From NCBI GenBank assembly GCA_963422465.1, contig OY730169.1, positions 868,001-932,000 on the forward strand: a stretch of 64,000 nt of DNA, given 5' to 3'. Positions within the stretch are counted from its first letter, which is position 1. Every line of letters starts with the position of its first letter. The notes below the pieces were generated by a model. The model ran no database searches. It was not told the origin of the DNA and saw only the letters and a list, made by a program, of their open reading frames with translations. This stretch comes from Lichina pygmaea (Eukaryota; Ascomycota; Lichinomycetes; Lichinales; Lichinaceae). This document shows, in pieces, positions 1 through 64,000 of the stretch. Made by a program: the position numbers and the translations under genes.

Positions 1-1425
1 GTACGTACAGGACTGGTCATCATCATCATCCCCCCACGGCTGCCTCACACCAGATCTGAAAAAAGCCCCTTCCCGATGCCGGCCATCACCGTCACCGCCG
101 AGGCCGATGGTGCCATGACCGTTCTTCTCACAGGAAGCACCGGCTCTCTGGGCTCATACCTGCTGGACTCGCTCGTTCGCCAGCAGCACGTACGGAAGAT
201 CTACTGTCTCAACCGCGCCGAGGACGGCCTTGCGAGGCAGAAGATGGCGAGCGACGACCGACGGCTGGACACGACCGCTTGGGGCGAGGAGAGGGTCGAG
301 TTTCTCCACGTTGACCTGTCGCTGCCGATATTTGGGCTGAGCAGGAAGAAGTACGACCAACTGCTCCAAGAGAGCACCCACATCATCCGTGAGTCTGGGT
401 CCCCGTTCCTCTGTCCTTGTCTCTCGCGACTGACCACTCACCACACCACGCAGACAACCAGTGGCCAGTTAACTTCAACTGGGACCTCTCCTCGTTCGAG
501 CCTTCCATACGCGGCGTCCGGCATCTGCTGGACTTCTGCGTCGACTCGCCACAGTGCGTCGAGTTCCTGTTCGTGTCCACGATCGGAACAGTCAGCGAGG
601 TGGCAACGGAGCCGGTGGCCGAGAGCGCCAACCACGAGCTATCGCCGCGGCTCGGGGGCTACAGCGCGTCCAAGCTCATATGTGAGCTCATCATCGAGGA
701 GCACGTCAAGTCCACCGCCGGCCAGCAGCGAGCGGCCATCTGCCGGGTCGGACAGATCGCCGGACCGGCGCTGACGAGCGTTGGTATGTGGAACAAGCAG
801 GAGTGGCTGCCTACGGTGCGTTTCTCTCCTCGTTGGCTACCGTCTACCGTCGCGGTGGTGCGTACCGGACAGCTGACGAGATGTTACGCTGTGACAGATC
901 GTCGCGAGCTCGAAGCGCATGGGCCTGCTGCCATCCAGTCTTGGATCCTTGGATGTGGTCAACTGGGTTCCGGTGGATCTTCTGTCCGACATCATCTTGG
1001 AGCTTGCCCGTGTCGTCGTGCATCCTGATAGGCCTTCTGGCCAGAGCGGCTCGGCAGAGGTTGCCATATACCACGCCGTGAATCCGCATGGCGTCAGATG
1101 GGCAACGCTAGCCCCCACCGTCGCGGATATCATAGGTATCGAGCCCGACAACATCGTGTCCTGGAGCCAGTGGGTGGATGCGTTGCGACTCTCAGGGCAA
1201 GAGAAGGCGAGACCGGAGACGAACCCGGGCCTCAAGCTGCTGGACTTCTTCGAGTCGCTCGGCGGCGCAGGCCGACAGGGCGAAAAGCAGAATGGCAGCG
1301 GCGCCCCGGCGATGATGCCTCTGCTGGCGACCGAAATTTCTGCGGCCAGGAGCAAGACTCTGGCGTCGCTAAAAGCTGTAGGAACAGAGTGGATGGCCTT
1401 GTGGGTCAGGCAGATGGGGGTTTGA
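1..1425 (+). CDS. NRPS-like / adenylate-forming reductase, C-terminal thioester reductase domain (5' part outside window)
   Basis: Three exons: up to 388, 454-815 and 898-1425, ending in TGA. The family reduces a carrier-bound thioester (for example an aminoacyl or polyketide chain) to an aldehyde with NADPH. Counting from the Met at 76, the Rossmann motif TGSTGSLG is at residues 19-26. The junction of exons 1 and 2 rebuilds the HIIHNQWPVNFNW motif typical of this reductase family (residues about 102-115). The catalytic YxxxK is seen as YSASK at residues 174-178. The frame stays open upstream of 76 to base 1, so the Met at 76 is probably internal, and adenylation and carrier domains probably lie to the left. 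The reductase part is about 400 residues, normal for the domain. It could instead be a stand-alone reductase starting at 76, which I think less likely. No partner gene is visible to the right. Confidence 0.85.
389..453 (+). other. Intron 1 of the thioester reductase gene (65 bp)
   Basis: It starts GTGAGT and ends CAG, with a CTGAC branch-type motif at 430-434. Removing it restores the conserved HNxWPVNFN motif across the junction (phase 1), which decides the boundaries. Confidence 0.85.
816..897 (+). other. Intron 2 of the thioester reductase gene (82 bp)
   Basis: It starts GTGCGT and ends CAG, with CTGAC at 873-877. The join is in phase 0 and gives ...EWLPT|IVASSKRMG, a plausible continuation of the reductase fold. 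Confidence 0.8.
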
Positions 1426-2631
1426 AGGTGCCTGCGACCAGTACTCCGTATTAGTCACGAGGACGCTAAGCACAGTGGCCAGTAATATCCACATACGACA
1501 AGCTGACTACAGTATGGCTACACTGAACTATGACGGGGCTTACTACGAGGAGACACCGGACAACTGCCTAAGTTTTAGTCCCTGGTTCAATAAGAATCCC
1601 GCGTAGCTAGGAAGCGAAATCACTTTCGTGCGTCTACGGAGCAACTTTTTTCCGCTCCGAGGGCTGTCTAGTGTTCCACCCCCGAACAGTACGTACGTAA
1701 CCTACGGAGTACATACTGTACTTCGTACGTACTGCAACAAGTCCTGGTGGCTCTGCACCAGGCTGCGTGGGCCGAAGCTATTAGTCCAGGTAGCGAGGCA
1801 GACCAGGGCAGAAAAATTTCAAGTTAAACCTGACCTGAAAATTGCTTCTTCTCAGCAGTTTCAGCCGCTTAGTCTCTAAGTACGTTACGTACTTCCATAC
1901 CGGTGCGGGAGTACTCTGGAAGAAATCATTCACCAGGCCTTTTTAATGTTTTCACATTTTGTTTACCCAGTTGCTTGTACTCCACTGGGACCTCAGCCCT
2001 CACCGAATCAAGGCACCAGAAAACACACCTGGTACAGCCGCAAGCTCTCAAGAGAGGGGAGAAGTCTGCTCCATTGACAGGCCACGAGAGCTCGGGGATA
2101 CACTATCTCGGCCGACTAAGCTACGTCCACTAACTAAGCGAGCTAGCCGGCGGGCCCGCATGGGCCGCAACAACATCGCTCATCCTTGGACTTGAACCTT
2201 AAACAAAGAGAAAGACACCGCTCATCCTTTCGCCAACAGCTCTGTTGGCAGCTGGGGTCATACTCGTATATTTGAAGTGGCTCGACTCCACTTGGCGCTA
2301 GTCTCGGTAGCTCAAATCGTTCGCTTCTCTAGCTCTGTCATGCCTGTCTAACATACAAGTAAGCACTGCATGGTGAGAGAAGAGTCCGGCTTCACAGACC
2401 CCACAAGCCCCTAGTCCCATGCACAAGACACTTCCCAGAGCTATGCAGTGTGAGCTTACTCTTGGCCCCCCCCCCATCCCCAGAGAGAGAGTGTTGGTCT
2501 ATTGAACAAACACAACCTCTCTATGAACATCTCTTGATAAAATTGACTACTTCTGTACACACAAGTATTGATAGCTCTGGACCACAATAACTGAATAGAA
2601 ATCCAAGCACCTTATTTCATTGATTCCTCTG
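1426..2631. other. Intergenic stretch with no gene recognised
   Basis: This holds the 3' flank of the reductase gene and about 1.2 kb of non-coding DNA. Repeated short palindromes of the GTACGTAC / TACGGAGTAC type occur at 1439-1450, 1689-1735 and 1879-1895, and also at the left edge of the window. Such motifs are common in intergenic DNA of Sordariomycetes as I recall, but I cannot search for them here. The short open frames at 1628-1879 and 1903-2195 show no known motif or start context. Composition becomes more AT-rich towards the transposon cluster. Confidence 0.5.
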
Positions 2632-2959
2632 TGTTAAGGGCCAGTCCACGTTCACACAGAATGTGGGTGGTCCGTGTGTCTTTGACAAGGAGGGCAGGGA
2701 CTCAATAGATGAATAGCAAGTGGGGTAACTCTCTTGCTATTATTGTTGGTTTGTTGTGTGTTCAGCCTGGAGAGCTATTCTCTCCGGCTACCTGGGTTCT
2801 CTTATATACAGAAGCCTGAGGGGGGGGGGTCCTCCCTGAGGGGTATCAGCTTTCTGTGTGGCAGAGTTGGATGAGGAGCGCTCTCCTCTGCCACCTCTGC
2901 CACCAGGTCGGGTGAACATTGTTCTGTGTACCTCTGTACACTCACTTAGGTCAGCTCAG
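2632..2959 (-). repeat. Family A Gypsy LTR, minus orientation, left arm of a head-to-head pair
   Basis: It matches the LTR at 59281-59693 in reverse orientation, including the TGTTAAGGGCCAG edge and the conserved block next to the internal region. It is old and shows many transitions relative to the younger copies. It abuts a plus-strand LTR so that the two form a large inverted repeat. Confidence 0.85.
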
Positions 2960-3310
2960 TGTTAAGGCCCAGGCCGGAACGGCTGAGCTGACCTAAGCAA
3001 GTGTACAGAGGTGTATGGAACAATGTTCACCTGACCTGGTGGCAGAGGTGGCAGAGATGTGATGAGCTCTGCCAACTCTGCCACACAGAAAAGCTGATAC
3101 CCCTTGGGGAGGACCCCCCCCCCTCAGGCTCCTGTATATAAGAAGACCCAGATAGCCAGAGAGGATAGCTCTTCAGACTGAACACACATTACAAGCAATA
3201 ATAGCAAGAGAGTTACTCCACTTGCTATTCATCTATTGAGTCCCTGCCCTCCTCAGTCAAAGATGTAAAGACCACCCATATTCTGTGTGAACATGGACTG
3301 GCCTTTAATA
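2960..3310 (+). repeat. Family A Gypsy 5' LTR, plus orientation, right arm of the pair
   Basis: It starts TGTTAAGGCC and ends just before the leader GTTTCAGCCTC that follows the LTR in every family A copy here. It contains a TATA motif (TGTATATAAG, near 3133) preceded by a nested hairpin with GTGGCAGAG / CTCTGCCAC arms (about 3039-3084). Confidence 0.85.
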
Positions 3311-4751
3311 GTTTCAGCCTCTAATATATAGGACACCAGCTCAATACAATAGCAGATCTACACAGCCCTACCCCTTCACAGACAGGCTGAACTTAGACTG
3401 CACCCCTGGTGCAAGCCCAGGCACCACCTGTCACTACCACCCTTACCTTACCTCCAAAGCTGTTGAAGGTAGGTATGCTGAAGAGGTACAATAGATCACA
3501 AGGGGGATTGGAGCTATTCTTCTCTCAGCTTAAGGTTTACTACAGATTCAACACCACACAATTCCTGATGGAACAGGAGAAAGTGCTATTCACAGTCTCC
3601 TACCTGGACAGACTGACATTCACCTGGTTCAACATCTACCTATAAGACTTCCTCAACAACAAGGAAAATCCTGCAAGTATAGAGACCATGACACAGCAGG
3701 TTATTGGAAGTTTCTCAACCTTCAAGACCCAGATGAAGAAGACCTTCAGAGCTATTGACAAAGAACAAGACACAGAACAAAAGCTCCAAGCACTACAGCA
3801 GATAGGGTCAGTATCAGACATTGCAGTGAAGTTCTAACAGCTGTCAGTAAGAACACAGTGGGGAGACAGTGCCTTGACTACACTATTCTACCAAGCCCTC
3901 AAGGAACAAGTCAAGGATGACATCACACAAGAAGACTGACCCACTGATCTTGAAGACATGATTGACACAGTGGTATGTATCAACAACTGACAGTTCAAAC
4001 AAGAACTTGAGAAGTGAGGCAAGCATGTGAAGCCATGGAGTAAAAACAACACCAGCACAGAACAAGTACAGTCTGATGCCTATGGAAATCAACATAACAA
4101 CACCACAGGTAACAAAGAAGAAAGAAACACAGAAGTTTGCCAGAAAGTAGGACACCTCACAGCCAAGTGCCAAAGTAAGAGAAAAGAAGAAGGCAAGGGT
4201 AAGCAGTTGAATACCACTAGTGCCTGGAAGGACAAAGACATCCAGGAGCCAACAAGAGCTCCCAGAGGCATGCTACCCATGAACTGGTCAGAAGTGACAC
4301 TCCTTGGACAGGAGGACAATCTTAAACAGTATATTGAAAAATTAGAGAACAATCTGCAGAAATCATTGGAGGATCTGCACATAGTCCAAGATCAGATCAA
4401 CAAGGTTTACTGGGAGGATGACCTGATCTCTGAATTTGACACAACAGACTACAAGATTGATATAACCAGTATGCCACCAGTTCCCAAGATACTAATACTC
4501 CAACAACAGAATATGACCTTGTTGGAGACTGGTGAAGCAAGGGTGATGTGATAGGTGAACAACACTATCAGTATCTCACAGCCCCAAGACACCACAACAC
4601 AAGTGGACCTTCACCAGACTACAACACCAGCCTGTGGACACCCCTACTGGAAAGAGTGTGAAGACCACCACTGCAAGGAACACCTTCTGGAAAAAAGAAG
4701 AAAGAAACACTTTCCTGGCCCAGAGCACTACAAGAAGGCCTGGAGTATCTT
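3311..4751 (+). mobile_element. Old family A chromovirus fragment, leader and gag region
   Basis: This fossil Ty3/Gypsy fragment follows directly from the LTR at 2960-3310. The leader and the gag-type protein region align along their length with the younger copies at 59694-61276 and 26436-24854 (minus). It is heavily decayed with many breaks, and the changes look mostly like transitions at former CpG sites. The fragment stops where a LINE tail begins (4752), so pol and the 3' LTR are not joined to it. A second old family A piece in the opposite orientation lies at 10057-11095 and may come from the same insertion, but this cannot be shown. Confidence 0.8.
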
Positions 4752-6184
4752 TTATTTTATTTTATTCTTACTCTGATTTGGCTGGTGAGCCATGCAGAAC
4801 TTCTAGATACATACTTTTTTTTCCCAGAAAACCTTTGAAGGAATAAAAACTGAGACTTGGGAAAGACTAGGGAATTATCTGGGAGAATATGCAGTGTCTG
4901 GAGAAAATAAAATCACAGAGATGATAGGTTTTCTGGTAAGAGTTGGTGTGCTAAGTTAAACTGGTCTAGTCTTTTCAAAGACATAAACCAGAGAAGAAAT
5001 TCTTTAAGCACTTTAGGTTTTTGAAGTAAAGTAGAGAAATTGTAGGAAAGAAAAGTGGCTTGCTGTCTTTGAGTAAGAAACTTGTTACAAGAGAAAGTGA
5101 TATGTTGAGCAGTCTCTTCTCCAAAACCACAGGAACATAGAGGGGATTGGAAGTCTGGAACATTTGCTCTGAAAAGAAAGCTGGCTAGTCCTATCCTTGC
5201 TGATAGAATCTGCAAGTAAAGACTAGCTTCAGCTTTTCTCAAGTCTTTGAAAAATTTGAGATTTTTCCTTTGGGGTAGTCTGCAAAATAGCTCCCAGACT
5301 GGAGAACACTTCTGTCTGTTTGCCTGCCATCTGGCTTCCCACTCTTTCTGAAACACTTCTTGAAATTGTTTCTTAGAGTAATCTTGGTTAGTGGTTAGTT
5401 CTTCTAGCCATCTTGCTATCCAGTTAGGTGTGACAGTAGACAGAGACTTTGGAGATGTTCTCAGAGTAGAAACAAAAACAGTGATCTGGGAAAAGAGCTT
5501 ATAGAGAAGTGAGGAGAGAGAATTAGAAGAAGTATTAGAAAAATAGAAAGATTGTAGGAAAGTTGCTGTTCTGAATTTGAAATAAAGATCAAGAGGTGGT
5601 AGGAATAGTTCTCCTTCAATAAGAAATGTAGGAGTAGCTTTGAAGACACCTCCTATAGTTTTTAGACACTTAGTCTGGAAAAGATTTAGAGAAGAAATAT
5701 TAGAAGGTTTTTTGTGGGGATTGAACCAGACTCCTACTGCATAGCTGAGAAGTGATCTCAGTATTGCAGTGTAGACAAGTCTAGCAGAGAGAACAGGTAG
5801 ACCCCATGTAGAAAAAGTAGTTCTGGAAAGTGCTGAGAAAAACTTGGAAGCTTTCTGTAACATGATTTTCTGGTGTTTTTTCCAGAGAAGCTTGGAATCA
5901 TAGTGTAGTCCCAGAATACGCACTTCTTTCTTAGGCTGTAGTACCACTTCTCCAAGACTTAGACTGAGCTGAAGATTATCTGTTCTTCTTCTAGAAAAAT
6001 GGAGAAGTTCATACTTTTCAGGTGCAAACTTCATTCCATGTTTTCTTGCCCAGTCTAAACACTTGGAGTGAGTAGACTTTAGCTTCAGGAGATTGCTTTT
6101 AAGAGAAGGGGAAAATGCCAGAAGGTTTGTATCATCTGCAAAGCCCAGAGCTGATACACCTTTCTCTGGTGTATGAACAATATT
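4752..6184 (-). mobile_element. Tad1-clade LINE, subfamily gamma, 3' fragment
   Basis: A T-rich tail (complement of TAAAA repeats) at 4752-4770 marks the LINE 3' end. The sequence then matches the gamma LINE at 42357-43795 almost base for base, up to the GGTGTATGAACAATATT block in the middle of the reverse transcriptase. At 6184 it is cut by a U module facing the other way. The left flank is family A gag. Confidence 0.88.
4913..6184 (-). pseudogene. LINE ORF2 C-terminal part (reverse transcriptase core to zinc motif), 5' truncated
   Basis: The translated LINE part begins at VHTPEKGVSALGFADDTNLL, which contains the catalytic F-A-D-D of the reverse transcriptase. It continues through thumb-like sequence to the C-terminal cysteine/histidine motif CSCGFGEETAQHITFSC and the end ...LLPENLSSL. 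The open frame runs about 90 bases further into the U module (to 6274), but that extension is chance. The upstream fingers and the endonuclease are absent. The copy is a dead fragment of a non-LTR retrotransposon. Confidence 0.82.
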
Positions 6185-7301
6185 GGCCTGCAACGACTCG
6201 AACCTCCACGTGGTGCAGGCTGGGAACCTCAGGGCAGTCGATGGCGGGCGGCTTCCCAGGCTGCTCGTAGTCACTGCACCGAGAGCTAATCAAGTCACCG
6301 GTCGAGCTGCTGGTGTTGCAGAGCGACAGGCCACCGGAGGTGTCGCGCAGGCACTCTGGACACTCCCGTGAAACAGCTACAGCAGAACAGAGGACTGCGA
6401 CCAAGCTTGGGAGATGAAAACCACCTGACAGATGACTACTGTGTACACTACAGCCTGAAGCCAGCCCCACAGCTGGTGGATGTGAAGTCTAGGCGTCTGA
6501 TAGGGCACCTCTGGAGTAGTTGAGAGGAGTTCTCATCACGTCACCCTCCTAGCAGAGTCTCCAGCTAACACGTGAGGATCTGCTAGAGGGGGAGTGGCCT
6601 TGGCACCACGGCGTTGTTAATCGAACACAGACCACCTGTTAAGGAAGAAGAGTGGTCGTACGAGGAGACATCACCGCTCCAGTGCCTAAGGGCTGTGTGA
6701 TAGCCAAAGTGCTGGCTTGATGGTTTTGCCTAAGGCCTTGCCACAAAGTCTCTTCGTACAATCCACAATCTGGGGCCAGGGGACTGGGTTATCCAGTGGG
6801 CCAACAGGTGCAACCGGGGCCCCACAGACGACAGCGGACCAAGGAGAACTCCTCCCTACTTGGTTAGTGGGCTGGAAAGGTGGCCCTGCAGGTGCTGGCA
6901 CAGTCTGCAGAGTCCGTAAGGCCTGCGAGGCATGGTCGGCCTTTGTACAAGAGATCTGCGAAGGTAACACAAAACAGTTAACAACTGCGAGGCGTGGCAT
7001 ATAATGGCAGTGACGGAGGTAGGGCCTGGGCCTACTACGAGACTGTCTATATGGCCTGAGAGGACGGATGCGCATGCCAGTTCGTACGGAGTGCAGGCTT
7101 AGGCTGCAAACGACAAGCTCAGGGAGCAAACTACAGTTGGAGCGTGGGCTCTGGGCTGGTGACCCAGCGCTCCGAAGCAGGATCCCAGGGGTGAGCACGT
7201 ACAGCGGAGTGCAAGAGACCTCGGGACTGTGGGAAAGCGTGGTAGAGACCCTGTGGGGGGGTGCCAACTCTACACTATGTTCTGGTATAGTACGACTGTG
7301 G
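6185..7301 (+). mobile_element. U module, copy 1 (5' partner of a LINE chimera)
   Basis: This is a 1.1 kb unit found four times here (6185, 40825 partial and inverted, 48864, 53629). It begins GGCCTGC and ends ...CTGTGG(CC). No protein frame is conserved between copies, so it is probably non-coding. Its last part can fold into a hairpin (ACTAT...ATAGT at 7275-7292) that contains an ATG at 7277. Copy 1 differs from copies 3 and 4 at roughly one position in seven by eye. The arrangement resembles the WEIRD module joined to truncated MGL LINEs (MINE) in Magnaporthe; this is resemblance of structure, not a proven homology. Confidence 0.75.
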
Positions 7302-9879
7302 TTCATGGGTCTGACCACAGACCTGTACTAACCTGCCTGGACCTGGATCCTCCAAGGAAAATCTGGAAACCAGAAAGAAACTGGAGAACACTGGACTCAA
7401 ACCTTGCAAGAGTAGAGTGTGAGAAGCTACACCTGCCCTTCCACTTCCAAGACAAATATGAAGTGGATAAGTACTTGGAGTATCTTGACAACTTTCTCCA
7501 AGAAATAGCAAGCAAATCCACACAGCTCCAGAAGCAATCTGGCCACTCAGTTCTCTGGTGGAATCAAGAGATCCAAAACAAGGTTAAAGAGGAAAGAAGA
7601 GTAAGAAGAAAAGTGCAAAAAAGGCAAGCAAGTCAAGAGGAACTTGAGCAAGCAACTAAGCTCAAGAAAAAGGCAGTCAGAGATGGAAAACAGAACACTT
7701 TCAGACACCAAATCCATGAGCTGGCCAGCTCTTCAAACTTCTGGAAGCTTGCAAAGTGGGGAAAGTCCAAAGCCAACAAGACTCCTGATCTTCCTCTGGT
7801 TCCTGACCTGGAAACACAAGAAGGAATAGCCAAAACCTTTGAGGAAAAGACTAAAGCCTTCTCACAGCAGTTCTTTCCAAAAGCTCTAGTTCCAGAACCA
7901 GGCTCAGAAAGCTCCCAGACTATCTCTGAGATACAGCTCTCCCAGGAGGTAACATGTGAAGAAGTGGAGCAAATTCTGGCCAAGAAGAAACCTTTCACAG
8001 CAGGAGGGAGAGATAAGCTGCCAAATGGATTTCTGAGAGCTCTGGGGCCTAGGTTCTGCCAAGCTCTAGCTATTCTGACTTCAACATGCTGGAAACTAGA
8101 GTACTTCCCTGAAAGATTTAAGAGTGCAAAAACAGTCTGCTTGAGGAAACCTGGCAAGGGAACCTACAATCAAGCTAAAGCCTGGCGCTCTATAGGTCTG
8201 CTAAACACAACAGGCAAGCTGATGGAAGCTATTGCTGCAGCCAGACTAAGCAAGATAGCAGAAGAAGCTGGACTATTGCCAGATATCCAGATGGGCTTTA
8301 GGAAAGGAAGATCCACAGAAGCAGCACTTTTCCTTCTAACCTCCCAAGTGGAAAAGTCTGGAAGGAAGGCATGGTTGCATCCCTACTCTCACTGGATATC
8401 TCAGGAGCCTATGACAGAGTTCTCCCCAAGATACTACAGCAAATTCTGAAAAGAAAAGGAATACCTGCCTGGCTAGCTTCCTGGATCTACTCCTTCTGTG
8501 ATAAGTGCTCTACCACTCTTGTCTTTGATGATTCTGAGTCTTGTTCAATTCCTATTCATTGTGGAGTTCCTCAAGGTTCTCCATTATCCCCTATTCTTTT
8601 TCTATTCTACATTTCTGAATTGCATGAGACTGTGCATACTCTCTCTTCTGGTGTATCTGCCCTGGGGTTTGCAGATGATACAAATCTGCTTGCTTTTGGT
8701 CACTCCTTGAAAAGTAACCTTCTGAAGTTAAAGAACACACACCTCAAATGTCTATCATGGGCTGCAAGACATGGAATGGTCTTCTCTCCTGAGAAATATA
8801 AAATACTTCATTTTTCCAGAAGAAGATCAGACAATCTTCAGCTCAAGCTCAGACTGGGGAATGTGATTCTCAAACCAAAAGAAGAAGTGCGAGTACTTGG
8901 AGTGTATCTAGATGCAAAGCTCCACTGGCACAAACACCAGAGGATTATTCTTCAAAAAGTACAGAAAGCACTCTCTTCTCTTTCTAGAACTTCCTATTCT
9001 ACTTGGGGCTTTCCAGTTCACACATCACGTCTGGTGTACACTGCTATACTGAGATCTCTACTGAGCTATACAGTGGGGATCTGGTTTAACCCTCTAAGAA
9101 AATCCTCCAATATCTCTTCTCTTGTTTCATTTCAAAACAGATGCCTAAGACTTATTGGGGGTGCCTTGAAAGCCACTCCTTCTTTTCTATTAGAGAGTGA
9201 GCTTTTTCTTCTACCTCTAGACCTATACTTTAAATTTCGCACTGCCTGTTTTCTTTCTTCTATTCAAAACTCCCCTCTCAAATACTTTCTTGACAGTATC
9301 TTTTCCACTATTTCCAGCTATGCCTCTCTCTTGAAGAAACCTTTAAAGGAATCCTCAACTATCTCTCCTAAGTGGAAATTCACTTGGTTAAGTCAAATAA
9401 CTACTAACCAGGCTAGTTCAAAGAAAGAACTACAAAAGCTCTTTACTAAAGAGTGGGAAGACCAATGGGAAGAGAAGAAAAGAAGAAGCTATCCAGGCTG
9501 GCAGACTTTCTGTCAAAAGCCACACAAAAACAATCTGAAGCTCTACAAAGAGTTACAGAAAGCTGAGGCAAGTCTGCTACTGCAAATCAGGACTGGAAGA
9601 ATTGGTCTGGCAAGTTTTCTTTTCAGAGCTGGAGTTCCTGACTTCCCTACCCCACTATGTGTGTGTGGCCAAGCAGAAGAAACTGCAAAACATATCACCT
9701 CTTCATGCTCTCTTTATTCAAGACAAAGACAACAAGTCTCTTTTAATCCCCAAGACTTCACCACTATTATTTCAAACCCAGAGCTACTACAGAAGTTCTT
9801 GTACTGGTTTATGTCTTTGAAAAGACTAAACCAGTTTAATCTAGCTTTCAAACTCCACTATTCCCAATCCAATACCTAG
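7277..9879 (+). pseudogene. Chimeric LINE ORF2: U leader plus reverse transcriptase (one frameshift)
   Basis: From the ATG at 7277 the frame reads MFWYSTTVV and passes into LINE sequence HGSDHRPVLTCLD. It continues through the linker and the reverse transcriptase: RT start QAKAWRSIGLLNT, GFRKGRSTEAAL, then SGAYDRVLP, GVPQGSPLSPILF and GFADDTNLL. It ends with the motif CVCGQAEETAKHITSSC and a stop at 9879. One base is missing near 8352 in a run of A (four here, five in the sister copy at 54941-54946), which splits the frame at about 8350-8450. The AP endonuclease is almost wholly absent. If translated without the slip it would give a protein of about 860 residues with RT but no nuclease. Confidence 0.8.
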
Positions 9880-10056
9880 ATTCTCTTCTCTTACCAGAAA
9901 CTTCAAGATTTCTTTTGTTACATTCCCTAGTCACACCCTGCCTTCAGTTTTTATCCCTTCAAAGGTTTTCTGAAGGAGTTCACTATTAGCTAGAAGATCT
10001 GCATGGCTGTAAAGCTACTACCAGTGTAAGAATCAAATAAAAAAATAAAAAAAAAT
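7302..10056 (+). mobile_element. LINE subfamily beta, 5' truncated, 3' part of U-LINE chimera 1
   Basis: LINE sequence starts inside ORF2 at the end of the endonuclease domain (HGSDHRPV) directly after the U module. It runs to an A-rich tail at 10035-10056. The 3' untranslated part has the conserved small hairpin TGGCT-gtaa-AGCTA at 10004-10017. It is about 99 percent identical by eye to the beta LINE at 54755-56651. I see no target-site duplication: the left flank is a LINE and the right flank is old family A sequence. Confidence 0.88.
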
Positions 10057-11095
10057 CAGGTCACCTGCTGAGTGTGTGTACTCATGTGTTTTCTGATCCT
10101 TTTTGATAGAAGATCTGGAAGTTATATAAAGCTAATAGCTCTGCCTATTGGACTTGCCATCTGTTTAGCTTCTTTGTTATTATGAAGTAAGCTAAATTCT
10201 TATAGTCTGAGTACACATCTACTGTGTACTTCACTCCTTCCAGGTAAGGTCTCCATTTCTGGAATATATCAACAATCACTAACAGCTTCTTGTCATAAAC
10301 ATTATATCTGAGTTCTGAGCCAGAGAACTTTCTTGATTAGTATATGACAGGATATAAGTAGTTTTTGGTGTCTGGTTAATACAAGCAAGACTTAAGTACT
10401 TGGTCTGAGGCATCTGTCTCCATGATGATCTGTTGTCCAGGATTAAATGATGCCAGTATAGGTGCAGATGTGAACTTCTCTTTCAGCTTCTAGAACACTC
10501 TTTCTTGGCTGTTCCCCTATGTGAAGGTTTCTCTCTTCTTTGTTAATTCAGTCAAGAGTACGGCTGTCCTTGAGTACTTCTTGATGAATTGTCAGTAGAA
10601 GTTCAAAAATCCTAGGAAGGATTAGACTTTCTTAAAGTTCTTAAGTGTCAGCCAGTTTTGTACTACTGCTGTCTTCAAGTTGTCTATATAGATTCCTTCT
10701 GTTGTTAGGATTAATCCCAAGTACTCCACTTTCTTTGTGTGGAAAACACTCTTATCAAGGTGTAACCTTATTCCTACTTCTTGGAGTACATGTAGAATCT
10801 TCTTGACATACTTTTTGTACTTCTCCAAAGTTCTATTAGTGTAGACCAAGATATCATCAATATAAGTGGTAACAAACATATCCAGGTATTGTTGGAGGAT
10901 AGTGTTAATAAGTGATTACAATATTGCCAGTGTATTTGTAAGACTGAATAGTATAACAGTATACTTGTAATACCTGTACCTTGTATAAAAAGCCATTTTC
11001 TATTCTTCACTATCTTTCATTCTAACCAGGTTGAAAGTACCTCAGATATTGAAGTTGGTGAACTACTTGGCTTCTTGGATTCAGTCCTGAATTTC
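10057..11095 (-). mobile_element. Old family A chromovirus fragment (pol: reverse transcriptase to RNase H)
   Basis: It aligns with the internal part of the younger element at 22870-23905, from the region after RNase H (right of the LINE tail) back into the RT. It carries many transitions and almost no CpG. It is a fossil with many breaks and is bounded on both sides by LINE ends. Confidence 0.82.
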
Positions 11096-11316
11096 TGATA
11101 TTATTTTATTTTATTTTATTTTATTTTATTCTTACACTGATTTAGCTGTAGAGCTATGCAGAACTTCTAGGTACATGTTTGTTTCTCCAGAAAACCTTTG
11201 GAGGAATAAAAACTAGAGCTTGGGAGAGACTAGAGAAAATCTTGAGGAATATACAGTAGCTACGGAAATTTGTACATGTAGCTATTTGTTAAAATAAATA
11301 GTTGACTTGGTAGAGC

Positions 11317-14300
11317 TTAGAAAGAGAGTTGGTGGGCTAGGTTGAACTGGTCAAGACTTTTCAAAGACATAAACCAGAAAAGAAGTTTAGGAAGTAGCTT
11401 GGAGGAGAATAAGATAGATAGGAAATCTTGTAGAGAGAATTAGACTTGTTGTTTTTGGTTTGAAAATTTGTTACAGAAAAAAGTGATGTGTTGGGCTGTT
11501 TCTTCTCCAAAACCACAGATGCATAGAGAGAAGTTAAAGTCTGAAATATTTGCTCTGAAAAGAAAACTGGCCAGTTCTATTCTTGCTAACAGAATTTAAA
11601 GAAATAGACTAGACTCAGCTTTTCTTAAATCTTTGAAGATATTAAGGTTTTTCTTCTGTGGCCTTCTGGTGAACATGTCCCAAATAGCAGAACAATTTCC
11701 TCTGCTTACCTGCCATCTGGCTTCCCATTCTTTGTGGAAAACCTCCTGTAGACTTTTCTTTGAGAAGTCTTGGTTAGTAGTTAGTTGTTCCAGCCAGACT
11801 GTTCTCCAGTTTAGAGAAATAGTTGTCAGACACTTTGGTGTAGTTCTGAGAGAAGAAACATAGAGAGAAATTTGACTGTGTAGTTTGTGGAGAAGTGTAG
11901 AAGGAGAGTTGGGTAGTGTGTTTGAGTAGAAAGATGAAAGAAAACATGCTGTTCTCAGCTTGAAGTATAAGTCTAGAGGGGGTAGAAATAGTTCTGATTC
12001 AAGTAGGAAAATAGGAGTGGCTTTAAAGACACCTCCTATAGTTCTTAAACATTTATTTTGGAAAGTAGATAATGAAATAATATTAGAGAGTTTCTTTTGG
12101 GGATTGAACCAGACTCCTACTGCATAACTAAGAAGAGATCTTAGTATAGCAGTGTAGACATGACATGCTGTTAGGACTGGTAGTCCCCAAGTAGAGTAGG
12201 TTGTTCTGGATAAAGCTGAGACATATTTGGAGGCTTTCTGTGACATGATTTTTTGGTGTTTTTTCCAGACAAGTTTTGAGTCAAAGTAAAGTCCCAAGAT
12301 GCGCACTTCTTCTTTTGGTTGAAGTACCACTTCTCCAAGTCTTAGACTGAGCTGAAGATTGTCTCTTCTTCTTCTAGAAAAATGGAGAAGTTCATACTTT
12401 TCAGGTGCAAACTTCATACCATGTTTTCTTGCCCAGTCCTGACATTTGGAATGTGTAGACTTCAACTTGAGAAGGTTGATTTTCAAGGAGGAGGAGAATA
12501 CAAGAAGATTAGTGTCATCTGCAAAACCAAGTGCTGAAACTCCTTTCTCAGGGGTGTGTACAGTATTGTGCAGTTCTGAGATATAGAAAAGAAATAGAAT
12601 AGGAGAGAAAGGTGATCCTTGAGGGACTCCACAGTATATAGGGAACTGGGGGGATTCTGAGTCATCAAACACCGGAGAGGTAGTACGTGAAGTAGTGAAG
12701 GAAAAGATCCAGGATACAAACCACTTAGGAATCTTTCTCTTAATCAGGATCTTTCTGAGAACTTCTGGCAAGACTCTGTTATAGACTCCAGAGATGTCTA
12801 GAAAGAGAAGACTAGCAACTATTCCTTCTTTCCAGATCTTTTCTACCTGGAAGATCAGAAGAAAAAGTGCTGATTCTGTTGATCTTTCTTTTCTGAATCC
12901 CATCTGGATTTCTGGCAAGAGATTTTCTTTCTCAGCTAGTTCACTTAGTCTTGCAGCTACAATAGCTTCTATTAGCTTCCCAATTGTATTCAGAAGAGCT
13001 ATAGAGCGCTATACTTTTGCTTGACAGTAGGATCTCTTGCCAGGTTTCCTTAGGCAGATTGTCTTGGCTGACTTGTACCTGTCTGGAAAGTATTCCAGTC
13101 TCCAGCAAGTCTCCAAAACCTTAGCAATTCTTTTGTTGAAAGGGTCTCCCAGTGCTCTTAGAAATCCATTTGGTAGAGTATCTTGGCCTGGTGCTGAGAG
13201 AGGTTTTTTCTTCTTTAGAACCTCTTGTACTTCTTCCTTGGAGACTTCTTGGGATAGTTGCCATTCCTGGGTTTCTTCTGGCAGGTCCTGTTCCTCTGGC
13301 TCTGGCTGTAGGGGAAGAGAAGAATTGAGTCCTGAAAGCTTCTGTTTTCTCTTCAAAAGACTTTGCCAGCTGTCCTTGTTGTCCTATAAGTTCTGGGACT
13401 ATTGGTAGGTCAGGAACTTTGCCAGCTTTTTCTTTTCCCCATTTGGCAATTCTCCAGTAGTCCTGGGTTTCTGCTAGCTGGTGGAGATGTGTTCTGAATG
13501 TCTTTCTTTTGGCTTGTCTGATCAGACTCTTTTTCTTTTTAGTTATCTCCTCTAGTCTGGTGGTTTCCTCTTGGCCTTGGAGTACTTTTCTTCTTACTTT
13601 TCTTTCCTCCTGGATTATTTCTTTGATTTCCTGGTTCCACCATGGTACTGCATACCTGGACTCTTTACAAGGTTGGGTTGTCTTGTTTGCAATTTCTTGG
13701 AGAGTTTTGTCCAGTCTTTCCAGGTAATCATCCACTTCTTTCTTGCTAGTAAGAGATGGAATAGGTGGTAGGTTATCAGCTTCTTGTCTTGCTTGACTAG
13801 CATCCAGAGTTCTCCAGTTCTTTTTGTCTGTTCTGGTTTTTCTTGGAGTCTCCAGACTGAGAATTGTGTGCACTGGTCTGTGGTCTGACCCTGTGTGGAA
13901 TCTCATGTTAATTTGTGAGTAAATAAGAGAATTAAGTAAAGAACTTGAAATAAAAGAAAGATCAATTGCTGATGAAGGTGGTTCTAGAAGAGTTCTTGCT
14001 CTTGTTGGTGTGTAGGGAGCTATTGCCAGCTCTAGTCCCCATTTGTCTGTTAGGTTCTTGAAGGATAAGGCCAGTTCTGAGTATAGCTGGCTTGACTTTG
14101 ACCAACTTGGGTGGTGGAGATTTGAGTCTGTCAGGAGAATATGTTCACCCTCTTTTTGGATAGCTTGTTCCAGTAGGTCTAGAAGAGTCTGAGCTGACTC
14201 TCTATAGTTCCTTTGGCTTGTGGGTGTGAAATAGAGGTTGTGGATCCAGAATGACTTTGTTTGAACTCTTATCTCCAAGGAGACTAGATCTTTACTCCAG

Positions 14301-14554
14301 AAAATTGGGCTTATAGATGACCGCAAAATTCTTCTGTTAACAAGAACAAGTGTTCTCCCTAGCTCCTGGCTTTGTAAAGGGTAGAAGGCTGAGAATGTTG
14401 TAGAGATGCTTGATTCTTGGTGGGGGTTTTTCCAGGGTTCTTGCAGAGTGATGATGTCCACTTCCTGTAGTCTAGGGTTTGCCAGTAGAAGTTCTTGGCA
14501 TGTCTGGCTTTTCTGGACATTGTACTGGAGAAGGTTAAGTGTGGAGTAACTTAT
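11317..14554 (-). pseudogene. LINE alpha ORF2: AP endonuclease and reverse transcriptase, broken
   Basis: N-terminal endonuclease motifs are visible: ITLQEPW, LTDSNLHHPSWS and TGSDHRPVHT (residues that make up the DNA-nicking site in this class). Then come a lysine-rich linker, RT motifs (IQMGFRKERSTESALFLL, SGVYNRVLP, GVPQGSPFSPILF, GFADDTNLL) and a C-terminal CxCGxxxETAxHxxxxC motif. The usual ATG is changed to ATA at about 14552-14554. The frame shifts near 13290 and near 13010, and has a stop close to residue 440 of the RT half (about 11595). So it is inactive, although most motifs survive. The family cuts DNA at the target and primes cDNA there. Confidence 0.83.
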
Positions 14555-14555
14555 T

Positions 14556-15957
14556 AATCCTCTTGGCTAGAGTCTTCCAAGATCTCAGTAGCTTTTTTTC
14601 TGAGTATGTTGATTTGGAACTCTGAGTTCTGTGCAAGTGGGAAAGTGGGGAGCTGAGTGTTCAGTCATGAGCTTGAGCATACTCTTAGTACTTCCCCTTG
14701 TTTTCTTTTCTTAGCTTCTTGTCTGTCTTGTAGACTTGGCCCTTTTTCTTGTGTTGAGGGAGTCTGAGGTAGAGCTAGTCTGGGAGCTATTGTGTACCTC
14801 CCTGGTCTTGCTAGCTATACCTCTCTTGCTTTCTGGATTACTTCCTGTTTTTTCTGGCAGGACTTTGACCAGGCTGGGTGGTTTCCCTTGCAGTTTGCAC
14901 ATTTTGGTGTTAGAGTTTCTGGAGAAGTCTGGCAGTCTTTTCTGGCATGCTTTCCTCCACAGGCTGTGCACTGGGCTTGGGCTTGGCAAGTGCGTGCTTG
15001 GTGTCCAAACCTAGCACATTTGTAGCACTGGGTGACTGATGTTGCTAGCAGGGCTGGTTCTACTTCATGTAGAGTGTATCCTAGAACTACTCCTTTCTCA
15101 ATTAGGAGGTTTGCTTGCTCTGGGGTGGCTAGATCCAGATGTAGAGATGTGACTGGCTTCTGGAGGAGTTTGGCTTTTCTGGACCAGTAGGTTCTTAGGA
15201 TGTTGACCTTACTTTCCATCCCAGGGTTTTGGGAGAAGATTGTCTTTTTTGTTTCCTCCAGGTTTTCTGGCTTGAAGTCTTTTGTCTGCACCCCATGGAC
15301 TAGCACTGGAAAGATTCTGGGTGATATCTTGGCCTCTGCTGTAAAGACAGCTGGGATCCAGTCCTTGTTTTCCTCTAGCTGAGTCTTGGCTTGAGGAGTT
15401 TCCAGAGAGATTATAATATCTCCTGAGGGTAGTTTTCTGGCTGCTCTTATTTCTTTTTGGCAGGAGAGTGGTGTTTTCTTCTTGAGAGCTTCCATGAGCT
15501 GGGCTGGTGTTCTGTTTGCTAGTTGGCCAGTCTGAGTTCCAGGTCTGATAGTGATTTCACTGTGGATTCTGGTTGGAACAGGGATTTCCTGTCCTACTGT
15601 TTTCTGGGCTGCCTGAGCATATGTTGGCTTGGTGTTTTGTTTTTGGACTTGTTTCTCAATGCTGTCCAGTCTCTCAAGTATCTTCTGGAGACTCTGGAAG
15701 TTAGGTGAGTGAGTAGAGACATCTTTGTCCAGAGCTTCTGCCACTTTGGATAGAATACTATCCCATGCTTTTTTGATGTGTTGGGGAGCTTTTGTGTGGA
15801 TAAGCTATTCTTCCACTAGCTGGGGAGGTGTCAGCCCCTTCTCTTCTTCTTTTTCTTGAGTCTGGGATTGGTCTGTCAGGGATTTAGCCACTGGGGGTTG
15901 CTGGGAGCTTGGAGAAAGCTGGTTTTCTTTCTCTTTCTCTGGTTTTTTCTTTGACAT
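14556..15957 (-). pseudogene. LINE alpha ORF1: zinc-knuckle RNA-binding protein, broken
   Basis: The start is chosen at the ATG giving MSKKKPEKEKE, which matches the MASKKKKP and MTLKKKKP starts of the other LINEs here. The coiled-coil-like stretch FQSLQKILERLDSIEKQVQK lies early. The C-terminal half holds three CCHC-type knuckles: CYKCARFGHQARTC, CTACGGKHARKDC and CANCKGNHPAWSKSC. There is a stop at about 15807 and another near 14815, so three pieces remain. The role in the family is binding LINE RNA to form the mobile particle. Confidence 0.83.
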
Positions 15958-16638
15958 TATGTGATTTTGGGTGTCTTCCAGCAGTTCTTTTTGGCTGGGA
16001 TTGGTGAGGCTCTTTTGGAGGCTTCTTCCAGTTGTTCGCAAAGGGTCACCTGGTTTCTAGCAGTAGTTGCACAATCCTGGGACCACTCCCCAAGACTGTA
16101 CTTTCCTGGGCAGTCTTTTCCAACTAGACTCTAGGGAAATCTGGTTGTATTAACTCAAGCTAGGGACCACACCCCCTGCCTGAGCTTTCCTAGAGTTTTT
16201 CAACTCTACCAGCACTAGAGGCAAGCTCTAAACTATTCCTCTTATCCTGGGAGCCCTGATCTCCTTGTTGGTGGGTGTTTCTCACTTTTAGGAGAGGTTT
16301 TGTGTTTTATCTCTGATAGACTGGGAGTGCTGGCTCAATCCTGAGTTTTAGTCTCAGGGCTGATTGTTCCAAGGTAGGTAGGGCTTTGCCCAGTCCTTCA
16401 GAATACCTCTGGTCCCTCTCACTCTTGTTGTGGCTGGGTGGTTGGTAGTTGAAGCAAGAAGATGTGAGTTCTGGGATCACAACTTTTGACCAATAGGCCT
16501 GATTCAGAAAAGTGATGGGTTTTCACTCTTGGGAAGTGGGTGGTTTCAGCAAGCTTCGCGACTGGTTTCCAGGACTTATGACCAAATCCGCTGATTGTCA
16601 AAAGTGATGGTCCTTTGACGATGTGGTACTGGGAAGAG
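15958..16638 (-). other. 5' untranslated region of LINE alpha
   Basis: No open frame is shared with other copies. It contains alternating purine and pyrimidine blocks and three copies of a motif around GGGACCACwCCC and CTxCCTGxGC (16078-16100, 16161-16185). Similar blocks are in the 5' regions of the other LINEs (33640-33750, 47880-47980, 52890-52990). In this clade the 5' region carries an internal promoter, but no element can be assigned here. Confidence 0.6.
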
Positions 16639-18049
16639 TTTTGATGTCATCCACATAGGCAGTGCCAAAGACGTCAAGAACATCAGGTCCCAAAACATCA
16701 TTGATGTAGTTCTGGAACATGCTTGGAGCATTGGCAAGACCAAAGGGCATGACAAGGTATTCGTAGAGGCCTGATTGTGTGCGGAACACAGTCTTCCATT
16801 CTTCACCTTCCTTCATCTGGATACAGTTGAAGGCACCAACAATGTCAAGCTTGGTGTACCACACAGTTTTGCAAAGCTGGTCCAACATCTCCCGGATCAG
16901 TGGTAGGGGGTAACAGTTCTTGATGGTGATGGTGTTGAGTGCTCTGTAGTCTACACAGAAACACAATCCACCTTCTGGCTTCTTGACAAAGAGGACTGGT
17001 GCAGCAGCAGGTGATGAAGATGCTTGAATGAAGCCCTTGTTCAGGTTCTCTGTCAGGTACTTCTTGGGAACTTTGAGTTCTTCTCTGCTTATGCTGTACA
17101 GAGGTCCAGAGGGTGCCTGGGTTCCTGGTTCCATCTTGATCTTGTGGTCAACTCCTGGGTGTAGAGAAGGAAGCTTGTCAGCGTCATCCTTGCTGAAGAC
17201 ATCCAGGAACTTGTGGTACTGAGCAGGGAGAAGTGTGGCAGGATCCACACACTTCTTTGGCTTCAACACCTGCTCAATGTCTCTCAGAGAAACACTGAAC
17301 ACCTGGTGATCTGGCTTGGCAGCAAGGAGAGAAAATACAGCAGTATTGATGGGGATTGGCGTGGCAGAAAGAGGCTTGGGATCCTGAGGCTTTCCAGCAG
17401 ACGTCTTGGCTTCAAGATCCAAAGAGATTGGATAGCTATTGTTTGACTTGAGGCATGCTGATCAGCAGTGATCGGACTTGAACATGATTGAGGTGTTTGT
17501 CCAATCAATGTGTGGCCTGTACTTCTGGAGCTATGGCATCCCCAGAATCACATCATAGTGAAGACCAGGAGACACAAAGAGAGAGACTTCTTCCTGGTGT
17601 ACGCCATGTGCTATGGTCATGATTGTCTTGGTGAGATGTGTGGTTTGTGACATCTTGCCATCAAACAATCACAATGTGCGTGGGTAGGGGAGAGGTTCTT
17701 GGTGAAGAGATTGCGCAAAGGAAGCACCAATGCAGCCAAATGCTGAACAGCCAGAGTTAATAAGAGCATTGTGTTGTGGTCTGTACTGTACCGTCCTATC
17801 CGAGTATAGGATTAGGGTGAGAGGTGGAAGGCGGGTTGGTTCTCGCAGGAGAGAAGTGTCAAGGAGTGCGAAGGGGTTTGGTGGAACGTGGTGGTGGTGA
17901 CACCTGATCAATGGCTTCATACAAAAGGATTGTATTGAAGTAGATCTAGTTGTCTGGATCACAACATGAGTTGAAGACAATTGTTCCATAAGGGAACTAT
18001 CGCCAGACTATATAGTGCTGGCCTGTCAAGATGATCAAGATTGTCTTGA

Positions 18050-18310
18050 CAGTCTTGATGTCAAGACAGGTGAGATTGTCTTGACAGTCCCACTATGTTA
18101 TGCACCCTGCGTCAAGACAGGTGAGATTGTCTTGACAGTCCCACCATGTTATGCACCGTGCGTCAAGACTGGTGAGATTGTCTTGATGCTTCATGCATCC
18201 TGCGTCAAGACTGGTGAGATTGTCTTGATGCTTCATGCATCCTGCGTCAAGACTGGTGAGATTGTCTTGATACTTCATGCATCCTGTGTCAAGACTCCTG
18301 TGTGTGTCTT
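18050..18310. repeat. Hairpin minisatellite in the family B 3' LTR
   Basis: About five units of roughly 50 bp, each holding GTCAAGACA...TGTCTTGAC or a shortened form, so each can fold back on itself with a stem of 7-9 bp. The matching array in the 5' LTR is at 30440-30705. Confidence 0.85.
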
Positions 18311-18387
18311 GACAGTCACATGACCTCTTGTTAGTTGGTCACTTGACTTCCATGGTGTCCTCTTGCCTGGCCCGTGGCCTGATTACC

Positions 18388-18394
18388 TATAAAT
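18388..18394 (+). promoter_or_regulatory. TATAAAT facing the antisense gene of family B
   Basis: It lies 30 bp from the inner edge of the 3' LTR on the plus strand, 80 bp before an ATG at 18468 and 200 bp before the ATG at 18591. The corresponding place in the related solo LTR has TATATAAAG (about 44599-44607). Its role as an antisense promoter is inference. Confidence 0.45.
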
Positions 18395-18423
18395 GAGTGG
18401 CTCCCATCCCCTGGGTCGTAACA

Positions 18424-18445
18424 CTACCCTCCTCTCCTTCATTCA
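18424..18445 (-). other. Polypurine tract of family B
   Basis: On the element strand the sequence next to the 3' LTR is a run of G and A (GAAGGAGAGGAGGGTAG), the usual place and composition of the plus-strand primer site in LTR elements. Confidence 0.75.
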
Positions 18446-18590
18446 TTGTCTTGATGAATTCTTGAGTATGTCTGCAAAATCACATGCCTCTGCTTACTGA
18501 AACCAACTGGCAGCCCAGATCTGTGATCATAACTTTGTGTTGCTTGCTCCGTGTGACTTCTGTGTTTTGAACCACAAGCCCTGCTTCTGA

Positions 18591-18975
18591 ATGTCTGACA
18601 ACAACAATAAATTGAAGTGCGCTGAATGCACTTGTCGTGGGAAGTCCTGTGTGTCACTTTCTTGGGAGTTGCTGAACATGACTTGGGATAACCTTCGCGA
18701 GGATTTGGCTGTTGATGAGGCCAAGCGGGATGCTCTTGTTGAGCAGCTTGCCAAGCTGCAGGCTTGTGTGTCCTGAAAGCGAAAGGTTCTTGAAGGTGCT
18801 GAAGGCTGAGCAAAGAAGAAGCTCCAGTGCCTTGTTGCTGAAATGGAGGTGGATGGTGAAGACTTGTCGGCAACAGTCATTGACATGTCCGCGCTGCAGG
18901 CCGAGCTGTTCAGTCCTGCCTCTGCCAGAACTGCTGCAGGAGGAGCTGGCAGTTCACGAGGTTTCTGAGTGGTTC
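18591..18975 (+). pseudogene. Antisense small gene of family B: cysteine motif plus coiled coil (decayed)
   Basis: This fossil gene lies on the strand opposite to gag-pol, between the chromodomain and the 3' LTR. The first part reads MSDNNNKLKCAECTCRGK, followed by SC and a heptad-like charged stretch. The downstream sequence still resembles the acidic and hydrophobic end of the family A counterpart (ELFSPASA against ELLSPSDL). The shared motif is CxxCxx[K/R]GxxC. It is broken. I recall many fungal hypothetical proteins with the pattern CAECxxRGxxCV followed by a coiled coil, but could not search. Confidence 0.6.
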
Positions 18976-20415
18976 CCAGATATTTTCCGAGTCTGGGTAG
19001 TTTTTCCACTTGACAAGGTATCGCTGACCTTTTCTCTTCAGGATCTGTTCGGCCTTGAATTCCTGTTCTTCCTCTGGTTGGTAATGAAATGTTTCCCGAG
19101 CGTCTCTCGGTAGTCGCAGTCTGACGTTGACTGGTCCAGTTTTTTCTTTGACTGAAAATAGTCTGACCTTGACATAGTCCAGTTTTTTTGTTCTTGGTTT
19201 CTTTGTTTTCCAATTTCTTGTGAGAAGGTAGACTTTATCCCCCTTCTTTAGCTGAGGTGCCATTTTGGATTTCTTGTCCATTTGATGTTGCATTCTTTCT
19301 GAGGTCTCTTGAAGATAGTGCCTCATCATCGTGTGTGTTTGTTGTAGGAGCTTGTCATGTTGGAGTGCTTTCTCCGTGTTTGGTGAAGCTCTGCTTGGCA
19401 TCCTGATGTTCGCATGTTGTCCAAAATTGGCAAAAAATAGTGATTCCTTTGTTGAGTCTGATCTGTGCTGGTTGATTGCCAGCTGTGCTACCAGTAATAA
19501 CTGTACCCAATTGCTGTGGGTCTTGTTGATGTAATGCTGTAAGTAAGTCTCCAGGACTTGGTTTGCTTGCTCTGTCTGGCTGTCAGTTTGTGGGTGATAG
19601 GCCGTAGACATTTTAGGTTTTGTTCCCATGGCTGCACTGATTGTCTTCCAGTAGTTGGATGTGAAGAGTTTGTCTCTGTCTGTAATAATCATGATTGGAA
19701 CTCTGTGGTCTCTGACCAATCTGTCCAGTAAGAGGTGTCCCAACTGTTCTGCTGTGTGGGTCTTCTTGAATAGTACTGCTATTAGATATTTTGTGAATCT
19801 GTCCACTATCACCATAATCAAGTTGTAGGTGATTCCTGTGACTGGGTCTTTGGACTTGGGTAGCTTTATGATGAAGTCCATTGACACATCTTCCCACAGG
19901 CCTCTTGGTATCATGTTCAGATATCCTTCTCCATATAGCTTATGTCTTCCATGTTTGTTTTTCTGGCATAGTAGACACTTGCTGATGTAGTTTGTGACAT
20001 GTTGTCAGAGGTTAATGACATTGTTCTCTGTCTGTTGGATAAGGTCTGTGGTCTTGGAGATTCCTGGGTGACCATGTGCTGGATTGTTGTGGTAGTTCCT
20101 TATTAGTTCTTCAGTGTCTTCTGCTGTAAGCTTGTTGATCTGTGGTTGAGGCACCAGGTTTCCTTGCTAGTCCTGCTGTAAGATTGTTCCTTGGTGTTCA
20201 TCATCTTCCATGTGGTCTTTTTGTCAGCTTAGTGCGTCTGCTCTCCTATTGTCTTATCCAGGGGTGTACAAGATCTTGAACTTGTGTTGCCCTAGGAGTT
20301 CAGCCCATCTGACTTGCCATCTGTTCAGCTTCTTGGTTGTTGTGAACATTGTCAGATTCTTGTGGTCTGTGAGAACAGTGAGTTCAGAACTGCTTTCCGT
20401 GTACACTCTCCAGTG
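18910..20415 (-). pseudogene. Family B pol, 3' part: end of RNase H, integrase, chromodomain
   Basis: RNase H end: VLTDHKNLTMFTTTKKLNR. The integrase core is recognisable by FIIKLPKSKDPVTG, VDRFTKYLIAV, ITDRDKLFTSNYW and YHPQTDSQTEQANQ (D and E positions of the D,D-35-E fold). The C-terminal chromodomain shows QRYLVKWKNYPDSENIWEP. Chromodomains of this class guide insertion to heterochromatin marks. A fossil, broken in a few places. Confidence 0.85.
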
Positions 20416-20853
20416 TGTTAAAGGCCAGTCCACGTTCACACAGAATGTGGGTGGTCCTGTCTTCGACCGAGGAGGGCAGGGACTCAATAGATGAATAGCA
20501 AGTGGGGTAACTCTCTTGCTATTGTCGCTCGTAATGTGTGTTCAGCCTGGAGAGCTAATCCCTCCGGGCTCTTTGGGGGTCTTTATACAGATGCCCCAAG
20601 GGGGGGGTCTCCTCGAGGGGTATCATCCTTTTGCGTGGACGAGCTCCTCGCTTAGCTCCTGCTCGTCCACCGGACGAGCTCCTCGCTTAGCTCCTGCTCG
20701 TCCACCGGACGAGCTCCTCGCTTAGCTCCTGCTCGTCCACCGGACGAGCTCCTCGCTTAGCTCTTGCTCGTCCACCGGATCGGTCGGATGTTGTTCCGCA
20801 TGACTCACACCTCTCCCTCGCTTACCTGGGCTGTTCCGGCCTAGGCCTTAACA
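20416..20853 (-). repeat. 3' LTR of the family A element
   Basis: Plus-strand edges are TGTTAAAGG and CCTTAACA. A sense TATA (TATAAAG on the minus strand) is at about 20580-20588. A four-unit hairpin array occupies 20635-20775. Confidence 0.93.
20635..20775. repeat. Hairpin minisatellite in family A LTR (four units of about 35 bp)
   Basis: Each unit is bounded by GTGGACGAGC and GCTCGTCCAC and can fold into a 10 bp stem. A shorter inner stem GAGCT / AGCTC lies within. The same array is at 26656-26796 in the other LTR. Confidence 0.9.
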
Positions 20854-20870
20854 CTATCCCCTCCCTCCAA
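20854..20870 (-). other. Polypurine tract of family A
   Basis: On the minus strand the sequence before the 3' LTR is TTGGAGGGAGGGGATAG, followed directly by TGTTAAGG of the LTR. Its position and composition fit the second-strand primer of LTR elements. Confidence 0.8.
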
Positions 20871-20914
20871 GGGTTCTGTCCCCAGATCCTTTTTGTTCCT
20901 GCTCCTCTTTTGCC

Positions 20915-21487
20915 ATGAACCAAAGCCAGACAACTCGAACTCGTCATCGCGGTTTTCTCTCTTGTCGTGTTGGCAAAATGGGCAAGGAGTCAAAAATCGC
21001 ATGCGGTGCTTGTCGTCGCGACCACGCCAAGTATGTCGTGAGTTCTGCATCGTCTTTTTGTCGTCGGTGCATCGAGAAGGGTCGTCGCTGTGACCTTCAT
21101 CTCTCGGAATCGGAATGGAAGAAGATGGAGCTTGAGCGTGAGCAGCTTGAGGCTCAGCTGCGGGAGACCGATGACCAACTGTCAAAACTGCTTCCCCGGC
21201 AGATCCGCCTCCGCCGGCAGCTGGGTCATCTCTCACAGAAGGAGGCCGATGCCATCCGTCGTGAGCTGTCAGCCATCAAGGATCAAGAGTCCCTCGATGC
21301 TCAGGAACAAGAGGCCCTCCGCATTATCCGCGAACGGGAGGCCTGTCAAGCTGCTGCTCCACTGTCCTTTGAGGACGTCTTCTCTTCGGAGGCTTTGGCT
21401 TCTCTCGAGCTGTTGTCTCCGTCGGACCTGGTCGCTGCGGATTTGCTCGGTGGTAATCCACCAGTTTCTGGTTCATCGCAGAGCTGA
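20915..21487 (+). CDS. Antisense gene of family A: cysteine-rich motif plus coiled coil, 190 residues
   Basis: An open frame on the strand opposite to gag-pol, starting 61 bp from the inner edge of the 3' LTR. Residues about 30-60 hold CGACRRDHAKY and then CRRCIEKGRRC, a set of five cysteines (C-x2-C, then C-x2-C-x6-C). Residues about 62-145 are rich in E, K, R, L and Q in heptad-like order, typical of a coiled coil. The tail holds SFEDVFSSEALASLELLSP. It overlaps the 3' end of pol (to 21324) by about 160 bp in a tail-to-tail way. A decayed relative lies in the same place in family B (18591-18975). It could be a nucleic-acid binding or regulatory protein of the element; the function is unknown. 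It belongs to a fossil element. Confidence 0.65.
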   Translation: MNQSQTTRTRHRGFLSCRVGKMGKESKIACGACRRDHAKYVVSSASSFCRRCIEKGRRCDLHLSESEWKKMELEREQLEAQLRETDDQLSKLLPRQIRLRRQLGHLSQKEADAIRRELSAIKDQESLDAQEQEALRIIREREACQAAAPLSFEDVFSSEALASLELLSPSDLVAADLLGGNPPVSGSSQS

Positions 21488-24400
21488 AGTTCTCGGTTGG
21501 TTCCCACGAATTCTCCTCTTCGTCAAATCCTAACCACTTCACCAGGTACTTGATTTTCCGTCCACTTCTCCGACTGTCTAGGATCCTTTCGACATCGTAC
21601 TCTTCTTCATCGTCCTCGAAGTGCCATTCTGTTTCGATTGCTGCGTCGCTGGGTGCTGGCTCGAGCAGCGAGACATGGAATACTCGGTGTATCCGTGCCT
21701 TTTTTGGCAGTCTCAGTCGGTAGTTGACTTCTCCAGTGCGCTTCTCAATCTCAAACAGTCCGATTCGTACATGATCCAGCTTTTTGCTCGGTCGCTTCAA
21801 GCGCAGGTTTTTTGTTGACAAATAGACCTTATCCCCCCTCTCCAGGGTTGGTCCCTTCAACCTTTTGCTGTTTAGGCGGTGGCTTGTTGTCTTTTGTGCG
21901 GATTCAATTGCAGTCTTCATTTCCTCATGCATAGCAGTGAGTTTTTCGACGTTCGTTGAAGTGCCACTTCCAGCCGCCATCGCTTCCCAGCGGGGGTTTC
22001 TGCCGTAGTTCGCAAAGAACAGTGTCGTGCCCGTCACGCTGTGTTGCTGATCGTTGTACGCAAACTGAGCCATTGGTAGCAGTTCTACCCAATCGTCCTG
22101 TCGGTGGTTGACGTAGTGGCGTAGGTACTGTTCCATCGTCTGGTTTGTTCTCTCAGTTTGTCCGTCTGTTTGTGGATGGTAGGCAGTAGACATCCTTGTG
22201 TCTATCCCTAGCTGTCTTGTCCACGTGTTCCAGAATTTCGAGGTGAAGAGTTTGTCTTGATCCGAGATAATCTTCGTGGGTAGCCCTCACTGGCTAACCA
22301 ATTCTTTGAGCAGGACATTGGCGAGTTCGCTCGCTGTTCCTGTCTCTCGCCACGGGATCAGGTGAGCGTATTTGGTGAGTTTGTCAACAACCACCAAGAT
22401 ACTGTCATATTTCACCTTTGTTACCGGGTCCTCTGACCTCGGCAGCTTCACCACAAAATCCATTGTGATAGTATCCCAAGCCGCTTCTGGGAGGTCCATT
22501 TGTTGACTCTCTCCATAGGGTTTGTGGCGTGACGGTTTGTTTTTCGCACACTCTTCGCAGTTGCGAATAAATTCCGTCACTTTCCGCTTCATTCCGTTGA
22601 AGTGGTAACGTCTCCGGATCTTTTCCAGGGTCTTGTCTCGCCCAGGATGTCCGTGTAGAGGTCCATCGTGATGTTGTCGAATCACGTCCTCTTGTGCGCT
22701 CTCTGGCACTTCTTCCTTGTTCGTGGCCGCAACGTTGTGGCCTAGGGTCAGGAGTGCACCCATTTCTTCAGTTTTCGCTAACTGAGGTTGAGCATAGACC
22801 AGAGTTTGTCCTTTTGTCACTAGGATTGGGCGCTCTTCTGTCGTGTCGTCTGTCGTCATATCAGGCCGTCTGCTGAGCGCGTCCGCTTGTGCGTTTTCTG
22901 ATCCTTTTCGATAGAAGATCTGGAAGTCGTATGAAGCTAAAAGCTCCGCCCATCGGACTTGTCGTCTGTTTAGCTTCTTCGTCGTCGTGAAGTAAGCCAA
23001 ATTCTTGTGGTCTGAGTACACGTCCACTGTGTACTTTGCTCCTTCCAGGTAAGGTCTCCACTCCTGGAATGCGTCGACAATCGCTAACAACTCCTTGTCA
23101 TGAACATCGTACCTGAGTTCTGGGCCAGAGAACTTTCTCGATCGGTATGCGACAGGGTGTAGGCGGTTTTCGGTGTCTGGTTGACACAAGCAAGATCCAA
23201 GTGCTTGGTCCGAGGCATCTGTCTCCATGATGATCCGCCGTCCGGGATCAAATGATGCCAGTATGGGTGCGGAGGTGAACTTCTCTTTCAGCTCCTGGAA
23301 CGCTCTCTCTTGGCTGTTCCCCCATGTGAAGGTTTCTTCCTTCTTTGTTAGTTCAGTCAAGGGTGCTGCTATCCTCGAGTACTCCTTGATGAATCGTCGG
23401 TAGAAGTTCGCAAATCCCAGGAAGGATTGGACTTCTTTGAGGTTTTTGGGTGTTGGCTAGTCTCGTACTGCCGTGATCTTTGTATCGTCCATACGGATTC
23501 CTTCCGTCGTCAGGATCGATCCCAAATATTCCACTTCTTTCACGTGGAAGACGCTCTTATCAAGGCGTAACCTCATTCCTGCTTCTTGGAGCGCATGTAG
23601 GATCTTCTTGACATGCTGTTTGTGCTCCTCCAGGGTTCCATTGGTGTAAACCAAGACATCGTCAATATAAGCGGTAACAAATATATCCAGGTATTGTCGG
23701 AGGATGGCGTTAATGAGTGATTAGAATGTCGCCGGTGCATTCGTAAGGCCGAATGGCATAACGGTATACTCGTAATGCCCGTACCTCGTACGAAAGGCTG
23801 TCTTCCATTCTTCGCCATCTTTCATCCTAACCAGGTTGAAAGCGCCTCGGATGTCGAATTTGGTAAACCACTTGGCTCCTTGGATTCAGTCCTGGATTTC
23901 CGATATTAACGGTAGCGGGTAGCGATTCTTAATCGTGATCGCATTGAGCTGCCGGTAGTCGACACACAGTCGTAATTTGCCGTCTTTCTTTGGCACAAAC
24001 AATATCGGGTATCCGGCCGGTGATGTTGAAGGTCTTATGAACCCTTTCGCTAGGTTCTCGTCCAGGTAATCTCTTAAGGCCTCAAGCTCCTTTGCTGATA
24101 GAGCGTAAATAGGGCCATGTGTGGGTTTCTTTCCGTCTTCCAGCGGAATTTCGTGATCCCACTCTTGGTGTTCTGGTAGCGTCGCGACCACTTCCTCACC
24201 AAACATCTCCTGGTAGTCTTTATACTCACTTGGCAGCTGCGGTGCCTGAGTCTTGCCCACGGCGTCATGCGTGGTGCAAAGTTGATGGTTTCGGGGCTTC
24301 ATCCAAGCCACATAGGCTCGCCCTCGCCGGTGGTGCTTCTTCCACCCTGCATATGAGATCTCTTTGATTCTCACTTTCTCTGGCTCTGCTCGAGTTGCCA

Positions 24401-24911
24401 GACTCCTCTTCGGAAAGACTAGGTGCCTTCTTTTCCAGTCGATCCTTGGGTTTTGACCTTCCAACCACGGAAGACCCAATATAACTTCATGTGGTATCTG
24501 GACCAAGTCGAATTCTTCTGATCCGATTGTCGTACCGTCGACACACAGTCGTAGGTTCTTGGTCTCCTTCGTCACTCGTCCTTGGTCGTTGGAGAGTGGT
24601 GTCCCGTCCACTACCGTTAGTTGGTATGGATTTCTCTTTTCCTGAGTCGGGATCTTGTGCTTCCTGGCAAAACTTTCTGACATGAAGTTGCCAGTAGCTC
24701 CAGAGTCGATCATGGCGTTTGTCAGATGCCCGTTGACTCTCATCTTGATGCGAAAATGCGGACTGCAGGCTGTCGCGTCGAGGCTCTGCTCGACCCCTTC
24801 TCTCCGGAGTGTTGTCTTGCCTGCTCTTCCGACTCCGGATTTGAAGAGCACTGCTAGTTTTTTGAACAACCAAGGCCCTGAGCCTGGCGTTCTGCCGCGT
24901 GTCTTTCGCAT
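21324..24911 (-). pseudogene. Family A pol region: protease, RT, RNase H, integrase, chromodomain
   Basis: Protease: [11 protein letters not shown] (about 24690-24720). [22 protein letters not shown] and [19 protein letters not shown] (about 23940-24050), with the active-site region near 23640-23670. RNase H: LASFDPGRRIIMETDASDQ (about 23210-23265) and YSDHKNLAYFTTTKKLNRR. The integrase zinc finger (H, H, C, C around HHDGPLHGH...NCEECAKN) is at 22530-22690 and the core with YHPQTDGQTERTNQ is near 22150-22190. The chromodomain KYLVKWLGFDEEENSWEP is at about 21500-21560, followed by a basic, proline-rich tail. Broken, about three breaks. Confidence 0.9.
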
Positions 24912-26398
24912 TTTTCAGTGAAGCATAGCTCCCATGCGTCTTCTCCGCAATCATCACGTTCTTTCCCTTGCTGGCTTAGCTGGTGCTTGATGCTCCAGGC
25001 TTTCTTGTGGTATTCTGGGCCAGGGAAGTAGTGCCTTCTCCTTTTCTCTAGGAGATGTTCCTTGCAGTGGTGGTCCTCACATCCTTTCCAATAAGGACGT
25101 CTGCAGGCTGGTGTCGTAGCCTGGTGATAGTCCACTTGCGCTGCGATGTCTCGGGGCTGTGAGATGCTGATGGTGTCGTCCACCCATCGCGTCACTCTTG
25201 CTTCGCCGTCCTCCGACAAGGTCGCATCCTGTCGTCGGAGTAGTGGTGTCTCGGGAACTGGTGGCATGCCGGTTATGTCAATCTCGTAGTCTGTTGTGTC
25301 GAATTCGGAGATCAGGTCATCCTCCCAATGAACCTTATCGATCTGGTCTTGGATTGTGTGCAGGTCCTCCAGTGACCTCTGCAGATTGTTCTCCAGTCTT
25401 TCGATGTGCTGTCTGAGATTGTCCTCCTGTCCGAGGAGTGTTGCTTCTGACCGGTTCATGGGTAGCGTACCTCTGGGAGCCCTCGGTGGCTCCTGAATGC
25501 CCTTGCCTTTCCAGGCACCGGTGGCATTCAACTGCTTACCCTTGCCTTCTTTCTTCCTCTTGCTTTGGCAGTTGGCTGCGAGGTGTCCTACCTTCTGGCA
25601 ATTGTAACACTTCCGTGTTTCTTTCTTCTTTGTTGCCTGTGGTGTTGTTGCATCGATCTCCATGGGTGTCAAGCCGTACTTGTCTTGTGCTGGCGCTGTC
25701 TTTTTGCCCCATGGCCTTGCATGCTTGCCTCGCTTCTCGAGTTCTCGTTCAAACTGTCGGTCGTCGATGCGTACCGCTGTGTCAATCATATCCTCGAGGT
25801 CGGTGGGTCGGTCTCCTCGTGCGATGTCATCCTTGACTTGTTCCTTGAGAGCTTGGTAGAATAGTGCCGTCAAGGCACTGTCTCCCCATTGCGTCCTCAC
25901 TGACAACTGTTGGAACTTCGCCGCGAAGTCTGATGCTGACCCTGTCTGCCGTAGTGCTTGGAGCTTTCGTTCCGCATCTCGTTCTTCATCAATGACCCCG
26001 AAGGTCTTCTTCATCTGGGTCTTGAAGGTAGAGAATCTCCCAATGATCTGCCGTGTCGCGGTCTCCATGCTAGAGGGATCTTCCTTGTTGTCGAGGAAGT
26101 CTCGTAGGTAGACATTGAACCAGGCAAATGTCGGTCTGTCCAGGTAGGAAGCTGCGAACAGCACCTTCTCCTGTTCCGTAGGGAATTGTGCGGCGTTGAA
26201 TCCGTAGTAAAGCTCAAGCTGAGAGAAGAATAATTCCAATCCCCCTCGTGATCCATTGTACCTCTTCGGCGTACCTACCTTCAACGGCTTTGGAGGTAAG
26301 GTGAGGGTGGTAGGGACAGGTGGTTCCTGGGCTTGCGCCTGAGGCGCAGCCCGAGGTTGGCCTGCCTGCGAAGGGGTAGGGCTGCGTGGATCTGCCAT
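24854..26398 (-). CDS. Family A gag region (514 residues)
   Basis: Starts [11 protein letters not shown] about 38 bp after the LTR. The middle carries a retrotransposon gag fold region ([39 protein letters not shown]). One CCHC knuckle, [14 protein letters not shown], is at about 25568-25609. A long acidic, glutamine-rich tail follows and overlaps the start of the pol region, so pol is probably reached by frameshifting or read-through as is known for Gypsy elements. Part of a fossil element; gag itself reads open. Confidence 0.88.
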
Positions 26399-26436
26399 CG
26401 TATTGAGCCGGTGTCCTATGTGTTAGAGGCTGAAAC

Positions 26437-26874
26437 TGTTAAAGGCCAGTCCACGTTCACACAGAATGTGGGTGGTCCTGTCTTCGACTGAGGAGGGCAG
26501 GGACTCAATAGATGAATAGCAAGTGGGGTAACTCTCTTGCTATTGTCGCTCGTAATGTGTGTTCAGCCTGGAGAGCTAATCCCTCCGGGCTCTTTGGGGG
26601 TCTTTATACAGATGCCCCAAGGGGGGGGTCTCCTCGAGGGGTATCATCCTTTTGCGTGGACGAGCTCCTCGCTTAGCTCCTGCTCGTCCACCGGACGAGC
26701 TCCTCGCTTAGCTCCTGCTCGTCCACCGGACGAGCTCCTCGCTTAGCTCCTGCTCGTCCACCGGACGAGCTCCTCGCTTAGCTCTTGCTCGTCCACCAGA
26801 TCGGTCGGATGTTGTTCCGCATGACTCACACCTCTCCCTCGCTTACCTGGGCTGTTCCGGCCTAGGCCTTAACA
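26437..26874 (-). repeat. 5' LTR of the family A element
   Basis: Nearly identical to 20416-20853. The array of hairpin units is at 26656-26796 and the TATA motif at about 26601-26609. The LTR ends next to the GTTTCAGCCTC-type leader before gag. Confidence 0.93.
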
Positions 26875-26879
26875 CAGTG

Positions 26880-29800
26880 TTCAAGTGCGTTGACAACTGC
26901 CAGTAGCTCTTTATCATGGATATCATAGTTTTGTTCCACTTGTATTATTTTTCGTGAGTAGTAGGCAACTGGGTACCACTTGCTGTCTGCCTGTTGGCAT
27001 AGACATGCTCCCACTGCCTGATCTGAAGTGTCTGTCTTGATTTGTGTTGGTTGGCCTGTCTTGAAGTTGAGGAGAACTGGTTCCTTGGCGCAAGTGTCCT
27101 TGAGCTGTTGGAATGCTTTTTGTTATCTCTCTGTCCACTGGTACTCCACATTCTTCTTTGTGAGTTCTGTCAGTGGTGTTGCTATCTGTGAGTAGTTCTT
27201 TATAAACTGTTGGTTGAAGTTGGCAAATCCTAGGAAGGCTTGTACTTCCTTAACTGACATCGGTGTTGGCCATTGCTGAATCACTTTGATTTTCTCAGGG
27301 TCAATCTTGATCTCTTTGATCTCTATAACATATCTGAGGAATTTAACTTCTGGTTTGTTGAACTCGCATTTCTTTGGGTTGAGCTTGAGCCCTGCCTGTT
27401 GTAGGCATCGTAGAACATCCTTCACATATTTGGTATGTTCCTGTTGCGTGTTCAAGTAGACAAGAATATCATCTAGGTAGGTGATAGCTGTTTGGTCCAG
27501 GTGTGCTCTGATGATGTTGTTGATCAATGCTTGACATGTTGCTGGTGTGTTCGTGAGTCTGAATGGCATAACCAGATACTTGTAGTGTCTGTATCAGGTT
27601 CTGAAGGCTGTCTTCCATTCTTCTCCTTCTTTCATGTGTATCAGGTTGTATGCTCCTTTCAAGTCCAGCTTGGTAAAGATTGTAGCTTGGCTGATCCTGT
27701 CTCGCAATTTGTTTGCATTTGGCAACAGATATCAGTTCTTGATGGTAATGTTGTTGAGTTTCCTGTAATCCACACAAAGTTGAAGACTTCTGTCTTTCTT
27801 TGGTGCAAATAGTATTGGGTATCCTGCTGGTGATTGAGATTCTCGAATGAAACCCTTTTTCAGGTTTTCCTCCAGGTACTCGCGAAGTACTTGGAGCTCT
27901 TTCTCTGATAACTGGTAAATTGGTCCAAATCCTGGCTCTGTCCCTGGTTGCAACTTGATCTCATGATCCCAAGGTTGGTGCTTAGGCAACACTGCTGTTG
28001 TTGTCTCTTCCTGAAAGAGGTTATTATACCCAGGTCAGTACTCTTCAGGGATCTCCAGAGGGTTAACAACTTCCTCTCTCTTCATCTCTGACTGTTTGGC
28101 CACCTGGTTCTGGGGTGTGCCTGTTGAGGCAGACCTCTTCTCTTGAGAGTTGTCCTTTCTGTCAGTGAGGTTCCACTGAGGACTCCTTCCCTCATCTGTC
28201 CACATCTTCTGCGGCTGGTAACAGGTCCGAGCTGTGTTGTTAGTGCAGTTCCTAAACGTGAGTACTCCTGTCTTCCAGTTAACAACTGGGTTGTACTTCT
28301 TTAGCCAAGGCATCCCCAAATAGATATCCTGAGTGGCCAACTTGACAATATCAAGGTGGATCCTTTCAGCATGGTGTCTGGTAACTATTTCCATTGGCTG
28401 CGTCTTATGGCAGACTAGCTCTGTCTGTCTATTTGCCATCGTGAGCTGATAGGGCTGCTGCTTGTGTCTCCTTCCAGTGCTGAGGGTGTTGTAAAGTTGT
28501 CTTGAGATGTAGTTTCCACTGGCTCCAGAGTCAACAAGTGTGTATGTTCGTACTGGCGTGTTGGCGTGTAGTGACACAGGCAATCGCAGGTGCTTTGTGT
28601 TGCTAGGGGTCATGTTGTTGAGCTCCTGATGTTGCCCCTTGACAAGGGAGTTCAGTCTTTTCCTGATTGAAGTGTCTTTCCACTGACTGGGCAATGGGTC
28701 CAGCTATTCCCATCAGTCCTGAGGAATCTGTTCATGAATTTGTCTTGCTGATGCTTGTCACATCCAGGCTTGAGGCAATACTGCCAATTGTTGATGTAGC
28801 AGTTGTGGTTGTTGCCTTGCTGTAGGAACATGAGGTGTTCGTGCCAATCATGTGTGTGCCTGGGGAATGTGGTGTGTTGGCGTTTGTCCCAAAGATAGAT
28901 CTCACACACATCCTTCTCACAATTGACTCAATCCTTGTGGCAGGTGGCGTGGTAGGGTGAGTGTCCTCTGTACCTTTGTAGTTGTTCGTGGTAGGTGCAG
29001 TAGTGCTTTGTGCAAAACCTCCACTGTAGTTCACTATGCCATAGATTTCATGGGTCCATGCTGTAAGTATAGCTTCCTTGTGGTATTTCTTCTTTGGTAG
29101 ACATGGGTTTGTCTCAGTCCCCATCAGAGGTGGTTAAGGGCTCCTGTCCCTTGTCCTGACCTGTCTGTTCTGGTAGGTCCTTGCCTCCTGATGTTACCAG
29201 TTGGTGGGCTGCTTCCAATGTCTGATCGTAGTTGTCCCATTGTTTGAGGGATAGCTGAGCCTTTCCTGGTAGGTCCTCTGGCTTGATGACATTCCAGTCT
29301 CCATCAAGTGTATTAAGTTGCTGTCAGTGCACCTTGTTCTTTGAACAACAGTCTTTCACTATGTGGCCTAGCTTGCCACAGGCATAGCACTTCAGTGCTT
29401 TCCTCTTTTTGTTGTTCCTTCCTTTCGTGAACCTTCCCTTGTGGTGGACTGCATCCAGTTCCATGGGTGCATAGCTATATGGGTTATGTGGCGGTGCCTT
29501 GTTAGGCGGCTTGTAGTGGTTGCTCACATACCATGTGGGGTGGCTGTATCCTCTGTCGTGGTGTTTCTCTATCGCTCGCTCAAATAGTTTGTCATCAATG
29601 TCAATTGCTTGTGCGATAAGTTCATCCAGTGTGTCAACCACTTGTCTGTCAAAGGTGATTTCATCCTTCATGTTTTCCTTGAGTCCACATCAGTACATGA
29701 CTATCAGGGCATTGTTGTCCCAGTCAGTCAGTACTGAGTATTGTTTGAACTGCGTGGTGTACTCTGCGGCTGAGCGTTGTTGCTTGATGTACTGGATCAT

Positions 29801-30151
29801 TTGTATAGCCACTTTGTCTTTGTTAGATAGTCCAAGGATCCTTTTGATCTTGTCCTTGAATTGTGTCTATTTTGTCATCCATTCTGTTATGCTGTCGTGG
29901 TCTCTGTTTCCTGAGAGATGTTTGTTGACGTAGGGCTTGATCCATCAATAAGCATTGCCTCTCATGTAAGTGGTTGCGAAGAGGGGCCACTTTTCCTTAG
30001 GCAGCTTTGTCTCTGGTTGGAATTGAAAGTAGACTTGGAGTTGCATGAGCCAGTCATCAACCTTGTTCCTTTCACTGTAGAACAGGTCTGGCTTGGCGAC
30101 GCTAATCTTTCCATCTGGGAAGTTGGGGTTGGTTGCTCCTGAGGTACTCAT
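26880..30151 (-). pseudogene. Family B gag, protease, RT and start of RNase H
   Basis: Gag starts MSTSGATNPNFPDGK only 18 bp after the 5' LTR. Those 18 bp form a hairpin (CTTTGA...TCAAAG). Later parts: CYACGKLGHIVKDC near 29350-29400, the protease motif DSGASGNYISRQL near 28510-28540, RT motifs [16 protein letters not shown] and [14 protein letters not shown] near 27730-27870, and TYLDDILVYLNT near 27440-27480. A fossil with several breaks. Confidence 0.85.
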
Positions 30152-30169
30152 CTTTGAGGGTCTTCAAAG

Positions 30170-30821
30170 TGTTGCGGTCTGTACCGTACTGTCCTATCCG
30201 AGTATAGAATTAGGGTGAGAGGTGGAAGGCAGGTTGGTTCTCGCAGGAGAGGAGTGTCAAGGAGTGCGAAGAGGTTTGGTGGAATGTGGTGGTGGTGACA
30301 CCTGATCAATGGCTTCGTACAAAAGGATTGTATTGAAGTAGATCTAGTTGTCTGGATCACAACATGAGTTGAAGATGATTGTTCCATAAGAGAACTATCG
30401 CCAGACTATATAGTGCTGGCCTGTCAAGACAATCAAGATTGTCTTGACAGTCTTGACGTCAAGACAGGTGAGATTGTCTTGACAGTCCCACCATGTTATA
30501 CACCCTGCATCAAGATAGGTGAGATTGTCTTGACAGTCCCACCATGTTATGCACTCTGTGTCAAGACTGGTGAGATTGTCTTGATGCTTCATGCATCCTG
30601 TGTCAAGACTGGTGAGATTGTCTTGATGCTTCATGCATCCTGCGTTGAGACTGGTGAGATTGTCTTGATACTTCATGCATCCTGTGTCAAGACTCCTGTG
30701 TGTGTCTTGACAGTCACGTGACCCCTTGTTGGTTGGTCACTTGACTTCCATGGTGTCCTCTTGCCTGGCCTGTGGCCTGATTGCCTATAAATGAGTGGCT
30801 CCCATTCTCTGGGTTGTAACA
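30170..30821 (-). repeat. 5' LTR of family B (652 bp)
   Basis: Same length as 17772-18423, with about thirty substitutions by eye, nearly all transitions. Hairpin units lie at 30440-30705 and TATAAAT at 30786-30792 on the plus strand. Confidence 0.9.
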
Positions 30822-31049
30822 CAGTGCACTTGAATTTCCCATCTAGAATACAAGAAAGAAACAAGCACTTGCTGTCCAATTGCTGGTCTGGAGACAGATA
30901 GCCAACATGGAGATCCTTTTCATGTCCTTGGGCGCGACAATAACCAAGGACTACTTGTTTTCCAACTCTGGAGTAGTCTCAACAGTGGCAGACTTGGTGG
31001 TGGTTGTGGTGGTGGCAACAACAGGTATACTTTTCACTGGACAGAAGGT

Positions 31050-31886
31050 TGAGACATGATCTTGGTTCCCACAGTAGAAGCAGAGACCTTTGCTTCAGTG
31101 ATGTTCTCACTCTTCTGGTGTCAGCTTAGAGTGGCTGAGATCCATGGTAGAACTTGGTGGCTGTGGTGTGAAGGCTGGCTTGATGAACCCTGACTGTGGA
31201 ACTGAGGCTTGGGTGGGAGGTGCTTGATGTGGACAGCGAGAGTTGGCAGAAGTGGCACACAACTGGTTGTCCTGCAGCTGGCATTTCTCAACAAGCTTCT
31301 GATAGCTGATGTCCTTGAGGTTGATGCTGACAAGCTGCTTGGCAAGCTCTTCAGAGACAGCACATTGAAGATGGCACTTCAAGGCCTTATCATTGAAGCC
31401 TGTGTGTGGAGTATACTGATTGAACTCTGTGAAGAACTCGGCAAAGGAATGGTTGGCATGACACAAGGTGATGAGCTTCCTCTGAGCTAGGAACTCTGGG
31501 TCTGGGTCAGAGAAAGTGTTCTGGAGATCTTGGACGATGTTGTGCCAGTCAATGTACTGGCCAGCCGTGATCTTAGCTGAGATGTAGGACTGCGCAGTGC
31601 CAGTCGTGCGTGAAAAGACGTACGCAATCCGTGATGTTTCTGTGGGGTACCAGTCAATATTGAGTGTCATCTTGAGTGACAGTGATGTGATGAAGCTCTC
31701 AAGCTTCTCATGCATGATTTCTGTGTTTCCGCCATCACCACTGAAGATCTCTGGGTCAGCAGTGTGTTTGGACTTGGACTTGGGAGTAGTGTTAGTAGCT
31801 TGAATTCGCATGAACTCTGCAAACATGTTGTGAAGGAACTTGTTATTTCCAGCAACTGGCATAGCTTGGTCTGGTTGTTGAGACAT
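31050..31886 (-). pseudogene. Family C gag region (minus-strand copy)
   Basis: Starts MSQQPDQAMPVAGNNKFLHN 58 bp after the 5' LTR. It aligns with the plus-strand copy at 35854-36790. A retrotransposon gag region (IVQDLQNTFSDPDPEFLAQR) is followed by CFYCGNQDHVSTFC. A fossil; the front part reads open. Confidence 0.8.
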
Positions 31887-31944
31887 GACAAGGACATGAA
31901 CATGGCTTGGTGAAGTGTGTTATAGTTGGGTAGGTCTTTCGTAG

Positions 31945-32218
31945 TGTGACAAGGCAATAGCAGAGCAGAACTCAAGTCTAACTGATTTGGTAACCTTGAC
32001 CTGACTTGGCTTGAGACTTGAGACTTGGATTGATGTACAAGACAAAAGACAAGGAAGGAAGAAAAAGAGAAAAGAAGAGAAGAAGCTGGGGGAGCAGGAG
32101 AAGTTCTTATAGGCAGGGGATCAGGCAACAGTGGAGCAAACAGGCAACAGTGCAGATGGAACTTCCTGGCAAGGTGTGTGACTTGTGCCAGATATGCAAC
32201 AGGGCCAGAACTGTGACA
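31945..32218 (-). repeat. 5' LTR of the minus-strand family C element (274 bp)
   Basis: Its length and sequence match the 3' LTR at 40551-40824. In element orientation it begins TGTCACAGTTC and ends TTGTCACA. It contains CCTATAAGAAC, a TATA-type motif, about 115 bp from its start. It borders LINE ORF1 sequence on its outer side. Confidence 0.88.
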
Positions 32219-33540
32219 GCCCCAAGAATTTGAACTTCTGGACAGTTTCCCCTGATTCTCTCTGAGCTTCTGGTTGGCTCAGTTGTTTTATGGTTTTTCC
32301 CCCCTGGGAGTGGCTGGGAGAAAGAGAAAGATGTAGCTGGAGATTGGGGTACTGGTGTCAGAGATGTAGAGATTGGGATCTTATACTTCCCTGGGCATGA
32401 AATCCAAGCTTCCCTGGCTCTCTTGGCTGCTTCCTGGCGTACTGGGCATGTGCTAGCCCAGGCTGGGTGAGATCCCTGGCAATTGCAGTATTTTGGTTTC
32501 AGCAAGTTTTCAGCAATTGGGTATGCTCTTCTCTTATGTTGTCTACCACATACTCCACAGGCAGTTCTGTTCCTGCAGGCATGAGCTTGGTGGCTATAGC
32601 CAAAGCACTTGAAGTATTGTGCAATAACTGTGTTTGCCAGGAAAGGTTCTACTTCATGTAGTCTGTGTCCCAGCACTAGTCCATTCTCAATAAGAAGATT
32701 GGCCTGTTGGGGAGTAGAGAGATCCAGTTGGAGAGAGGTGACCTGTTTCTTTTGAGCTATAGGTTTCTTGGACCAATATGCTCTCAGAATAGTGATCTGT
32801 TTGCCAAGAGAAGGGTTGCTAGTCTGGATTGTTTTGCAGGTGTCCTCCAGATTCTCTGGCTGGATATCTGCTGTTCTGACTCCATAAACCAGAACTGGGA
32901 ATCTCTTGGGCTGGACTATTGCCTTTATGTTGAAGGTAGTTGCAGTCCAGGAGGAATTCTTTTCCAGAAAAAGTTTAGTTTCCTGGCTCTCTGTGTGAAT
33001 AAAAATATCCCCTGATGGGAGTTTTCTCACTACCCTGATCTGTTTGTTATAAGGGCTTGGGAGTCTGTCTTGGAGAGCTTGGAAGAGCTGGACATGGGTT
33101 CTGTTGGCCATGTCTGGAGTCTGGTACCCAGAGTGTACCAGAACCTCTTTGAGAATTCTGGAAGCTAGTGGAATTTGAGCAGAGGAAGTTTTTGTAGCTG
33201 CCTGTGCATAAGATAGTTTTGCCTCTTGTCTATCTAGACATTTGTTGAGGTTTTCAAGCTTCTGGATGATCTTCTTGGTAATTCCAGAGGCTACAGGTTG
33301 GACAGTTCTAGTCTGCAGCTCTGCAGAGAGTTTTTGCTTAAGGTTCTCCCAGCTTTTTCTGACTGGTTCTGGAACTGTTTGGGTTTTCAGCCAGGAGTTA
33401 AGAAGTTCCCAGTCTTTCTGTATAGTACTTTCAGTGGTGAGAGGACTGGCTTGAGTGTTAGAGAGACTGGAAGCTGGTGTGGCTAGTGGTGCTCTGGGAT
33501 TGGTTTCTAAAGAAATAGGTTTTTTCTTTTTTAGTGTCAT
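32219..33540 (-). pseudogene. LINE ORF1, zinc-knuckle RNA-binding protein (3' end lost to the LTR)
   Basis: The start is taken at MTLKKKKPISLE, which matches the starts of the other ORF1 proteins; the open frame reaches further upstream to 33654. Central motifs are IRVVRKLPSGDIFIHTES and RFPVLVYGVRT. The knuckles are degraded: CFGYSHQAHAC lacks its first cysteine pair, CGVCGRQHKRRAYP lacks the last cysteine, and YCNCQGSHPAWASTC is altered. The last 30 or so residues of the frame are read from the LTR and are not part of the gene. About 435 residues are true ORF1. Confidence 0.78.
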
Positions 33541-34037
33541 GGTGGAGCTTGCTTGGCATAGGTTAACTGTTTCCAGTCTGTGAAGTAGTGCCAGAGAGAG
33601 AGGAGTCACCTGGTTTCCCAGCAGTAATAATCTAGTCCTGGGACCAGACCCCAAGACTAGACTTTTCTGGGCAGCTTATTCCAACTAACCTCTGGGTAAA
33701 GCTAGGAGTATTTGCCTAGACTAGGGACCAGACCCCCTATCTAGACTTTCCTTGAGTCAAGGACTCTGCTAGGTCTAGAGTCAGTCAGACTCTAACTATT
33801 CCTCTTATCCTGAGACTCTCTCTCTGGTTGTGGCTGGATTGCTGGTTGTTGAAGAAACAGATCGTGGATTCCAAGATCACAACTTTTGACAATCAGGTGT
33901 GATTCTCAAAGGTGATGGGTTTTCAGCGTAAGGTTTGGGTGGGTCAGGACAGGATGTCAGCTGTTTTCCAGAACATATAACAGATTGCCGTCTTTACCAA
34001 AAGTGATAGTCCTTGAACAGTGTGGTTCTGGGAAGAG
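32219..34037 (-). mobile_element. LINE 5' part (5' untranslated region and ORF1), cut by the family C LTR
   Basis: The 5' end TTCTGGGAAGAG at 34026-34037 matches the other LINE 5' ends, and the 5' region has the same GGGACCA-type blocks. The family C 5' LTR interrupts it after ORF1, so ORF2 is not attached. The ORF1 protein is clearly different from alpha and gamma, and it may belong to beta, whose ORF1 is not seen elsewhere in the window. Confidence 0.83.
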
Positions 34038-34550
34038 TTGATGATGTCTAGTGATAAGTGTGGAAAGGTTAGTCACTGGCATCAGCTTGCAGTTCTTCCA
34101 GATTGTGCAGTCTGCAGTCTAATAGTTTACTGATCTACATTCAAAGTACAGATTCTCTTGCTTCTTGTGTTCTTGCTTTTGAGGTAGTAACAGCTTGCAC
34201 ACTCTGTGAACTCTGGGACTGCAGTCTTGCCTATTCAGTCAGTTGTCTGGCCACAACCCTGTCAGTTAGGTGTGAGTACATGTTGGTAGGCTCTTGATTT
34301 CTGTTGTATAGGTGTGAACTCTCAGAGTATAGCTTTCATGCTAATCCTTCTGCCCACAGCTTTGACTCACTATTATACTGACAATACCCAGGGGTTGGCA
34401 GAGGCCTGTAGTCTTCTGAGAATAGACTTGGGTTAGTCCAACAGTTACTTCTCTTCTGGTTGTTAGTGTATAACTCCAGGTGTAGCACTTAGCTTGTCAC
34501 TTCCTCAAGAGTCTGTAGTATATTATGATCTCAAGTCATCTTGTGTTTTT
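34038..34550 (-). mobile_element. Family E Gypsy fragment
   Basis: It aligns at its right end with 52315-52470 (shared blocks around GATAAGTGT, TTAGTCACTGG, GTTTACTGATCTA and CAAAGTACAG). No frame is intact. It lies between a LINE 5' end and a LINE tail. Old fossil. Confidence 0.6.
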
Positions 34551-35479
34551 TATTTTTATTTTTATTTCATTCTTACACTGATAGTAGCTTTACAGTCATG
34601 CAGATCTTCTAGCTAGTAGCGAACCTCTTCAGAAAACCTTTAAAGAAATAAAAACTGAAGGCAGAGTGTGACTAGAACATGTAACAAAAGAAATCTTGAA
34701 GTGTCTGGAAGAAGAAAAAAGATCTAGGTATTAGATTGGGAATAGTGGAGTTTGAAAGCCAGGTTAAACTGGTTTAGTCTTTTCAAAAACATAAACCAGT
34801 ACAGAAACTTCTGTAGAAGCTCTGAGTTTGAAATAATAGTGGTGAAGTCTTGGGGATTAAAAGAAGCTTGTTGTCTTTGTCTTGAATAGAGAGAACATGA
34901 AGAAGTGATGTGTTTTACAGTTTCCTCTGCTTGGCCACACATACATAAAAAGGTAGCAAAATCAGGAACTCCAGCTCTGAATAGAAAACTTGCCAGACCA
35001 ATTCTCCCAGTTCTGATTTGTAGTAGTAGACTTGCCTCAGCTTTCTGTAGCTTTTTGTAGAGCTCCAGATTGTCTTTGTGTGGCTTTGGGCAGAAAGTCT
35101 GCCAACCTGGGTGGCTTCTTCTTTTCTTCTCTTTCTATTAGTTTTCCCACTCTTTAGTAAAAAGCTTTTGTAGTTCTTTCTTTGAACTTTTCTTTCTAGA
35201 ATTTGCTGTAGAACCTCAGATAGAACTCTGTCATAGACTCCTGAAATATCCAGAGAGAGAAGAGATGCAACTATGCCTTTCTTCCAGACTTTCTCCAATT
35301 GGGAGGTCAGGAGGAAAAGTGCTGACTCTGTTGATCTTTCTTTCCTGAAGCCCATCTGGATTTCTGCCAATAGACTAGCTTCTTCTGCTACTTTGCTTAG
35401 TCTGGCTGCAGTAATAGCTTCCATCAGTTTACCTGTTGTGTTCAGCAGAGCTATAGGGTGCCAGACTTTAGCTTGATTG
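34551..35479 (-). mobile_element. LINE subfamily beta 3' fragment with an internal deletion
   Basis: T-rich tail at 34548-34575, then sequence matching the beta copies. It runs from the tail to ...GATTG, where the family C LTR starts. About 1 kb is missing at about 35195-35205 relative to 8450-9415: sequence coding for LQQILERK joins directly to SKKELQKLFTKEWEDQW. That removes the FADD active site. The junction shows only a few bases of shared sequence (AG). Confidence 0.83.
34724..35479 (-). pseudogene. LINE beta ORF2 remnant lacking the RT active site
   Basis: Translated pieces show MEAITAARLSKVAEEASL, IQMGFRKERSTESALFLLTS and SLDISGVYDRVLSEVLQ. After the deletion the C-terminal part includes CVCGQAEETVKHITSS-type sequence. 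It is also frameshifted near 34930. It cannot encode an active polymerase. Confidence 0.8.
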
Positions 35480-35795
35480 TGTCACAGTTCTGGCCCAGTT
35501 GCGTATCTGGCACAAGTCACACACCTTGCTGGGAAGTTCCATCTGCACTGTTGCCTGTTTGCTAGTCACGCACCTTGCCGGGAAGTTCCATCTGCACTGT
35601 TGCCTGTTTACTCCACTGTATCCCCTGCCTATAAGAACTTCTCCTGCTCCCCCAGCTTCTTCTCTTCTTCTTTTCTCTTTTCCTTCCTTGTCTTTTGTTT
35701 TGTACATCAATCCAAGTCTCAAGTCTCAAGCCAAGTCAGGTCAAGGTTACTGGATCAGTTAGGCTTGAGTTCTACTCTGCCATTGCCTTGTCACA
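35480..35795 (+). repeat. 5' LTR of plus-strand family C (316 bp, with an internal tandem duplication)
   Basis: Like the 274 bp LTRs at 31945-32218 and 40551-40824, but longer because a block of about 48 bp (from GTCACxCACCTTGC to GCCTGTTT) is present twice at about 35516-35612. CCTATAAGAAC is at about 35628. Confidence 0.88.
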
Positions 35796-35853
35796 CTACA
35801 AAAGACCTACCCAACCATAACACACTTCACCAAGCCATGTTCATGTCCTTGTC

Positions 35854-36790
35854 ATGTCTCAACAACCAGACCAAGCCATGCCAGTTGCTGGAAATGACAA
35901 GTTCCTTCGCAACATGTTTGCAGAGTTCATGTGAATTCAAGCTACTAACACTACTCCCAAGTCCAAGTCTGAACCTACTGCTGACCCAGAGATCTTCAGT
36001 GGTGATGGTGGAAACACAGAAATCACGCATGAGAAGCTTGAGAGCTTCATCACGTCACTGTCACTCAAGATAACACTCAACACTGACTGGTACCCCACAG
36101 AAATATCGCAGATTGCATATGTCTTTTCACGCACGACTGGCACTACGCAGTCCTACATCTCAGCTAAGATCATGGCTGGCCAGTACATTGACTGGCACAA
36201 CATTGTCCAAGATCTCCGGAACACCTTCTCTGACCCAGACTCAGAGTTCCTAGCTCAGAGGAAGCTTATCACCTTCTGTCAGACCAACCATTCCTTTGCT
36301 GAGTTCTTCACAGAGTTCAGTCAGTATGCTCCACGCACAGGCTTCAACAACAAGGCCTTGAAGTGCCATCTTTGATGCACTGTCTCTGAAGAGCTTGCCA
36401 AGCAGCTTGTCAGCATCAACCTCAAGGACATCAGCTATCAGAAGCTTGTTGAGGAATGCCAGCTGCAGGACAACCAGTTGCGTGCCACTTCTGCCAACTC
36501 TCACCGTCCACGTCAAGCACCTCCCACCCAAGCCTCAGTTCCACAGTCAGGGTTCATCAAGCCAGCCTTCACGCCACAGCCACCAAGTCCTACCATGGAT
36601 CTCAGCCACTCTAAGCTGATACCAGAAGAGTGAGAACATCACTGAAGCAAAGGCCTCTGCTTCTACTGTGGGAACCAAGATCATGTCTCAACCTTCTGTC
36701 CAGTGAAAAGCATGCCTGTTGTTACCACCACCACAACCACCACCAAGTCTGCCACTGTTGAGACTACTCCAGAGTCGGAAAACAAGTAGT
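35854..36790 (+). pseudogene. Family C gag region (plus-strand copy)
   Basis: Starts MSQQPDQAMPVAGN as in the minus copy. A gag fold region is followed by a knuckle with the pattern CFYCGNQDHVSTFC near 36660-36700. Broken fossil. Confidence 0.8.
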
Positions 36791-36899
36791 CCTTGGTCAT
36801 CGTCACACCCAAGGACATGAAAAGGATCTCCATGTTGGCTATCTGTCTCCAGACCAGCAATTGGACAGCAAGTGCTTGTTTCTTCCTTGTATCCTAGAT

Positions 36900-39800
36900 G
36901 GGAAATTTAAGTACAATACTCTTATTGACTCTGGCTGTTCAGCATTTGGCTACATTGGTGCTTCCTTTGCGCAATCTCTTCACCAAGAACCTCTCCCCTA
37001 CCCACGCACATTGTGATTGTTTGATAGCAAGATGTCACAAACCACACATCTCACCAAGACAATCATGACCACAGCACATGGCATGCACCAGGAGGAAGTC
37101 TCTCTCTTTGTGTCTCCTGGTCTTCACTATGATGTGATTCTGGGGATGCCATGGCTCCAGAAGCACAGGCCACACATTGATTGGACAAACACCTCAATCA
37201 TGTTCAAGTCAGATCACTGCTGATCTGCATGCCTCAAGTCAAACAATAGCTATCCAATCTCTTTGGATCTTGAAGCCAAGATGTCTGCTGGAAAGTCTCA
37301 GGATCCCAAGCTCCTTTCTGCCACACTAATCTCCATCAATGCTACCACATTTTCCCTCCTTGCTGCCAAGCCAGATCACCAGGTGTTCAGTGTTTCTCTG
37401 AGAGACATTGAGCAGGTGTTGAAGCTAAAGAAGTGTGTGGATCCTGCCACACTTCTCCCTGCTCAGTACCACAAGTTCCTGGACATCTTCAGCAAGGATG
37501 ACACTGACAAGCTTCCTCCTCTACACCCAGGAGTTGACCACGAGATCAAGATGGAACCAGGAACCCAGGCACCCTCTGGACCTCTGTACAGCATAAGCAG
37601 AGAAGAACTTGAAGTTCTCAAGAAGTACCTGACAGAGAACCTGAACAAGGGCTTTATTCAAGCATCTTCATCACCTGCTGCTGCACCAGTCCTTTTTGTC
37701 AAGAAGCCAGGAGGTGGATTGTATTTCTGTGTAGACTACAGAGCACTCAACACCATCACCATCAAGAACTGTTACCCCCTGCCACTAATCCGGGAGATGT
37801 TGGACCAGCTTTGCAAAGCTGTGTGGTACACCAAGCTTGACATTGTTGGTGCCTTCAACTGTATCCAGATGAAGGAAGGTGAAGAATGGAAGACTGTGTT
37901 CCGCACACGCTCAGGCCTCTACAAATACCTCGTCATGCTCTTTGGTCTTGCCAATACTCCAAGCATGTTCCAGAACTACATCAATGATGTTTTGAGACCT
38001 GACATCGTTGATGTCTTTGGCACTGCCTATGTGGATGACATCCTTGTCTACAGTCAGACACTCAAGGAACACCAGAAGCATGTCAAGCTTGTTCTCAGTT
38101 GAGTACAAGATGCAAGCCTGCAAGTTGACATCTCCAAGTACGACTTTGAAGTGCATCAAGTCAAGTACCTTGGCCTCATCATTCAGTCTGCCACTGAAGA
38201 TGGCTGACCCAGATCTGTGAGCATGGACCCAGCCAAGACTAATGCCATCAAGAAGTGGAAGCCTCCTGCCAGTCTCAAGGAAGTGCAGAGCTTCATTGCC
38301 TTTGCAAACTTCTACCACCAGTTCATCAAAGACTTTGCCAAGCTTGCATCCCCACTCACAGCTCTGACCAAGAAGAATGTTGCCTTCAAGTGGGAAACCC
38401 CAGAGCAGTGCTTGTTTGAAAGCATCAAGAAGGTGTTCAGCACTGCACCCATCCTGCAGCACTTTGATCTGGAGAAGGAGTGTGTTGTTGAGACTGACAC
38501 TTCTGACTACATCTCTGGTGCTGTCCTGTCACAGCCAGATCATGAAGAAGTTCTACGCCCTGTTGCCTTCTTGTCACACCACCACCTGCTGGCAGAATGC
38601 AACTACAAGATCTACAACAAAGAGTTGCTGGCAATTGTCCATGCCTTTAAAGAATAGCAAGCAGAGCTTGAAGGATCTCCAGAACCTGTCAAGGTAATCT
38701 CTGATCACAAGAACTTGGAGTATTTCATGTTGTCAAAGCACCTTTCCCGCTGTCAAGCCTGTTGGAGTGAGTTCTTGTCACGCTTCAATTTCAAGATTAG
38801 CTACTGTCCAGGCAGTCAGTGCAAGACTGACACCCTCACTCAACATTCCCAAGACCTCCCGTCAGACAGTGATCCCTGTCAAGACTTCATGGAGCAAGTT
38901 GTCCTCAAGCCCAAGAATCTTGCACATTCAGAGGTTCAAGTCAAGCCCATCCAGATCCTGAGATGTTCAGAAGCTGCACCAGTTGACACTAAACCTGATG
39001 CTGCACCTCTTTCAGACATCATCCAAGCTGCCTATAACAACCTTGCTGAAGGTGATCCAGTGGCAACAGTGTCACAGATGCTAAGGGATGGTGTCAGGCA
39101 CAGTTGAGAAGTGTCTCTCTCAGACTGCAGCTTGGAAAATAACTGTCTCTTCTACAAGAACTGACTCTGGATCTCTGAGAATGATAAGCTACATCTACAC
39201 CTGTTCCAAGAAGCCCATGACCAAGCAATGGCTGGCCACACTGGGATTACCAAGACCCACAATCTTCTGTCTTGTTGGTACTATTAGCCAAAGATAGTGA
39301 ACATCATACAGCAGTACATCAGGAATTGTCATGTCTGCTCTTGAGCAAAGCCTGCCTGTGATTGCCAAGGAGAGCTGCTGTCTCTTCCCGTGCCTCAGCA
39401 ATATTGGCAGGATCTGGCTATGGATTTCATTACTGACTTGCCCAAGTCAAGAGATACCTGCTTCCCTGGTGCCAAGCACATCTGGGTCATCACTGACTGT
39501 CTCACCAAAGAACACCACTTTGTGCTATGTGCTGAGATGACAACCTCACATCTTGTCTGGATGTTCATCCAGTTTGTTGTCTGTACCCATGGCTTACCCA
39601 GGAGTATTGTCTCAGACAGAGGAGGTCAGTTTGTCAGCTTATTCTGGAAAGTACTCTGTGCCTATCTTGACATCATGCTACGACTATCCTCAGGACACCA
39701 CCCAGAGACAGATGGTCAGACAGAACAAGAGAATCAGGAGCTTGAACACTACCTGAGATCCTATGTCAACTATCTCCAAGATGACTGGGTCCAATGGCTT

Positions 39801-40450
39801 CCTCTGGCAGAGTTCACGCAGAACAACTCCCAGTCTGATTCCTCTGGTATGTCACTGTTCTTTGCCAACAAAGGGTTCCATCCACAGCTCAGCATCACAC
39901 CCACGAGTGAAGCCTGCAACCAAGATGCTATGGAAATCTCTGGAGAAATAACGCAGATTCTGGAACAGTTGCAAGCTGAACTCCGACTATCCCAGGAAGC
40001 TCAAGCTCACACCACCAATTTGCATCAAGTCCTGTCACTGTCCTATCAAACTGGAGATCTTGTTTGGCTGAATACCAAGAACATCAGGACACGCCACCCA
40101 TGCAAAAAGCTTGACAACAAGTGGATTGGACCATTCAAGGTGTTGAAGACAGTCGGAAGCTGTGCCTGCCATCTGGAGCTTCCACACACTCTCAAGATCC
40201 ACCCTGTCTTTTACATTTCCCTTCTACATCTGACACCTGCTAATCCTATCCCTGGCCAATCAAATAAACACCCTGGCCCTGTCATTGGTCAAGACACAGA
40301 TGAAGAGTTCCAGGTTGAAGACATCCTTGAATCCAAGCCAGCAATGTCTTGACAGAAGGTCAAGTACCTGGTCAAATAGTCTGGATGGCCAATTGAAGAT
40401 GCCACTGAAGAGCCTATTGAGCATCTTGACAACACCAAAGACACCATCTA
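36900..40450 (+). pseudogene. Family C pol region: protease, RT, RNase H, integrase, chromodomain
   Basis: Protease-like IDSGCSAFGYIGASF. RT motifs GFIQASSSPAAAPVLFVKKP, FCVDYRALNTITIKN and TAYVDDILVYSQ. RNase H motif VVETDTSDYISGAVLSQP. Integrase VSDRGGQFVSLFWKVL and HHPETDGQTEQENQ. Chromodomain start EEFQVEDILESK. The order is standard for Ty3/Gypsy chromoviruses. Several breaks are present; fossil. Confidence 0.87.
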
Positions 40451-40532
40451 CAACTTCCATGAGAAATACCCAAGGAAACCACAGCCACAGAACTACACCC
40501 ACAAGCGGTGTGAGGCTCACAGGAATTTGCCA

Positions 40533-40550
40533 TGTGAAGGAGAGGGGTAA
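40533..40550 (+). other. Polypurine tract of plus-strand family C
   Basis: GTGAAGGAGAGGGGTAA directly precedes the TGTCAC edge of the 3' LTR. Confidence 0.75.
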
Positions 40551-40824
40551 TGTCACAGTTCTGGCCCAGTTGCATATCTGGCACAAGTCACACACCTTGC
40601 CGGGAAGTTCCATCTGCACTGTTGCCTGTTTGCTCCACTGTTGCCTGATCCCCTGCCTATAAGAACTTCTCCTACTCCCCCAGCTGCTTCTCTTCCTTTC
40701 TCTTTTTCTTCCTTCCTTGTCTTTCGTCTTGTACATCAATCCAAGTCTCAAGTCTCAAGCCAGGTCAGGTCAAGGTTACCGAATCAGTTAGGCTTGAGTT
40801 CTGCTCTGCTATTGCCTTGTCACA
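40551..40824 (+). repeat. 3' LTR of plus-strand family C (274 bp)
   Basis: TGTCACAGTTC to TTGTCACA, matching 31945-32218 at nearly all positions. The TATA-type motif CCTATAAGAAC is near 40656. Confidence 0.9.
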
Positions 40825-41373
40825 AAGTCTTAGGCAAAACCATCAAGCCAGCACTTTGGCTATCACACAGCTCTTAGGCACTGGAGTGGTGATGTCTCCT
40901 TGTACAACCACTCTCCTTCTTTAACAGGTGGTCTCTGTTTGATTAACAACACTATAGTGCCAAGACCACTCCCCCCCTAGCAGATCCTCACATGTTAGCT
41001 GGAGACTCTGCTAGAAGGGTGACATGATGAGAACTCCTCTTGACTACTCCAGAGGTGCCCTATCAGACACCTAGACTTCATATCCACCAGCTGTGGGGCT
41101 AGCTTCAGACTGTAGTATACACAGTAGTTCTCTGTCAGGTGGTTTTCCTTTCCCAAGCTTGGTTGCAGTTCTCTGTTCTGCTGTAGCTGTTTCACAGGGG
41201 CATCCAGAGTGCCTACGCAACAACTCTGGTGGCCTGTCACTCCACAACACCAGCAGTTTGACTGGTGACTTGATTAGCTCTCAGTGCAGCAACTACAAGC
41301 AGTCTGGAAAGCCACCTGCCATCAACTGCCCTGAGGTTCCCAGCCTGCACCACATAGAGGTTTGAGTTGTTGC
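40825..41373 (-). mobile_element. U module, copy 2, 5' half only, inverted
   Basis: Reverse complement of the first half of the U module at 6185-6735. Its 5' edge (CCTGCAACAACTC on the minus strand) abuts family E RNase H sequence at about 41373. The 3' half is missing where the family C 3' LTR begins. A beta LINE fragment in the same orientation lies on the far side of family C, so this may be the remains of a fourth U-LINE chimera. Confidence 0.75.
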
Positions 41374-44094
41374 AGGCTGTGAGAACTATGATAGAGTAAT
41401 AACTACTATTAAGGTAGTGCCTCCACTTCTTGAATACTATAATAATTGCCAGCAACTCACTGTCATGGACTTTGTAGTTGTACTCAGCTGCTATTATCTT
41501 GTGAGAATAATACACCACTGGATACTAGTGGTGTGTTGTGGGGTTGTCCTCTTGTGGCTGTGACAAGATTCCTCTGATCACAAATTCTGATGTGTCAGTG
41601 TTAACACAGATTGGCTGGCTTTGGTTGAAGTGCCCCAGCACTGGTGCACAGGTAAACATGTTTTTGAGAGTCTAGACCACCTACTCCATGTCTGCTGACA
41701 GCTGGAAGCTTGTGATCTTTGGTTGGTCAGTTTTTTTGAGGTACTCTGTAAGTGCCTCCACTACATGTGAGAAACCTTATATAAACTACCAGTAGAAGTT
41801 CACAAACCCCAGAAAGTATTGGATATCCTGTACTAGTTTTGGTGTCAGCCACTCAGTGATAGCTTAAACTCTTGGAGACTCTATTGATACTTCTCTTTCA
41901 GTCACCACAAACTCTAGGAAGCTTACTTCCCTGACTGCAAAGTAATACTTTGACAGCTTTGTGTACAGCTGGGCACTGCAGAGGTATTCCAACACCTTGT
42001 GTACATATACCAGATGCTTGTCATAAGCTGCTGAGAAGATGAGTATGTTATCTATGTAAACAATGCAGGTGATGTTGATCAGGCTGTCAAGTGTCTGCTT
42101 CATGAATGCTTGAAAAGTCACTGGCATGTTGGCTATTCTGAATAGTATCACAAGGTATTTAAAGTGACTGTATTATGTTTGAAACACACTTTTCCACTCA
42201 TCACCCTTGTGGATGTAGATATAATAGTACATATCTTAGAGGTTGATCTTTGTGAAAACACAAGTGTCACACAGTCAATCAAAAAGCTCCCAAATCAGTG
42301 GTAGCAACCCCAAGTTCTTTTGAGTTTTGTTGTTGAACTCTTGATAGTCAACATATTTTTATTTTTTATTTTATTCTTACTCTGATTTGGCTGGTGAGCC
42401 ATGCAGAACTTCTAGATACATACTTTTTTTTCCCAGAAAACCTTTGAAGGAATAAAAACTGAGACTTGGGTAAGACTAGGGAATTATCTGGGAGAATATG
42501 CAGTGTCTGGAGGAAATAAAATCACAGAGATGATAGGTTTTCTGGTAAGAGTTGGTGTGCTAAGTTAAACTGGTCTAGTCTTTTCAAAGACATAAACCAG
42601 AGAAGAAATTCTTTAAGCACTTTAGGCTTTTGAAGTAAAGTAGAGAAATTGTAGGAAAGAAAAGTGGCTTGCTGTCTTTGAGTAAGAAACTTGTTACAAG
42701 AGAAAGTGATATGTTGAGCAGTCTCTTCTCCAAAACCACAGGAACATAGAGAGGATTGGAAGTCTGGAACATTTGCTCTGAAAAGAAAGCTGGCTAGTCC
42801 TATCCTTGCTGATAGAATCTGCAAGTAAAGACTAGCTTCAGCTTTTCTCAAGTCTTTGAAAACTTTGAGATTTTTCCTTTGGGGTAGTCTGCAAAATAGC
42901 TCCCAGACTGGAGAACACTTCTGTCTGTTTGCCTGCCATCTGGCTTCCCACTCTTTCTGAAACACTTCTTGAAATTGTTTCTTAGAGTAATCTTGGTTAG
43001 TGGTTAGTTCTTCTAGCCATCTTGCTTTCCAGTTAGGTGTGACAGTAGACAGAGACTTTGGAGGTGTTCTCAGAGTAGAAACAAAAACAGTGATCTGGGA
43101 AAAGAGCTTATAGAGAAGTGAGGAGAGAGGATTAGGAGAAGTATTAGAAAAATAGAAAGATTGTAGGAAAGTTGCTGTTGTAAATTTGAAATAAAGATCA
43201 AGAGGTGGTAGGAATAGTTCTCCTTCAATAAGAAATGTAGGAGTAGCTTTGAAGACACCTCCTATAGTTTTTAGACACTTAGTCTGGAAAAGATTTAGAG
43301 AAGAAATATTAGAAGGTTTTTTGTGGGGATTGAACCAGACTCCTACTGCATAGCTGAGAAGTGATCTCAGTATTGCAGTGTAGACAAGTCTAGCAGAGAG
43401 AACAGGTAGACCCTATGTAGAAAAAGTAGTTCTGGAAAGTGCTGAGAAAAACTTGGAAGCTTTCTGTAACATGATTTTCTGGTGTTTTTTCCAGAGAAGC
43501 TTGGAATCATAGTGTAGTCCCAGAATACACACTTCTTTCTTAGGCTGTAGTACCACTTCTCCAAGTCTTAGACTGAGCTGAAGATTATCTGTTCTTCTTC
43601 TAGAAAAATGGAGAAGTTCATACTTTTCAGGTGCAAACTTCATTCCATGTTTTCTTACCCAGTCTAAACACTTGGAGTGAGTAGACTTTAGCTTCAGGAG
43701 ATTGCTTTTAAGAGAAGGGGAAAATGCCAGAAGGTTTGTATCATCTGCAAAGCCCAGAGCTGATACACCTTTCTCTGGTGTATGAACAATATTATGAAGA
43801 TCTGAAATATAGAAAAGAAATAAAATAGGAGAGAGAGGTGAACCTTGAGGGACTCCACAGTGTACTGGAAATAAAGAAGACTCTGAATCATCAAAAACAA
43901 GACAGGTTTTTCTTTGAGTAGTGAAAGAAAAGATCCAGTTAACAAACCAGCTGGGGATTCCTTTTCTCTCCAGGATTTTCTTGAGAATTTCTGGCAGAAC
44001 TCTATCATAAGCTCCTGAGATATCCAGAGAAAGAAGACTGGCTACTATTCCTTCTTTCCAGATTTTTTCAACTTGGGAAGTGAGTAGAAATAGT

Positions 44095-44632
44095 TGTTGC
44101 AGTCTGTACCGTGCTATCCTAACTGAGTATAAGATTAAGGGCAAGATACGGAAGACAGGTTGGTTCTCGCAGGAGAGGAGTGTCAAGGAGTGTGAAGGGG
44201 TTTGGTGGAACATGGTGGTGGTGACACCTGATCAATGGCTTTGTACAAAAAGATTGTATTGAAGTAGATCTAGTTGTCAGGATCACAACATGAGTTGGAG
44301 ACGATCATTCCATAAGGGAACTATCACCAGACTATATAGTGCTCAGTTTGTGAGCACAGTGAGCTCTGCTCACTTTGCTCACTTGTTCATACACGCTGCA
44401 GTGAGCTGGGTGAGCTCTGCTCACTTTGCTCACTGTTCATACACACTGTGGTGAGCTGGGTGAGCTCTGCTCACTCTGCTCACACATATGCATGCTGTGG
44501 CGAGCACCCCCTGGTTTGTCTCACCGGTCACGTGACTGGTTCCCGTGTCACGCTGTCTGGTACTTCTGTCCAGTATCCTGTCTGCTGCTTTCTGTGAGTA
44601 TATAAAGACTGTGTTCCTCCTGGGTCATAACA
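44095..44632 (-). repeat. Solo LTR related to family B (538 bp) inside LINE gamma
   Basis: Plus-strand edges TGTTGCAG and CATAACA. A perfect target-site duplication ATAGT lies at 44090-44094 and 44633-44637. The first 250 bp match the family B LTR, but the middle holds a different hairpin array (44350-44485). The orientation is given by analogy with family B. Two LTRs have recombined to one, the usual solo LTR history. Confidence 0.9.
44350..44485. repeat. Hairpin minisatellite in the solo LTR
   Basis: Three units of the type GTGAGC ... AGTGAGC tct GCTCACT ... GCTCAC, so that an outer and an inner stem can nest. TATATAAAG follows at about 44599. Confidence 0.85.
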
Positions 44633-46324
44633 ATAGTGCAGACTCAGTTGATCTTCATTTTCTGAAGCCCATCTGGATTTCTGGTAGCAGGTTTTCTTTC
44701 TCAGCCAGTTCACTTAGCTTTGTGGCTGCCAGAGCTTCCATCAGCTTCCCAATTGTGTTGAGAAGTGCTATTGGCCTCCAAACTTTGGCATAGCAATAGG
44801 ATCCTTTGCTAGACTTTCTCAAGCATATTGTTCTGGCTGCTTTGTATCTGTCAGGGAAATATTCTAGCTTCCAGCAGGCCTCCAGAACTTTGGCTATCTT
44901 TTCATTGAAAGAGTCTCCTAATACCTTTAGAAATCCATTGGGTAGAGTGTCTTTCCCAGGAGCTGTAAAAGGTTTTTTCTTTTTCAGAATATTATGGATA
45001 TCTTCTTTGGAGATTTCCTGAGATAGCTGGTGTTGTTGGTGGTTGGCTGGCTGGTCCTGGGATTCTGGTACTGGCTGGAGAGGTAGAGGGAAGAACTGGG
45101 TTTTGAATACTTCTACCTTTTCTGTGAAAGTTCTGGCAGTTTCTCTATCTTGCTTTGTGAGCTCTGGCACAATTGGAAGTTCTGGTGGTTTGCCAGCTTT
45201 TTCTTTACCCCACTTGGCTATTTTCCAGTGCTTTTGTGTTTCAGCCAGGTTCTGGAGTTGTTCTCTGAATGTCTTTCTTTTAGCATTCTTGATCAGGTGT
45301 TTCTTTTCCTTTATTACCTTTTCAAGTTTGTAGACTGGTTCTTGGTTTTGGAAGACTTTTCTTCTCAGTTTTCTTTCCTCTTTAATTTTCTCTTTAATCT
45401 CTTGGTTCCACCAGGGAACAGTGTACTTTGAGTCTCTCAGAGGTCTTGTTGTCTTGTCAGCCAGTTCTTGAAGAGTTTTGTCCAGGTTCTCCAGATAGTT
45501 GTCCACTTCCTCTCTGTTAAGTAGTGGTGGAATAGGGGGAAGATTCTTAGCTTCTTTCTTGACTTGGTCCAGATCTAGTGTTCTCCAGTTTCTTTGGTGG
45601 GTTCTGGCTTTCTTTGGTGTTTCCAGACTTAGGATTGTCTGAACTGGTCTGTGGTCTGAACCTGTGTGGAAGTCTAGGTTAATCTGGGAAGAAATAAAGG
45701 AATTAAGAAGTGACATAGAAATAAAAGATAAGTCAATAGCAGAGGAGGGAGGCTCTGCCAGTGTTCTTGCTCTTGTTGGTGTGAAAGGTGCTATTGCCAG
45801 CTCTAGTCCTTGATTATCTGTGAGTTCTTTGAACTTAGTAGCTAGTTCAGAGTAGAGTTGGGAGGATTTTGACCAGGATGGGTGGTGGAGGTTTGAGTCA
45901 GTCAGAAGACTATGTTCTCCTTCTTTCTCCAGTGCCTGGGCCAGTACATCCAGTAGAGCTTCTGCTGATACTCTGTAGTTTTCCTGGCTTGTGGGTGTGA
46001 AGTACAGGTTATGTACCCAGAACACTTTTGCTTGCACTCTTATCTCCAGTGATGTTAAATTCTTGCTCCAGAACACAGGGGTTATAGCTGACCTCTGTAT
46101 TCTTCTGTTGATTAGAACCAGAGTTCTCCCTAACACTGAGTCTTGAAGAGGGTAGAAGGCTGAGAAGACTGTTGAGGTACTTGTTTCCTGGTATGGATTT
46201 CTCTATAGTTCTTGAAGTGCAATCAGATCCACTTCCTGGAGTCTGGGGTTAGCTAGTAGGAGATCTTGGCATGTCTGGCTTTTCTGCACATTATACTGGA
46301 GAAGGTTGAGAGTTGGTGTACTCA

Positions 46325-47779
46325 TCAAACCTCCGGGTTAGAATCCACAAGTATCTCAAAAGAGTTTTGTTTTGGAAGATTAGTGGTAGTCTTCAGGTTT
46401 TGCAGAGAGGTTGCTTGAGAGCTAAGTCTTGCACTTGATCTAGTTCTCACCAGCTCTCCCTGTTTTCTTTTCTTCCCATCCTCTCTATCAGATAGATTAG
46501 GGCCACTTCCAGTATTGGTGGTCTGGCTTGGAGAGAAGATAAAAGTGGCAGAGATGTTTTCTGGAGTGGTGTATCTTCCAGGTCTGGTGAGCCAGGATTC
46601 TCTAGCTTTCTGTGTAGCTTCCTGCTTTTTAGGGCAGACTTTTTCCCAAGCAGAGTGCTTCCCTCCACAGTTAGCACATTTGGGAACTAGTTTTTCTTGA
46701 GGAATTAGGCAATCTCTTCTGGCATGTTTTCCTCCACATGCCAGGCACTGTGCTTGAGCTTGGCAGGTTCTTGCCTGGTGTCCAAACTTTGAGTATTTGT
46801 TGCATTGGACCACTGATGTATCCAGAAGTGCTGGTTCTACTTCATAGATCATGTGGCCAAGTACAACTCCTCTCTTGATTAGTAGATTAGCTTGCTCAGG
46901 TGTTGCAAGATCTATGTGCAGAGATGTCACAGATTTCTTAAGAAGTTTGGACTTTCTGGTCCATTAGGTTCTCAGGATTTTAACCTGGTTTTCCATACCA
47001 GGGTTTTGTCTGAAGATAGTCTTAGTTGTCTCTTCCAGGTTATCTGGGTTAAAGTCCTTTGTTTGAACTCCATGAACCATGACTGGGAAGATTCTGGAAG
47101 AGATCTTAGCTTCTTCAGAGAACACTGCAGAGATCCAGTCTTTGTTCTGTTCTAGTTGGGTCTTGGCTGAGGGAGATTCCAGAGAGATGATAATATCACC
47201 AGAAGGAAGCTTTCTGACTGCTCTGATATCTTTCTGGCAAGATGTAGGGACTTTGTTCTTGATAGCCTGCACAAGCTGGGAGGGTGTTCTGTTTCCTGTC
47301 TGTGCTGTTTGGACTCCAGGTCTGATAGTAATCACACTGAAGATTCTCTGGGGAACTGGAATTTCCTGAACTGTAGCTTTCTGGACTGCTTGAGCATAGG
47401 AGAGATTAGATGCTGGTGTTTGCATATTTTTCTCAATTCTGTCCAGTCTCTGGAGAACTTTCTGGATCTCTTGTCCAGTGGTGGAAGGTGTGGCTATATG
47501 GCTTGCTAGCTGGGTGGTGATTTTCTTCCATGCTGTCTGTACCTTTGGGGGAGCTTTAGACTGGTTTAGCCAGACTTCAACAATCTGGGATACTGGCAGT
47601 GTGTTTTCTCCAGCTTGTTGATCTGGTGTTGCCAGAGAGGTATCTTGTTAGCTTGGCTCTGGGGGAGTAGATAAAGAAGAAGAGCTGGATTGGATGTTGG
47701 GGGATCTGGGAGCCAGTATAGAGATTGGTACTCTAGAGTTGTGTTGGAGATGACTGGGTTTTTTCTTTTTTGAGGCCAT
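46325..47779 (-). pseudogene. LINE gamma ORF1, zinc-knuckle RNA-binding protein, two stops
   Basis: Starts MASKKKKPSHLQHN. Stops are at about 47648 (early, after PPEPS) and 46963, and both are shared with the plus-strand copy at 53082-57570. Central motifs are RAVRKLPSGDIIISLES and RIFPVMVHGVQTKDF. Knuckles: CNKYSKFGHQARTC (second cysteine is Y), CLACGGKHARRDC and CANCGGKHSAWEKVC. It ends ...SFEILVDSNPEV and TGA, which overlaps the ORF2 start by one base. Confidence 0.87.
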
Positions 47780-48388
47780 AGCTCTGGGTTTCCAGTAGTG
47801 ATACCTTTAGAGAGTTGAGAGAGTTAAGGGAAAGAGAAGAGTACCCTGACTTCCCAGCAGTAGTGATGTAGCTCTGAGTCCAGACCTCAGAGCTAGACTT
47901 TCCTGGGCAGCTTCTTCCTTCTAAGCTCTGGGTTAGGTCTGGGAGTATTCACCTAGACTAGGGACCAGACCCCCTATCTAGACTTTCCTTGAATTCTTAG
48001 ATTCTGCCAGCCAAGAGTAGAGCTCAAGTCATTCCACTTTTCCACTCTCTGTTTTCCTCTTGAACTGGGAGTACTTACTCAATCCTGGGACCACACCCCA
48101 ATACCAAGTGTTCCTAGGTAATTGGGGCCTGTCCCCAGTTCTCCAGAAAACCACTGGCCTCTCTCTCTCTTGTTGTTGGTAGTCTGTGACTTGTTGAAGT
48201 TGAAGATCGTAGAGTCTGGGATCACAACTGTTGACAAACAGGTTGAGTTGTCCAAAGTGATGGGGCTTCACCTTAAGGTTTTGGTGGTTTGAGGGTGGAA
48301 CTCGGCTGGTTTCCAGGACTTCTGACAAAATGCGTTGGTTGTCAGAAGTGATGGTCCTTGGGTGTAGTTGTACTAGGAAGAGATCAGG
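47780..48388 (-). other. 5' untranslated region of LINE gamma
   Basis: No open frame conserved. Blocks with GGGACCAxACCCC and TCTAGACTTTCC occur as in the other LINE 5' regions. The same region on the plus-strand copy is at 52477-53081. Confidence 0.65.
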
Positions 48389-48863
48389 GATAGTCAACAT
48401 ATATCTGTGAGCTACTGTTCTTCTTGGGGATAAAGATAATAGATGTACTGGCAGGTGATGTTGACCTGTGTATCTAGTCTTTACTCAGGTTGTTGTCCAG
48501 GTATTCTTTTAGAACACTCAGCTTCTTCTCAGAGAGCTTGTAAATTAGACTCTTCAGTAGGTCTCTACCAACAAGGTTGATTACATAATCATAAGAGGTG
48601 TGGCTTGGTAGCTCTCTTGCTATCTTCTCTGAGAACACATCAGTGTAGTTATGCAGTTCCTTCAGTAACTTGACTTGAGTCACTGTCAGCTGCTCTGAGC
48701 TAGCTATGGAAATACAAGTCTTGTCCAGCTTGTAGGTGGTGTAGAAGCACTAATCTACAAGTTTCAGCAGATCTGGTGTTATGATACTGTTGTTGACAGT
48801 TTTGCTGGTGATATACTTAGACATAACATAAGAGTTTTGGTGGTAGTACTATATTTGCTAAGC

Positions 48864-49989
48864 GGCCTGCGAAGACTCAAACCTCCACGCGGTGCAGGCT
48901 GGGAACCTCGGGGCAGCGATGGCAGGCAGTCTCCCAAGCTGCTTGTAGTCGCTGCACCGAGAGCTAATTGAGTCACCAGTCAAGCTGCTGGTGCCCGTGG
49001 AGTGACGGGCCACTGGAGGTGTTGTGCAGGCACCCTGGACACCCCCGTGAAGTGACATCAGCAGAACAGAGGACTTCAACCAAACTGGTTATGAAAACCA
49101 CTCGACAGATGTCTACCGTGTACACTACAGCCTGAAGCCAGCCTTGCAACTGGTGGATGTGAAGTCTAGACACCTGACAGGGCACCTCTGGAGTAGACAA
49201 GAGGAGTTCCTATCACACACCCCCCTTCTGGCAGAGTCTCCAGCAGCTGATGCATCAAGGATCTTGTTCTAGGAGGAGAGTGATGTCTGTACTGCGGTGT
49301 TGTTAATTGAACAGGGACTACATGTTAAAGAAGGCGAGTAGGTGGCATGAAGGGTTTCTGCTGCTCCAGTACCTAAGGGCTGTGTGATAGTCAAAGTGCT
49401 GGCTTGATGGTTTTGCCTAAGGTCTTGCCACGGATTCTCTTCGGGCCACCTACAGACTGGGGCTAGGGCACTGGAGGTTCTCCAGTGGGCCACCACGTAC
49501 ATCTGGGGTCCCACAGGCGACAGCGGGCAGACGGAGACTTCTCCCTACTTGGTTAGTGGGCTGGAAAGGCAGTCCTGCAGGTGCTGGCATGGCCTGCAGG
49601 GTCTGTAGAGCCTGCGAGGCATGGTCGGCCTCTGTACGAGAGATCTACAGAGATAACACAAAACAGCGAGAGCTGTGGGGTGTGGCATATAATGGCAGTG
49701 ATGGCAGTAGGGTCTGGGCCTACTACGAGACTGTCTATATGGCCCGAGAGGACGGAAGCACATGCCAGTCCGTACAGAGTGCAGGCTCAGGCTGCAAATA
49801 ACAGGCTCAAGGAGCAAACTGCAGTTGGAGTGTGGGCTCCGGGCTGGCAACCCGGCACTCCGAAGCAGGACCTAGGGGTGAGCGTACACGGCGGAGCGCA
49901 AAAGACCTCAGGACTGCGGGGAAGCGTGGCAGAGACCCTGCACAGGATGTCGACTCTGCGCTATGCCTCGGCATAGCTCAACTGTGGCC
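48864..49989 (+). mobile_element. U module, copy 3
   Basis: GGCCTGCGAAG to ACTGTGGCC, 1126 bp. It is nearly identical to copy 4 (53629-54754) but clearly different from copy 1. The 3' end has the hairpin GCTATGCC-TC-GGCATAGC (49960-49977) with the ATG at 49963 in its left arm. It is inserted together with the following LINE as one unit, shown by the shared target-site duplication. Confidence 0.82.
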
Positions 49990-51738
49990 AAGACAATCTG
50001 CCTAAGGAAACCTGGCAAGGGATCCTACTGTCAAGCAAAAGCATGGCGCCCTATAGCTCTTCTGAATACAATTGGGAAGCTAATGGAAGCTATTGCAGCT
50101 GCAAGACTAAGTGAACTAGCTGAGAAAGAAAATCTCTTGCCAGAAATCCAGATGGGATTCAGAAAAGGAAGATCAACAGAATCAGCACTTTTTCTTCTGA
50201 CCTCCCAGGTAGAAAAGATCTGGAAAGAAGAAATGGTTGCTAGTCTTCTCTCTCTAGACATCTCTGGAGCCTATGACAGAGTCTTGCCAGAAGTTCTCAG
50301 AAAGGTCCTGATTAAGAAAATGATTCCTAAGTGGTTTGTATCCTGGATCTTTTCCTTCACTACTTCACGTACTACCTCTCTGGTGTTTGCTGACTCAGAA
50401 TCCCCCCAGTTCTCTATATACTGTGGAGTCCCTCAAGGATCACCTTTCTCTCCTATTCTATTTCTTTTCTATATCTCAGAACTGCACAATACTGTACACA
50501 CCCCTGAGAAAGGAGTTTCAGCACTTGGTTTTGCAGATGACACTAATCTTCTTGTATTCTCCTCCTCCTTGAAAAGTAATCTTCTCAAGTTGAAGTCTAC
50601 ACATTCCAAATGTCAGGACTGGGCAAGAAAACATAGTATGAAGTTTGCACCTGAAAAGTATGAACTTCTCCATTTTTCTAGAAGAAGAAGAGACAATCTT
50701 CAGCTCAGTCTAAGACTTGGAGAAGTGGTACTTCAACCAAAAGAAGAAGTGCGCATCTTGGGACTTTACTTTGACTCAAAACTTGTCTGGAAAAAACACC
50801 AAAAAATCATGTCACAGAAAGCCTCCAAATATGTCTCAGCTTTATCCAGAACAACCTACTCTACTTGGGGACTACCAGTCCTAACAGCATGTCATGTCTA
50901 CACTGCTATACTAAGATCTCTTCTTAGTTATGCAGTAGGAGTCTGGTTCAATCCCCAAAAGAAACTCTCTAATATTATTTCATTATCTACTTTCCAAAAT
51001 AAATGTTTAAGAACTATAGGAGGTGTCTTTAAAGCCACTCCTATTTTCCTACTTGAATCAGAACTATTTCTACCCCCTCTAGACTTATACTTCAAGCTGA
51101 GAACAGCATGTTTTCTTTCATCTTTCTACTCAAACACACTACCCAACTCTCCTTCTACACTTCTCCACAAACTACACAGTCAAATTTCTCTCTATGTTTC
51201 TTCTCTCAGAACTACACCAAAGTGTCTGACAACTATTTCTCTAAACTGGAGAACAGTCTGGCTGGAACAACTAACTACTAACCAAGACTTCTCAAAGAAA
51301 AGTCTACAGAAGGTTTTCCACAAAGAATGGGAAGCCAGATGGCAGGTAAGCAGAGGAAATTGTTCTGCTATTTGGGACATGTTCACCAGAAGGCCACAGA
51401 AGAAAAACCTCAATATCTTCAAAGATTTGAGAAAAGCTGAGTCTAGTCTATTTCTTCAAATTCTGTCAGCAAGAATAGGACTGGCCAGTTTTCTTTTCAG
51501 AGCAAATGTTCCAGACTTTAACTCCCCTCTATGCACATGTGGTTTTGGAGAAGAAACAGCCCAACACATCACTTTTTTCTGTAACAAATTTTCAAACCAA
51601 AGACAACAAGTCCAATTCCCTCTACAAGATTTCCCATCTATCTTATTCTCCTCCAAGCTACTTCCTAAACTTCTTTTCTGGTTTATGTCTTTGAAAAGAC
51701 TTGACCAGTTCAACCTAGCCCACCAACTCTCTTTCTAA
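49963..51738 (+). CDS. Chimeric reverse transcriptase frame: U leader plus LINE alpha RT (591 residues, open)
   Basis: The ATG at 49963 lies in the U module hairpin. The frame reads MPRHSSTVA, then passes into LINE ORF2 as KTICLRKPGKGSYCQ. It contains all RT motifs: AWRPIALLNTIGKLMEA, IQMGFRKGRSTESALFLL, SGAYDRVLPE, GVPQGSPFSPILF and GFADDTNLL. Thumb and C-terminal sequence follows with CTCGFGEETAQHITFFC and the stop at 51738. The endonuclease is absent. No stop or frameshift is seen. Whether it is expressed is not known; the frame could be open simply because the source LINE was young. Confidence 0.75.
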   Translation: MPRHSSTVAKTICLRKPGKGSYCQAKAWRPIALLNTIGKLMEAIAAARLSELAEKENLLPEIQMGFRKGRSTESALFLLTSQVEKIWKEEMVASLLSLDISGAYDRVLPEVLRKVLIKKMIPKWFVSWIFSFTTSRTTSLVFADSESPQFSIYCGVPQGSPFSPILFLFYISELHNTVHTPEKGVSALGFADDTNLLVFSSSLKSNLLKLKSTHSKCQDWARKHSMKFAPEKYELLHFSRRRRDNLQLSLRLGEVVLQPKEEVRILGLYFDSKLVWKKHQKIMSQKASKYVSALSRTTYSTWGLPVLTACHVYTAILRSLLSYAVGVWFNPQKKLSNIISLSTFQNKCLRTIGGVFKATPIFLLESELFLPPLDLYFKLRTACFLSSFYSNTLPNSPSTLLHKLHSQISLYVSSLRTTPKCLTTISLNWRTVWLEQLTTNQDFSKKSLQKVFHKEWEARWQVSRGNCSAIWDMFTRRPQKKNLNIFKDLRKAESSLFLQILSARIGLASFLFRANVPDFNSPLCTCGFGEETAQHITFFCNKFSNQRQQVQFPLQDFPSILFSSKLLPKLLFWFMSLKRLDQFNLAHQLSF

Positions 51739-51954
51739 GCTCTACCAAGTCAACTGTTTGTTTTAACAAATAGCTACATGTACAAATTTCCTTAGCTACT
51801 GCATATTCCACAAGATTTTCCCTAGTCTCTCCCAAGCTCCAGTTTTTATTCCTCCAAAGGTTTTCTGGAGAAACAAACATATACCTAGAAGTTCTGCATG
51901 GCTCTACAGCTAAATCAGTGTAAGAATAAAATAAAATAAATAAAATAAAATAAA
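49990..51954 (+). mobile_element. LINE subfamily alpha 3' part of U-LINE chimera 2
   Basis: Together with the U module it is flanked by a perfect 13 bp target-site duplication ATATTTGCTAAGC (48851-48863 and 51955-51967), so U and LINE arrived in one event. LINE sequence starts at ...CCAAGACAATCTGCC, with GCC shared by both partners at the junction. The 3' hairpin TGGCT-ctac-AGCTA is at 51899-51912 and the tail is TAAAA repeats at 51927-51954. Confidence 0.92.
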
Positions 51955-53628
51955 ATATTTGCTAAGCCTAGTGGATATTAGAGTTCTCAGACATCAGCTA
52001 TAGCTATCCCAGGACAAAGTCATACTCTGTGAATCTGATAGTGACAAACAACACACTTCAAGTGTGTTATTGTCTGTGGCTGTCAGTGAGACAGTACTTA
52101 ATATTGTGGTTACTGTAAGTGGCTATCTTATAGCTGTCCAGTGTCTGGACTCCAGTGTATCTATATAGGACAAGACCCAGTTCCTTGACTGTGTACTGTG
52201 ACACAAAGTTGTTCTTGGCATCTGAGTTGACCAGCACTGTCCAATATTTTACACTGGGTATTCTGCAGATGTTGAGGTGAATCATCATCAACTGTACAGC
52301 TACAGTTTAGTTATATCCAGTGATAAGTGTAGAAAGGTTAGTCACTGGTGTCAGCTTGCAGTTCTTCTGGATTATGCAGTCTGTGGCCTGATAGTTTACT
52401 GATCTATATTTAAAGTACAGATTTCCTTGCTTTCTGTGTTCTTGCTCTTGAGACAGTAACAGCTTGTACAGGAGAGATCTCTTCCCAGTACAACTACGCC
52501 CAAGGACCATCACTTCTGACAACCACCGCATTTTGTCAGAGGTCCTGGAAACCAGCCGAGTTCCGCCCTCAAACCACCAAAACCTTAAGGTGAAGCCCCA
52601 TCACTTTGGATAACTCAACCTGTTTGTCAACAGTTGTGATCCCAGACTCTACGATCTTCAACTTCAACAAGCAACAGACTACCAACAACAAGAGAGAGAG
52701 AGGCCAGTAGTTTTCTGGAGAACTGGGGACAGGCCCTAATTACCTAGGAACACTTGGTATTAGGGTGTGGTCCCAGGATTGAGTAAGTACTCCCAGTTCA
52801 AGAGGAAAACAGAGAGTGGAAAAGTGGAATAACTTGAGCTCTACTCTTGGCTGGCAGAATCTAAGAATTCAAGGAAAGTCTAGATAGGGGGTCTGGTCCC
52901 TAGTCTAGGTGAATACTCCCAGACCTAACCCAGAGCTTAGAAGGAAGAAGCTGCCCAGGAAAGTCTAGCTCTGAGGTCTGGACTCAGGGCTACATCACTA
53001 CTGCTGGGAAGTCAGGGTACTCTTCTCTTTCCCTCAACTCTCTCAACTCTCTAAAGGTATCACTACTGGAAACCCAGAGCTATGGCCTCAAAAAAGAAAA
53101 AACCCAGTCATCTCCAACACAACTCTAGAGTACTAATCTCTATACTGGCTCCCAGATCCCCCAACATCCAATCCAGCTCTTCTTCTTTATCTACTCCCCC
53201 AGAGCCAAGCTAACAAGATACCTCTCTGGCAACACCAGACCAACAAGCTGGAGAAAACACACTGCCAGTATCCCAGATTGTTGAAGTCTGGCTAAACCAG
53301 TCTAAAGCTCCCCCAAAAGTACAGACAGCATGGAAGAAAATCACCACCCAGCTAGCAAGCCATATAGCCACACCTTCCACCACTGGACAAGAGATCCAGA
53401 AAGTTCTCCAGAGACTGGACAGAATTGAGAAAAATATGCAAACACCAGCATCTAATCTCTCCTATGCTCAAGCAGTCCAGAAAGCTACAGTTCAGGAAAT
53501 TCCAGTTCCCCAGAGAATCTTCAGTGAGATTACTATCAGACCTGGAGTCCAAACAGCACAGACAGGAAACAGAACACCCTCCCAGCTTGTGCAGGCTATC
53601 AAGAACAAAGTCCCTACATCTTGCCAGA

Positions 53629-54754
53629 GGCCTGCGAAGACTCAAACCTCCACGCGGTGCAGGCTGGGAACCTCGGGGCAGCGATGGCAGGCAGTCTCCC
53701 AAGCTGCTTGTAGTCACTGCACCGAGAGCTAATTGAGTCACCGGTCGAGCTGCTGGTGCCCGTGGAGTGACAGGCCACCGGAGGTGTTGTGCAGGCACCC
53801 TGGACACCCCCGTGAAGCGACATCAGCAGAACAGAGGACTTCGACCAAACTGGTTATGAAAACCACCCAACAGATGTCTACCGTGTACACTACAGCCCGA
53901 AGCCAGCCTTGCAACTGGTGGATGTGAAGTCTAGACACCTGACAGGGCACCTCTGGAGTAGACAAGAGGAGTTCCTATCACACACCCCCCTTCTGGCAGA
54001 GTCTCCAGCAGCTGATGCATCGAGGATCTTGTTCTAGGAGGGGAGCGATGTCTGTACTGCGGTGTTGTTAATCGAACAGGGACTACGTGTTAAAGAAGGT
54101 GAGCAGGTGGCATGAAGGGTTTCCGCCGCTCCAGTACCTAAGAGCTGTGTGATAGTCAAAGTGCTGGCTTGATGGTTTTGCCTAAGGTCTTGCCACAGAT
54201 TCTCTTCAGGCCACCTACGGACTGGGGCTAGGGCACTGGAGGTTCTCCAGTGGGCCACCACGTACATCTGGGGTCCCACAGGTGACAGCGGGCAGACGGA
54301 GACTTCTCCCTACTTGTTTAGTGGGCTGGAAAGGTTGTCCTGCAGGTGCTGGCATAGCCTGCAGGGTCCGTAGAGCCTGCGAGGCATGGTCAGCCTCTGT
54401 ACAAGAGATCTACAGAGATAACGCGAAACAGCGAGAGCTGCGGGGTGTGGCATATAATGGCAGTGACAGCAGTAGGGTCTGGGCCTACTACGAGACTGTC
54501 TATATGGCCTGAGAGGACGGAAGCGCATGCCGGTCTGTACAGAGTGCAGGCTCAGGCTGCAAATAACAGGCTCAAGGAGCAAACTGCAGTTGGAGTGTGG
54601 GCTCCGGGCTGGCAACCCGGCGCTCCGAAGCAGGACCTAGGGGTGAGTGTACACGGCGGAGCGCAAAAGACCTCAGGACTGTGGGGAAGTGTGGCAGAGA
54701 CCCTGCACGGGATGTCAACTCTGCGCTATGCCTCGGCATAGCTCAACTGTGGCC
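53629..54754 (+). mobile_element. U module, copy 4
   Basis: GGCCTGCGAAG to GTGGCC, about 1126 bp. The 3' hairpin GCTATGCC-TC-GGCATAGC is at 54725-54742 with an ATG at 54728. Very close to copy 3. With the following LINE it is flanked by the duplication ATCTTGCCAGA (53618-53628 and 56652-56662). Confidence 0.82.
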
Positions 54755-56470
54755 TACAATCAAGCTAAAGCCTGGTGCCCTATAGCTCTGCTAAACACAA
54801 CAGGCAAGCTGATGGAAGCTATTGCTGCAGCCAGACTAAGCAAGATAGCAGAAGAAGCTGGACTATTGCCAGATATCCAGATGGGCTTTAGGAAAGGAAG
54901 ATCCACAGAAGCAGCACTTTTCCTTCTAACCTCCCAAGTGGAAAAAGTCTGGAAGGAAGGCATGGTTGCATCCCTACTCTCACTGGATATCTCAGGAGCC
55001 TATGACAGAGTTCTCCCCAAGATACTACAGCAAATTCTGAAAAGAAAAGGAATACCAGCCTGGCTAGCTTCCTGGATCTACTCCTTCTGTGATAAGTGCT
55101 CTACCACTCTTGTCTTTGATGATTCTGAGTCTTGTTCAATTCCTATTCATTGTGGAGTTCCTCAAGGTTCTCCATTATCCCCTATTCTTTTTCTATTCTA
55201 CATTTCTGAATTGCATGAGACTGTGCATACTCCCTCTTCTGGTGTATCTGCCCTGGGGTTTGCAGATGATACAAATCTGCTTGCTTTTGGTCACTCCTTG
55301 AAAAGTAACCTTCTGAAGTTAAAGAACACACACCTCAAATGTCTATCATGGGCTGCAAGACATGGAATGGTCTTCTCTCCTGAGAAATATAAAATACTTC
55401 ATTTTTCCAGAAGAAGATCAGACAATCTTCAGCTCAAGCTCAGACTGGGGAATGTGATTCTCAAACCAAAAGAAGAAGTGCGAGTACTTGGAGTGTATCT
55501 AGATGCAAAGCTCCACTGGCACAAACACCAGAGGATTATTCTTCAAAAAGTACAGAAAGCACTCTCTTCTCTTTCTAGAACTTCCTATTCTACTTGGGGC
55601 TTTCCAGTTCACACATCACGTCTGGTGTACACTGCTATACTGAGATCTCTACTGAGCTATACAGTGGGGATCTGGTTTAACCCTCTAAGAAAATCCTCCA
55701 ATATCTCTTCTCTTGTTTCATTTCAAAACAGATGCCTAAGACTTATTGGGGGTGCCTTGAAAGCCACTCCTTCTTTTCTATTAGAGAGTGAGCTTTTTCT
55801 TCTACCTCTAGACCTATACTTTAAATTTCGCACTGCCTGTTTTCTTTCTTCTATTCAAAACTCCCCTCTCAAATACTTTCTTGACAGTATCTTTTCCACT
55901 ATTTCCAGCTATGCCTCTCTCTTGAAGAAACCTTTAAAGGAATCCTCAACTATCTCTCCTAAGTGGAAATTCACTTGGTTAAGTCAAATAACTACTAACC
56001 AGGCTAGTTCAAAGAAAGAACTACAAAAGCTCTTTACTAAAGAGTGGGAAGACCAATGGGAAGAGAAGAAAAGAAGAAGCTATCCAGGCTGGCAGACTTT
56101 CTGTCAAAAGCCACACAAAAACAATCTGAAGCTCTACAAAGAGTTACAGAAAGCTGAGGCAAGTCTGCTACTGCAAATCAGGACTGGAAGAATTAGTCTG
56201 GCAAGTTTTCTTTTCAGAGCTGGAGTTCCTGACTTCCCTACCCCACTATGTGTGTGTGGCCAAGCAGAAGAAACTGCAAAACATATCACCTCTTCATGCT
56301 CTCTTTATTCAAGACAAAGACAACAAGTCTCTTTTAATCCCCAAGACTTCACCACTATTATTTCAAACCCAGAGCTACTACAGAAGTTCTTGTACTGGTT
56401 TATGTCTTTGAAAAGACTAAACCAGTTTAATCTAGCTTTCAAACTCCACTATTCCCAATCCAATACCTAG
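54728..56470 (+). CDS. Chimeric reverse transcriptase frame: U leader plus LINE beta RT (580 residues, open)
   Basis: The ATG at 54728 gives MPRHSSTVA, followed by LINE sequence YNQAKAWCPIALLNTTGK. The frame is open to 56470 with IQMGFRKGRSTEAALFLL, SGAYDRVLPKILQQ, GVPQGSPLSPILF, GFADDTNLLAFG and the end motif CVCGQAEETAKHITSSC. The same frame also extends upstream through U to 54647, which I treat as chance. No endonuclease. The five-A run at about 54942 keeps the frame that is lost in the copy at 8350. Confidence 0.75.
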   Translation: MPRHSSTVAYNQAKAWCPIALLNTTGKLMEAIAAARLSKIAEEAGLLPDIQMGFRKGRSTEAALFLLTSQVEKVWKEGMVASLLSLDISGAYDRVLPKILQQILKRKGIPAWLASWIYSFCDKCSTTLVFDDSESCSIPIHCGVPQGSPLSPILFLFYISELHETVHTPSSGVSALGFADDTNLLAFGHSLKSNLLKLKNTHLKCLSWAARHGMVFSPEKYKILHFSRRRSDNLQLKLRLGNVILKPKEEVRVLGVYLDAKLHWHKHQRIILQKVQKALSSLSRTSYSTWGFPVHTSRLVYTAILRSLLSYTVGIWFNPLRKSSNISSLVSFQNRCLRLIGGALKATPSFLLESELFLLPLDLYFKFRTACFLSSIQNSPLKYFLDSIFSTISSYASLLKKPLKESSTISPKWKFTWLSQITTNQASSKKELQKLFTKEWEDQWEEKKRRSYPGWQTFCQKPHKNNLKLYKELQKAEASLLLQIRTGRISLASFLFRAGVPDFPTPLCVCGQAEETAKHITSSCSLYSRQRQQVSFNPQDFTTIISNPELLQKFLYWFMSLKRLNQFNLAFKLHYSQSNT

Positions 56471-56651
56471 ATTCTCTTCTCTTACCAGAAACTTCAAGAT
56501 TTCTTTTGTTACATTCCCTAGTCACACCCTGCCTTCAGTTTTTATCCCTTCAAAGGTTTTCTGAAGGAGTTCACTATTAGCTAGAAGATCTGCATGGCTG
56601 TAAAGCTACTACCAGTGTAAGAATCAAATAAAAATAAAAATAAAAAAAAAT
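54755..56651 (+). mobile_element. LINE subfamily beta 3' part of U-LINE chimera 3
   Basis: LINE sequence starts at CCTACAATCAAGC, with CC shared with the U module end. The 3' hairpin TGGCT-gtaa-AGCTA is at 56595-56608 and the A-rich tail at 56628-56651. The perfect 11 bp target-site duplication shows one insertion event for U and LINE. Beta sequence is about 99 percent identical by eye to 8161-10056. Confidence 0.92.
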
Positions 56652-57569
56652 ATCTTGCCAGAAAGATATCAGAGCAGTCAGAAAGCTTCCTTCTGGTGAT
56701 ATTATCATCTCTCTGGAATCTCCCTCAGCCAAGACCCAACTAGAACAGAACAAAGACTGGATCTCTGCAGTGTTCTCTGAAGAAGCTAAGATCTCTTCCA
56801 GAATCTTCCCAGTCATGGTTCATGGAGTTCAAACAAAGGACTTTAACCCAGATAACCTGGAAGAGACAACTAAGACTATCTTCAGACAAAACCCTGGTAT
56901 GGAAAACCAGGTTAAAATCCTGAGAACCTAATGGACCAGAAAGTCCAAACTTCTTAAGAAATCTGTGACATCTCTGCACATAGATCTTGCAACACCTGAG
57001 CAAGCTAATCTACTAATCAAGAGAGGAGTTGTACTTGGCCACATGATCTATGAAGTAGAACCAGCACTTCTGGATACATCAGTGGTCCAATGCAACAAAT
57101 ACTCAAAGTTTGGACACCAGGCAAGAACCTGCCAAGCTCAAGCACAGTGCCTGGCATGTGGAGGAAAACATGCCAGAAGAGATTGCCTAATTCCTCAAGA
57201 AAAACTAGTTCCCAAATGTGCTAACTGTGGAGGGAAGCACTCTGCTTGGGAAAAAGTCTGCCCTAAAAAGCAGGAAGCTACACAGAAAGCTAGAGAATCC
57301 TGGCTCACCAGACCTGGAAGATACACCACTCCAGAAAACATCTCTGCCACTTTTATCTTCTCTCCAAGCCAGACCACCAATACTGGAAGTGGCCCTAATC
57401 TATCTGATAGAGAGGATGGGAAGAAAAGAAAACAGGGAGAGCTGGTGAGAACTAGATCAAGTGCAAGACTTAGCTCTCAAGCAACCTCTCTGCAAAACCT
57501 GAAGACTACCACTAATCTTCCAAAACAAAACTCTTTTGAGATACTTGTGGATTCTAACCCGGAGGTTTG

Positions 57570-59262
57570 ATGAGTACACCAACTCTCAACCTTCTCCAGT
57601 ATAATGTGCAGAAAAGCCAGACATGCCAAGATCTCCTACTAGCTAACCCCAGACTCCAGGAAGTGGATCTGATTGCACTTCAAGAACTATAGAGAAATCC
57701 ATACCAGGAAACAAGTACCTCAACAGTCTTCTCAGCCTTCTACCCTCTTCAAGACTCAGTGTTAGGGAGAACTCTGGTTCTAATCAACAGAAGAATACAG
57801 AGGTCAGCTATAACCCCTGTGTTCTGGAGCAAGAATTTAACATCACTGGAGATAAGAGTGCAAGCAAAAGTGTTCTGGGTACATAACCTGTACTTCACAC
57901 CCACAAGCCAGGAAAACTACAGAGTATCAGCAGAAGCTCTACTGGATGTACTGGCCCAGGCACTGGAGAAAGAAGGAGAACATAGTCTTCTGACTGACTC
58001 AAACCTCCACCACCCATCCTGGTCAAAATCCTCCCAACTCTACTCTGAACTAGCTACTAAGTTCAAAGAACTCACAGATAATCAAGGACTAGAGCTGGCA
58101 ATAGCACCTTTCACACCAACAAGAGCAAGAACACTGGCAGAGCCTCTCTCCTCTGCTATTGACTTATCTTTTATTTCTATGTCACTTCTTAATTCCTTTA
58201 TTTCTTCCCAGATTAACCTAGACTTCCACACAGGTTCAGACCACAGACCAGTTCAGACAATCCTAAGTCTGGAAACACCAAAGAAAGCCAGAACCCACCA
58301 AAGAAACTGGAGAACACTAGATCTGGACCAAGTCAAGAAAGAAGCTAAGAATCTTCCCCCTATTCCACCACTACTTAACAGAGAGGAAGTGGACAACTAT
58401 CTGGAGAACCTGGACAAAACTCTTCAAGAACTGGCTGACAAGACAACAAGACCTCTGAGAGACTCAAAGTACACTGTTCCCTGGTGGAACCAAGAGATTA
58501 AAGAGAAAATTAAAGAGGAAAGAAAACTGAGAAGAAAAGTCTTCCAAAACCAAGAACCAGTCTACAAACTTGAAAAGGTAATAAAGGAAAAGAAACACCT
58601 GATCAAGAATGCTAAAAGAAAGACATTCAGAGAACAACTCCAGAACCTGGCTGAAACACAAAAGCACTGGAAAATAGCCAAGTGGGGTAAAGAAAAAGCT
58701 GGCAAACCACCAGAACTTCCAATTGTGCCAGAGCTCACAAAGCAAGATAGAGAAACTGCCAGAACTTTCACAGAAAAGGTAGAAGTATTCAAAACCCAGT
58801 TCTTCCCTCTACCTCTCCAGCCAGTACCAGAATCCCAGGACCAGCCAGCCAACCACCAACAACACCAGCTATCTCAGGAAATCTCCAAAGAAGATATCCA
58901 TAATATTCTGAAAAAGAAAAAACCTTTTACAGCTCCTGGGAAAGACACTCTACCCAATGGATTTCTAAAGGTATTAGGAGACTCTTTCAATGAAAAGATA
59001 GCCAAAGTTCTGGAGGCCTGCTGGAAGCTAGAATATTTCCCTGACAGATACAAAGCAGCCAGAACAATATGCTTGAGAAAGTCTAGCAAAGGATCCTATT
59101 GCTATGCCAAAGCTTGGAGGCCAATAGCACTTCTCAACACAATTGGGAAGCTGATGGAAGCTCTGGCAGCCACAAAGCTAAGTGAACTGGCTGAGAAAGA
59201 AAACCTGCTACCAGAAATCCAGATGGGCTTCAGAAAATGAAGATCAACTGAGTCTGCACTAT
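57570..59262 (+). pseudogene. LINE gamma ORF2 (plus-strand copy), endonuclease, linker and RT start
   Basis: ATG at 57570-57572. A TAG follows at about 57690 after IALQEL. The frame MLGRTLVLINRR... to GFRK (57759-59240) matches the minus copy with about two residue differences (P to L, V to A) and has the same TGA after GFRK. RT is cut off by the LTR remnant. The endonuclease motifs LTDSNLHHPSWSKSS and TGSDHRPVQT are present. Confidence 0.87.
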
Positions 59263-59280
59263 TGTTATGACCCAGGAGGA
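59263..59280 (+). repeat. 18 bp remnant of the solo-type LTR
   Basis: TGTTATGACCCAGGAGGA is the reverse complement of the end of the LTR at 44615-44632. It is preceded by ACTAT, the reverse complement of the ATAGT target repeat found there. The family A LTR begins right after it. Confidence 0.88.
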
Positions 59281-59693
59281 TGTTAAGGCCCAGGCCAGAA
59301 CGGCTGAGCCGACCGAAGCGAGTGTACAGAGGTACACGGAACAATGTTCACCCGACCCGGTGGACAAGGTGGACGATGTGTAACCAGCTCGTCCAGCTTG
59401 TCCACGGGAACAATGTTCACCTGACCCGGTGGACAAGGTGGACGATGTGTAACCAGCTCGTCCAGCTTGTCCACGCAGAAAGCTGATACCCCTCGGGAGG
59501 ACCCCCCCCCCTCAGGCTCCTGTATATAAGAACCCAGATAGCCGGAGAGAATAGCTCTCCAGGCTGAACACACATTACGAGCGACAATAGCAAGAGAGTT
59601 ACCCCACTTGCTATTCATCTATTGAGTCCCTGCCCTCCTCGGTCGAAGACAGGACCACCCACATTCTGTGTGAACGTGGACTGGCCGTTAACA
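59281..59693 (+). repeat. 5' LTR of the plus-strand family A element (413 bp)
   Basis: TGTTAAGGCC to GTTAACA. Two copies of a nested hairpin unit (GTGGACAAG / CTTGTCCAC outside, TGGACGA / TCGTCCA inside) are at 59360-59475. TGTATATAAG follows at 59521-59530. Confidence 0.93.
59523..59529 (+). promoter_or_regulatory. TATA motif of the family A 5' LTR
   Basis: TATATAA about 50 bp downstream of the hairpin array, in the usual place of an LTR core promoter. Equivalent motifs stand at about 3133 and, on the minus strand, about 20580 and 26601. Confidence 0.65.
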
Positions 59694-59731
59694 GTTTCAG
59701 CCTCTAACACATAGGACACCAGCTCAATACG

Positions 59732-61276
59732 ATGGCAGATCCACGCAGCCCTACCCCTTCGCAGGCAGGCCAAGCTCGGGCTGCGCCTCAGGCGCAAGCC
59801 CAGGAACCACCTGTCCCTACCACCCTCACCTTACCTCCAAAGCCGTTGAAGGTGGGTACGCCGAAGAGGTACGATGGATCACAAGGGGGATTGGAATTAT
59901 TCTTCTCTCAGCTTGAGCTTTACTACAGATTCAACACCGCACAATTCCCTACAGAACAGGAGAAGGTGCTGTTCACAGCTTCCTACCTGGATGGACTGAC
60001 ATTTGCCTGGTTCAATGTCTAGCTACAAGACTTCCTCGACAACAAGGAAGATCCCTCTAGCATGGAGACCACAACACGGCAGATCATTGGGAGATTCTCT
60101 ACCTTCAAGACCCAGATGAAGAAGACCTTCGGGGTCATTGATGAAGAACGAGATGCGGAACGAAAGCTCCAAGCACTACGGCAGACAGGGTCAGCATCAG
60201 ACTTCACGGCGAAGTTCCAACAGTTGTCAGTGAGGACACAATAGGGAGACAGTGCCTTGACAGCACTATTCTACCAAGCTCTCAAGGAACAAGTCAAGGA
60301 TGACATCGCACGAGGAGACCGACCCACCGACCTTGAGGATATGATTGACACAGCGGTACGCATCGACGACTGACAGTTCGAACAAGAACTCAAGAAGTGA
60401 GGCAAGCATGCAAGGCCATGGGGCAAAAAGACAGCGCCAGCACAAGACAAGTACAGCTTGACACCCATGGAGATTGATGCAACAACACCACAGGCAACAA
60501 AGAAGAAAGAAACACGGAAGTGTTACAATTGCCAGAAGGTAGGACACCTCGCAGCCAACTGCCAAAGCAAGAAGAAGAAAGAAGGCAAGGGTAAGCAGTT
60601 GAATGCCACTGGCGCCTGGAAAGGCAAGGGCATTCAGGAGCCACCGAGAGCTCCCAGAGGCACACTACCCATGAACTGGTCAGAAGCAACACTCCTCGGA
60701 CAGGAGGACAATCTCAGACAGCACATCAAAAGACTGGAGAACGATCTGCAGAGGTCACTGGAGGACCTGCACGCAATCCAAGGCCAGATCGATAAGGTTC
60801 ATTGGGAGGATGACCTGATCTCCGAATTCGACACAACAGACTACGAGATTGACATAACCGGCATGCCACCAGTTCCCGAGACACCACTACTCTGACGACA
60901 GGATGCGACCTTGTCGGAGGACGGCGAAGCAAGAGTGACACGATGGGTGGACGACACCATCAGCATCTCACAGCCCCGAGACATCGCAGCGCAAGTGGAC
61001 CTTCACCAGGCTACGACACCAGCCTGCGGACATCCTTATTGGAAAGGATGTGAGGACCACCACTGCAAGGAACATCTCCTAGAGAAAAGGAGAAGGCACT
61101 ACTTCCCTGGCCCAGAAAACCACAAGAAAGCCTGGAGCATCAAGCACCAGCTAAGCCAGCAAGGGAAAGAACATGATGACTGCGGAGAAGACGCATGGGA
61201 GCTATGCTTCACTGAAAAGTGCGAAAGACACACGGCAGAACACCAGGCTCAGGGCCTTGGTTGTTCAAAAAACTAG
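59732..61276 (+). pseudogene. Family A gag region (plus-strand copy)
   Basis: Starts [19 protein letters not shown], 38 bp after the LTR. It has the same gag fold and a knuckle [14 protein letters not shown] near 60519-60560. It overlaps the pol region at its end. Fossil with a few breaks. Confidence 0.87.
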
Positions 61277-64000
61277 CAGTGCTCTTCAAATCCGGAGTCG
61301 GAAGAGCAGGCAAGACAACACTCCGGAGAGAAGGGGTCGAGCAGAGCCTCGACGTGACAGCCTGCAGTCCGCATTTTCGCATCAGGATGAGAGTCAACGG
61401 GCACCTGACAAACGCCATGATCGACTCTGGAGCTACTGGCAACCTCATGTCAGAAAGTTTCGCCAGGAAGCACAAGATCCCGACTCAGGAAAAGAGGAAT
61501 CCATACCAACTAACAGTAGTAGACGGGACACCACTCTCCAACGACCAAGGACAAGTGATGAAGGAGACCAAGAACCTACGACTGTGTGTCGACAGTACGA
61601 CAATCAGATCAGAAGAATTCGACTTGGTCCAGATACCACATGAAGTTATATTGGGTCTTCCGTGGTTGGAAAGTCAAAACCCAAGGATCGACTGGAAAAG
61701 AAGGCACCTAGTCTTTCCGAAGAGGAGTCTGGCAACTCGAGCAGAGCCAGAGAAAGTGAGAATCAAAGAGATCTCATATGCAGGGTGGAAGAAGCACCAC
61801 CGGCGAGGGCGAGCCTATGTGGCTTGGATGAAGCCCTGAAACCATCAACTTTGCACCACGCATGACGCCGTGGGCAAGACTCAGGCACCGCAGCTGCCAA
61901 GTGAGTATAAAGACTACCAGGAGATGTTTGGCGAGGAAGTGGTCGCGACGCTACCAGAACACCAAGAGTGGGATCACAAAATTCTGCTGGAAGACAGAAA
62001 GAAACCCACATACAGCCCTATTTACGCTCTATCAGCAAAGGAGCTTGAGGCCTTAAGAGATTACCTGGACGAGAACCTAGCGAAAGGGTTCATAAGACCT
62101 TCAACATCACCGGCCGGATACCCGATATTGTTTGTGCCAAAGAAAGACGGCAAATTACGACTGTGCGTCAACTACCGGCAGCTTAATGTGATCACGATTA
62201 AGAATCACTACCCACTACCGTTAATATCGGAAATCCAGGACTGAATCCAAGGAGCCAAGTGGTTTACCAAGTTCGACATCTGAGGCGCTTTCAACCTGGT
62301 TAGGATGAAAGATGGCGAAGAATGGAAGACAGCCTTTCGTACGAGGTACGGGCATTACGAGTATACTGTTATACCATTCGGCCTTACGAATGCACCGGCG
62401 ACATTCCAATCACTCATTAACGCCATCCTCCGACAATACCTGGATATATTTGTTACCGCTTATATCAACGATGTCTTGGTTTACACCAATGGAACCCTGG
62501 AGGAGCACAGACAGCATGTCAAGAAGATCCTACATGCGCTCCAAGAAGCAGGAATGAGGTTACGCCTTGATAAGAGCGTCTTCCACGTGAAAGAAGTGGA
62601 ATATTTGGGGTCGATCCTGACGACAGAAGGAATCCGTATGGACGATACAAAGATCACAGCAGTACAAGACTGGCCAACACCCAAAAACCTCAAAGAAGTC
62701 CAATCCTTCCTGGGATTTGCGAACTTCTACTGACGATTCATCAAGGAGTACTCAAGGACAGCAGCACCCTTGACTGAACTAACAAAGAAGGAAGAAACCT
62801 TCACATGGGGGAACAGCCAAGAGAGAGTGTTCCAGGAGCTGAAAGAGAAGTTCACCTCTGCACCCATACTGGCATCATTTGATCCCGGACAGCAGATCAT
62901 CATGGAGACAGATGCCTCAGACCAAGCACTTGGATCTTGCTTGTGTCAACCAGACACCGAAAACTGCCTACACCCTGTCGCATACCGATCGAGAAAGTTC
63001 TCTGGCCCAGAACTCAGGTACGATGTCCACGACAAGGAGTTGTTAGCGATTGTCGACACATTCCAGGAGTGGAGACCTTACCTGGAAGAAGCAAAGTACA
63101 CAGTGGACGTGTACTCAGACCACAAGAATTTGGCTTACTTCACGATGACAAAGAAGCTAAACAGACGACAAGTCCGATAGGCAGAGCTTTTAGCTTCATA
63201 CGACTTCCAGATCTTCTATCGAAAAGGATCAGAAAACACACAAGCGGACACGCTTAGCAGACGGCCTGATATGACGACAGACGACACGACAGAAGAGCGC
63301 CCAATCCTAGTGACAAAAGGACAAACTCTGGTCTATGCTCAACCTCAGTTAGCGAGAACTGAAGAAATGGGTGCACTCCTGACCCTAGGCCACAACGTTG
63401 CGGCCACGAACAAGGAAGAAGTGCCAGAGAGCGCACAAGAGGACATGATTCAACAACATCACGATGGACCTCTACACAGACATCCTGGGCGAGACAAGAC
63501 TCTGGAAAAGATCCGGAGACGTTACCACTTCAACAGAATGAAGTGGAAAGTGACAGAATTTATTCGCAACTGCGAAGAGTGTGCGAAAAACAAACTGTCA
63601 CGCCACAAACTCTATGGAGAGAGTCAACAAATAGACCTCCCAGAAGTGGCTTGGGATACCATCACAATGGATTTTGTGGTGAAGCTGCCAAGGTCAGAGG
63701 ACCCGGTAACAAAGGTGAAATATGACAGTATCTTGGTGGTTGTCAACAAACTCACCAAATACGCTCACCTGATCCTGTGGCGAGAGACAGGAACAGTGAG
63801 CGAACTCGCCAATGTCCTGCTCAAAGAATTGGTTAGCCAGCGAGGGCTACCCACGAAGATTATCTTGGATCAAGACAAACTCTTCACCTTGAAATTCTGG
63901 AACACGTGGACAAGACAGCTAGGGATAGACACAAGGATGTCTACTGCCTACCATCCACAAACAGACGGACAAACTGAGAGAACAAACCAGACGATGGAAC
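61219..64000 (+). pseudogene. Family A pol region (plus-strand copy, runs off the window)
   Basis: Protease DSGATGNLMSESF near 61420-61460. [22 protein letters not shown] near 62090-62150 and the active-site region near 62440-62480. RNase H METDASDQALGSCLC near 62900-62945. An integrase zinc-finger region is at about 63430-63590. The core has YHPQTDGQTERTNQ near 63950-63995. Several breaks; fossil. Confidence 0.88.

What the first reader, a model, noticed from the sequence alone, without database searches (positions are those of the whole stretch)
20915..21487. Antisense gene with a cysteine motif and coiled coil between pol and the 3' LTR, in two different chromovirus families
Family A (20915-21487) has an open 190-residue frame opposite to gag-pol. 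Family B, clearly a different family by its LTR, gag and leader, has a decayed frame in the same position and orientation (18591-18975). Both show CxxCxx[K/R]GxxC, then a long charged heptad region, then an acidic or hydrophobic tail with a similar LSPSD / FSPAS end. Both start close to the inner edge of the 3' LTR and run towards the chromodomain end of pol. Shared position and motif across families argue against a chance open frame. I recall fungal hypothetical proteins of the CAECxxRGxxCV type, so the family may be widespread but unnamed as a retrotransposon gene. Possible roles are control of the element's own copy number, or a nucleic-acid binding helper; neither is shown.
Basis: partly seen in the sequence, partly recalled or inferred. 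Interest (0 to 1): 0.86.

Follow-up and report, generated by a model that had tools for sequence, protein, structure and literature searches.

The report
Retrotransposon antisense gene resembling Gal4 regulator
Two families of jumping genes in what appears to be a fungus carry, on the opposite strand to their usual genes, a short gene that looks like a Gal4-type DNA-binding regulator, next to repeated mirror-image sites in the element's own promoter, and gene and promoter sites appear to be exchanged together as one cassette.

Summary
The antisense frame is a real gene. It recurs through the genome (150 scored of 276 candidates for A, 150 of 487 for B), reads opposite to integrase in 61 of 61 loci checked, and dN/dS between subfamilies is 0.14-0.22. 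The window copies hide it (A has Cys3 changed to Tyr, B a stop). For a template-free AlphaFold2 model of the A' relative, six of Foldseek's seven PDB matches are Zn2Cys6 domains and the seventh probably is (none significant). The adjoining LTR U3 holds arrays of inverted repeats that differ by subfamily. Twice (A/A', B1/B2) gene plus U3 are strongly diverged while integrase and R/U5 are nearly identical, as one template switch during reverse transcription would give. Best reading: an element-encoded transcription factor with its own U3 sites, moved as a cassette; activator more likely than repressor. Expression, DNA binding and sign of effect are not shown. Antisense genes at this place are known (Boty brtn; plant Retand, Grande); I found no report of a Zn2Cys6 one.

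The parts
20416..20853 (-). family A 3' LTR (438 bp; U3 is the high-coordinate side)
   Evidence: 2 differences of 438 to the 5' LTR; 5-bp target duplication CAGTG on both sides
20582..20587 (-). sense TATA-like box (TATAAA) of the family A LTR
   Evidence: pattern scan; position relative to array
20637..20779 (.). family A U3 array: 35-bp unit, 4.1 copies, with inverted arms GGACGAGC-N16-GCTCGTCC
   Evidence: tandem repeat; arms reached by 5 of 2000 shuffles of the unit; best hexamer at least 4 times in each orientation, 0 of 500 shuffles
20854..20880 (-). polypurine tract region of family A (read on the minus strand)
   Evidence: sequence; inference from position beside the LTR
20978..21487 (+). 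antisense gene from the more likely start (second ATG); Zn2Cys6 region, helix, acidic tail; Cys3 is Tyr in this copy
   Evidence: TGA at codon 8 in 9 of 30 copies; Cys count; model of the A' relative
21324..26398 (-). family A gag and pol (gag with CCHC knuckle, protease, RNase H, integrase zinc domain, SH3 and chromodomain matches), in several open frames
   Evidence: Pfam on four frames; ORFs
26437..26874 (-). family A 5' LTR, with the same array at 26658-26797
17772..18423 (-). family B 3' LTR
   Evidence: ends read from the sequence printed
18009..18014 (-). sense TATA-like box of the family B LTR (palindromic TATATA)
18060..18296 (.). family B U3 array, TCAAGAC...GTCTTGA (TCGAGAC-N10-GTCTCGA in less decayed copies)
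18388..18393 (+). antisense TATA-like box of family B, 80 bp before the likely ATG
18468..18962 (+). decayed antisense gene of family B (stops, including one between Cys3 and Cys4)
   Evidence: full-length relatives
59281..59693 (+). 5' LTR of an A' element; gag-pol follows to the window end, its antisense gene lies just beyond (window-equivalent 64646-65173)

Best explanation
The antisense gene encodes a small Gal4-type (Zn2Cys6 plus coiled coil plus acidic tail) DNA-binding protein that acts as the element's own transcription factor. It dimerises through the long helix and binds the inverted-repeat array in the element's own U3, which lies between the sense promoter and the start of the antisense gene. 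There it most likely activates gag-pol transcription and its own gene; repression is the main alternative. Gene, PPT and U3 are contiguous at the RNA 3' end, so one template switch during reverse transcription replaces regulator and sites together while gag-pol and R/U5 stay, letting families change regulatory specificity in one step. Shown here: real gene, purifying selection, six-cysteine spacing, predicted fold (good for A', weaker for B'), arrays, joint divergence of gene and U3. Inferred: expression, zinc and DNA binding, recognition of its own array, activation.
For: Selection: A/A' dN 0.213, dS 1.028, ratio 0.21 over 144 pairs (12 of 30 A times 12 of 18 A'); B1/B2 0.16 (16 pairs: 4 B1, 4 B2), B1/B3 0.14 (4), B2/B3 0.22 (4); only the gene's own frame is stop-free in the six-frame control. 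Six cysteines in 29 of 30 A, 31 of 35 B1 and 10 of 10 B2 distinct copies. Five of six cysteines invariant and the sixth at 90% or more in 18 aligned proteins. PDB profile search: GAL4 chains rank 1-3 (E 0.023, 0.043, 0.099); 8 of the 25 sequences listed at E up to 10 are GAL4, HAP1/CYP1, CBF3B or LAC9. P0006: 7 of 8 listed are LEU3, PUT3, LAC9 or Pho7 (E 0.19-1.7). Pfam Zn_clus is the most frequent match, 10 of 18 members at E up to 10, next 2 of 18; best 20.0 bits against cut-off 21. A' model: cluster blocks pLDDT 85-89, helix 63-132 at 81-97; Foldseek 7 matches at E up to 10: Pho7 x2, Leu3, Gal4 x2, Hap1 and a CBF3-complex chain (E 0.13-5.1); VIA-align 16 of 17 entries. Arrays: best hexamer at least 4 (A), 7 (B1), 6 (B2) times in each orientation, each 0 of 500 shuffles. 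Own-type half-sites in 30/30 A, 9/9 A', 6/6 A'', 33/35 B1, 10/10 B2, 1/1 B3 distinct loci. Mosaic: integrase A/A' dS 0.025 (one pair, 180 codons) against 1.03 in the gene; B1/B2 R/U5 all but identical up to the TATA box, then 0.52-0.63 through U3.
Against: No RNA or binding data. Gene and U3 are neighbours, so linkage alone gives co-inheritance. Half-sites were chosen by eye after seeing the sequences; copies within a family are not independent. No array shows a canonical CGG...CCG pair that I recognised (recalled rule), and the Cys2-Cys3 loops are not classical. Pfam and all PDB sequence and Foldseek scores miss formal significance. The B' model is poorer (mean pLDDT 66.6): 3 of its 8 VIA rows are Zn2Cys6, below five helix matches; its Foldseek search did not run. 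A and B profiles do not match significantly (hhalign probability 0.1%). dN/dS is higher where pol lies opposite (0.49, one pair) and among copies within A (0.032/0.096) and within A' (0.036/0.067). Palindromes in single units are weak for A' (146/2000), B2 (412/2000), B3 (899/2000); A' and B3 hexamer arrays are weak (37/500, 53/500) and the B2 array is seen with hexamers only, not heptamers (499/500). L091 (A'' gene) has mostly A'-type sites; stray off-type words in seven loci (L026, L083, L084, L102, L103, L104, L110). A and A' show no antisense TATA box.
Confidence: 0.58

Rival explanations
1. Same protein and sites, opposite sign: a repressor that limits sense transcription and copy number, as HBZ of HTLV-1 does.
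For: HBZ is a bZIP factor made from an antisense transcript that starts in the 3' LTR and lowers sense expression (PMC3185765, abstract and passages). Self-limitation would suit an element with at least 150 scored copies.
Against: The tail is acidic and hydrophobic (last 50 aa of four proteins: 6-10 acidic, 0-4 basic), more like an activation region; that is a weak argument.
Confidence: 0.22
2. A DNA-binding protein acting elsewhere (host genes, chromatin, integration targeting), with U3 arrays merely hitch-hiking as neighbours or serving host factors.
For: Linkage explains joint exchange without recognition. Plant antisense proteins are nuclear or predicted to bind DNA with unknown targets (PMC7264820, parts 1-2 of 3; PMC11963269, passages).
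Against: Inverted hexamer arrays stand out in LTRs of A, B1 and B2; the one Gypsy element in the window without the gene (C) shows no excess in its 5' LTR and a weak pair (31/500) in its 3' LTR stretch (its LTR ends are approximate). One control family is little.
Confidence: 0.14
3. The RNA, not the protein, matters: antisense transcript and double-stranded RNA control, the reading frame incidental.
For: The gene overlaps the end of pol by 164 nt in A, so sense and antisense RNAs would pair.
Against: dN/dS 0.14-0.22 and frame specificity; six conserved cysteines.
Confidence: 0.04
4. Chance open frame opposite to pol.
For: None found beyond the general fact that open frames opposite to coding DNA are common.
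Against: Most of the gene (20978-21323) has no pol opposite; selection and six-frame control; no six-cysteine motif in the window's six frames or in 20 shuffles.
Confidence: 0.01

Closest known systems
brtn of Boty-like Gypsy elements (Botrytis cinerea; Zhao et al. 2011, known here by title and citations only)
   Different: The 2020 review (PMC7264820, parts 1-2 of 3 read) says no clear similarities to other proteins had been described for such products, apart from domains it names in two plant elements.
Antisense ORFs of plant Gypsy elements (Retand TRP28 proteins, Grande gene23, RIRE2)
   Same: Position, orientation, presence in most copies; TRP28 predicted to bind DNA (PMC11963269, passages)
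   Different: TRP28 domain in Retand; no Zn2Cys6 cluster or matched U3 array in the passages I read (the words zinc and transcription factor do not occur in PMC11963269)
HBZ of HTLV-1
   Same: Antisense gene transcribed from the 3' LTR; leucine-zipper DNA-binding factor that regulates the element's LTR (PMC3185765, abstract and passages)
   Different: bZIP not Zn2Cys6; human retrovirus; acts through CREB and p300/CBP; works alike at most, not a relative
Fungal Zn2Cys6 regulators (GAL4, HAP1, LEU3, PUT3, PPR1)
   Same: Six-cysteine spacing, cluster then coiled coil, inverted-repeat sites (the last two recalled)
   Different: Host genes; these antisense proteins are about 157-190 aa and none of the proteins shown in detail had a Pfam domain above its cut-off, Zn_clus included

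Membership tests
Zn2Cys6 (GAL4-type) DNA-binding proteins, Pfam PF00172 | Six cysteines spaced C-x2-C-x6-C-x5-12-C-x2-C-x6-8-C (recalled) | tested here: met
   A x8, B1/B2 x11, B' x10 between Cys3 and Cys4; all six kept in 29/30 A, 31/35 B1, 10/10 B2 distinct copies
Zn2Cys6 (GAL4-type) DNA-binding proteins, Pfam PF00172 | Pfam gathering score reached | tested here: not met
   Best 20.0 bits against 21 (P0006); 10 of 18 members match at E up to 10
Zn2Cys6 (GAL4-type) DNA-binding proteins, Pfam PF00172 | Two-helix cluster fold followed by coiled coil | tested here: inconclusive
   A' model agrees but E-values are not significant; B' model weaker
Zn2Cys6 (GAL4-type) DNA-binding proteins, Pfam PF00172 | Zinc and sequence-specific DNA binding | not testable with these tools
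   needs bench work
Antisense accessory genes (aORF-3R) of LTR retrotransposons | Conserved frame between pol and 3' LTR, antisense to gag-pol, in most copies of a family | tested here: met
   61 of 61 loci opposite to integrase; selection. Loci were found by the gene, so copies lacking it were not counted and 'most copies' is not measured
brtn (Boty) family | Sequence homology to BRTN | not tested
   BRTN sequence not available; paper not held
Ty3/Gypsy chromoviruses | RT-RNaseH, integrase and chromodomain in the Gypsy order | tested here: met
   Pfam matches for family A frames; family B by similarity to A pol, no Pfam run on B

The most novel reading that the evidence does not exclude
Fungal chromoviruses carry exchangeable regulatory cassettes: a self-encoded Gal4-type transcription factor plus its matching U3 operator array, swapped as a unit by template switching, so that element families gain private regulatory specificities independent of host factors and of each other.
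Probability: 0.5. Interest if true: 0.88.

Novelty: new variant of a known kind. Interest (0 to 1): 0.8.

Why it matters
Antisense genes next to the 3' LTR have been known in plants and in Botrytis without an assigned function. If this one is a transcription factor paired with its own promoter sites, the function becomes directly testable by simple binding assays, the odd position is explained (regulator and U3 travel together through reverse transcription), and fungal retrotransposons gain an analogue of retroviral regulators such as HBZ. It would also offer natural protein-site pairs for studying how Zn2Cys6 specificity evolves.

Tried and rejected
Profile-profile comparison of A and B alone gave no significant match; I keep their kinship as likely from layout, six aligned cysteines, the following Trp and the coiled coil. 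Pfam on the window copy gave no zinc cluster, explained by the lost cysteine. Searches of viral contigs (63 pattern stretches, none confirmed) and plasmids found nothing. The three protein database searches reached close families plus P0137, but no named organism, and the second list was cut at 120 of 134. I could not test brtn. A and A' cannot be told apart by half-site (both GGAC[G/A]AG), so covariation is between the classes A/A', A'', B1, B2, B3. L050 and L082 lack arrays; in both the stretch upstream is taken by what looks by eye like the same unrelated repeat. L083 (B3) has its LTR inverted relative to the gene, so it is weak evidence. Structural matches: for A' one of 17 VIA rows was an unrelated helix match (erlin, the top row); for B' five of eight were unrelated and ranked above the three Zn2Cys6 rows; fungal regulators not listed are not excluded. 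Foldseek's seventh A' match is a CBF3-complex chain that I take to be the Zn2Cys6 subunit from its length (inference). Stop-free fractions among copies picked by similarity to the gene are not used as evidence of selection. Integrase dN/dS for B1/B2 was attempted but the frame was not found; I use nucleotide identity instead. Only 4 of the 10 B2 loci gave a usable full frame for dN/dS. Paper searches on this point: (listings seen; no report of a Zn2Cys6 gene in a retrotransposon noticed; most subscription papers are not held).

Full report
What is there. The window holds a young family A Gypsy element (LTRs 20416-20853 and 26437-26874, 2 differences in 438 bp, 5-bp duplication CAGTG on both sides) inserted inside an older family B element (LTRs 17772-18423 and 30170-30821, ends read). 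gag-pol of both runs on the minus strand. Family A frames match gag with a CCHC knuckle, protease, RNase H, integrase zinc domain and chromodomain in Pfam. The antisense frame 20915-21487 is open.

It is a gene. In that genome 150 of 276 candidate places were scored for A and all 150 matched; for B 150 of 487, all matching; for the A' query P0028 150 of 281, of which 61 are A' copies at 84% identity or more, 53 of these 61 without a stop (my count of the list). In 61 of 61 loci with a located gene, integrase lies beside it on the opposite strand. Between subfamilies dN/dS is 0.21 for A/A' (144 pairs from 12 of 30 A and 12 of 18 A' copies), 0.16 for B1/B2, 0.14 for B1/B3 and 0.22 for B2/B3; dS is near saturation, so the ratios are rough. 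In one A/A' pair the part without pol opposite gave 0.18 and the part overlapping pol 0.49; among copies within A the raw proportions are 0.032 nonsynonymous and 0.096 synonymous, within A' 0.036 and 0.067, a weaker signal, as expected if many copies decay after insertion. Read in all six frames (one pair each), only the gene's own frame is stop-free with low dN/dS; the minus-2 frame also has a lowish ratio (0.40 and 0.21) but has stops. Nine of 30 A copies carry TGA at codon 8 and no other stop, so translation probably starts at the second ATG, 20978.

It looks like a Gal4-type protein. The window A copy alone of 30 has Tyr at the third cysteine, and the window B copy has a stop inside the cluster. 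No complete motif occurs in the window's six frames or in 20 shuffles. Pfam Zn_clus falls just short of its cut-off (20.0 against 21 bits), yet is by far the commonest match (10 of 18 members at E up to 10, next best 2). A profile of 18 proteins ranks three GAL4 chains first among 177,635 PDB sequences, at E 0.02-0.1; 8 of the 25 sequences listed are Zn2Cys6 proteins and the rest mostly coiled-coil matches. With P0006 alone 7 of 8 are. AlphaFold2 without templates gives for the A' protein a confident cluster (pLDDT 85-89) and a 70-residue helix (81-97). Foldseek's 7 matches are Pho7 twice, Leu3, Gal4 twice, Hap1 and a CBF3-complex chain, at E 0.13-5.1, none significant; 16 of 17 VIA entries are Zn2Cys6 domains. 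For B' the model is poorer and the evidence weaker: same order of helices, but 3 of 8 VIA entries. Taken together I call it Zn2Cys6-like with about 0.9 confidence; zinc and DNA binding are inferred. The tail is acidic and hydrophobic.

The neighbouring U3. The U3s hold repeated units with mirror-image halves: A GGACGAGC-N16-GCTCGTCC; B1 TCGAGAC-N10-GTCTCGA; B2 GTGAGC-N3-GTGAGC-N3-GCTCAC-N3-GCTCAC; A'' GGCAGAG...CTCTGCC. A search over all hexamers finds these words at least 4 (A), 7 (B1), 6 (B2) and 8 (window B) times in each orientation, 0 of 500 shuffles each; A' and B3 are weak (37 and 53 of 500), B2 does not show with heptamers, and Gypsy element C in the same window, which lacks the gene, shows no excess in its 5' LTR and a weak pair (31/500) in its approximate 3' LTR. 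Single-unit palindromes are significant for A (5/2000) and A'' (10 and 60/2000), marginal for B1 (75/2000) and A' (146/2000), not for B2 (412/2000) and B3 (899/2000). Arrays lie between the sense TATA box and the antisense gene; B1 and B2 also have an antisense TATA box, A and A' do not. By gene subfamily, own-type half-sites occur in 30/30 A, 9/9 A', 6/6 A'', 33/35 B1, 10/10 B2 and 1/1 B3 distinct loci, 89 of 91 in all; two rows (WIN_A, WIN_B) duplicate L001 and L031 and are not counted; 19 further loci fetched without U3 were not part of this count. Exceptions: L050 and L082 without array, L091 with mainly the A' type, and one or two stray off-type words in seven loci. A 25-base B2 word occurs 745+783 times in the genome at up to 2 mismatches and its reversed control never; among the 100 places listed many stand about 50 bp apart, and some clusters lie about 6 kb from another, as two LTRs would.

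A cassette. A and A' are 97-100% identical over most of integrase and about 97% in R/U5, yet fall to 61-79% in the gene and 59-74% in U3; the fall begins in the chromodomain end of pol. Synonymous divergence is 0.025 in the first 180 integrase codons (one pair), 0.33 in the next 70 and about 1.03 in the gene. B1 and B2 show the same: R/U5 all but identical up to the TATA box, then 0.52-0.63 through U3, 0.65-0.77 through the gene, 0.81-0.87 just beyond it and 0.91-1.00 further into integrase; two B1 copies compared as a control show no such dip. Reverse transcription copies U3 from the 3' end and R/U5 from the 5' end of the RNA (established knowledge), so one template switch near the end of pol yields this mosaic. 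Between B1 and B2 the zinc cluster is the least conserved part (64% against 75% and 76%; one pair) and the half-sites differ; between A and A' the Cys2-Cys3 loop is nearly the same and so are the half-sites. This is the direction expected if the cluster reads the sites, on very few cases.

What I think it does. The protein is most likely the element's own transcription factor acting on its U3 array. I lean to activation of gag-pol and of itself (0.58 overall for the statement), with repression next (0.22), then DNA binding elsewhere with the array as a passenger (0.14).

Known and new. Antisense genes here are known: brtn in Boty (Zhao 2011, known to me by title and citations in passages of PMC8365987, PMC4227169, PMC5987419 and in PMC7264820) and several in plants (PMC7264820, parts 1-2 of 3 read; PMC11963269, passages, where the TRP28 protein is said probably to bind DNA). 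The HTLV-1 HBZ protein is the nearest functional analogue (PMC3185765, abstract and passages). In nine paper searches (listings) I saw no report of a Zn2Cys6 protein encoded by a retrotransposon or of a matching U3 array. Hence: new variant of a known kind.

Noticed in passing
35315-40824: A further Gypsy element (C; 35% identical to A over 275 residues of integrase and chromodomain). Its pol similarity ends about 45 bp before the stretch repeated at its other end (40551); no ORF with the six-cysteine pattern was seen beside it and no strong U3 inverted array. Used as a small negative control.
   Followed up: partly
44095-44483: A B2-type LTR stretch with its GTGAGC array, i.e. a further array type in the window.
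   Followed up: no
L083:1-867: B3 copy whose LTR is inverted relative to its antisense gene; perhaps a rearrangement between LTRs.
   Followed up: no
L050 and L082, upstream of the gene: In both the LTR array is missing and what looks like the same unrelated repeat lies upstream; the B1 gene is open in L082 over the aligned 155 residues and has a stop in L050.
   Followed up: no
7229-9879 and 11596-15744: Two non-LTR (LINE-like) element remnants in opposite orientation with reverse transcriptase-like frames and, in the second, cysteine-rich knuckles (from the ORF translations; naming recalled, no search run).
   Followed up: no
P0137 (database protein, 170 aa): The most divergent B-type relative found (63% in the searched region), on a 1257-bp contig of a source labelled lgn; if that is a transcript assembly it would be evidence of expression.
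   Followed up: no
20978-21487 in A copies: Many changes among copies are Arg to Cys/His/Gln, suggesting decay of CpG sites (by eye); B1 half-sites likewise shift from TCGAGAC to TCAAGAC.
   Followed up: no
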